Of a DNA stretch of 37,335 nucleotides, positions 1 to 37,335 are shown piece by piece (within the stretch, counting starts at the first letter, position 1; each line of letters opens with the position of its first letter). The notes under the pieces were generated by a model. It was not told the origin of the DNA. It searched no databases and was given only the letters and a program-made list of their open reading frames with translations. A program made the translations under genes and the position numbers. This DNA comes from Deltaproteobacteria bacterium (GTDB taxonomy: Bacteria > Desulfobacterota > Binatia > Binatales > Binataceae), in the NCBI GenBank assembly GCA_027317185.1, contig DAHVFB010000022.1:1-37335 (forward strand), given 5' to 3'.

Positions 1-25
1 AACCCTTCCAGTCAACTCGGGATGA

Positions 26-1022
26 TCCGCGCTGGCCTTGCGCGCGCGGATCGTCCTGCTGTGCGCCAAGGGTCTGGCCAACCTAGAGGTGGCGGCGAGC
101 GTTAGGGTTTCGCCGCAGATGGTGTGCAAATGGCGGCGGCGGTTTATTGAACGGCGGCGCGACGGCTTGCTCGATGAACCACGGCCCGGAGCGCCGCGGC
201 GGGTGCGCGACGCGGAGGTCGAGCGGATAATCGTGCGCACGCTGGAAGCGACCCCCGCCGCTGCGACCCACTGGAGCGTGCGCGCGATGGCCAGGGCGGT
301 GGGCATGAAGCCCACCACCGTCCATCGGATCTGGCGCGCCTTCGCGCTCCAGCCCCATCGCAGCGCGACTTTCAAGCTCTCGCGCGATCCGCTGTTTGTG
401 GAAAAGGCTCGCGACATCGTGGGCCTATACCTCAATCCGCCTGAGCGAGCGGTGGTTTTGTGCGCCGACGAGAAGGCGCAGATCCAAGCTTGAACCGCAC
501 CCAACCGCTGCTGCCGATGCGGCCCGGGCAGCCTGCGCGACGCACTCACGATTACCAGCGCCACGGCACCACCAGCCGGTTTGCCGCGCTCGACTTCAAG
601 GCCGGCACCGTGTCGGCGAATGCCATCGCCGGCATCGCTCGGTGGAGTTCCGCAAATTCCTCGACACCATTGACGCCAAGGTGCCCGCGCAGCTCGAGGT
701 CCACCTGGCCATGGACAACTACGGGACCCGCAAGACCGCGCTGATCCGCAACTGGCTGGCCAAGCGGCCCCGCTTCCACGTCCACTTCACGCCCACCAGC
801 GCCTCCTGGATCAACCTGGTCGAGCGCTGGTTTGCGGCCCTGACCGAGAAGCAAATTCGCCGCGGCGCCTGCCGCAGCACCTGCGAACTCGAAACCGTGA
901 TCAAACGCTATCTGCAAATCAACAACCACAACCCTCAACCCTTCGTCTGGACCAAAACCGCTGACCAAATCCTCGATTCCCTCGCCAGATTTTGTCTGCG
1001 AACTTCTGGAACAGCACACTAG
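26..1022 (+). pseudogene. IS630-family transposase, frameshifted remnant
   Basis: DDE transposase of the IS630/Tc1-mariner type, spread over three frames. The first frame (26-490) holds the helix-turn-helix part (ALRARIVLLCAKGLANLEVA, then VCKWRRRF) and ends at the first catalytic Asp region, CADEKAQIQ. The second frame (about 484-613) reads [15 protein letters not shown] and [10 protein letters not shown]. The third (about 614-1022) holds the second Asp (AMDNYGT) and the catalytic Glu ([10 protein letters not shown]). Each switch is explained by one missing base, near 490 and near 613. The N-terminus is also short: an in-frame stop lies at 23-25 and about 30 residues typical of the family are missing or outside the window. 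The catalytic triad would be intact if the frame were restored, so decay is recent or the indels are sequencing errors. I could not identify terminal inverted repeats. Confidence 0.88.
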
Positions 1023-1102
1023 CAGCGCGTTGATAAACGCTTGAATTTCATTACGCTATAATTCGTCTGAGTGGGTAATCGGAATGGAGGAGGAAGCGGC
1101 GG

Positions 1103-1422
1103 ATGCGGGGTGAAGAGCGGCGGCAGCGGGCGATTTGGATGGTTATGGAGCCTGGCGATCGGGTGCCCCGGGAGCATCCGCTGAGGCGGGTCAAGGAACT
1201 CGCTGACGCAGCGCTCACGCAGCTTTCGCCGCTGCTCGATGATCTGTACAGCGCGATCGGGCGGCCGTCGATCCCGCCCGAGTGGCTGCTGAAGGCCTCG
1301 CTGCTGATGGCGCTCCACACCGTGCGCAGCGAACGGCTGTTCTGCGAGCAGATCGATTATAACCTGTTGTTCCGCTGGTTCCTCGATATGGATGCGGCCG
1401 AGCCGAGCTTCGACCACTTTCA
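1103..1422 (+). pseudogene. IS5-type transposase, N-terminal fragment
   Basis: Start of an IS5/IS1182-like transposase carrying the DUF772-type N-terminal domain: HPLRRVKELADAAL, GRPSIPPEWLLKASLLMAL, VRSERLFCEQIDYNLLFRWF and LDMDAAEPSFDH. In this family a conserved STFSKNR-type sequence follows and then the DDE catalytic domain. Here the similarity stops after FDH at about 1422, and the reading frame runs on to 1549 through unrelated residues (VGTLGEILRAKDAKLAALLD), which may be the tail of another gene. The start ATG at 1103 follows a purine-rich GGAGGAGGAAG. With no catalytic domain the product cannot transpose. Together with the IS630 remnant it marks the left end as an insertion-sequence graveyard. 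Confidence 0.8.
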
Positions 1423-1609
1423 ATCGAGCAGGGGGGTCGGAACGCTTGGGGAAATTCTGCGGGCAAAAGACGCCAAGCTAGCCGCCCTGCTCGATCACAG
1501 CGTGACGCCGAAAGAGCGTGAAGAAAATTGCCTGACATCAAACTCGTGATATTCGGAGGGGGCAACGCCGGCACTCCACCCGTGCTGTCTGCTCGCAGAG
1601 GAACCATCG

Positions 1610-2017
1610 ATGGATAAGCCAACGGGAACAGGACAGCAGGCCAGCCTCAGCGATTATCTGGCGGCTGAGCGGACTCTGCTTGCGTGGATTCGCACGGGTC
1701 TGGCCCTGATGGGCTTCGGTTTCGTGGTGGCACGCTTCGGACTGTTCCTACAGCAGTTGCAAGCGATGCAGCGCGTTCCGTCTACGCAATCATCCGGATT
1801 GTCCCTGTGGTTTGGCACTGCCCTAATCGCTGTCGGAGTCATCATGAACGTTTTTGCCGGATGGCATCACCTACGATTGGTCCGGGATCTGGATCTCGGT
1901 GAGACGTCGCACTCTCGTCCTTCAAGCCAGGCGGTCGCGATTGCTTTCCTGCTGGCGATGGTCGGCCTGGCGATGGCGATCTATCTCGTTACGGTCGGAA
2001 GTTCCGTTCGTTCGTAA
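1610..2017 (+). CDS. DUF202 (YidH-like) inner-membrane protein
   Basis: 135-residue membrane protein of the DUF202/YidH family, whose function is unknown. The family signature is plain near the N-terminus: DYLAAERTLLAWIRTGLALM followed by GFGFVVARFGLF. Three hydrophobic segments are visible, at about residues 26-46 (after the AERT motif), 63-84 (LWFGTALIAVGVIMNVFAGW) and 105-128 (AVAIAFLLAMVGLAMAIYLV), the topology expected for the family. The ATG at 1610 is preceded by AGAGGAACC at suitable spacing. The gene converges on the peroxiredoxin gene to its right, with about 90 bases between them. It is an isolated gene beside insertion-sequence debris, so the neighbours say nothing about its job. 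Confidence 0.9.
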   Translation: MDKPTGTGQQASLSDYLAAERTLLAWIRTGLALMGFGFVVARFGLFLQQLQAMQRVPSTQSSGLSLWFGTALIAVGVIMNVFAGWHHLRLVRDLDLGETSHSRPSSQAVAIAFLLAMVGLAMAIYLVTVGSSVRS

Positions 2018-2108
2018 TATGTAATGACGAGCTGTAGAGCCACGCGGGCAGGTGCGTCGGGCGGTGTAGTTGGCAGGGCTGAGCGGGCATGAGGCGGCGC
2101 GGCGAACG

Positions 2109-2647
2109 CTAATGCGCCGCCGCGGTCGATTTATTGCCGAATTGGCCGATGATCTCCGAGGCGTTGAGCGCCGGATCAACCTTTGGATAGACCTTGAGGA
2201 TCCTCCCGTCGCCACCGATAAGTAGGTCACGCGCCCGTCGAGGCCGTATTTGGCGATGCCGTTCGCAACGCCATATTCCGCCGCGATTTTCTTGTCAGGA
2301 TCGAGCAGCAGCGGAAAGGGCAAGCCGTACTTCTTAATGAATGCGCGATGGGAATCGGCGGTGTCGACGCTGCATCCGAGGAGCACGATCCCCGCCTTCT
2401 TGATCGTCGCGTAACTATCGCGGAACGTGCACGCTTCGGTGGTGCATCCCGGGGTAAAGTCCTTTGGGTATAAATAGAGCGCAACGATCTGGCCGCGATA
2501 GTCACTCAACTTTATCGGTCGGGATTGATCGCCGTAAATTGCCTGAGTCGCAAATTGAGGCGCCATGTCTCCAGCCTTGAGCGAGTCCGCAAAAGCGCCG
2601 CCGGGTGCAAGCAGAGTGGCCGCCGCGCCGGCCGTCGGAAAGACCAC
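2109..2647 (-). pseudogene. Peroxiredoxin (BCP/PrxQ type), frameshifted, probably exported
   Basis: Thiol peroxidase of the AhpC/TSA superfamily. The order of motifs is typical: LKAGDMAPQF, then LYLYPKDFTPGCTTEACTFR with the peroxidatic Cys and, five residues later, a second Cys as in PrxQ/BCP, then GCSVDTADSHRAFIKKY and FPLLLDPDKKIAAEYGV. After RVTYL the frame breaks; the expected ending (IGGDGRILKVYPKVDPALNA, then SEIIGQFGNKST) continues in another frame to a TAG at 2109-2111. One missing base near 2215 explains it. The stretch before the domain (FPTAGAAATLLAPGGAFA) looks like a signal peptide, so the protein was probably periplasmic. The start is uncertain: a GTG at 2647 gives a short signal peptide, while an ATG at 2788 adds an unconvincing leader. 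Unrepaired, the protein would carry a wrong C-terminal tail. Confidence 0.82.
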
Positions 2648-3057
2648 GTGCGGAATTGCGCGATAGTTACGTAATTTCCCTGAGACGGCTGCCGTACGCA
2701 GCGCAAGGCTACTGCTACTGGCGGCGGGTGATGTACGTCGACAAAGAAAACTTCTTCGGATTAGTTCGACCGGCGGTCTTACCGTCAACCTGGGATGGAA
2801 CAGTTACACGATCCTCAGTCCGAACAAGGATTTGGTTTTAAGGTCTTCGTCGAGGTGACGAGGCTGGTCTGTGCGTAAAACGACTTGCTTGGAAAAGTTC
2901 CCTCCCGGCCTCATGAAACCAGAATCGAAGGGCTCTGCGCCGGCGGGATTTCCAACTTCGCTGCGCTTGATCGCCATCGAAGGATCGCTGGTCGCGTGGT
3001 GAACACGAGGCTAAGTAGCATTCTTCTGATCGAGAAGTGACTTTTCATTACAGTGGG

Positions 3058-3213
3058 CTAAAACCCGGTCGCGAGTTGACTGAGCAACGCCCGATCGTTG
3101 AAAGTACTTGCCGGGGCAATAGTATAGTCGACATCCTGTCCGAGGCCGTCGTTCGCCCATGCAGAGCTTGCATAGGGCAGGAGCGTCATAACGATCATGA
3201 ATAAATTATTCAT
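3058..3213 (-). CDS. Possible short secreted peptide (51 aa)
   Basis: Reading leftward from an ATG at 3213, the frame encodes 51 residues. The first 20 (MNNLFMIVMTLLPYASSAWA) look like a signal peptide with an AWA cleavage site, followed by an acidic, polar tail (NDGLGQDVDYTIAP and so on) with no cysteine. The positive N-region usual for signal peptides is missing and no good ribosome-binding site precedes the ATG. The first codons lie inside the 27-bp palindrome, so part of the apparent coding sequence is set by that structure. It could be a genuine small gene, the 5' end of a decayed exported protein, or chance. I do not recognise the family. Confidence 0.25.
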   Translation of the reverse strand: MNNLFMIVMTLLPYASSAWANDGLGQDVDYTIAPASTFNDRALLSQLATGF

Positions 3214-3218
3214 GATCG
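3192..3218. promoter_or_regulatory. Perfect 27-bp palindrome (operator or hairpin)
   Basis: Left arm cgatcatgaataa (3192-3204), a single central A (3205), and the exact reverse complement ttattcatgatcg (3206-3218). Thirteen matched pairs around one base are far beyond chance for this length, and the AT-rich core stands out from the surroundings. With a one-base centre it would not fold well as RNA without opening the middle, so a dimeric DNA-binding protein site is the more natural reading. No T-run follows on either strand. Confidence 0.55.
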
Positions 3219-3383
3219 ACCGCGTCCGCGTTGGGCAGCACACCTCGTGCGCAGCATATTCGTAATGACTCCTTTTTAAATGGCGATCGCCGGGCGTGGC
3301 TGGCACGCGACGCGGATGCGGCCGTCTCCCGCCTTCGAGTAGGAGTTGCGCCTTTGACCCCGAAAGGTTACGGGGCGGAGCGC

Positions 3384-3572
3384 GGGAATAATTCTGGCTT
3401 GCGTGCTCGGCGGCACTATCACGCGCAGCGAAATATCGTTCAGCGGTACTCAGTCGATCCGAATACGGGAAGTGCGTTCGCGATTCTGGATGTCCCGTCG
3501 GGCAACGCGATCGAATTCGCCTATGTTGACGATTTCTTGTCGATTCTCAATATATTGCGGTTGTCAAAGTGA
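3384..3572 (+). pseudogene. Possible frameshifted gene scrap, unknown family
   Basis: Two overlapping frames read like one protein segment with a frame switch near 3460: first GIILACVLGGTITRSEISF and SGTQSIRIR, then GSAFAILDVPSGNAIEFAY and VDDFLSILNILRLSK to a stop at 3570-3572. The composition of the second half is protein-like, with alternating hydrophobics and an acidic turn. No family is recognisable and there is no good start signal. It may be the tail of a lost exported or regulatory protein. Confidence 0.2.
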
Positions 3573-3728
3573 TTTATCCGCCGGCGCATGCGCTCACCTC
3601 GCGTCGTCAAGCCACGGGTGACGCGCTGCGCGTCGGTCAGCAGGTGCTGAGGCGGCGATGCGGATCCGCCAGCGACCACAGAGGCGCGCTCGATCACGGT
3701 CGCGCGCGTTTAATACTGCGTGATAGAT

Positions 3729-3745
3729 TTGGCACCCGTTTCGCA
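3729..3745 (+). promoter_or_regulatory. Candidate sigma-54 promoter
   Basis: The sequence TTGGCACCCGTTTCGCA has the -24 GG and -12 GC doublets with exactly ten bases between them. It matches the YTGGCAC half perfectly and misses the TTGC half by one base (TCGC). It sits within an inverted repeat (atttggcac at 3727-3735 and gtgccaaat at 3750-3758). Transcription would start near 3756, about 200-450 bases upstream of the possible sulfatase starts. A chance match in a window this size is possible. Confidence 0.3.
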
Positions 3746-4111
3746 GCGCGTGCCAAATTCCGGTCACCGCCGAAGCCAACGTTGGGTTAGGAAAGCCCAC
3801 CGCTTCCCGCATTTCACGGGGCCGGGATTTCTTTATTCTACGCGGGTGATGCATAGCCTGGATTAGCGACGGGCCGGTTTTTGATCGCGAAAACCGAATC
3901 GCTGGCACTCGGCCAGACCTCGGGCACTTTCCTTGCTCTGACACGGTTCGTTGCAATCTATGATGTCGCGTTGGTACGTTGCTTCCCCAATTGGGGAGTT
4001 TCAAAGGGGCGGTGAAAGTTACGGCATGCTAGCAGTGGCAACAATCCAGGACAAAGAATCTGCTCCATCGGGAAGAAGGCGGCATCGAGCGCTGATAAAT
4101 GAACGTAGAAA

Positions 4112-4210
4112 CGACAAGTCAGGTCTCGACAAGTCAGGTCTCGACAAGTCAGGTCTCGACAAGTCAGGTCTCGACAAGTCAGGTCTCGACAAGTCAGGTC
4201 TCGAAATGTC
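4112..4210. repeat. 15-bp tandem repeat, six perfect copies plus a degenerate seventh
   Basis: The unit cgacaagtcaggtct is repeated six times without a mismatch from 4112 to 4201. A diverged partial copy (cgaaatgtc) contains the ATG at 4206. Since 15 is a multiple of three, every frame stays open: the plus strand would encode DKSGL units, the minus strand RPDLS units. Perfect identity between copies implies recent expansion by replication slippage, and copy number may vary between strains. The array lies just before the likely start of the sulfatase gene, so it is probably an untranslated leader; if the gene starts upstream it would add a repeated N-terminal extension. Confidence 0.9.
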
Positions 4211-6521
4211 GAGCGCGGCTATGACCCGGCCGAAAGACTTCTCGGTCGATAAGAGCGATGACCAGACAAGACCAAGCCAGTCGCCGAGTTGCCGGAACCT
4301 CGTTGGCCGCCCCGGGCGTTCGCGGCCTGTTCTGCTCAGCCTCGCGTGGCTGCTTGCGCTGCTCGGCGTTGGAGCCTTTTCCGGACCAGCATGCGCGGCC
4401 AAAAAACCGCTACCCAATATCCTGTTAATCGTCATGGACGATATCGGCATCGACCAATGGCAATTGTTCGGATATGGCGGCACCACTCCCGCGGCGATGC
4501 CGAACATTGCTGCGATCGCCAACGCCGGAATCAAATTCCACAACCTCTGGGCGATGCCGGCCTGCTCGAACGGGCGCGCCGCGCTTTTCACCGGCCGCTA
4601 CCCGTTCCGCACTCACGTCTACACCGCGATCGGTAACAACGATCTCGCGAACTTCATGGTCAATCCGAATGAGGTAACGGTACCGCAATTGCTCAAGCAA
4701 CGCGGTTACAAGAGCGCGCTATTCGGTAAATTCCATTTAGGGATTCAGAGCAACGATCCTTATGGTTACGGCATGGTACGGGCGCTGGGCTGGGATTACT
4801 TCTTCGGCTGGCTGGACGCCACCGGCGATCCGTCGTCGATCGATTCGACGGCCGGCGGCGTGTCCCCGGCGGGCACCTGGTCGTGCGGCTTCGTCCGGGA
4901 CGCCAGCCACGGCGGCGCAGATACCGGCGCCTGCTACGCCGGCGACAATACCTGCACAGTGATGACCAAATCCGGGACGGAAGCGCCCGGTCGTATCTGC
5001 CGGGACGCGGGCGGCATCTTTGATCCAAACCAACCGTGCAGCAATCCAGTCCCGAGCTATATCGACTTTGCAACCCTCAGTGGACATTACGTGTCGCCGC
5101 TCGTCATCAACAATGAAGACGGGTCGATCGAGCAGGTGCCATCGACCGACATCCGGGCGCGGACTTATCGCGGTACGGTGCCGATCGATGCCGCGATCGA
5201 CTGGATCAACCAGCAGCCCAAGGATCAGCCGTGGATGGTAAGTCTGGCCGTCGCGACGGCGCATACCCCGGTCATGCAACCACCTATTCAATTACTACCT
5301 TCAGGGGAGCCGGACACCAGCAACCTCGACTGCTCCAGCACCATCGACCAGAGAGTCTTGACGAACCAGATGGAAGAGGCGCTCGACAGTGAAGTCGGGC
5401 GGCTCCTGATAGCCACCGGACTGGCCAGCCGGGGCCAGAATAACCAGCTACTCTATAATCCCCGAGCGACCAACACGGTTATCGTCATGGTCACCGACAA
5501 TGGAAGCCTGGGGAGCGTGGTGAAATTACCTTTCGATGGCAGCCGCTCGAAATCCACGGTTTATCAAACCGGCGTATGGTGTCCGGGGATCGTTGCGGGC
5601 CCACAAGTGAAGCGGCCCGGCCGGCAGGTAAATGCGATGGTTAACATCGCGGACCTCTATCAGCTATTCGGCGAGCTCGCCGGAATCGACGTACATAAGA
5701 GCGTCCGATGGACCGTCGACGCGCAACCTGTTCTTCCGTATCTTACCAACCCCGCCCAGCCGAGCATTCGCAAAACTAACTATACGGAGATTGGCACGAA
5801 CCTGCACGCCAATGGCGAGATCAATGGGCCCTGTCAATACAACACTACCACGTGTACTCAGATCGCACCGTCGAAAAGCGTATGCGAGGACAATAACGGA
5901 ATTTGGTGGGGCCCGGGCGCTACGGACCCCAGCACCGCCGGCATCCCGGCGGACGGGTTGAAGCTGTGCTGTGAGGTGGCCGTATGGCAGGCGGACCACA
6001 CCCAGACAATTTTAACCGACATCTATCCGTTGGAAGCGTTCGCCATTCGTAACCCGCGCTACAAGCTGGTGGTCAATAGCTACGAAGCCTACGACGCAAC
6101 CGCCAACTCGTGCGCGGCAACGACCTCGACGGAGTTTTACCAAATCAACGAGCAAGTCCCTGTCCCTAAGCTCGACACGGCGAATTCCGACCTGTTAGCC
6201 AACGGAGCAACGCTCAACCGTCAGCAGCAAAAGAACTACAACGACTTGACGGCGCAGCTTACCAAGCTCCTGGCCTCGCAGCCTGCCTGCCCTGGGGACA
6301 TTAACCTCGATGGGATCGTGAACTACCTGGATGTCGCGGACTGGGATTTGTACCAAAGCCTTTCGCTGGGAAATTCCAGCTGGGCAGACGTAAATCTGGA
6401 CGGACTGACGGACTCTGCCGATCTGGCAATCATCCTGCAAAACTTCGGCTCATGTCCTGCGGGCCAAGGAGCGCAGGCGTTGGCGGCTCGTCTGCGACCG
6501 TTGCCGGCGGCGCCACGATAA
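4206..6521 (+). CDS. Exported sulfatase with C-terminal dockerin-like domain
   Basis: Sulfatase of the alkaline-phosphatase superfamily, expected to hydrolyse sulfate esters outside the cell. From the ATG at 4206 (771 residues) a signal segment spans about 40-65 (RPVLLSLAWLLALLGVGAF). The sulfatase fold begins at PNILLIVMDD with the two metal-binding Asp (about 78-79), the modification motif at Cys120, GKFHLG (Lys175, His177), a later HTP, and VTDNG with its Asp-Asn metal ligands. The modification motif reads ACSNGRAALFTGRYP, so the Pro of CxPxR is Asn and the next Ser is Gly. Residues about 695-749 form a dockerin pair of calcium loops (GDINLDGIVNYLDVADW and ADVNLDGLTDSADLAI). In-frame ATGs at 3960 and 4026 exist but would put the tandem repeat and over 100 residues before the signal sequence, so I prefer 4206 or 4221; neither has a strong ribosome-binding site. 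Confidence 0.88.
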   Translation: MSSAAMTRPKDFSVDKSDDQTRPSQSPSCRNLVGRPGRSRPVLLSLAWLLALLGVGAFSGPACAAKKPLPNILLIVMDDIGIDQWQLFGYGGTTPAAMPNIAAIANAGIKFHNLWAMPACSNGRAALFTGRYPFRTHVYTAIGNNDLANFMVNPNEVTVPQLLKQRGYKSALFGKFHLGIQSNDPYGYGMVRALGWDYFFGWLDATGDPSSIDSTAGGVSPAGTWSCGFVRDASHGGADTGACYAGDNTCTVMTKSGTEAPGRICRDAGGIFDPNQPCSNPVPSYIDFATLSGHYVSPLVINNEDGSIEQVPSTDIRARTYRGTVPIDAAIDWINQQPKDQPWMVSLAVATAHTPVMQPPIQLLPSGEPDTSNLDCSSTIDQRVLTNQMEEALDSEVGRLLIATGLASRGQNNQLLYNPRATNTVIVMVTDNGSLGSVVKLPFDGSRSKSTVYQTGVWCPGIVAGPQVKRPGRQVNAMVNIADLYQLFGELAGIDVHKSVRWTVDAQPVLPYLTNPAQPSIRKTNYTEIGTNLHANGEINGPCQYNTTTCTQIAPSKSVCEDNNGIWWGPGATDPSTAGIPADGLKLCCEVAVWQADHTQTILTDIYPLEAFAIRNPRYKLVVNSYEAYDATANSCAATTSTEFYQINEQVPVPKLDTANSDLLANGATLNRQQQKNYNDLTAQLTKLLASQPACPGDINLDGIVNYLDVADWDLYQSLSLGNSSWADVNLDGLTDSADLAIILQNFGSCPAGQGAQALAARLRPLPAAPR

Positions 6522-6780
6522 TCGTGCGCATCGACTCGAATGAAAAAATTTCCGCCGCATTCACCTGATTCGACTCATTTAATGATCGTAGTAGTCGCGA
6601 GAAGGGCGGTACGACATTACTTCAGCCCGGAGTTCATTTTCTTAAGACCAAGTTAGATAAAATGCTGGAAAGCCCATCATTAGGCAAAACCGCCTGAAAA
6701 ACTCGGGGTCGTCCGGCCCGTGTGAGAGTCGGAATCAGAGAGTCGAAATGGAAAGCACGCTTAAATATAGAGGGATATCC

Positions 6781-8652
6781 ATGTCACAAAGCCAACGGCT
6801 ATCGCGCAATAACATTATCGGCGGTACATGGCTCCCGGCGTTGCTGGTAGCCTTTATGTTTCTGGCGGCCGGATGCGGCGGCGACAGCGGTGGCAATCGA
6901 TCGACGCCAAATCCTACCGCTACCATTCGTCCAACTCCAACACCTACACCAACTCCCACACCGACACCAACGCCGATAGTTGTTTCGGCAATTCCGGCTA
7001 TTCCAGGCTGTGGAGGCCAGGGGGTGCCGATTAATCGTGCGATCGTCGTGAGTTTCAATCAGGCGATGGACCCCACCACTATCGACAGTAGTACATTTAC
7101 TGTGACAGGGCCGGGCCTGACTCCTGTGACAGGAAGTGTGAGCTACGACGCGATCAACAACATCGCGATCTTTACGCCCACGTCCGCGCTTGCGGTTAGC
7201 ACTACATTCACCGGAACGATTACCACTGGAGCCATGAGCGCCGCCGGCGTTGCGCTTGCTAGTGATTTTGTATGGACCTTCACCACAGGTGCGAGCGCGG
7301 ACACGACCGCTCCATCTGTCGTCTCGACCAATCCCGCTGACCTTGCCTCCAGCGTCGCTACCAATCAGAAAGTTATCGCAACCTTCAGCGAAGCGATGGA
7401 CTCCACGACCATCACCGGGACGACCTTTACAGTCGCGGGGCCGGGCCTTACGCCGGTTCCAGGCACGGTTACCTATTCGATGATCGGCACGACTGCGACG
7501 TTTACACCGAGCAGCGCGCTGACGGCCAGCACGCTGTATACGGCGACGATTACGACCGGGGCCCGGGACCTCGGCGGAAATCCGCTCGCGGCCGCCTTCG
7601 TCTTTACCTTCACCACCGGTACGGGGCCGGACGGCAGCGCACCCGCGGTCACCTTGGAGAAGCCCGCCAATGGAGCCTCGTCCGTGACTACCACCGCCGC
7701 GGTCAATGCAACGTTCAGTAAGGCGATGAACCCTTCAACGCTCACTCCGGTCACTTTTACCCTGAGCGGGCCCGGTCCGACTTCTGTAGCGGGGAAAGTC
7801 ACCTATGATGTGACCAACCAGATCGCGACATTTACTCCAGCGAGTGCTCTGGCAACCGGCACGCTATATAATGCCACGATTACGACCGGAGCCCAGGATC
7901 TGGAAGGCAATGCAATAGCCACCAACGTTTCATGGAGCTTTACCACCGGTTCGACGGCGGGTCTTTCGCCAATAGATCTTGGTGCCGGCTCTAGTTTCGA
8001 GATATTCGCTGAAGCCGCCGTCACTAACACCGGCTCGAACGTGATCGACGGGGATCTTGGCTTGACGCCAAACACACTCACCTCGATTACTGGATTCCCG
8101 CCTGGAATAGTAAACGGCGGGATTTATGCTGACAGCGATGCGCAGGCAATCGCGGCGCTATCCTCTTTGAGCGCCGCCTACCTTGACGCCAGCCCCGCCA
8201 CGCTGCCGGGGGCGACAGTGATCGCCGAGAACCTGGCCGGACTTACTGTATTCCCCGGACTTTATACATCTCTGGCGACCACATTTGAGATAACCGGTGG
8301 GAATCTCACTCTCGACGCCCAGGGTGACTCGAATGCGGTCTGGATCTTCCAGATGCCCTCGACCGGGACCGGCCTGACACTGACTAATCCGACCTGCAAT
8401 GTGATCCTGGCCAACGGTGCCCAGGCGGCCAACGTCTTCTGGTGGACGCCCGGTTCAGCGACGATCGGAGGAGGCTGCGCCATGATCGGAAATATACTGG
8501 CCGGAACGTCGATTACGTTTTCGTCGACCGGTGCAACGCTGAACGGCAGAGCATTGGCAGGGCTGGGCGGCCCTGTGCCACTGACTGGCGCGGTCACAAT
8601 CGCCGGGACCCTGGGAGGCGCTATCGGTATCCCTGGAGCCTGTAGTCAATAA
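6781..8652 (+). CDS. Lipoprotein with three Big_5 domains and a DUF3494 ice-binding-like domain
   Basis: 623-residue surface lipoprotein. The signal peptide ends in the lipobox LAAGC (Cys32), followed by a Gly/Ser stretch and a Thr-Pro spacer (alternating PT, about residues 50-66). Three Ig-like SbsA/Big_5 repeats follow (about 69-173, 177-284, 287-390), each with NQAMDPTTI or SEAMDSTTI near its start and WTFTTG or VFTFTTG at its end. The last part (about 396-620) is DUF3494, the fold of bacterial ice-binding proteins, with VTNTGSNVIDGDLGLTPN, FPGLYTSLATTFEITGGNLT, WIFQMPSTG and NVFWW. Not every DUF3494 protein binds ice; many are adhesins, so the role here is open. I chose the ATG at 6781 because GAGGG lies at good spacing; an in-frame ATG at 6748 is weaker. 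The Thr-Pro codon repeat is a possible slippage site. Confidence 0.93.
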   Translation: MSQSQRLSRNNIIGGTWLPALLVAFMFLAAGCGGDSGGNRSTPNPTATIRPTPTPTPTPTPTPTPIVVSAIPAIPGCGGQGVPINRAIVVSFNQAMDPTTIDSSTFTVTGPGLTPVTGSVSYDAINNIAIFTPTSALAVSTTFTGTITTGAMSAAGVALASDFVWTFTTGASADTTAPSVVSTNPADLASSVATNQKVIATFSEAMDSTTITGTTFTVAGPGLTPVPGTVTYSMIGTTATFTPSSALTASTLYTATITTGARDLGGNPLAAAFVFTFTTGTGPDGSAPAVTLEKPANGASSVTTTAAVNATFSKAMNPSTLTPVTFTLSGPGPTSVAGKVTYDVTNQIATFTPASALATGTLYNATITTGAQDLEGNAIATNVSWSFTTGSTAGLSPIDLGAGSSFEIFAEAAVTNTGSNVIDGDLGLTPNTLTSITGFPPGIVNGGIYADSDAQAIAALSSLSAAYLDASPATLPGATVIAENLAGLTVFPGLYTSLATTFEITGGNLTLDAQGDSNAVWIFQMPSTGTGLTLTNPTCNVILANGAQAANVFWWTPGSATIGGGCAMIGNILAGTSITFSSTGATLNGRALAGLGGPVPLTGAVTIAGTLGGAIGIPGACSQ

Positions 8653-8861
8653 ATGTTTGCCGTGATACAGGCTACAAAAATCGAACTTCGGCTACCGAGT
8701 TGTGTCCTCCCTGTGACCTACCGGAACACCTGACCGGATTGGCTGCCGATGTTGACAATGGATGGTAGCTTTGGGGCTGATATGGAGCCCATGCGACGTA
8801 AGCTATCTACATATCCGGTTTGATCGTGGTAATATTGAATTAGACCCTGGGAGAGAACGCC

Positions 8862-9680
8862 ATGCACCGATTGGTCAGAATTATTTCGCTCCTGGCAGCG
8901 ATCCAGATGTTTACCGCAATATCGGCGTTTGGTTTTCATCTGGATCCCTTGCCGGATCCAGAGCCGCCCTTCGTGGTTTGCAAGGACCAGCGTTACGCGC
9001 TCTGCGCCGAGGCGAGTTGCTTCGTTTATGACGGAGTCGCCTATTGCAAGTGCGATATCAAGCACGGCGAAAGTATCAGTCTGCAGCTCAGCTACTCGAG
9101 CCCTGCCGGCGAGCAGAATGTCTGCGATGTGAACCGGCAGGGCACGACCAATGGCTATATGGTGAGTACCTTCAGCCTTCCGAAAGATGTGATGAAAGGT
9201 GGTAGCGCAGCAGTTTACACTTGTCCCGGATCGGCTGATGCGGGAAGTGGGGTGGTCGCGCCCGTAGCCTATGGCCAATGTGATGGCGGCTTTTGCTTCA
9301 AGAGCACCCGGGGCCGGAGGATCCCAGGCTTTACTGGCCACCTGCGCGCTGATCAGATCATTTGCTCGTGCCCAATCTCAACTGACGCGACACCGGGCAG
9401 CTCTGATAGTTTCGGATTTCAGGTATTTGGCCCGTACAATCCGGATGCTTCGATTGGGAGCAGATGTTCTGCTAGCGCATGCGCCGCGTGTAGCGTCCCG
9501 AACCCTACTGCCAATGGAACCACCATCCCGGTCGGCGCTCCAACCGGAGGCGGGAAATTTCTTGCGTTAAGGCTCGATGGACCGCCAATTCCGGATATCA
9601 ATGAGTGTCTATGCTCGTGCCAGGCTTCGGGTACGAACGGCGCCGTTTCCTGCTCGGTGGGAGAAGACCGGACGCCTTAG
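8862..9680 (+). CDS. Secreted cysteine-rich protein, unknown family
   Basis: 272-residue protein starting with a clear signal peptide (MHRLVRIISLLAAIQMFTAI, then SAFGF). The mature part carries 18 cysteines, many in close pairs: YCKC, ICSC, CAAC and CLCSC, with further single ones such as GGFCF. It is rich in Gly, Ser and Pro and has no transmembrane segment after the leader. The pattern suggests several disulfides or metal sites in an exported protein. The start ATG follows GGGAGAG at good spacing. It lies downstream of the Big_5/DUF3494 lipoprotein on the same strand with a 209-base gap, so it probably has its own promoter. I do not recognise the family and assign no function. Confidence 0.8.
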   Translation: MHRLVRIISLLAAIQMFTAISAFGFHLDPLPDPEPPFVVCKDQRYALCAEASCFVYDGVAYCKCDIKHGESISLQLSYSSPAGEQNVCDVNRQGTTNGYMVSTFSLPKDVMKGGSAAVYTCPGSADAGSGVVAPVAYGQCDGGFCFKSTRGRRIPGFTGHLRADQIICSCPISTDATPGSSDSFGFQVFGPYNPDASIGSRCSASACAACSVPNPTANGTTIPVGAPTGGGKFLALRLDGPPIPDINECLCSCQASGTNGAVSCSVGEDRTP

Positions 9681-9998
9681 CCGGTCGCGTAGCGCTCCAA
9701 TCATCGTCAATTCGCGGGCGTTCAATTTTCCCGCTTCCACGCTATTTTAGTTCCTTTAATCCCGATAAATGGCGTGCCGATGGCACTGCGGCTATCCGCC
9801 CGTGGATCGCCGCGACGATCGCCTGGCGGTCCGCGGATTGACGGATCTTTTCGATATCGAACGCAAAATATAATCGCCAGATCATCATGATAAGTTGCGA
9901 CAACATGATAAGTTGCGACGACCGCCTGCGAGAACCTCCGTGGACGCTGCGTATGCAAAAATCTGGAATTAATTCGGCCGGCGAGCGTCTAATAAAAC
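9681..9998. other. Intergenic stretch with a direct repeat
   Basis: 318 bases between the cysteine-rich protein and the ABC exporter. Apart from the 16-bp direct repeat at 9886-9919 I see no gene; short frames on both strands lack start signals and protein-like composition. It probably contains the exporter promoter. Confidence 0.5.
9886..9919. repeat. 16-bp direct repeat spaced 18 bp
   Basis: The sequence catgataagttgcgac occurs at 9886-9901 and again at 9904-9919, start to start 18 bp. It lies about 80-110 bases upstream of the ABC exporter start. Two identical sites on nearly the same helix face would suit a regulator binding as tandem dimers, or the pair may be a simple duplication. Confidence 0.5.
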
Positions 9999-11753
9999 AT
10001 GATTGGCAGCAGCGCTTCAAACGGTAACAAGCCCGGCAAGATTACCTCGGATCGATTCGATCGGCTGTTTTGGACGCGCCTATGGCGGCTGACGCGTCCC
10101 TATTGGGTCTCGGAGCGGCGCCGCAAGGCTATCTTATTCATCACTGTGATGATCGTGCTGAGTTTGGCGACGACTGGGATGCAGGCGATGTTCAGTTACG
10201 TCTCACGCGACGTGATGAATGCGTTACAGGCTAAAAATTCGGCCCGCTTCTATCATCTGATGGTGTTGTTTGTAATCTGGATCATGGTGTTCGTTCCGAT
10301 CGCCGCAGTCTACCCTTATCTCACAGGATTACTCGGAATTGATTGGCGCGACTGGATGACCGAAAATTTCGTCCATCGGATGCTCCATAGAAACGCCCTT
10401 TACCATATTATGCGCGACCGCACCGTCGACAATCCCGACCAGCGGATCAGCGAAGATCTCAACAGCTTCACCGCCGGCGCGCTCAACTACTCAATGATTA
10501 CATTGCAGGCGATCGCGACCGCCGCAACGTTCTTCGGCATCCTGTGGCTTATTTCACACTGGCTGGCGGTCTGCCTGATCGGCTACGCCGTGCTGGGTAC
10601 GTGGCTGGCCGCGGTGATCGGCCGGCGCCTGGTGCTAATCAACTTTAATCAGCAGCGCTACGAGGCGGATTATCGCTTCGCATTGGTCCATGCACGGGAC
10701 AATGCTGAAGCGATCGCGCTATACAACGGCGCACGCGACGAAACCCGTCAACTTTCCGGACGCTTTGCGAAAGTCATCGAAAATTTCAAATTACTGATTC
10801 TCTGGCAACGGCATTTATCATTATTCACCACCGCTTATGACAATGCAGCCGGCCTGGTGCCATATTTTGTACTTGCCGGGGCGTACTTCTCAGGTCAGTT
10901 CAAGCTGGGAGAGTTCACTCAGGCGGCGTATGCATTTTCGGTGCTGCAGGGTTCGCTGTCGCTGGTCGTCGATCAATTCCCGGCGCTCACTGAGTATGCG
11001 TCGGTAGTCAATCGGCTCGCGGCGTTTGAAGAGCGCTGCGACACGGCCGGAGTCGGCGAAACCGAGCGCGCAACGCATATCGAAGTGATCGAAGCCGCCG
11101 GAGGAATATCGGTCGAGAAGGTGACCTTGATGACGCCCGACTGGAAGCGCGAACTGCAGCAGGATGTCTCGATCAAGCTTGGCGATGGCGACACTTTGCT
11201 GCTCTCGGGACCAAGCGGCGCGGGCAAAACCTCACTGATGAGAGCCGTCGCGGGATTGTGGTCGTTCGGCAGCGGACGGATATCGCGTCCTCCGTCCGAA
11301 GAAATCATGTTCATGCCGCAAAAGCCCTATATGATTCTGGGCTCGCTGCGCGATCAGATTCAGTATCCGCGCTTCAGCGGAGTTAGCGATGATCGGCTGC
11401 TGGATATATTGTGCAGCGTTGGTTTAGCGCATCTGCCGGAACAGTTCGGCGGTCTGGATGCGGAGCTTCACTGGGCGGACGTGCTCTCAGGAGGTGAACA
11501 ACAGCGGCTGGCGTTCGCACGCCTGCTGCTCAACGGGCCGCGCTTTGCCTTTCTTGACGAAGCGACCAGCGCGCTCGATATGGCAGCCGAGCAGAGTCTT
11601 TACGCGCGGCTGACGCAGTCGCCGACCGCCTTCATCAGCATTGGACATCGCCCGAGCCTGCGCCAATTCCATCAGCGGGTGATTGAGTTGCCCGGTGGCC
11701 TGGAATCGACGCTCGCGTCCGACGGTCGTATTGCCAACTCCTCGTCGAGCTAA
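9999..11753 (+). CDS. ABC transporter, fused permease and ATPase, SbmA/BacA (YddA) type
   Basis: 584-residue half-transporter with the membrane domain first and the ATPase last. The membrane part (about residues 20-330) has the features of the SbmA/BacA-like group related to peroxisomal ABCD proteins: a long N-terminal RLTRPYW segment, LGIDWRDWMTENFVHRMLHR, and the diagnostic DNPDQRISED after the second helix pair. The nucleotide-binding domain has Walker A GPSGAGKTS (about 403-411), the signature LSGGEQQRLAFARLL (about 496) and Walker B FAFLDEATSALD. Relatives move peptides, cobalamin or long-chain acyl compounds; the substrate here cannot be read from the sequence. It would act as a homodimer in the inner membrane. 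The gene stands alone, 180 bases before transaldolase on the same strand. Confidence 0.92.
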   Translation: MIGSSASNGNKPGKITSDRFDRLFWTRLWRLTRPYWVSERRRKAILFITVMIVLSLATTGMQAMFSYVSRDVMNALQAKNSARFYHLMVLFVIWIMVFVPIAAVYPYLTGLLGIDWRDWMTENFVHRMLHRNALYHIMRDRTVDNPDQRISEDLNSFTAGALNYSMITLQAIATAATFFGILWLISHWLAVCLIGYAVLGTWLAAVIGRRLVLINFNQQRYEADYRFALVHARDNAEAIALYNGARDETRQLSGRFAKVIENFKLLILWQRHLSLFTTAYDNAAGLVPYFVLAGAYFSGQFKLGEFTQAAYAFSVLQGSLSLVVDQFPALTEYASVVNRLAAFEERCDTAGVGETERATHIEVIEAAGGISVEKVTLMTPDWKRELQQDVSIKLGDGDTLLLSGPSGAGKTSLMRAVAGLWSFGSGRISRPPSEEIMFMPQKPYMILGSLRDQIQYPRFSGVSDDRLLDILCSVGLAHLPEQFGGLDAELHWADVLSGGEQQRLAFARLLLNGPRFAFLDEATSALDMAAEQSLYARLTQSPTAFISIGHRPSLRQFHQRVIELPGGLESTLASDGRIANSSSS

Positions 11754-11934
11754 TCCGTGGAGCGGCGGACTGGTTTTCATGCCGCTGATGGGCGGGTTGC
11801 CGCGCGCGCTTGCACGACGGAGAATAGCAACAACACTTACGTGGAATGCGTCAGCGATCGTTCGCATCGTTCGCATCGTAGAGAATATTCCGCGCGACCG
11901 AGGGGATCGTAAACCTCGCACTGGAGATTAAATC

Positions 11935-13011
11935 ATGAAAGCTACCCAAGCGCTGCATAACCTGGGGCAAAGCATCTGGCTCGATAATATCACGCGCGAC
12001 CTGCTCGATAGCGGCACGCTCCAACGCTACATCGACGAACTCTCGGTGAGCGGACTGACCTCCAATCCAACGATCTTCGATCACGCCATCGCCCACAGCA
12101 AATCGTACGACGGGGAGATTCACCGGTTGGTGGATAGCGGCCATTCCGGCGAAGCGCTCTTTTTTGAACTGGCGATTCAGGATCTGACGCGCGCCGCCGA
12201 TCTGTTCGCGCCGATTCACGATCGCACCGCGGGGGTTGACGGATTCGTCTCGCTTGAAGTCTCGCCGCTGCTCGCCTACGACACCACGGCCACCGTGGCC
12301 GCAGCCAAGGCACTTCATCGGAAGGCCAATCGGCGCAACCTCTTCATCAAAATTCCCGGCACCAAAGAGGGCGCGCCGGCGATCGAGGAGGCAATCTTTT
12401 CTGGTGTGCCGGTGAACGTGACTCTGCTGTTTACCCGCGACCATTACGTGGCCGCGGCCGACGCCTATATGCGCGGACTCGAACGGCGCGTCGCCGCCGG
12501 CTTGCGCCCCGACGTCTGTTCAGTGGCCTCGCTATTCGTCAGCCGTTGGGACAAGTCGACGATGGATAAAGTCCCCGAGCGCGATCGCGATCGGCTGGGT
12601 ATCGCGATCGGCCAGCAGACTTATGCGGCCTATCGCGCGACGCTCGCGTCGGATCGCTGGCAGCGCCTGGCCAACTGCGGCGCGCGCGCGCAACGGTTAC
12701 TGTTTGCCAGCACGGGCACCAAGGATCCCAAGGCTTCCGACGTCCTTTATGTGGGCGCGCTGGCCGCTCCCAACACGGTCGACACCATGCCGGAGGAGAC
12801 CTTGTTTGCGTTTGGCAATCACGGCCAGTTGAATGGCGTCATTCCAGCGGACGGCGGTGATTGCGAGCAGGTGATTGCCGAGTTCGGCAACGTGGGTATC
12901 GATGTCGCCAAGCTGGGCGTCGATTTGCAGACCGAGGGCGCCAAATCCTTTGACGATTCCTGGCAGGATTTGCTGAAGGCGATCGAGACCAAAAGTAAGG
13001 CTCTGAAGTAG
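11935..13011 (+). CDS. tal: Transaldolase
   Basis: 358-residue transaldolase of the longer bacterial type also found fused to glucose-6-phosphate isomerase in other species. It moves a dihydroxyacetone unit between sugar phosphates in the non-oxidative pentose phosphate pathway. Seen: SIWLDNITRDLLDSGTLQRY at the start, GLTSNPTIFDHAI, SLEVSPLLAYDT, and the Schiff-base Lys139 in NLFIKIPGTKEG; later NVTLLFTRDHY, SVASLFVSRWD and NTMPEETLFAF-like residues (NTVDTMPEETL). Length is normal and the ATG at 11935 is preceded by GGAG. Two and a half copies of atcgttcgc lie at 11857-11878 in its leader. Fructose-1,6-bisphosphatase at the right end is a metabolic partner but is not linked in an operon. Confidence 0.95.
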   Translation: MKATQALHNLGQSIWLDNITRDLLDSGTLQRYIDELSVSGLTSNPTIFDHAIAHSKSYDGEIHRLVDSGHSGEALFFELAIQDLTRAADLFAPIHDRTAGVDGFVSLEVSPLLAYDTTATVAAAKALHRKANRRNLFIKIPGTKEGAPAIEEAIFSGVPVNVTLLFTRDHYVAAADAYMRGLERRVAAGLRPDVCSVASLFVSRWDKSTMDKVPERDRDRLGIAIGQQTYAAYRATLASDRWQRLANCGARAQRLLFASTGTKDPKASDVLYVGALAAPNTVDTMPEETLFAFGNHGQLNGVIPADGGDCEQVIAEFGNVGIDVAKLGVDLQTEGAKSFDDSWQDLLKAIETKSKALK

Positions 13012-13077
13012 TCAGTACGAAGCAACTGATTACATCAGGGAAGGAGCACCGCGTCACCTGCGGGTCCGCCGCGGGAC

Positions 13078-13095
13078 CGTTCGCCGTGGCGAACG
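13078..13095. terminator. Possible hairpin between convergent genes
   Basis: Perfect inverted repeat cgttcgcc (13078-13085), gt, ggcgaacg (13088-13095), between the transaldolase and the leftward ABC-2 permease gene. Its place suggests a two-way terminator, but the loop is tight and no T-run follows on either side. Confidence 0.3.
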
Positions 13096-13252
13096 ATTGC
13101 GTGGTCGATGCCGCACTGGGCGATTGCATCCGAGGTGCGAGTGGTTCGATGCCGCCCGGAGATTACACATTTTTGCGTCCGTCGTCCGGGCTGAACGACC
13201 GGCAAAAGCGGATCTTGAGTCAGTGGGCCGCGCGGCAAATGACGCTCCCAGC

Positions 13253-14968
13253 TCATTGACCGGCGAGCCGGTAGATGCGCGCGGAGCTCGCGATCCCGAT
13301 CGCGAGAAACGCCAGACCGATCGCGAACGTTATCGCCGCCGGCCCGGCCGCGCTAGTCCAACCGAGCCCGCGAATCATCACGTTGTTGAACGCCGTCATG
13401 GTCCAGGTCGTCGGCATCGCAAGCGCGCCGGCGCGCAGCCATGCGGGCTCGAAGTCCAGCGGCCACCAGCATCCGCCGATCGCCGACATCGCCAGCGCGG
13501 CCATCGCACCGATCGGCAGCACCGCGTCGCGCGTCCTGGCGACGCAGGCGATCACCAGGCTGAAAGCCGCGGCCGCGAATGAAATCGCCGCGGCGGGCAT
13601 CAGCAGCGCCCATGAATCGCGTCCCAGCGTGATGCCGAAGAGCACCCAGCCGGCGCCGAACAGCAGGATCATCTGGCCCAGCCCGATGAGAAAGCGCGCG
13701 GTTAGCTTGCCGAGCATCAGGCCTGCGGCCGGTGCGCCGCTGATCCGCATGCGCGCGAGCGTACCCCAGTCGCGTTCGTCGATCAGGCCCACGCCCACAC
13801 CCCAAAGCATATCTATCAGGAGAAAAGTGATGCCGAAGCCGGGCACGTACTGGTCGAACGTATTTACGTGCGCGTCGCCACCGCCGATCGCCCGCTCGTG
13901 CCATCCGAGGATTCCCGGTATTGGCGCCGCGGTCCGCGCGATTGCGCTGGAAAAGTCGGGTAATGTGCCGCGCCCGCGAAGTTCCGGGATCGGCGGCAGC
14001 CTGATCGCGATATTCGCCGGTGCGATCGACGGTGCCGCGTCGAGCCGCGCGGCGGGAAGCTCGAACGGCTTCGCGAGTTCGGCCATCACGGCGGCGTCGG
14101 GCGGCGTCGGCCATTGTGGGGGCGGCGGGATTTGGCTCGCATGGGAGCCGGCGGCGGTCTTGAGTGCGGCGAGCCACGCGGTGAAGTCATGGCGGCTCGC
14201 CTCGAGCTGGGCGAGATAGCGGCCGACGACCCGCAATGCGTCCTGCCGCACGGCCAGGTCGTGCGCGACGGCCGTCCGGCTCGCCTCGAGCGATTGATTG
14301 ATCTGCGCCGTGATCTGCGCGCTGACCCGCTCGATAGTCCGATGGGTCTGCGCGGTCACTTCCGCCTGGGCGGTGGCGCGCGCGCTCTCGAATTGTCGGC
14401 GAAGCTGATCGAGTTGGGCGGCCGCGGCCTTCATCTGCGCGGCAGCCTGGGTGAGCTGAGCGCGCAATTGAGTGGCCTGCGCGGCGATCTGCTGTTGCGC
14501 AATCGCATGGGCCTGCGAGGTGATCGCGCGGCACAGGCGATCGAGGTCCAGTTCGATTGCCCCGGCCTCCAGCCGCTTCACCGGATCGATATATATAGCC
14601 AGGTGAACGTCGCGCCCCGTGGCGAAGGCGGCGCTGGTGCCCGCGGGAATCACGATGCATAGCGGCGCGCGAGCGCGTCCGCCGATAATTGCGCGGGCCG
14701 CGTCGAGGCTCGCAGCCGGCACGACCGCGATCGCATGGTCACGGCCGAGCGCATCGACCAGCGCGTGCGCGAGCGATCCGCGATCGTTGTCCACCACGAC
14801 GATTGCATAGGGTTCTGAGCCCGGCTGCGCGCCATAGATGTTGCCCAGTGAAAAGCCGGCCACGGTGATGATCACCAGCGGCGCCACCATCAGCATGAAT
14901 AGCGACGCCCGATCCCGCGCGAGCAGGCGAAATTCGTTCTGGAAGACGATCCAGGTTGCGCGCAGCAC
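13253..14968 (-). CDS. ABC-2 type transporter permease with large periplasmic domain
   Basis: 571-residue ABC-2 (YhgE/YbhR-like) exporter permease. One N-terminal membrane helix (FMLMVAPLVIITVAGFSLG, about 29-47) is followed by a roughly 330-residue extracytoplasmic region. That region contains a VVVDNDRGSLAHALVDAL fold and a long Ala/Gln-rich coiled coil (about 155-255, for example QIAAQATQLRAQLTQAAAQM), then a Pro-rich linker. The C-terminal ABC-2 membrane domain (about 375-570) has FLLIDMLWGVGVGLIDERDWG, LARMRISGAPAAGLMLGK and several helices. It starts at a GTG 12 bases after the ATPase stop codon, so the two form an operon. The coiled coil could reach an outer partner, but no membrane-fusion protein or TolC-like gene is nearby. 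Confidence 0.9.
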   Translation of the reverse strand: MLRATWIVFQNEFRLLARDRASLFMLMVAPLVIITVAGFSLGNIYGAQPGSEPYAIVVVDNDRGSLAHALVDALGRDHAIAVVPAASLDAARAIIGGRARAPLCIVIPAGTSAAFATGRDVHLAIYIDPVKRLEAGAIELDLDRLCRAITSQAHAIAQQQIAAQATQLRAQLTQAAAQMKAAAAQLDQLRRQFESARATAQAEVTAQTHRTIERVSAQITAQINQSLEASRTAVAHDLAVRQDALRVVGRYLAQLEASRHDFTAWLAALKTAAGSHASQIPPPPQWPTPPDAAVMAELAKPFELPAARLDAAPSIAPANIAIRLPPIPELRGRGTLPDFSSAIARTAAPIPGILGWHERAIGGGDAHVNTFDQYVPGFGITFLLIDMLWGVGVGLIDERDWGTLARMRISGAPAAGLMLGKLTARFLIGLGQMILLFGAGWVLFGITLGRDSWALLMPAAAISFAAAAFSLVIACVARTRDAVLPIGAMAALAMSAIGGCWWPLDFEPAWLRAGALAMPTTWTMTAFNNVMIRGLGWTSAAGPAAITFAIGLAFLAIGIASSARIYRLAGQ

Positions 14969-14980
14969 TGCCGAGCCCCG

Positions 14981-15937
14981 CTAATTCTCAGCGGCCTTGT
15001 CGCGCAGCGCGCGGCCGGTCAAGGCGATAAAGGCATCGGACAGGTTGGGGCTATGCACGGCGAATTCCAGCAGTTGCGCGCCGGAATTGCGCGCCCGCTC
15101 GAGCAATTCGCCGATCTGGCCCAGGTTCGCGAGTTCCAGGAGAACCCGGCCGTCCGCAAGCGTCGCGGCGATCGCGGCGACGCCGGCGATCCCGTCGTGC
15201 CATCCGGGCCGCGGCACCCGGTCGAAGGTAAGCTCCATGCGCGGATGGCGTCCGCCGAGCTCGATAAGCTGTGCGACGGTGCCTTGGGCGAGCAGCTTGC
15301 CGCCGTCGATCAAGAGCGCGCGGTCGCACATCCGTTCGACCTCTTCCATGTAATGGGTACTGTAGAGCACGGCGACTCCGGATTCGGCCATCGCGCGGAT
15401 GGTGGTGAAAATCCGTTCGCGCGATTGCGGATCGACGCCGACCGTCGGTTCGTCGAGCAGCAGTGCTTCCGGCCGATGGACCATGCCGCAGGCTAGATTG
15501 AGCCGCCGCTGCATTCCACCCGAGAGCGACCACACCGGATCATCCGCGCGATCGCCAAGGCCGACCGCTTCGAGCGCTTCGCTCGAGCGGGCTTGCGCGA
15601 TCGGCCGCGTGAGCCCCTGCAAGCGCGCGAATACCTCGACGTTCTGAAACGCGCTCAGCGGCGGATAGAGCGCGATCGATTGCGGAACAAAGCCGAGCCG
15701 GCGGCGCAATCGATCGGGCGCCACGCGCGAATCGAAGCCGGCGATCCGGACTTCGCCGGCGTCGGGAGCGATCAGGGTCGCCAACATCGACAGGGTAGTG
15801 GTCTTGCCGGCGCCGTTGGGCCCGAGCAGGCCGACCACTTCGCCGGCCTTCACGCTGAAGGTCAGATCGTCGACGGCCAGACGCGCGCCATAGCTTTTAC
15901 GCAGGTGAGCGGCTTCAACCAGGGCGGTAGGCGGCAT
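14981..15937 (-). CDS. ABC transporter ATP-binding protein
   Basis: 318-residue ATPase subunit of an ABC-2 type exporter (CcmA/DrrA-like). It has Walker A LLGPNGAGKTTTLS (about 38-50), the Q-loop in FVPQSIALYP, the signature LSGGMQRRLNLA (about 138), Walker B ALLLDEPTVGVDP (about 158) and the H-loop in YSTHYMEEVERMCDR. A C-terminal extension of about 90 residues follows, as in drug and polysaccharide exporters. The ATG at 15937 is preceded by GGAGGAAAG about ten bases upstream. It lies 23 bases after the end of the broken NtrC-like gene on the same strand and directly before the permease. The pair probably exports a hydrophobic compound; the substrate is unknown. Confidence 0.94.
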   Translation of the reverse strand: MPPTALVEAAHLRKSYGARLAVDDLTFSVKAGEVVGLLGPNGAGKTTTLSMLATLIAPDAGEVRIAGFDSRVAPDRLRRRLGFVPQSIALYPPLSAFQNVEVFARLQGLTRPIAQARSSEALEAVGLGDRADDPVWSLSGGMQRRLNLACGMVHRPEALLLDEPTVGVDPQSRERIFTTIRAMAESGVAVLYSTHYMEEVERMCDRALLIDGGKLLAQGTVAQLIELGGRHPRMELTFDRVPRPGWHDGIAGVAAIAATLADGRVLLELANLGQIGELLERARNSGAQLLEFAVHSPNLSDAFIALTGRALRDKAAEN

Positions 15938-15960
15938 AGGGCGGGACTTTCCTCCGACGC

Positions 15961-16530
15961 TCAGCCCGTGACCGTTCTGATGTTGTGCTTGCCCAACTTG
16001 TACGAAACGTCGCTGCGCGACAGTCCGAGCCGCCGTGCGGCCTCGGCTTGAGCGCCATTGGTGGCGTTGAGCGCGCGCTGGATTATCGCCTTTTCTCGCG
16101 CGGCCAGGAACTCGCGCAGATCGAGCGTCTCCGGCGTCATCTCGGCGACTTCAATTGGCGTAAGCGGATGGCCGCGGCCCGGCGGCCTTGGCGGCGGCGC
16201 GGGTCTGCGTCGCGACGGGGAAATTCTCAGCCGTGATTTCATCGTTGGTCGAAAGAATACACGCACGCTCAACCAAATTCCTCAATTCATGGATATTACC
16301 AGGAAAGTCGTAGGCCACGAGCATGCTCATCGCGGCGGCACTGATGGTGCGCCGCGGCACTTTGAGGTCACGTGCCGCATGGATTTCAGGAAATGCTCGC
16401 AGAGTACCGGGATATCGTCGCGGCGCTCGCGCAGCGGGGAACCTGCAGCGGTACGACGGCCAGCCGGTAATACAGATCGTCGCGGAAGTGGCCTTCGCGT
16501 GCCCGCTGCTCGAGATCGCGACCAGCGGCT
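15961..16530 (-). pseudogene. NtrC-family sigma-54 activator, C-terminal half, frameshifted
   Basis: Reading leftward from about 16530, three frame switches (near 16437, 16370 and 16200) string together the second half of a sigma-54 enhancer-binding protein. The order is [57 protein letters not shown] with ACILSTNDEITAENFP, and finally a Fis-type helix-turn-helix tail (LDLREFLAAREKAIIQRAL, AEAARRLGLSRSDVSYKLGK) ending at 15961. The first half of the AAA+ domain, including Walker A and the GAFTGA loop, is absent here. A Walker A piece of the same kind lies on the opposite strand and begins at the same point. The gene is dead. It sits just upstream of the ABC-2 exporter genes and may once have controlled them. 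Confidence 0.85.
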
Positions 16531-16622
16531 TGGGCACCAATGCAACCGTGCTCATCACCGGGGAGACCGGAACCGGCAAGGAACTCGTTGCCCGCGCGGT
16601 CCATCACAGCAGCGATCGCGCT
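16530..16622 (+). pseudogene. Inverted Walker A fragment of a sigma-54 activator
   Basis: On the plus strand 16533-16622 encodes [19 protein letters not shown] followed by VHHSSDRA, the Walker A core of an NtrC-type AAA+ domain. It begins where the minus-strand C-terminal half ends, so the two halves of one domain type stand head to head. An inversion or a join of two truncated genes would produce this. It is followed without a gap by a histidine-kinase piece in another frame. Confidence 0.75.
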
Positions 16623-16734
16623 CCAGCAGGCGCTATTGAACCTGGTGCTGAACGCCATCGACGCGTGCCGCGGCGGCGACTCGGTTAACCTCAAGGCCGG
16701 CCGCAATGGAGGCGCCGCGATCCGGATCGATGTG
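16615..16734 (+). pseudogene. Histidine kinase ATP-binding fragment
   Basis: The frame at 16615-16734 reads [20 protein letters not shown] and continues [19 protein letters not shown]. This is the N-box region at the start of a HATPase_c domain of an NtrB-like sensor kinase. Nothing of the dimerisation domain, the G-boxes or the remainder is present. Sensor kinases of this type are usually encoded next to NtrC-type regulators, which fits the fragments on its left. Confidence 0.65.
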
Positions 16735-17261
16735 ATTTATTACTCCGCTTCGGTAATCTGTCGTGCGTGGAGCCGACGGGAACGTTCGCCGCTTTCGTTA
16801 TCTTTTGGACACAAACAGATCGCATGCCGTTGCCAAGCTTGCCTGAAGGCTCATTTTACTCCAACAACAAACGCCTCGTGCGACTTCAGGGTCTGATGAG
16901 CGATCTGGATGTTCAACAATTCGAACGGCAACATTCAAAATCTCGGACAAATCATAATCCTAATCAATCGCGAGTATGGCGGAATGCCACAGTCCACCGC
17001 GCTTTAATGCGGCAGCAATCGATGGCAAGAAGCTTGCTCTCAGAGTCTCGGTCGTCTCCAGAGTGATTGCGCCCAACCGAACGATAATCAGGATCAGAGT
17101 AAGTATTTGGCTTTCCGGGCGTTGCCGGTCACGGGCTCGGCATCCGCCGCCGTTTGCTCCATCAGAGGTTGGTCGATCGGGCCGACGAGATTGGCATAGC
17201 CTCGCGTAGCGTCCGGATTTGGCTAAAACTTTCAGGAAGAAATTCTAATGAAGGGACGTTC
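16735..17261. other. Non-coding or degenerate stretch
   Basis: About 530 bases between the kinase fragment and the YceI gene. No frame on either strand looks like a protein and I see no repeat or RNA gene. It probably holds worn remnants of the two-component locus and the YceI promoter. Confidence 0.5.
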
Positions 17262-17897
17262 ATGAAGATTCGGTGGGCCGGCCTGCGCGCACTAATCCTG
17301 GCGGCGACTCTGATTGCGATCGCTAACCCACCCGCGATCGCGGTCGAGCGAGCGCCCTCCGCGAAGGTCGCCGTGCTGGAACTCGACCCGGCAAAGACCA
17401 CCATCGCCTACTCTGTGGAAGGCTGGCCGCATCACACGCAGGGGACCTTCGCACTCAAGCACGGCGTAATCCGGATCGACCCGCAAAGCGGCAAGATGGA
17501 CGGTGTCATCGTCATCGACGCGGCCAGCGGCAACAGTGGACACTCGATTCGCGACGATCACATGAACTCCAGTGTCCTTGAGGTCTCGCGATTTCCCGAG
17601 ATCAGCTTTGCGCCGCGGCAGGTGATTAGTCACGGCGATCCGCATGGGACCTTTCCGGCCAAGGTCCGCGGCCTCTTTATGCTCCATGGCGTTGCGCATG
17701 ATTTCACGATTGACGCGTCGGTCACCCGTGGTACTGACGAGGCGACGATTCACTGCCGCTTTGGCGTCCCGTATGTGGAATGGGGCCTCGAGGATCCCAG
17801 CATCCTGATGTTCAAGGTCGCCAAGACCGTCGACGTCGAGGTGACCACCATCGCGCGCATTAGGGAACCTCCGCACAAGGCTCTGGTGTCACCCTGA
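17262..17897 (+). CDS. YceI-family periplasmic lipid-binding protein
   Basis: 211-residue exported protein of the YceI family, a lipocalin-like beta barrel that binds isoprenoid or other hydrophobic molecules in the periplasm. A signal peptide spans residues 1-27 (MKIRWAGLRALILAATLIA and following), then LDPAKTTIAYSVEG, HTQGTFALKHGVIRIDPQSG, the conserved SGNSGHSIRDDHMNSSVLEV, FPEISFAPRQV, and VRGLFMLHGVAHDFTIDASV. The ATG at 17262 is preceded by AAGGGA. The last eleven residues (REPPHKALVSP) and the stop codon are encoded by a MITE-like element that begins at 17861, so the natural C-terminus was replaced, apparently without loss of the barrel. P450 follows on the same strand. Confidence 0.92.
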   Translation: MKIRWAGLRALILAATLIAIANPPAIAVERAPSAKVAVLELDPAKTTIAYSVEGWPHHTQGTFALKHGVIRIDPQSGKMDGVIVIDAASGNSGHSIRDDHMNSSVLEVSRFPEISFAPRQVISHGDPHGTFPAKVRGLFMLHGVAHDFTIDASVTRGTDEATIHCRFGVPYVEWGLEDPSILMFKVAKTVDVEVTTIARIREPPHKALVSP

Positions 17898-17973
17898 GCG
17901 AAGCGAATGGGTCCCGGATCCGGGATTCTTCGCTGCGCTCAGAATGACAACCTAACTTGTGCAGAGTTCCTTA
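17861..17973 (-). mobile_element. MITE-like element, copy A
   Basis: 113 bp from TA to TA. The ends are inverted repeats of the GGAACCTCTGCACAAG type (here slightly diverged), with an inner long hairpin centred on cggatccg. It is the reverse complement of copy B at 27545-27658, with about six substitutions and one deleted base. It overlaps the end of the YceI gene and supplies its stop codon. No coding capacity; it would need a transposase supplied in trans. Flanking TA is what IS630/Tc1-type elements leave. Confidence 0.85.
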
Positions 17974-18039
17974 GCTGGGTCGCGACCTCCGTACTACCGA
18001 CCGGCGCCGCGTTCACCCCCGCTCATGGGGCCGCATCCG

Positions 18040-18074
18040 CCGGTGCATATATCCGTGGTATATCTGCGCACCGG
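18040..18074. promoter_or_regulatory. Imperfect palindrome upstream of the P450 gene
   Basis: ccggtgc at 18040-18046 and its complement gcaccgg at 18068-18074 enclose a second AT-rich pairing (atatat against atatct). The site lies about 90 bases before the P450 start and could be a repressor operator of the kind that controls many catabolic P450 genes. No regulator gene is adjacent. Confidence 0.3.
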
Positions 18075-18163
18075 TGATCGGCGATGCAGTCCGCGCGATG
18101 GCCGGCGCCGCGCGGGCGCGCCTCGCGCGGTGCGGATTTCACGCCGAACGAAAGGGGTTGGAT

Positions 18164-19390
18164 ATGAAGACCAGCTTCATCGATTTGAAAGATCCCGATC
18201 TCTATCGCGAGGGTATTCCGCATGCGGCTTTTACCCGGCTGCGGCACGAAGCGCCGGTCGTCTGGAACCCCGAATCCGACGGCCGCGGCTTCTGGTCGGT
18301 GACGCGCTACGACGACATCGTGGCGGTGTCGAAGAATACGAAAGTCTTTTCGTCAGAGCGCCGCCATGGCGGTCATCGCATGTTCGACGAGCAGGTGGTC
18401 GGAGTGGCCGGAGCCGGCGCCGATCAGACCGAAGCGCCGATGATCAGCATGGATCCTCCGGAGCATAATCAATATCGGCGGATGGTCTCGCCGGGCTTTG
18501 CGCCGCAGCGCGTGCGCGCGCTCGAAGGCCGGATTCGCGCGCGCGTCGGTGCGATTCTCGATCGCCTCGGCGACGCCGCGAGCTGCGATTTCGTCTCCGA
18601 CATCGCGGCCGAACTGCCGATCCAGATGCTCGCCGAACTGATCGGCGTGCCGCAGCCCGATCGCGCCCGGCTGTTCGAATGGTCCAATGCGCTGATCGCC
18701 GAGGACGACCCCGAATACCGCGCGTCGCCGGAAGCGATGGGCGCCAAGATCGCCGCGATGACCGAGTATGCAATCGGGATGTGGGATGCGCGCTTGCGGG
18801 AGCCGGCCGAAGACCTGATCAGCATGCTGGTGCATTCGCGTATCGACGGTGAGGCGCTGACCCGCGAGCGCTATATCGGAACGTTCATCTTGCTGGTCGC
18901 GGCCGGCAACGAAACCACGCGCAACTCGATCGCCGGCGGTTTTCTCGCCCTCGCCGCTCATCCGGAGCAGAGGCGCCGCGTCATCGACGACCCTTCATTG
19001 CTGGGCAGTGCGGCGGCTGAAATCGTGCGCTGGGTCAGCCCCGTAATGCATATGCGGCGGACGGCGATCGCCGACACCGAGCTTGGCGGCCAGGCGATTC
19101 GTGCCGGCGACAAAGTGATCCTCTGGTATTGCTCGGCCAATCGCGACGAAGCGGTTTTCGCCGATCCGTTCAAGTTCGACGCCGCACGCGCCGAACCGGC
19201 CCATCTCGGCTTCGGCACGGGACAGCATTTCTGCCTCGGCGCGCGGCTGGCGGAGATGCAAATCCGGGTCTTTTACGAAGAATTCCTGCGCCGCTATCCC
19301 GACGCGCAGCCGGTTGGACCGCAGCGCCGCGTGCGCTCGAATTTCATCGTCGGCTACAAGTCGATTCCCGCGCGCCTGTCGCCGGATTGA
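18164..19390 (+). CDS. Cytochrome P450 monooxygenase
   Basis: 408-residue soluble bacterial P450 of normal length, needing a ferredoxin and reductase that are not in this window. Seen: FWSVTRYDDIVAVSKNTKVF near the N-terminus, SMDPPEHNQYRRMVSPGFAP (C-helix region), the I-helix oxygen-binding motif LLVAAGNETTRNSI, the ExxR pair in EIVRWVSPV, and the heme loop HLGFGTGQHFCLGARLA with thiolate Cys357. The sequence resembles actinobacterial and proteobacterial CYP families acting on steroids, terpenes or alkyl chains (CYP124/125/142-like), but the substrate cannot be assigned. The ATG at 18164 follows AAAGGGG at good spacing; an in-frame upstream ATG at 18074 is less likely. Single gene, between a MITE copy and the cyclase regulator. 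Confidence 0.93.
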   Translation: MKTSFIDLKDPDLYREGIPHAAFTRLRHEAPVVWNPESDGRGFWSVTRYDDIVAVSKNTKVFSSERRHGGHRMFDEQVVGVAGAGADQTEAPMISMDPPEHNQYRRMVSPGFAPQRVRALEGRIRARVGAILDRLGDAASCDFVSDIAAELPIQMLAELIGVPQPDRARLFEWSNALIAEDDPEYRASPEAMGAKIAAMTEYAIGMWDARLREPAEDLISMLVHSRIDGEALTRERYIGTFILLVAAGNETTRNSIAGGFLALAAHPEQRRRVIDDPSLLGSAAAEIVRWVSPVMHMRRTAIADTELGGQAIRAGDKVILWYCSANRDEAVFADPFKFDAARAEPAHLGFGTGQHFCLGARLAEMQIRVFYEEFLRRYPDAQPVGPQRRVRSNFIVGYKSIPARLSPD

Positions 19391-19492
19391 TGGCGGACTC
19401 ATCCGGACCGGGAGGGAATGCATAGATAACGCGCCGCGCGATCGTGATAGCTTGGCGCGCGAACCACGCCGCCGGGGGGCGCCGGCCATTCA

Positions 19493-20443
19493 ATGCACTG
19501 CGCAAGCTGCAACGCCGAGCTCAATCCCAACGCGAAGTTCTGCATCGAATGCGGCTCCGCGATCGCGATCCGCTGTGCCGCCTGCGAGTTTCAAAATCCG
19601 CCCGGCGCGAAGTTCTGCCAGGATTACGGCGCCGCGCTCGCCGCACACTCGGCCACTGCCGCAATCATCTCATCCCAAGCTCAATTAACGGCTCTCAATA
19701 TCCGCGTCGCGCCGGAGCAGCCGGCCGCCTCGAAGGTGATCGAGGGCGAGCGCAAGACGGTGACGGCGTTGTTCGCGGACATCAAGGGCTCGACCGAGTT
19801 GATGGAGGACCTCGACCTGGAGGAGGCGCGCGCGATCATCGATCCGGCACTGCGCATCATGATCGAGGCGGCGCGTCGCTTCGACGGCTACGTCGTGCAA
19901 TCGACCGGCGACGGTATGTTCGCGCTGTTCGGGGCGCCAGTCGCGCACGAGGATCATCCGCAAAGGGCGTTGTATGCGGCGCTGCGCATGCAGGCCGCGA
20001 TCTTGACCTACGCCGCGCGGCTGCGCGCCGAAGGCCGCGTGCCGATCGAGATTCGTGTCGGCATCCACACTGGCGAGGTCGTGGTGCGATCGATCGAGAC
20101 CGGCGAGCGCACCGAGTATACGCCGATCGGCCATACGACCAACCTCGCGTCGCGCCTGCAGGCAATCGCACCGACCGGCGCGATCGTGCTGAGCGGCGCG
20201 ACGGCGCGCCTGGTCGCCGGATATTTCGCGCTGAAAGCGCTCGGCCCGGCGGGTGAAGGGCGTCAGCGCCGCAATCGAAGTATTCGAGGCGATCGGGCTG
20301 GGTCCACTGCGCACGCGCCTGCAGGTTTCCGCGATGCGCGGGCTGACGAAATTCTGCGGCCGCGTCACGGAACTCGATCGCGTCAAGCATGCGCTGGAAT
20401 TGGCCCGCGCCGGTCACGGCCAGGTACTCTGTGCGGCCGGTGA
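19493..20443 (+). CDS. Zinc-ribbon / class III nucleotide cyclase, N-terminal part of an interrupted regulator
   Basis: First part of a zinc-ribbon, class III cyclase, ATPase and TPR regulator. Residues 3-20 form one CxxC...CxxC ribbon (Cys 3, 6, 17, 20). A second (Cys 28, 31, 42) has Tyr45 in place of its fourth cysteine. The cyclase domain (about 88-253) has the two metal-binding Asp in FADIKGSTELME (Asp96) and STGDGMFALFGAP (Asp140), then VGIHTGEVVVRSIETG and YTPIGHTTNLASRL. After LKALGP (about 20250) one extra G switches the frame; the expected continuation VKGVSAAIEVFEAIGLG lies in the frame starting at 20253. This frame itself runs on to 20443 through non-native residues. Either the gene is broken, the cyclase is made alone, or the extra base is a sequencing error. 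Confidence 0.85.
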   Translation: MHCASCNAELNPNAKFCIECGSAIAIRCAACEFQNPPGAKFCQDYGAALAAHSATAAIISSQAQLTALNIRVAPEQPAASKVIEGERKTVTALFADIKGSTELMEDLDLEEARAIIDPALRIMIEAARRFDGYVVQSTGDGMFALFGAPVAHEDHPQRALYAALRMQAAILTYAARLRAEGRVPIEIRVGIHTGEVVVRSIETGERTEYTPIGHTTNLASRLQAIAPTGAIVLSGATARLVAGYFALKALGPAGEGRQRRNRSIRGDRAGSTAHAPAGFRDARADEILRPRHGTRSRQACAGIGPRRSRPGTLCGR

Positions 20444-22520
20444 AGCGGGCGTGGGAAAATCGCGGCTGTTCTATGAGTTCAACGCGGTCGCCGGCCGCGG
20501 ATGCCTGCTGCTCGAGACCTTCGCCGTGTCGCACGGCAAGGCGTCGCCGTACCTGCCGGTAATCCAGTTGCTCGAGGATTATTTCGGCATCGCCGACAGC
20601 GACGATCTGCGTCGGCGGCGCGAGAAGGCCGGCGGCAAAATCCTGATGCTCGATCGCACGCTCGACGATACGCTGCCCTACCTGTTCACACTGATGGGTA
20701 TCCAGGAGGGCGACGATCCGCTGGCCCGCATGGACCCGCAGATTAAACGCCAGCGCACGCTCGAAGCGATCCGGCGCATCCTGATCCGCGAGAGCGCCAA
20801 TCAGCCGCTCATTCTGATTTTCGAAGACCTCCACTGGATCGACGGGGCGAGCCAGGCGCTGCTCGATCTGATGGTCGATTCGATCGAGCAAGCCTCTATT
20901 CTGATACTGCTGAATTATCGCCCCGAGTACCCGCATCGGTGGACCGGACGCGCCTATCACGGCGAACTCGAGATGCGCCCGCTGCCGGTCGAATGCACCC
21001 AGGAGCTGCTAGCCGCGCTGCTCGGTCCGTCGCCCGCGCTCGCCGATCTCAAGCGCCTGATTTTCGCGCAGACCGAGGGTAATCCGTTCTTCATCGAGGA
21101 GATCGTGCGCGCGCTCTTCGAGCAGGGCATCCTTGCCCGCACCGGTGAGGTCACGCTGACGCGTTCGCTCGCCGATGTCAGGATTCCACAAACGGTGCAG
21201 GGAATTATCGCCGCGCGCATCGACCGCCTGGCGCCCGCCCAACGCGACCTGCTGCAGACCGTCGCGGTCCTGGGCCGCGAATTTCCCGCCGCCCTCGCCC
21301 GCGAACTCGCCGCCACCTCCGCCGATCAATTTGAAGGGACGCTCGCCGACCTCGAGGCCGGCGATTTTATCTACGAGGAATCCGATTCGCACGGCACCCG
21401 CTTCGCTTTCAAGCACGTGCTCACCCAGGAGGTCGCCTACGGTTCGCTGCTCGGCCAACAGCGCCGGGTACTGCACGATCGCGCGGCCCGTGCGATCGAG
21501 AATATTTTTGCCGGCCGCCTCGACGACCATCTGGCCGACCTCGCCAATCATCACACCCGCTCCGGCAACGCGCTCGCGTCAGTTCACTATCTCGATCTCG
21601 CCGGACGGCAAGCGGCGCGCCGAGCCGCCTATCCCGAAGCCGCCGATCACATGACCGCCGCGCTCAAGCTCATCGCCACGATGCCCCCTTCGGACGAGCG
21701 CGACCGCCTCGAAATCCACATGCTCACCGCGCTCGCCCAGTTCCTGATTCCGCTGCGCGGACCCGGCGCCGACGAGGTGCGGCAGGCCTTCGATCGCGCG
21801 CGCGAGCTCTGCGAGCAGCTCGGCGACGTCGACGCGCTCTACTGGGTGGTTTTCGGATTGCAATTTAGTTACATCATGCGCCACGAGCTGGAGACGGCGC
21901 GCACGCTGGGTTTCGAGCAACTGACTATTGCGGAGCGCACTGGGTATCCGGCGATGCTCATGGGGGCGTATATCGCCCTCGCGCAGACTCACGTGTTGCT
22001 TGGCGAGTTCTCCGCGGCGGCTGATTTCTGCCAGCGGGCGCTGGCGCTGCCCGCCGATCTTCCCGGCTATCCGCTCGTTGACGTGGGCGAGCCCCGTCCG
22101 ATGATCCTTTCAATCCTGAGCACGGCCCTGATGGCGCTTGGCTATCCGACACAGGCGCTCGCACGCGGCGAGGAGGCGCTGGTGCTGGCGCGCCGCGCCG
22201 GACCCTACTCGGTGGCGCTCGCGCTGAGTAGCCTGGCGCAGATTCGCCGCGAAATCGGCGACACCTCCACCGCGATGGAGAATGTCGACGCGCTCGACGC
22301 GCTCGCCACTGAGAATGGTTTCTCGCTGTGGAGTGCGCAGGCCGCCGTCACCCGCGGGCGGATCCTGCTCGGCCGCGGGCAATTCCACGAGGCGATTGCG
22401 CAATTGCGCGGGGGCGCCGCTGACTTCGAAACCAGCGGCGCGGCCACCAGCTCTATTGGAAAATTGCGGCCGCCGACGCGCTCGGTCACACTGGCGCGGC
22501 GCGCGAAGGTCTCAAGCTGA
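20253..22520 (+). CDS. ATPase and TPR middle part of the interrupted cyclase regulator
   Basis: Continuation of the regulator after the first frame switch. It starts VKGVSAAIEVFEAIGLGPLR and enters an AAA/STAND-type ATPase with LTKFCGRVTELDRVKHALEL, Walker A GEAGVGKSRLFYEF, Walker B LILIFEDLHWIDGASQALLD and FAQTEGNPFFIEEIVRALFE. A helical linker and TPR-like repeats follow (for example HMTAALKLIATMPPSDERDR, GFEQLTIAERTGYPAM, ARGEEALVLARRAG). Native sequence ends near 22450; the last 20-odd residues to 22520 are out of frame. A GTG at 20253 could start it as a separate protein, though no ribosome-binding site is evident. The STAND ATPase probably couples a signal sensed by the TPR part to the cyclase domain. 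Confidence 0.85.
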   Translation: MKGVSAAIEVFEAIGLGPLRTRLQVSAMRGLTKFCGRVTELDRVKHALELARAGHGQVLCAAGEAGVGKSRLFYEFNAVAGRGCLLLETFAVSHGKASPYLPVIQLLEDYFGIADSDDLRRRREKAGGKILMLDRTLDDTLPYLFTLMGIQEGDDPLARMDPQIKRQRTLEAIRRILIRESANQPLILIFEDLHWIDGASQALLDLMVDSIEQASILILLNYRPEYPHRWTGRAYHGELEMRPLPVECTQELLAALLGPSPALADLKRLIFAQTEGNPFFIEEIVRALFEQGILARTGEVTLTRSLADVRIPQTVQGIIAARIDRLAPAQRDLLQTVAVLGREFPAALARELAATSADQFEGTLADLEAGDFIYEESDSHGTRFAFKHVLTQEVAYGSLLGQQRRVLHDRAARAIENIFAGRLDDHLADLANHHTRSGNALASVHYLDLAGRQAARRAAYPEAADHMTAALKLIATMPPSDERDRLEIHMLTALAQFLIPLRGPGADEVRQAFDRARELCEQLGDVDALYWVVFGLQFSYIMRHELETARTLGFEQLTIAERTGYPAMLMGAYIALAQTHVLLGEFSAAADFCQRALALPADLPGYPLVDVGEPRPMILSILSTALMALGYPTQALARGEEALVLARRAGPYSVALALSSLAQIRREIGDTSTAMENVDALDALATENGFSLWSAQAAVTRGRILLGRGQFHEAIAQLRGGAADFETSGAATSSIGKLRPPTRSVTLARRAKVSS

Positions 22521-22858
22521 TCGACGAAGCGATCGAGCAGATCGAACGCAGCGGGCTGCGGGTCGGCGAGTCCCTCGTCTATCTTGTCCAGGGCGCGCTC
22601 TATCTCCAACTCGGCGGCGCCGATGCGCAGTCGGCGGCCGAGGCGAGCATGCGCAAATCGATCGATGTCGCGCGCCGCCAGGCGTCGCGGACCGCCGAGC
22701 TGCGCGCCACGGCGAGCCTCGCGCGCCTGCTCGACAAACAAGGTCGCCACGAGGAGGCGCGTACGATGCTGGGCGTAATTTACAATTGGTTCACCGAGGG
22801 CTTCGGCATCGTCGACCTGAAAGACGCCGGTGCGCTGCTCGGCGAATTGGCCGAATAG
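22450..22858 (+). pseudogene. C-terminal TPR tail of the interrupted cyclase regulator
   Basis: Last part of the same regulator, back in the first frame after a missing base near 22450. It reads YWKIAAADALGHTGAAREGL, KLIDEAIEQIERSGLR, SLVYLVQGALYLQLGG, MRKSIDVARRQASRTAELRA, SLARLLDKQGRHEEARTML, and the usual family ending YNWFTEGFGIVDLKDAGALL before TAG at 22856. The family-typical C-terminus shows that the whole gene spans 19493-22858, about 1120 codons. The two shifts cancel (+1 then -1). Confidence 0.8.
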
Positions 22859-22875
22859 CTAATAGCTATTCGGCC
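22849..22875. terminator. Perfect 12-bp hairpin between convergent genes
   Basis: ggccgaatagct (22849-22860), loop aat, agctattcggcc (22864-22875). The hairpin includes the stop codon of the cyclase regulator and lies 80 bases from the end of the leftward amidohydrolase gene. Perfect pairing and position suggest a two-way terminator, although no T-run follows. Confidence 0.6.
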
Positions 22876-22955
22876 GCACCGGTCCGCTCTTGCCCATGCT
22901 CAGGGCTGAGCACGCTTGGCTATCCGCTATGCCGATCGGCGCCGCGCGCGACGAT

Positions 22956-24227
22956 TCATGCCGCCCTGGCCGCGGCTTTGCCCGGCGTCAGATGGCATTC
23001 GACGAATTTGCCGTCTTTCATCACTACGTCGAGCTTGGCGCGGTCCTGAAGCACCGTGATGTCCTTGACCGGATCGCCGTTGACCACGATCAGATCGGCG
23101 AGTTTGCCCGCTTCGATCGTGCCGAGTTCGTCGCCCATCCCGAGCAGTTCAGCGCCGTTGCGGGTCGCCCACGTGATCACCTCGAGCGCCGGAATTCCCG
23201 CGCCGTTGACATATGCCGCGAGCTCTTTGGCGTAGTCGCCATGCGGCATCGCGGAGGTGCCGAAGTCGTCGCCTATCACTATCTTCACGCCCGCCGCCTG
23301 GGCCCTCGGTAGCGTCAGGTACGAATGCTCGAGGCCGCGCGTCATCTCCTCGACGCCCGGAAACGACGCCTTGCCCTCGCGCCGTTTCTGTTCCGCCATC
23401 ATGTACGGAAAATACAGGCTCGGCACCAGGAACGTCCGCTGCTCGGCCATCCGCTCGATACATTCGTCGTCCATCTGGTCGCCGTGATCGATCACGTCGA
23501 GCCGCGCGTCGAGCGCCGCCATGATCCCGCGTTTCGAGATAATGTGCCCGCGAATCTTCTTGCCGCGTTCGTGCGCGGTGTCGGACGCGGCTTTCATCTC
23601 CTCGAGCGTCATCGTCATCACGTCGGCCGGCCACGCCAGGCCGTGACCGCCGGTCGGGTAGAGCTTGATGATGTCGACGCCTTGCTTGATTTCGTCACGC
23701 ACCGCTTTGCGGAATTCGTCGGGTCCGTCACAGATTAAACCGAGTCCCTCCATCTGCATTTTCCACCAGCTCGGATGGAAGTCGACGGAATCGCCGGTCG
23801 TCACCACGTCGCGTCCGCCGGCCATGAAGCGCGGTCCCGGGATCAGGCCCTGGTTGATCGCGCGTTTGAGCGTCACGTCGATATTGTGCAGCGTGCCCGC
23901 GCCGACCGCGCCGGTGAAGCCGCAGCGCAGCAGCAGTTCGGCGTTTTTCGCGGCGATCAGCGTCAGCATCGTCGGCGGATGCTTCATGTCGAGGTCGAAT
24001 AGCGTGCCGATATTGTCGTAGGCGACGTGGTAATGGCACTGGATCATTCCGGGCATCAGCGAGCGCCCGGCCACGTCATAGACGACGTCGTTGGCGCCCG
24101 GCTTAGGTGCGTCGCCGTTGGTCGCGACCGCCGCGATGCGATTGTTTTCGACCACCACCGTGGCGTTTTTCCGCGGCGCGTTTGCGCCGTCGATCAGATT
24201 CGCCCGCCGCAAGAATATCCGTCCCAT
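22956..24227 (-). CDS. Metal-dependent amidohydrolase (imidazolonepropionase-like)
   Basis: 423-residue cytoplasmic amidohydrolase of the subfamily with imidazolonepropionase-like and prolidase-like members. It has a small beta-sandwich (IFLRRANLIDGANAP, VVVENNRIAAVA) around a metal TIM barrel. The metal motifs are HxH in QCHYHVAYDN (His65, His67), the Lys in DIIKLYPTGGHG that is carbamylated in this group, HERGKKIRGHI, DVIDHGDQMDD and GDDFGTSAMPHGDY. The C-terminus has the usual GTIEAGKLADLIVVNGDPVK. The ATG at 24227 is preceded by GGAGG at seven bases; an upstream in-frame ATG at 24281 would add an unlikely leader. It is divergent from the alpha/beta hydrolase, with 285 bases between, probably a shared control region. 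Substrate unknown: cyclic amides or N-acyl compounds are usual. Confidence 0.93.
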   Translation of the reverse strand: MGRIFLRRANLIDGANAPRKNATVVVENNRIAAVATNGDAPKPGANDVVYDVAGRSLMPGMIQCHYHVAYDNIGTLFDLDMKHPPTMLTLIAAKNAELLLRCGFTGAVGAGTLHNIDVTLKRAINQGLIPGPRFMAGGRDVVTTGDSVDFHPSWWKMQMEGLGLICDGPDEFRKAVRDEIKQGVDIIKLYPTGGHGLAWPADVMTMTLEEMKAASDTAHERGKKIRGHIISKRGIMAALDARLDVIDHGDQMDDECIERMAEQRTFLVPSLYFPYMMAEQKRREGKASFPGVEEMTRGLEHSYLTLPRAQAAGVKIVIGDDFGTSAMPHGDYAKELAAYVNGAGIPALEVITWATRNGAELLGMGDELGTIEAGKLADLIVVNGDPVKDITVLQDRAKLDVVMKDGKFVECHLTPGKAAARAA

Positions 24228-24512
24228 TGCGATTTCCTCCGCTTGCGCCTGTGCGAGCCGCGATCGCCGGCCCGCAGCCATATTCGCTTATCCGGCAACC
24301 GCGCCGTCCATGTCAAACATCGCATGGCCCGTCGTTTCCACGGCCGCAACGCTTTCGCGCGCCGTCGCCGCGCCCTTGTCGATCCGTGCAAAACCGCGCA
24401 GGCTGGTATATATCCAATGCTTGAGAGGCGCGCACGCCTGAGCCAACGAATCTAATCGCGGCCCGGCGGATCGCTCGATTTCGTCCGTGCCGCGCAGCAG
24501 GGAGACCATTCG

Positions 24513-25307
24513 ATGCCGTACGCTGAAAATAACGGAACCAAAATTTTCTACGACATTCACGGGCAGGGAACGCCAATCGTCTTTCTCCATCCGTGGACGA
24601 CCAATGGCTATATCTGGTACTACCAGATTTTCCCGTTCGCCCGCACCAACCATGTGATAGCCATTGACCATCGCGGCCACGGACGCTCGGACAAGCCCAA
24701 AAGTGGCTATTCGATCCAGGAGCATGCGCGCGACGTCAAGGCGGTGCTCGACGCGGAAAAGATCGATCGGGCGGTGCTGGTCGGCAATTCGATCGGCGGC
24801 ATGATCGCGATGCAGTTCACGCTCGACAATCCCGGCCGTGTGCTCGGGCAGGTCATCCTGAGTTCCGGCACCGGACTCGGCGAAGGCATGCCCAAAGAGG
24901 CCGCCGCGGCGTTTAAGAATGATTTCGCAGGCACCTTCAGCGCGCTGCTGGAGGGCGCCGTCTCTGCGAAATCGAAGCGCGAGCGTCCGGAGATCCTCGA
25001 AGTAATGAAGAGTCACTTTCAGGTCCAGTCGAATTTCCCAAAACATGTATTCGACTCGTCGATGGCCGATCCTAACGGCGTTTTCGGCTGGAATATCAAG
25101 AACCAGCTTTCGAGTATCCGCACGCCGACGATCGTGATCGCGGGCGCAGAAGACAACGCCACGCCAGTCGCCGCGAATAAGTTTCTCGCCGACAATATCC
25201 CGGGCGCGAAGCTCAGCGTAGTCAAGGACGTTGGCCATTTCCATCAGTTGGAAAAGCCGCTCGAATTCAACGCGGCACTCAAGGAATTTGTCGCCGGCCT
25301 GCGTTAG
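24513..25307 (+). CDS. Alpha/beta hydrolase
   Basis: 264-residue serine hydrolase close in form to 3-oxoadipate enol-lactonases and related esterases. Seen: TKIFYDIHGQGTPIVFLHPW (oxyanion region), VIAIDHRGHGRSDKP, the nucleophile elbow VLVGNSIGGMIAM (Ser93), the acid in IVIAGAEDNATP (Asp214) and the base in KDVGHFHQLEKP (His242). All three catalytic residues are present and the length is normal. The ATG at 24513 follows AGGGAG at good spacing. It diverges from the amidohydrolase and converges with the SnoaL-like gene, in a block of small-molecule catabolic genes, so an ester or lactone in that pathway is a reasonable but unproven substrate. Confidence 0.93.
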   Translation: MPYAENNGTKIFYDIHGQGTPIVFLHPWTTNGYIWYYQIFPFARTNHVIAIDHRGHGRSDKPKSGYSIQEHARDVKAVLDAEKIDRAVLVGNSIGGMIAMQFTLDNPGRVLGQVILSSGTGLGEGMPKEAAAAFKNDFAGTFSALLEGAVSAKSKRERPEILEVMKSHFQVQSNFPKHVFDSSMADPNGVFGWNIKNQLSSIRTPTIVIAGAEDNATPVAANKFLADNIPGAKLSVVKDVGHFHQLEKPLEFNAALKEFVAGLR

Positions 25308-25327
25308 ATAATCGACTGAATAGGCCA

Positions 25328-25361
25328 GAGGCGGGATATGGGGTGTTCCATGTCCCGCCTC
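25328..25361. terminator. 14-bp hairpin between convergent genes
   Basis: gaggcgggatatgg (25328-25341), a six-base loop, ccatgtcccgcctc (25348-25361); all pairs match except one G-U. It stands between the alpha/beta hydrolase (plus) and the SnoaL-like gene (minus) and would serve both. No T-run on either side. Confidence 0.65.
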
Positions 25362-25435
25362 ATTCGTTGCGGATTCCCGATGCGTCCCTCCCGCGTCGCC
25401 CGTCCGATGCGACGTACGTGGACACCGAAACTATT

Positions 25436-25888
25436 CTACGCTGCCCAGCCTTTGGCGTACGGCGCGGCCATCCGGCCAATCGCCCGTAGATGCTGGAACT
25501 TCCACTCGCCGTTGACCTTTACGTAATCGTCGTCATAGCGGGCCGCGAGCCATAGCGCGCGATTGCCCTTGCGAAAGGTGAACGGCCCGAGCAGGTACCA
25601 CGAACCCTTGGCGCGATCGCCGGCGACCTCGATTATCGGGTTCATCACGTTATGCTGCGAGAAGCTGATGCGCTCCTGAAAGGATTGAAACAGCGCGCGA
25701 ATCGCCGCATGCCCCTGATGGCTCCCGAGGTCGGCGCCCTCCCAGATACCGTCCTCGGCGAACAGCGTCGTGATCAGGTCGGGATTGTGCTTGTCGTCGC
25801 AGATTGCGCAGTAGCGCGCCTTCAGCCGCTTGATCGCCTCGATATCCTCGATCCGGGTAATCCGCGCTTCGAGTTCCGCATTGTCCAT
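25436..25888 (-). CDS. SnoaL-like / NTF2-fold protein
   Basis: 150-residue NTF2-fold protein of the SnoaL_4 type. The opening (EARITRIEDIEAIKRLKARY, then CAICDDKH) is the usual N-terminal helix, followed by LITTLFAEDGIWEGADLGSH, GHAAIRALFQSFQERISF, QHNVMNPIIEV and WLAARYDDDYVKVNGEWKF. Members act as small isomerases, dehydratases or cyclases, or simply bind ligands; they are common beside catabolic amidohydrolases and CoA transferases. ATGs at 25894 and 25888 are both possible; I chose 25888 because GAGG then lies nine bases upstream rather than three. It follows the MDR oxidoreductase on the same strand with a 76-base gap, so the two may be cotranscribed. Confidence 0.88.
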   Translation of the reverse strand: MDNAELEARITRIEDIEAIKRLKARYCAICDDKHNPDLITTLFAEDGIWEGADLGSHQGHAAIRALFQSFQERISFSQHNVMNPIIEVAGDRAKGSWYLLGPFTFRKGNRALWLAARYDDDYVKVNGEWKFQHLRAIGRMAAPYAKGWAA

Positions 25889-25964
25889 ACTCATATTCCT
25901 CGCGAGGGTTTATCTATTACTCACTCGTCGCCGTGGCAATACTAAGTCGCCGCCCTGGCGATAG

Positions 25965-26969
25965 CTATATCCGGATACATACCTTGCCGAAATGCACGCC
26001 GCTCTCGAGATAGCGGTAGGCGGCCGGCGCCTCGGCGAAATCGAACGTGCGATCGATTACCGGGCGCAGTTGTGCGGTCTCGATCGCGCTATTCATCGCC
26101 TCGAACATATCGCGCGATCCGACCCGGATGCCCTGAAAGCAGATGCTCTTGAGCAGGATCGGGATCGGATTGAATTCGCCACCGAAGCCGGTCAGCAGTC
26201 CGATCAGGCTGATCCGGCCGCCCGGCCGCACCGCCGCCAGCGAATTCGCCAGCGTGCCGGCGCCACCCACTTCGACCACGTGGTCGACGCCGCGCCCGCC
26301 GGTCAACTCGGCCGCGCGCTTACCCCATTCGGGCGTGGTGCGATAGTTGATCAGCTCGGCCGCGCCGAGTCCGCCCAGCCGCGCCAGCTTGGCGTCGCTG
26401 CTCGAGGTCGCAATCACCCGCGCGCCGGTCATCCGCGCGAACTGCAGCGCGAAAATCGAGACTCCGCCGGTGCCCATCACCAGCACCGTTTCGCCCGCGC
26501 GAAGCTGCCCGAGCGTGATCAGCGCACTCCACGCCGTTACCGCCGCGCAGGGCAGCGCCGCCGCCTCTTCATATGCAAGATGGCCCGGGTAGTGCACCAG
26601 CCCGTCGGCGTCGAGGACCACGTATTGCGCCAGCACCCCGTCAATGTCGCCGCCCAGCGCGGTCGGCAGATGCCGTCCGATTTCACCGCCGAGCCAGCTC
26701 TGCGTGAAGATCGGCGCGACGCGATCGCCGGCCCGTACGCGCGTGACACCGGCGCCGACTTCGACCACGTCGCCCGCGCCGTCGGAGAGCGGAATCCGCG
26801 ATCCGGCGGCATAACCCAGTCCGCCGTTCGCAATAATCAGGTCGCGATAATTGAGCGAAGCCGCGCGCATGCGAAGGAGCACCTGTCCGGGCCCCGGTTT
26901 GGGCGTCGGCCGCTCGGTCAGCTTGAGCCCGTCAATCCCGCCGCGCTGGCCAATTTCATATACCTGCAT
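25965..26969 (-). CDS. Zinc-independent MDR oxidoreductase (quinone reductase-like)
   Basis: 334-residue medium-chain dehydrogenase/reductase. The N-terminal GroES-like domain reads PKPGPGQVLLRMRAASLNYR, GAGDVVEVGAGVTRVRAGDR and ALPCAAVTAWSAL. The Rossmann motif is VLVMGTGGVSIFALQFA (about 163-179), followed by VIATSSSDAKLARLGGLGA and GVDHVVEVGGAGTLANSL. The structural-zinc cysteines of alcohol dehydrogenases are absent, so it resembles the quinone-oxidoreductase and enoyl-reductase branch that uses NAD(P)H. Length and motifs are complete. The ATG at 26969 has GAGG at about eight bases. Probably transcribed with the SnoaL-like gene. Confidence 0.93.
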   Translation of the reverse strand: MQVYEIGQRGGIDGLKLTERPTPKPGPGQVLLRMRAASLNYRDLIIANGGLGYAAGSRIPLSDGAGDVVEVGAGVTRVRAGDRVAPIFTQSWLGGEIGRHLPTALGGDIDGVLAQYVVLDADGLVHYPGHLAYEEAAALPCAAVTAWSALITLGQLRAGETVLVMGTGGVSIFALQFARMTGARVIATSSSDAKLARLGGLGAAELINYRTTPEWGKRAAELTGGRGVDHVVEVGGAGTLANSLAAVRPGGRISLIGLLTGFGGEFNPIPILLKSICFQGIRVGSRDMFEAMNSAIETAQLRPVIDRTFDFAEAPAAYRYLESGVHFGKVCIRI

Positions 26970-27149
26970 TTGCGCCTCGCCGAGTTTGAATTGATGGCCG
27001 CAAGGATCGCAGCCGCAAATCTGGTCTATTGCGCTATGCGCATACAGTCAAACGACCGGCCTTGAATGCATCGTCTGCGCTTCGCGCTGGCCGCCATGAT
27101 GGCGTCGTATTGACCGCGCCGGCCTGTGCAGCGCGCGCGCATTGCGCTA

Positions 27150-27547
27150 TATGGCTCTGCCACGGAACTGGCGCCGGAATTTCTACATCAACCTGCCGCT
27201 CGGTGCGATCACCTTCATGATGGTCTCGCTTCGTCCACGATCCGCCGTTCATGCGCGAGCGCCGCGCGCGCGGCGGCCACGTCGATTATCTCGGCATCCT
27301 CTCCCTGGTGGTCAGTAATGCGTCGCCGCTTCAGCCCGGCTCGCCGGGCTTCAATTATCTGCCCCAGATCGTCACCGGGCAGAAGCAGGGTCTCGGCATG
27401 ATCTACGGCGCGATTCAGGCGCAGGCCGCGATGCTCTCGTTCAACGATATCAACCGCCTGCTGACCGTGCGATGGTCGTGCTGATTCCGTCCCTTGCTGC
27501 TGCTCCAGCGCAATCGCGCGGCCAGCGGCGGCGTTTCCGGCCACTAA
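27150..27547 (+). pseudogene. DHA2-family (EmrB/QacA-like) efflux gene, internally deleted remnant
   Basis: Pieces of a 14-helix multidrug efflux protein in successive frames. RNWRRNFYINLPLGAITFMM is the family's W-R-x-x-F-x-I-N-L-P loop. HDPPFMRERRARGGHVDYLG with ILSLVV is the following cytoplasmic loop and helix start. The sequence then jumps to a C-terminal segment, GMIYGAIQAQAAMLSFNDIN with RLL, and in the next frame LLLLQRNRAASGGVSGH to a TAA at 27545. Frames switch near 27228, 27470 and 27495, and most of the membrane helices are missing. The TAA overlaps the left end of MITE copy B. The gene is dead. Confidence 0.7.
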
Positions 27548-27658
27548 GGAACCTCTGCACAAGTCAGGTTGTCATTCTGAGCGCAGCGAAGAATCCCGGA
27601 TCCGGGACCCATGCGCTGCGCTCAGGGTGACCGCAGAGCCTTGTGCAGAGGTTCCCTA
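27545..27658 (+). mobile_element. MITE-like element, copy B
   Basis: 114 bp from TA to TA. The terminal inverted repeats are identical over 16 bases (GGAACCTCTGCACAAG on the left and its complement on the right). Inside is a second, nearly palindromic core: gtcattctgagcgcagcga on the left arm, cgctgcgctcagggtgac on the right, centre cggatccg. About 94% identical to copy A (17861-17973) in the opposite orientation. It begins on the stop codon of the efflux pseudogene and ends about 150 bases before the next gene. No coding capacity. Confidence 0.87.
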
Positions 27659-27807
27659 ACCGACGCATCGTCCTTGCGGGCCGGTTCCGCCGATTGACCG
27701 GAGAGTCCGCTTTTTGCTTTACGGCGCGGCTCAACTGGACTAACAAGGAATTCTGACGCGACCGCGGCCGGTCCGGCGCGGATCACCCCGATCGAAGGAG
27801 AAATCGC

Positions 27808-28941
27808 ATGACGAGCACGGTTACCACCAAACCGATCATCTCCGCGGACTCCCATATCATGGAGCCGCCCAACACCTATCTCGCGCATATCGACAAAAAA
27901 TATAAGGACACCGCGCCGCGCGTCGTTTGGGACGATAACCGCGGCGACATCTACGTGATCGACGGGATGACCGAGACCATCCCGATGGGCCTGGTGGCGG
28001 CCGCCGGTAAAAAGGCCGAAGAGTTGGCGGGCGCCGCGGCGCGCGCCAAGTTCGACGAATTGCATCGCGGCGGATGGGATCCCGAGGCGCGCATTGGCGA
28101 CCAGGAGATCGACGGCATCGCGGCCGAGATCATCTATCCGAGCGTCGGCATGATCCTCTGTAACCATCGCGATCCGGATTATAAAAAGGCCTGCTTCGAC
28201 GCCTACAATCTCTGGATCGCCGAGTTCTGCTCGCCCCATCCCGAACGTTTGATCGGCCTCGGCCAGACCGCGATGCGCTCGCCGGCCGAGGGAATCGCGG
28301 ACCTCGACCGGATCAAGGCGATGGGTCTGCGCGGTGTGATGATGCCGGGTTTTCCGGTGATGGAGGACTACGACAGCCCCATCTATGACGAATTCTGGGC
28401 CGCGGCGATCGAAAAGCGCATGACGCTTAGCTTCCACATACTCACTTCCAACGAGGGCGTCGCCCGCGCCTCGCGCGGCCCGCGCATCAACGCCTTCATG
28501 TCGATCATCCGCGGCAACCAGGACATCATCGGCACGTTTATCTTCAGCGGCGTATTCGAGCGCAATCCGGCGCTCAAGATCGTCTGCGTCGAAGCCGACG
28601 CCGGCTGGGCGCCCCATTTCATGTACCGGATGGATCACGCCTTCGAGCGCCATCGCTACTGGATGACCAGCGGCAAGCTGTCGAAGATGCCGAGTGAGTA
28701 TTTCCGCGAAAATGTCTATATGACGTTTCAGGACGACTGGGTAGCCTTCAAGATGAAGGACATGTGCAATCCGCGCCGGCTGATGTGGGCCAACGACTTT
28801 CCGCACAGCGATTCGACCTGGCCGCGCTCGCAGGAGTTGCTCGCCAAGCATACTATAGGCTTGACCACAGAGGAAAAGGACTGGCTGCTGCACGACAACG
28901 TGGCCGAACTTTACGGACTCACGGCGCCGGCGCGCGCCTGA
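27808..28941 (+). CDS. Amidohydrolase family 2 (ACMSD-like TIM-barrel hydrolase or decarboxylase)
   Basis: 377-residue protein of the amidohydrolase-2 superfamily, which includes decarboxylases such as ACMSD and gamma-resorcylate decarboxylase as well as hydrolases. The metal motif is IISADSHIMEP (Asp14, His16). WDPEARIGDQEIDGIAAEI and YPSVGM follow, then LIGLGQTAMRSPAEGIADL, GLRGVMMPGFP, the barrel His in TLSFHILTS, ERNPALKIVCVEADAGWAPH and the late Asp in MWANDFPHSDSTWP. ATG at 27808 has AAGGAG at good spacing. The cyclase-family gene follows 38 bases later with its own ribosome-binding site, so they form an operon. Decarboxylation or hydrolysis of a ring compound is likely; the substrate is not readable. 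Confidence 0.93.
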   Translation: MTSTVTTKPIISADSHIMEPPNTYLAHIDKKYKDTAPRVVWDDNRGDIYVIDGMTETIPMGLVAAAGKKAEELAGAAARAKFDELHRGGWDPEARIGDQEIDGIAAEIIYPSVGMILCNHRDPDYKKACFDAYNLWIAEFCSPHPERLIGLGQTAMRSPAEGIADLDRIKAMGLRGVMMPGFPVMEDYDSPIYDEFWAAAIEKRMTLSFHILTSNEGVARASRGPRINAFMSIIRGNQDIIGTFIFSGVFERNPALKIVCVEADAGWAPHFMYRMDHAFERHRYWMTSGKLSKMPSEYFRENVYMTFQDDWVAFKMKDMCNPRRLMWANDFPHSDSTWPRSQELLAKHTIGLTTEEKDWLLHDNVAELYGLTAPARA

Positions 28942-28979
28942 TCCTGATTCACCAGATCGAGCGAAGGAGCATATCAGCG

Positions 28980-29945
28980 ATGGCCGAAGTGAAGAATTTT
29001 ACCGACGTACTCAAGGGCTTGCCGAAGAACTGGGGCCGCTGGGGTGCGGACGACGAGATCGGCAGCCTCAATTTCCTGACCAGCGCCGAGGTTCTGCGCG
29101 GCGTCAAGGCGGTGCAGCAGGGCAAGGTGTTCATGCTCGGCGTTCCGGTGGCGCGGCCGGAGGGCGATCCGCTTCATCCGATCCGCGCGCAGCCGATTCA
29201 TACGATGACCGCCGACGAAGGGTTTTACATCAGCGGACGGATCAAGCCCTTTCCCGGCGGCCTCAAATACTCCGATGACGTCGTCACCATGTTCCCGCAG
29301 GGCACTACCCAGTACGACGCGCTGGGCCATGCCTGGTATGGCGAAAAACTCTACAATGGGTATGATCCCAAAACCACGATCGGCGGCCTGCAGAAGTGTT
29401 CGATCAAGCCGATCGCCGAACACGGCGTGATCGGCCGCGGCATCCTGATCGACGCGGCGCGCTACCGCGGCAAGGAGCATCTCGATCGCGACGAGGGCTT
29501 CTCACTCGATGACCTGCTCGGCGCGGCGAAGAAGCAGGGCGTTACGATCGAGAAGCACGACATCATCGTGCTGCATACGGGATGGCTCGATCGCTTCTAC
29601 AAGGAGGGGCAGAAGGCCCTGTTTCCCGAGGGCGAGCCCTTCGACGAGCCGGGCCTTCAGTACAGCAAGGAGCTGGTCGAGTGGTGGCACAAGATGGAGA
29701 TTCCGTCGATCACCGCCGACACGATCGGATGCGAGCAGGGTCTCAACAAGGAGACTGGCGGACTCGGCATCCTGCATTCGGCGCTGCTCTGCAACCTCGG
29801 CGTGATCTTCAACGAGATCGTCTGGCTCAAGGATCTGGCGGCCGACTGTGCCAAGGACGGCCAATATACTTTCCTGTTCGCCGGCGCGCCGCTCAAGCTG
29901 GTCTACGGATGTGGTTCGGCGGTGAATCCGATCGCGATCAAATAG
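28980..29945 (+). CDS. Cyclase-family hydrolase (kynurenine formamidase-like)
   Basis: 321-residue member of the cyclase family, metal-dependent hydrolases that include kynurenine formamidase and isatin hydrolase. It begins NWGRWGADDEIGSLNFLTSA, typical of the longer bacterial members. The core metal motif region is GTTQYDALGHAWYG (about 108-121), a variant of the short-form HxGTHxDxPxH in which Gln replaces the second His; Asp and the last His are kept. IAEHGVIGRGILIDAARYRG, KHDIIVLHTGWLDRFY and ITADTIGCEQGLNKETGG follow. ATG at 28980 is preceded by AAGGAG. Second gene of an operon with the amidohydrolase; the pair may open a ring or hydrolyse an amide in one pathway. Confidence 0.92.
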   Translation: MAEVKNFTDVLKGLPKNWGRWGADDEIGSLNFLTSAEVLRGVKAVQQGKVFMLGVPVARPEGDPLHPIRAQPIHTMTADEGFYISGRIKPFPGGLKYSDDVVTMFPQGTTQYDALGHAWYGEKLYNGYDPKTTIGGLQKCSIKPIAEHGVIGRGILIDAARYRGKEHLDRDEGFSLDDLLGAAKKQGVTIEKHDIIVLHTGWLDRFYKEGQKALFPEGEPFDEPGLQYSKELVEWWHKMEIPSITADTIGCEQGLNKETGGLGILHSALLCNLGVIFNEIVWLKDLAADCAKDGQYTFLFAGAPLKLVYGCGSAVNPIAIK

Positions 29946-30018
29946 TCAGTCGGTCGGCGCCCGCCGCGCGCCTGGGTGGGTAATAGCCGGTGTTGGCGGC
30001 TGTGGCTATGACATAGGG

Positions 30019-30059
30019 CAGGGCGGTGAACGCGGGTGACACTCGCGATCACCGCCCTG
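30019..30059. terminator. Hairpin between convergent genes
   Basis: cagggcggtga (30019-30029) pairs perfectly with tcaccgccctg (30049-30059); after one mismatch four more pairs extend the stem inward. It lies between the cyclase-family gene (plus) and the CoA-transferase gene (minus), each ending within 75 bases. A short AT-rich run (aataattt) follows on the plus side. Confidence 0.68.
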
Positions 30060-30091
30060 AATAATTTCGGACGCAAGCGCCGCGCCGCCGA

Positions 30092-31309
30092 TCAGGATTG
30101 CGGACTGACGCCGCGCTCCAAGGCGTCAATCGCACTTTCGGAATAGCCGAGTTCGCGGAGCACTTCACGCGTATGCTGCCCGATTTCGGGGGCGGCCGTG
30201 GGCGTGCGCTTGGTCACCCCGGAGACGAATACGGGACTGTTTACCGTGTCGAAAACGCCGATGCCCGGGTAGTCAATCTTGATAAAGGCGTCGGCCGCGC
30301 GCATCTGCGGATCGCTGACCACCTCGTCGAGCCTGGGCAGCGGTGCCCACTTGACGTCGTTGCGCTTGAAAATCGTGCGCCACTCGGCCAGCTCGCGGGT
30401 CTCGAACTGGGATTGCAGGATCGCATAGAGCGCACCCGCATTTTGCGCCCGCCCGGCGTTGTCGGCGAACAAATCGTTGGTCGCCAGTTCCGGCTGCCCG
30501 AAGGCCGCGCATAGCCGCGGAAACTCGTTGTCGGGATCGATTTGAACGAGCAGAAACAGCTTGCTGTCGCGCGTCAGGTACGCGGCCGTCAGCGGGTTGG
30601 GCGGATGTTTGCTCTCGCCGCGCTGCGGAAACGTTGCGTTGCAGAACTTGGCCTGAATATCGCACGCGTTGGCCCACGCTCCGCTGGCCAGCAGCGAGGT
30701 GGTCACCCGCGATCCGCGCCCCGTCCGTTCGCGCTGGTAGAGGCCGAGCATGATCGCCCCGAACATCGACATCGAGGTCGGATGATCGCCCATCCCGGGA
30801 CGCGGTCCGCCCGGTGTCCCGTCGAGCCCGGTCACCGACATCATCAGGCCCGACCGTGCCCAGTAGGCCAATGCATCGAAGGCCGGATCGTCGGCGTCCT
30901 CGCCGGCGTCGCCATAGCCGGTCAGGTGGGCGTAAATCAGCCGCTCGTTGACGGCAGCCAGCTCTTCCCACGAGAGCCCGAACTTATCGAGCAGCGGGCG
31001 CTGATAGTTGGTCAGGAAGACGTCGGCGGTGCGCACCAGGCGGATCAGAGCCTCGCGTGCGGCCGGATCAGCGAGATCCAGCGCGACGCTCTTCTTGTTG
31101 CGGTTGGTGAGAATCCAGCACCAGTCGACTTCCGAGTGGGCCGAGCCCGGGAGCCTCGAAAACAGCCGCCACAGGTCGCCGCCGCCCGGCCGTTCGATTT
31201 TGATCACGTCCGCGCCAAAGTCCGACATCACGGTGGCCGCCGCTGGCCCCGCGACGTAGGTTCCGCAGTCAATCACGCGAATGCCGGATAGAAGATTGCG
31301 ATCGTCCAT
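30092..31309 (-). CDS. Family III CoA transferase (CaiB/BaiF)
   Basis: 405-residue class III CoA transferase, which moves CoA between carboxylic acids through an aspartyl-CoA intermediate. Seen: LLSGIRVIDCGTYVAGPAAA, MSDFGADVIKIERPGGGDLW, NRNKKSVALDL, ADVFLTNYQRPLLDKFGLSW and LIYAHLTGYGDAGEDADD, then the catalytic Asp145 in PAFDALAYWARSG. RPGMGDHPTSMSMFGAIMLG and the C-terminal KWAPLPRLDEVVSDPQMRA complete the usual pattern. The ATG at 31309 is preceded by a strong AGGAGG. It converges on the amidohydrolase/cyclase operon. CoA activation of the acid made by that operon is a natural hypothesis. Confidence 0.94.
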   Translation of the reverse strand: MDDRNLLSGIRVIDCGTYVAGPAAATVMSDFGADVIKIERPGGGDLWRLFSRLPGSAHSEVDWCWILTNRNKKSVALDLADPAAREALIRLVRTADVFLTNYQRPLLDKFGLSWEELAAVNERLIYAHLTGYGDAGEDADDPAFDALAYWARSGLMMSVTGLDGTPGGPRPGMGDHPTSMSMFGAIMLGLYQRERTGRGSRVTTSLLASGAWANACDIQAKFCNATFPQRGESKHPPNPLTAAYLTRDSKLFLLVQIDPDNEFPRLCAAFGQPELATNDLFADNAGRAQNAGALYAILQSQFETRELAEWRTIFKRNDVKWAPLPRLDEVVSDPQMRAADAFIKIDYPGIGVFDTVNSPVFVSGVTKRTPTAAPEIGQHTREVLRELGYSESAIDALERGVSPQS

Positions 31310-31743
31310 TCAGAAATCCTCCTGATCGGTCGGACACGACAGGCTGTAATACACCGATGAGTCGCCTGCAACGCACGCGACGCCTCAATAATGACCCAAC
31401 GCCGCCTTTGCGCGCAAAGCGGCATGCTTTCCCGCCCCCCGATTCCGCTTGTGCACGGTACTATCGCGATAAATAGCCTTTAATCCGTTTCTAAGGCCCA
31501 ATTAGGATACCGCGGCTCATGTCATGATTGATCTTCATCATTGCCACCATTAAGATTCGGACGCTGAAAAGACTCGAAGGTTGCATTTTGGCCTGCGTCT
31601 ATGACGTTACGCTATCTTATCGAGCTGCACGCTTTGGAATGTGGTATTTCGGCATTGGCGCGCGAGCTTTGGCTCGACGAAGCACGTCCCGTACGCAGCA
31701 TTGCGTTTTATGCCGCACTCATTGACTCCCTGAAGAGGTGAAG
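31310..31743. other. Intergenic leader of the CEMIP-like gene
   Basis: About 430 bases between the divergent CoA transferase and the large exported protein. Its left half shows nothing coding and must hold two divergent promoters, neither of which I can place with confidence. The right part contains a possible small gene (31601-31741). Confidence 0.5.
31601..31741 (+). CDS. Possible 46-residue small protein coupled to the CEMIP-like gene
   Basis: An ATG at 31601 opens a frame of 46 codons ending in TGA at 31739-31741, two bases before the ATG of the large gene. The product is helix-like and rich in Leu, Ala, Glu and Arg: MTLRYLIELHALECGISALA, then RELWLDEARPVRSIAFYAAL and IDSLKR. The close spacing would allow translational coupling. 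Against it, no ribosome-binding site precedes the ATG, and the frame is open only from 31568, so it could be the tail of a lost gene or chance. Not recognised. Confidence 0.28.
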   Translation: MTLRYLIELHALECGISALARELWLDEARPVRSIAFYAALIDSLKR

Positions 31744-34700
31744 ATGGACCGCGATATCCGTAGAGGAAAGGATGCATTCAAGTCCTCTTTGGTCTATATG
31801 CCGCTCAAATTCACGAGTCTGATGGTTGCTTTAATGGCGCTCAGCTTGCTCAACGTGCGCGGGGCGTATGCGGATTGCTCGGCCCTGATGACCGGAGCAG
31901 CGCTTTCGATCTGCGTGTCGCCCGCTGGAAATTCCAATAAGCCGGTCAGGATTGGTTCGGGAAATTGCGCGGGAAAGGCGTATTACGTCGACCAGTCGTT
32001 CGTCAATCTGGGCGACATCACGATTGAAAAAGGCGCGACGTTATCCTTTCCCAACAGCGGCAATCTGTCGCTGCAGACCGCCAACATCTTTATTCACGGC
32101 ACTTTGCAGGTCGGCAACTCGAGCTGTCCAATCGGATCGGGTACCGGCAACGCGGGCAATACGGTGACGATCCAGTTGACCGGGGTGCGACCCGATAAAT
32201 TGCCCTTCGTTCCGGATTGCAGAAATCGCGACGGCGAAGCGTCGCGTTTCGACAAGGGTATTCTGGTCTGCCAGGACGGCACGCTCAATATGTACGGCGC
32301 CAAGGGAGTTCCGCCCAACGGCGTCAATTGGACGACCTTGCTCAAGCCGGCGGGCGATCCCACCCTTTATGGTGCCGGCAAGGGCCTTGGTGCGCCGGTG
32401 ACCGAACCCGACGCGCGGACAATCCATGTCACCGACAATGTGATCGACGCGGCCAGCGGCTGGAAGCAGGGTGACTGGATCGCGATCGCGACGACCAGCT
32501 ACTCGCCGTTCGAGACCGAAATCGCGCAACTCGCGGCGGATCCGCAGGTCGACAGCATCAATGGCGGATACCTGCTGACCCTGGTTCAACCGCTGCAATA
32601 CTACCATTTCGGCGGGCTCGCTCCTTCCTCCGCCGATCCCTCGAATCCGGCGTGCAAAAATTCCGCCGGCACCGTGCTGCCGGCCTTCTTCTGCGATCCG
32701 GCCAGCAAGAACTTTGGCGTTGACGAGCGCGCCGAGGTCGGTTTGCTCAGCCGCAATATCAAGCTGACCTCATCCACTCTGCCCTTCTGGATGGCGAATA
32801 ATAGCTATTCGACAAGTAGTGCGATTCAGGTACGAATCGGCGCCCAGGTGTATCAGTTTTCCACCACGGCTGGCGGTACCAGCGGAAGCCGGCAGCCCGC
32901 GTCGTGGCCCACCGGGAATGGCGCCACAGTATGCGACAACGGCACCGGCGACACCTGCGCCGGCGGCGTGCTATGGGCCAATGCGGGGCTCTTCGACCAG
33001 GCCTGGGGCGGCGAAACCAGGGTGCTGCATGGTTTCGCGGCGGTGAATATCCAGGGTGTCGAGATCGCGGGCTACGGCAAGGATTCGCTGGGCAGCTACC
33101 CGATCCACTTCCACCAGGACGGGATATTGAAAACCTCTCCGCTGGTCGATTCCAACAGTATACATCACAGTTACAACAAATGTGTTACGGTCCACTCGAC
33201 GACTAACCTCAACATAACCAATAACGTCTGCGTGCGCGCCGACGGCCATCTCTTTTACGAAGAGATCGGCGACGAAGATAAAATTACATTTCAGGGTAAT
33301 TTGGGGCTGGGCGCGACCAGTAACAACTTCGGCATCTCGCCCGCCAGCGCGATTCCGGCCTATTGGTGGAGCGGCGATAACCTTGCCTATTCGCTCGGCT
33401 ACGACGGCCTGAATGTTCCCGACGTCGATAGCCAGACAAATCCGTCGCACGGATCGTGCATGGTGCCGGATGGGAACGGCGGCAACGATCTGATTAATGC
33501 GCCGACTTATCCGAAAGAAAATACCAAATGCACCACCGAACAACTATATACCGAACCGGCGAGCGGATTCTGGATCGTCAACCCGACCACCAACATGATC
33601 GGCAATTCGATCGGCGGATGCCAGGGCGTCGGTATCGGCTACTGGTACGTGCCGCCGCCCAGCGGACGGCTGCCTTTCGTGCCGGTCGGCACCTTTCTGA
33701 ACAACAGCGCGCACGCCTGCTATGACGGCTTTTTCGGCGAGGCTTTCAATACCTGGACCGGCCAGCTGCATCCGCTGCAGGTCGGGCAGCCGGGCGACGA
33801 GACTAACGCATTGATTGCGACCTTTAACGGCCTCAATGCCTCGCGCAACCGTTACCTGGGCGCCTGGATCCGGCCCGATTGGTTTGTTTTCAATAATGCC
33901 CGTCTGGCCACCAATCGCGACGATATCTCGATCGTTACGGCTGGCGGCGCCGACGGCAGCGCGCCGGGCGTATGGTCGATGTTCGCGAATTCCGTGGTGG
34001 TGGGCGTTAGCCAGAATAATGTCGATCGGTTCGGTCCGTGCCCGGACGTGAATTCGGCCTACCCGGCCGGCGGCGGCAAGCGTGGCTGTATCGATCAGAC
34101 GCCGGCGGCGTTCGATCAGATTGGTCTCGGCTATCCCGATCCGACTTTCAACTTCAGTGGATTCTTTATCTACGACGGGCCGCCGCGCATCGTCGACGAT
34201 CACTTCGTTAATTTCAATGTCGATATAACTCCCCATCTGACGACCGCGGATAACACCTTTCTTGCCAACTACAAATCCTCGCATGGCGGGTTCATCTACG
34301 AGGGCGACGCCGCGCTCGGCTGGTTCAAGAACAACCAGAGTGCCTATCCGGCGACGACCACTACCGAGGGGCTGCTGTTTACCAACGTCGATTTCCGTCA
34401 TCAGATATTTACCGAATTGGTCAATCTGGGGGATTTTGACGACGGCGACAAGAATACTGTGATAGTCGATCGCGACGGGTCGCTGACCGGGTTGTCAGTC
34501 GTCGATTCAACTAGCAACACGCTCATTCCCGGTGAATATCCGATCTCGCTCAACAACCTGCCCTTCAATGTTGCCTCCAACGCGATCGACGAATGTCTCG
34601 CGACTGGCGGTCAGAACGCCGTCCTGGAGGGCCGGCCGACTTCGCTGATTTCCGCGGGGCAGGTGGGCACGCTCGAATTTCAGGCGCTCTGGCCCGAGAA

Positions 34701-35898
34701 GGGGTTTAAACCCCCGCCGGCCGATAACGTGCCCCCGCTCGATGAGAGATACGAGCAATGGATCACCTTCACCAAGGATACGGTCGATTATCCGACGCTC
34801 TACCCAGGCCAGCACTGGAGCATGGATCTTCACGGGCGCAATAATAACGGCGTCTGGGAACCCAAGGTTCAAAACGGATATGGCTATACGATCAGCGTGC
34901 CTAAGACGATCGATGCGCATAAGACCAATCAGGATATCGCGGGCATTCCCAAGGTCGTGGATATCGGGCTCACCGACGCACATATCAGCCCGACTCAGAA
35001 TAATCACACCTTCTACGTGCGCGTTTCGCTGGTCTACAACGGTGTGAATGGACCGCCGGACAAGCTCAAAATCACGCGTGGCTTCAGATCCTGGGGATCG
35101 CCCACCGGCATCCTCAGTCCGCCATTTTTCAATGACCCGCTGGGCCAGTACTGGATGCGCACGCAGTGCTGGAATCTCGACACGCAACAGCCGCTTTTCA
35201 AGGACTGCCCAGGCAAGGGGCTCAAGTTGCCCAATGGCAGCGGCGACACGGCCAGTTGCGACACGCCGGCCGATCCGAATCTCAAGATCAGACTCGAGAC
35301 CGTGGTTGATCGCGAGGATCCGAACAGGTCGAAGCGGTTATGCGTCTACCAGCCCTTTGAACTGACTAATGCTGGCACCGACATTACTAAAGTTACTCCC
35401 AGTAGTGATAGCTATTACTACAACAACGGCATATTGACGTTCTACGTGCGCCAGGACGACCTCAACACGGAGGGCCAATCGCCCGTCGGCGAATGTCTCA
35501 CGCCGACCAAGCAGGCCGGCTGCGGCACCTCCTGCCCCACGTTCCAGAATCCGGCGCCGGACTGCTCGTGCAGTAACTTCAATCCGTGCCCTGACGTTGC
35601 GGACGGCGAAGCATACTACGCCTGTCCGGTCGAAGGCTGTGTTGACTATCGCGTCACCGTCATGGATTCGAACTATCAGCCGGCGGCCATCGATTGCGAC
35701 ACAAATCCAACGCTCTGCACCTCGGCCTATACGATGACCCCGCCGGCCAACCAGAATCTGTTGACGGTCGCGACCAATCCGCTGCCCGGCACGCCGTTCA
35801 CGCGCCTGGAGCAGAACAGCGCCCAGGGACTGCCGCACGCCGTGCCGTCGGGGGGCCCGACGCCGAGTTGCCCGATCACGACTATCGGGGATCCGTAA
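31744..35898 (+). CDS. Exported G8-domain protein resembling CEMIP/TMEM2
   Basis: 1384 residues, exported. The signal segment is LKFTSLMVALMALSLLNVRG with AYA cleavage near 44. A G8-like domain follows (about 85-235: DITIEKGATLSFPNSGNLSL, IFIHGTLQVGNSSCPIG, ILVCQDGTLNMYGAKG). Then, in the order I recall for human CEMIP/TMEM2: GWKQGDWIAIATTSYS (about 239), AEVGLLSRNI (330), GYGKDSLGSYPIHFH (443), NSIHHSYNKCVTVHSTTNL (471), GHLFYEEIGDED (501), SGFWIVNPTTNMIGN (607), FSGFFIYDGPPRI and DGDKNTVIVDRDGSLTGL (about 899). That family depolymerises hyaluronan or supports its breakdown. A module at about 349-413 (TTAGGTSGSRQPASWP, VLWAN) looks like a phage-fibre or carbohydrate-binding insert. The C-terminus is Cys-rich (CGTSCPTF, CSCSNFNPCPD, CPVEGC). 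Start: ATG 31744 has AGAGGTG six bases upstream. The active site and substrate are unproven. Confidence 0.82.
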   Translation: MDRDIRRGKDAFKSSLVYMPLKFTSLMVALMALSLLNVRGAYADCSALMTGAALSICVSPAGNSNKPVRIGSGNCAGKAYYVDQSFVNLGDITIEKGATLSFPNSGNLSLQTANIFIHGTLQVGNSSCPIGSGTGNAGNTVTIQLTGVRPDKLPFVPDCRNRDGEASRFDKGILVCQDGTLNMYGAKGVPPNGVNWTTLLKPAGDPTLYGAGKGLGAPVTEPDARTIHVTDNVIDAASGWKQGDWIAIATTSYSPFETEIAQLAADPQVDSINGGYLLTLVQPLQYYHFGGLAPSSADPSNPACKNSAGTVLPAFFCDPASKNFGVDERAEVGLLSRNIKLTSSTLPFWMANNSYSTSSAIQVRIGAQVYQFSTTAGGTSGSRQPASWPTGNGATVCDNGTGDTCAGGVLWANAGLFDQAWGGETRVLHGFAAVNIQGVEIAGYGKDSLGSYPIHFHQDGILKTSPLVDSNSIHHSYNKCVTVHSTTNLNITNNVCVRADGHLFYEEIGDEDKITFQGNLGLGATSNNFGISPASAIPAYWWSGDNLAYSLGYDGLNVPDVDSQTNPSHGSCMVPDGNGGNDLINAPTYPKENTKCTTEQLYTEPASGFWIVNPTTNMIGNSIGGCQGVGIGYWYVPPPSGRLPFVPVGTFLNNSAHACYDGFFGEAFNTWTGQLHPLQVGQPGDETNALIATFNGLNASRNRYLGAWIRPDWFVFNNARLATNRDDISIVTAGGADGSAPGVWSMFANSVVVGVSQNNVDRFGPCPDVNSAYPAGGGKRGCIDQTPAAFDQIGLGYPDPTFNFSGFFIYDGPPRIVDDHFVNFNVDITPHLTTADNTFLANYKSSHGGFIYEGDAALGWFKNNQSAYPATTTTEGLLFTNVDFRHQIFTELVNLGDFDDGDKNTVIVDRDGSLTGLSVVDSTSNTLIPGEYPISLNNLPFNVASNAIDECLATGGQNAVLEGRPTSLISAGQVGTLEFQALWPEKGFKPPPADNVPPLDERYEQWITFTKDTVDYPTLYPGQHWSMDLHGRNNNGVWEPKVQNGYGYTISVPKTIDAHKTNQDIAGIPKVVDIGLTDAHISPTQNNHTFYVRVSLVYNGVNGPPDKLKITRGFRSWGSPTGILSPPFFNDPLGQYWMRTQCWNLDTQQPLFKDCPGKGLKLPNGSGDTASCDTPADPNLKIRLETVVDREDPNRSKRLCVYQPFELTNAGTDITKVTPSSDSYYYNNGILTFYVRQDDLNTEGQSPVGECLTPTKQAGCGTSCPTFQNPAPDCSCSNFNPCPDVADGEAYYACPVEGCVDYRVTVMDSNYQPAAIDCDTNPTLCTSAYTMTPPANQNLLTVATNPLPGTPFTRLEQNSAQGLPHAVPSGGPTPSCPITTIGDP

Positions 35899-35916
35899 TG
35901 CGCGCGCCGCGCGCAT
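35898..35916. terminator. GC-rich perfect palindrome after the CEMIP-like gene
   Basis: atgcgcgcg (35898-35906), central c, cgcgcgcat (35908-35916), starting on the last base of the stop codon. It lies between convergent genes, so a terminator role is plausible; loop geometry is tight and no T-run follows. Confidence 0.4.
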
Positions 35917-35988
35917 GCAATCAAGACCTGCGCGCCGCGCGTAGCGCGCCTCGGGGATCGGGCGGGCCGTCGCCGCGTGCGGTCCCGA

Positions 35989-36999
35989 TCAGCCCTCGAC
36001 CTTGAGCTTCACCGCCAGCGCGACTTCCTCCGCGCTGCCGATATAGACCGGCACGCGCTCGTGGATGCGCTCGGGGACGACCTCGAGTGCGCGCCCGCGC
36101 CCGGTCGAGCCGGCGCCGCCGGCGTGCTCGGCCAGCATCGATAGCGGGGCGACCTCGTACATCAGGCGCAGCTTGCCCTTGGGCGCGCCGCCGGCGGTTA
36201 CCTCGCTGGGATAGAAGAAGAGTCCGCCGTTGAGCAGGCATCGATGGAAGTCGCCGACGAAGGCGCCGCAATAGCGCAGCGAATAGCCCCCGCCCTCGGC
36301 CTTCGGTCCGCACAGCCGCTCGATCAGCGCGCGCGTGCCCGGATTCCATCGCGCGGCGTTGGCCTGATTGACGGCGTAGGTCTTGCCGCGCTCGGGCATG
36401 CGGATTTTTTCCTGCCAGAGTACGAATTCGCCGATGCCGCGGTCGAGCACGAAGGCGTTGACGCCGTCGCCCGCCGTCCATACCAGCATCGTCGCCGGCC
36501 CATAGAGCGCGTAGCCGGCCGCAATCTGCGCGCTGCCGGCCGCGAGCACGTCCTCGATACCTTCGCCGTGGCCGGGCCGCCGCCGGCGCACCGCGAAAAT
36601 CGTCCCGAGCGCGCCATTGATATCGGTGTTCGAGGAGCCGTCGAGCGGATCATAGAGCAGCGCATACGAGTCGTTGGTGCATTGCGCCCGGGCGTGCCGC
36701 GGCTCCTCCATCTCTTCCGAGATCAGCGTGCAGACCGGACCGCCGCCGGAAAAGGTGTCGACGAAGACGTTGTTGGACCATTCGTCGAGCTTTTCGACGC
36801 GCTCGCCATGCACGTTGATCGATCCGCTATGGCCGAATCCGCCCTTGAGCGCGGCCCCCGCCAGTTCATGCGCGACGCGCTTTACCGCGAGCGCGACCTG
36901 CTCGAGCGTCACGATCAGGCCGGGATCGATCTGCTGCCGCGTGCGTAGATAACGATCGAGGGTGATCAGCGATGAGTATTTTACGAATGGATTGGCCAT
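35989..36999 (-). CDS. fbp: Class 1 fructose-1,6-bisphosphatase
   Basis: 336-residue class 1 FBPase, which removes the 1-phosphate from fructose 1,6-bisphosphate in gluconeogenesis or the Calvin cycle. Seen: TLEQVALAVKRVAHELAGAA, SGSINVHGERVEKLDEWSNN, CTLISEEMEEPRHA (metal Glu pair), the catalytic metal motif LLYDPLDGSSNTDINGALGT, GYALYGPATMLVWTAGDGV, YCGAFVGDFHRCLLNGGLFF and KLRLMYEVAPLSMLAEHAGG. The ATG at 36999 is preceded by GGAG eight bases upstream; an in-frame ATG at 37068 would add a leader without support. It diverges from a gene that begins at the window's right edge. Works in the same sugar-phosphate pool as the transaldolase. Confidence 0.96.
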   Translation of the reverse strand: MANPFVKYSSLITLDRYLRTRQQIDPGLIVTLEQVALAVKRVAHELAGAALKGGFGHSGSINVHGERVEKLDEWSNNVFVDTFSGGGPVCTLISEEMEEPRHARAQCTNDSYALLYDPLDGSSNTDINGALGTIFAVRRRRPGHGEGIEDVLAAGSAQIAAGYALYGPATMLVWTAGDGVNAFVLDRGIGEFVLWQEKIRMPERGKTYAVNQANAARWNPGTRALIERLCGPKAEGGGYSLRYCGAFVGDFHRCLLNGGLFFYPSEVTAGGAPKGKLRLMYEVAPLSMLAEHAGGAGSTGRGRALEVVPERIHERVPVYIGSAEEVALAVKLKVEG

Positions 37000-37020
37000 T
37001 GTTCTCCGCATGCGAACCTT

Positions 37021-37056
37021 CAGCGTGATCCCAGCCGCCAGCGTGATCCGAGCCGC
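37021..37056. repeat. 18-bp tandem duplication upstream of fbp
   Basis: cagcgtgatcccagccgc (37021-37038) is followed at once by cagcgtgatccgagccgc (37039-37056), 17 of 18 bases identical. It lies 22 bases upstream of the fbp start in the divergent intergenic region. The rest of 37000-37319 shows nothing coding that I can support. Confidence 0.6.
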
Positions 37057-37319
37057 GAACCGGCGCACGATCTGGCGCCCACGTCGTTTGCCGGTCTATC
37101 TGATTTGAAAGCATCACGGACCGCAATCGTCAAGGATATCCAAGCGGCGTCAAGCGGCGCGAACTCCAGCTGGCGCCGCGAGATTTTCGCCGCGCGGCGA
37201 TTCCGCCCTGCGCGGCGGTTTTCAACCCGACGGCGATTCGCGGTATGCTGCGAACGCGGCTACGGCGCACCTGGTGCGGCCGCGCGCGCCGGCGTAAGCG
37301 GTGAAGGAGTGGATACACC

Positions 37320-37335
37320 ATGGACATAGGTATTC
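37320..37335 (+). CDS. Start of a gene cut by the window edge
   Basis: ATG at 37320 preceded by GAAGGAG about ten bases upstream; the visible codons read MDIGI before the window ends. The signal is good but five residues do not identify a family. A start of this form is common in NAD(P)-binding Rossmann enzymes such as 6-phosphogluconate dehydrogenase, which would fit fbp and tal, but that is a guess. Confidence 0.45.

Follow-up and report, generated by a model that had tools for sequence, protein, structure and literature searches.

Gene and Domain Organization

The analysed window, 37,335 nucleotides of DNA from a Deltaproteobacteria bacterium, contains on its forward strand an open reading frame that translates to 1384 residues (P0001). 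AGAGG at 31734–31738, 5 nt 5′ of the ATG at 31744, reads as a ribosome-binding site. The translation begins with what reads as a Sec-type signal, with a long n-region, a hydrophobic core and an AYA-DC end in which AYA precedes D44. P0001 is therefore predicted to be an exported protein, as the initial annotation had stated along with its length. A Pfam scan confirmed the G8-like N-terminal domain (PF10162, 44.3 bits against a curated cut-off of 22.9) and added a match to CEMIP_beta-hel (PF24606, 122.7 bits against 27.3) and a weak match to PF13229, while a search of NCBIfam returned no matching model. In TMEM2, the G8 region forms the start of the beta-helix. The features are as follows.

31744..35898, + strand: gene for the 1384-residue CEMIP/TMEM2-related protein P0001 (ORF translation, Pfam, PDB sequence search)
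31744..31872, + strand: predicted N-terminal export signal, residues 1–43 (read from the translation)
31972..32304, + strand: G8 domain match, residues 77–187 (PF10162, E = 2e-11; strands in the AlphaFold model)
32305..32463, + strand: residues 188–240, site of lectin-like domain 1 in TMEM2, a domain missing in P0001 (alignment length, PF15711)
32776..33000, + strand: 75-residue insertion, residues 345–419, private to P0001 (alignment; low model confidence)
33004..33321, + strand: CEMIP beta-helix core, residues 421–526, with GSYPIHFH, SIHHSYNKCVTVH and GHLFYEE (PF24606, E = 2.3e-35)
33097..33264, + strand: candidate active-site residues Y452, H455, H457, H484 and E507 (conservation; TMEM2 Y547, H550, H552, H585 and E608)
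33526..33723, + strand: second CEMIP beta-helix stretch, residues ~595–660, with W610 (TMEM2 W666), N621, W634 and N654
33865..33873, + strand: W708-I709-R710 (TMEM2 W788, R790), with Trp and Arg conserved at a corresponding place on a strand
34441..34494, + strand: DGDKNTVIVDRDGSLTGL, where the conserved core ends; D902, D909 and D911 correspond to TMEM2 D945, D952 and D954
34636..35895, + strand: C-terminal region, residues 965–1384, perhaps distantly related to domain X of TMEM2 (profile match)

The insertion at residues 345–419 is absent from every relative compared. It gave no Pfam match and no significant match in PHROGs, and it weakly resembles sequence elsewhere in its own genome. Neither this insertion nor the missing lectin-like domain had been noticed in the initial annotation.

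The neighbours of the gene in the window encode a type III CoA-transferase, an FBPase, a dehydrogenase and an amidohydrolase. All-against-all clustering over 46 loci revealed no recurring neighbour and returned mainly antisense shadows of the gene itself, and Pfam assignments around five relatives were inconsistent, with no conserved genes for polysaccharide breakdown. The gene neighbourhoods thus give no hint of the substrate of P0001. A sulfatase gene at 3951–6518 was rejected as a linked gene; it lies 25 kb away, past the end of an identical contig from another genome.

Homology to Human TMEM2

Human TMEM2 (8c6i) is the only sequence in the PDB that phmmer matched to P0001 (E = 1.6e-22), and a profile built from 27 family sequences brings this match to 4.5e-95. 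P0001 and TMEM2 are 31% identical over 571 aligned residues. All eight motifs quoted in the initial annotation occur in P0001 in the order given and align with human TMEM2 as the following pairs (P0001/TMEM2): GWKQGDWIAIATTSYS/SWKPGDQIVVASTDYS, AEVGLLSRNI/AEVGILTRNI, LGSYPIHFH/MGRYPVHFH, SIHHSYNKCVTVH/SIHHSFSRCITVH, GHLFYEE/GHCFFLE, FWIVNPTTN/FWIAHPNNN, FFIYDGP/FQIYDGP and DGDKNTVIVDRDGSLTG/DGDKNSIFHDIDGSVTG. The AlphaFold model of P0001 (pLDDT 82.6, pTM 0.88) contains a continuous beta-helix with the TMEM2 fold. With this model as query, Foldseek returned 8c6i at 2.2e-41 (TM 0.56 over 1200 residues), followed at 1.1e-7 by the runner-up. The next matches were a Klebsiella capsule-specific polysaccharide lyase and phage depolymerases, with a PL6 alginate lyase and polygalacturonases further down. 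Among bacterial relatives, conservation reaches 93% or more at 45 positions, and human TMEM2 has the identical residue at 41 of the 44 that it covers.

Beta-helices often cross-match, as the PF13229 hit illustrates, yet we reject a generic parallel beta-helix resemblance arising from convergence or composition as virtually inconceivable, since TMEM2 is the sole PDB sequence match, its Foldseek E-value is smaller than that of the runner-up by about 34 orders of magnitude, eight family motifs occur in order, and 41 of 44 core residues are common to both proteins. By sequence profile and predicted fold, P0001 is truly homologous to TMEM2 across the G8 and right-handed beta-helix region. It follows that P0001 is homologous to the CEMIP/TMEM2 family, which also includes the TMEM2 paralogue CEMIP (KIAA1199/HYBID), the sequence comparison itself having been made with TMEM2. 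The initial proposal that this is not a protein with a stray G8 domain was therefore sound.

Domains beyond the Core

The claim that the homology extends to the whole architecture holds for the G8/beta-helix core only. At the site of lectin-like domain 1 (GG/ILEI), which is inserted in the TMEM2 beta-helix, the human protein has 143 additional residues in the alignment, while 93 bacterial sequences range from −23 to +23. PF15711 (lectin-like/ILEI) was found in 0 of 35 bacterial members, and a positive control matched at 1.4e-24. An ILEI search of the source genome gave no match, but control genomes were likewise silent; the assignment therefore rests on the PF15711 control instead. Lectin-like domain 1 is missing from P0001. 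Searches of the C-terminal region returned neither an ILEI match nor a lectin structure, which points to the absence of lectin-like domain 2 as well, these searches having had no positive control for domain 2.

For domain X, the beta-sandwich that follows the helix, a remote relative in the C-terminal region is suggested by a profile match to 8c6i, with E = 3.7e-4 when DGDKN is included and 2.4 when it is left out. The Pfam scan of P0001 did not match PF24605, and a fold search with the model of this region found no match, domain X included. The homologous part of P0001 is the G8/beta-helix core and not the whole CEMIP/TMEM2 architecture. "Full-length counterpart", the term used initially, is also misleading because long loops, the private insertion and the C-terminal region make up much of the length.

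A Bacterial Family with Conserved Polar Residues

The comparison with human TMEM2 covered about 98 bacterial relatives. Compact members from Actinomycetota, Chloroflexota, Gemmatimonadota and cyanobacteria resemble TMEM2 more closely (38–42% identity) than does P0001 (31%), which belongs to a long subgroup of about 1400 residues found mainly in Binatota-type and Pseudomonadota genomes. The branch that unites the compact bacterial sequences to the exclusion of human TMEM2 has a support of 49, with one eukaryotic sequence in the tree. PF24606 and PF10162 occur together in all 35 bacterial members scanned; the family, already represented in Pfam, occurs widely among bacteria. One member, WP_053833714.1, is encoded on a Croceibacterium plasmid. 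Our literature search found no paper on bacterial members of the CEMIP_beta-hel/G8 family, and we know of no member from bacteria that has been characterised biochemically.

Ten residues (Y452, H455, H457, H484, E507, W610, W634, W708, R710, Y810) are conserved at 86–100% in each of the three bacterial subgroups and are also present in the human protein, where the first six correspond to Y547, H550, H552, H585, E608 and W666. By our reading of the DSSP assignment of the model, H455/H457, H484, H502/E507, W610, W634, W708/R710 and Y810 occupy equivalent places on successive strands. Two sister proteins, L047 and L093, match the 45-residue core except at 6 and 5 positions, respectively, and all of these changes fall within {Y452, H455, H457, H484, E507, W610}, a set that was itself defined partly from L047 and L093. 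These six residues may form the active site of the family. The two sister proteins could have changed mechanism instead of losing activity.

Proposed Function

Our preferred reading, which we hold with moderate confidence, is that P0001 is a secreted stand-alone beta-helix, homologous to the CEMIP/TMEM2 core but devoid of the inserted lectin-like domain, and most likely an extracellular endo-acting polysaccharide cleaver that cuts at the Y452/H455/H457/H484/E507 cluster. In this reading, a glycan chain would run along a single beta-helix sheet, which W610, W634, W708 and Y810 line, would be cleaved at the His/Tyr/Glu cluster, and would have its sugar acid neutralised by a conserved arginine (R710, possibly R329). 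Beta-elimination of the His/Tyr/Arg type, acting on a uronic-acid-containing polysaccharide of microbial or plant origin, would fit best; hydrolysis is a possible alternative. PL31, a parallel beta-helix family tabulated among hyaluronan lyases, has a catalytic group of His/Tyr plus Arg (PMC12254123).

A non-catalytic surface or secreted protein with a glycan-binding, adhesive or structural role, in which the invariant residues hold the fold, seems unlikely to us, even though adhesins also use the beta-helix (PfbA, 4mr0, is among the weak fold matches), the invariant positions include many Gly and Asn residues, which coil turns are expected to have, and two groups found TMEM2 inactive. The most conserved polar set consists of His, Glu, Tyr, Trp and Arg, an uncommon make-up for positions whose role is structural alone, and some of these residues are lost together in L047 and L093, where the rest of the core is intact.

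Core homology and common invariant residues could also indicate an enzyme strictly for hyaluronan or other glycosaminoglycans, the CEMIP/TMEM2 substrate; we consider this improbable. Residues reported to affect hyaluronan breakdown (R265, D273, D286; H248/A303) (PMC10206443, PMC10276149) all lie in the GG domain and have no counterparts in P0001; the published TMEM2/CEMIP loss-of-function changes that we found map to this missing domain. Genes for glycosaminoglycan utilisation are absent beside the P0001 gene, and the recorded hosts, judged by record titles, offer no evident source of hyaluronan. We would not expect hyaluronan to be the natural substrate of P0001.

Purified human TMEM2 was inactive in one laboratory and active in another (PMC10206443, PMC10474455); authors disagree on whether it is itself a hyaluronidase and treat its active site as still to be located (PMC10206443, PMC10276149, PMC10474455). 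In two recent reviews of the microbial enzymes that degrade hyaluronan, CEMIP appears solely as a protein of mammals or within a citation, so the link between CEMIP/TMEM2 and bacteria seems not to have been used. With the core but not the inserted lectin-like domain, the deep bacterial family sets residues that may be catalytic apart from domains used in targeting, and it points to a few positions for mutagenesis in an animal protein with reported activity; mouse TMEM2 and human CEMIP are both reported to be active in cell assays. Expression and assay should be simpler with the bacterial proteins, in particular with compact ones like the Rubrobacter marinus homologue. More tentatively, CEMIP/TMEM2 could have their core in common with a broad bacterial family of beta-helix polysaccharide-cleaving enzymes, Y547-H550-H552-H585-E608-W666 (with R790) might be the catalytic site that studies of TMEM2 failed to locate, and the lectin-like domains of the animal proteins might be later additions that direct an old core to hyaluronan.

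Comparison with Known Systems

Parallel beta-helix lyases and depolymerases, such as the Klebsiella K1 capsule lyase (7w1c), PL6 alginate lyase and chondroitinase B, belong to the same fold class as P0001, and the first two are among its next-best Foldseek matches. However, no such enzyme was matched by sequence in the PDB, and their Foldseek E-values are weaker than that of TMEM2 by at least about 34 orders of magnitude. Chondroitinase B has served as a beta-helix comparison for TMEM2, in which its Ca2+ site is not conserved (PMC10206443).

Unlike TMEM2, P0001 lacks lectin-like domain 1, a detectable lectin-like domain 2 and any visible membrane anchor, and it has a predicted bacterial Sec-type signal, a private 75-residue insertion and a doubtful domain X. 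The TMEM2/CEMIP2 ectodomain (8c6i, a structure with a modelled Ni2+) nevertheless has G8 and the right-handed beta-helix core arranged as in P0001, and shares with P0001 the Y/H/H/H/E/W set and the DGDKN...DxDGSxTG signature. The bacterial proteins that PGAP names "G8 domain-containing protein" have the same two domains as P0001 (PF24606 and PF10162), in chains of ~785–1900 residues with a varying complement of PA14, CBM6 and CBM35 domains, T9SS tails and pentapeptides.

Conservation of the TMEM2 fold in P0001

P0001, the 1384-residue protein encoded in the window, matches the Pfam families CEMIP_beta-hel (PF24606, E = 2.3e-35) and G8 (PF10162, E = 2e-11). A phmmer search of all PDB chains returned the human TMEM2 ectodomain (8c6i) as the sole match (1.6e-22), and the eight motifs by which the initial annotation had linked P0001 to CEMIP/TMEM2 all lie inside the collinear segments of this alignment. 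With a 27-relative profile the match strengthened to 4.5e-95 in one main stretch covering chain residues 29–803. An AlphaFold2 model of residues 44–1243, computed with 90 sequences (pLDDT 82.6, pTM 0.88), is predicted to resemble the same protein: 8c6i was its top Foldseek match in the PDB (2.2e-41, TM 0.56 on the query). The runner-up, at 1.1e-7, was a Klebsiella K1 capsule-specific polysaccharide lyase; phage depolymerases, GH110 enzymes and others ranked below it. Viral models resemble P0001 at the level of a tailspike-like beta-helix only.

The gene and its contig

Features of the window
31744–35898, + strand: P0001, 1384 codons, intact on translation
32776–33000: 75-residue insertion in P0001 (VYQFSTTAGGTSGSRQPASWPTGNG...)
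6748–8652: protein carrying Big_5 (bacterial Ig-like) domains plus an ice-binding-like domain
17913–37335: part identical to contig C85 of another genome, G420
17858–17978 and 27541–27659: repeat of about 119 bp

The start ATG at 31744 is preceded by AGAGG at a spacing of 5 nt, and the N-terminal sequence reads as a putative Sec-type export signal ending AYA-DC. Flanked by genes for a type III CoA-transferase and a fructose-1,6-bisphosphatase, both on the opposite strand, the gene stands by itself, and a comparison of neighbours across loci found none shared among its relatives. No relative carries the insertion; another part of the genome holds a sequence that resembles it weakly (38% identity, E 0.02). 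The same genome encodes a distant P0001 paralogue on contig C226.

The match to C85 is 100.000% over 19,423 bases and contains the whole P0001 gene. Since the two genomes are assigned to separate genera within the same family and the match begins inside the repeat, a foreign contig (misbinning) or a chimeric join is probable in one of the two metagenome bins.

Distribution of the family

P0001 adds one more protein to a family with a bacterial branch already in Pfam and in annotation, where PGAP labels such proteins "G8 domain-containing protein"; in the literature searched we found no bacterial members discussed as CEMIP relatives. A scan of the GTDB representatives located 249 stretches that encode relatives, 80 of which were kept for analysis. 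By their record titles and tree labels they come from Pseudomonadota, Binataceae/"Deltaproteobacteria" MAGs, Acidobacteriota, Actinomycetota, Chloroflexota, Gemmatimonadota, Bacteroidota, Nitrospirota, Cyanobacteriota and others. Both Pfam domains occur in all 35 members scanned, some of which also carry PA14, CBM6, CBM35 or T9SS sorting domains. Some genomes of the same taxonomic family (G409, G416, G396 and others) gave several matches each, and the protein family may have expanded in this group.

In a maximum-likelihood tree, human TMEM2 groups with mostly compact proteins and not with the long ones among which P0001 falls (SH-aLRT 99 for the 27-row set containing TMEM2). The best compact members share 38–42% identity with TMEM2, compared with 31% for P0001. 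We leave the direction of transfer undecided because the human protein is the single eukaryotic sequence in the tree and its branch is long.

The motifs DERAEVALL, GRLGRYPFHTHM and GHNLFFEDGSE, typical of the family, are encoded on an IMG/VR contig of 68.6 kb (L142:4880–5300), a possible phage-borne member. In Fangia hongkongensis (L083), PT-HINT-domain proteins lie on both sides of the family gene (1702–2613 and 8403–9281).

A candidate active site

Those who solved the TMEM2 structure were unable to assign its catalytic site, and the interest of the P0001 family is as a tool for locating it. We defined a conserved core of 45 positions, each showing 93% or more conservation among the bacterial proteins; human TMEM2 covers 44 of them and has the identical residue at 41. 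The polar residues kept in every bacterial subgroup and in human TMEM2 include the twelve listed here.

Conserved residues of P0001 and their TMEM2 equivalents (chain index + 82, checked against Cys554, two residues past H552 and named as unpaired in the structure paper)
R329 = R482
Y452 = Y547
H455 = H550
H457 = H552
H484 = H585
E507 = E608
W610 = W666
W634 = W688
W708 = W788
R710 = R790
Y810 = Y874
D909 = D952

By our reading of the model's DSSP assignments, the conserved polar residues would fall at equivalent places on successive strands. Two relatives, L047 and L093, depart from the core at only six and five positions, all within one set and none among the other 39.

Core residues lost together
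L047, 2721–6602: Y452, H455, H457, H484, E507, W610
L093, 2292–6026: Y452, H455, H484, E507, W610

For a pre-fixed set the chance values are 1e-7 and 5e-6, figures that are optimistic because the set is partly defined by the co-loss; as the two proteins are sisters, we count a single event. Both are perhaps inactive or changed in mechanism. We regard Y452/H455/H457/H484/E507/W610 as the strongest candidate catalytic site. Separately, a planctomycete member (L111:4576–8079) carries R710E, D811Q and G812E together, possibly a second linked residue group.

Predicted function and comparison with TMEM2

P0001 is most likely a secreted polysaccharide-cleaving enzyme, and possibly a lyase of uronic-acid polymers. 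A published table of hyaluronan lyases lists the parallel beta-helix family PL31 with His/Tyr and Arg as its catalytic group (PMC12254123).

TMEM2 has a lectin-like (GG) domain 1 inserted in its beta-helix, a domain X and a lectin-like domain 2 (PMC10206443). The initial annotation took P0001 for a homologue of the whole architecture; this holds for the G8/beta-helix core but not for lectin-like domain 1, which is absent. At its insertion site human TMEM2 is 143 residues longer than P0001, and 93 bacterial rows differ from P0001 by −23 to +23. The human segment matches ILEI (PF15711, 1.4e-24) as a positive control; neither P0001 nor any of the 34 further bacterial members scanned does. Lectin-like domain 2 was not detected in P0001, the control covering domain 1 only. 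Over its C-terminal 420 residues P0001 has a weak, collinear similarity to domain X (3.7e-4 including the DGDKN segment; E 2.4 without it, 8c6i then being the sole PDB match), and a separate model of this region gave zero structural matches in a fold search. Activity is reported to be abolished or reduced by the changes R265C, D273N and D286N and, in the mouse protein, by H248N/A303F (PMC10206443, PMC10276149); in TMEM2 these map to lectin-like domain 1, the very domain that P0001 is without.
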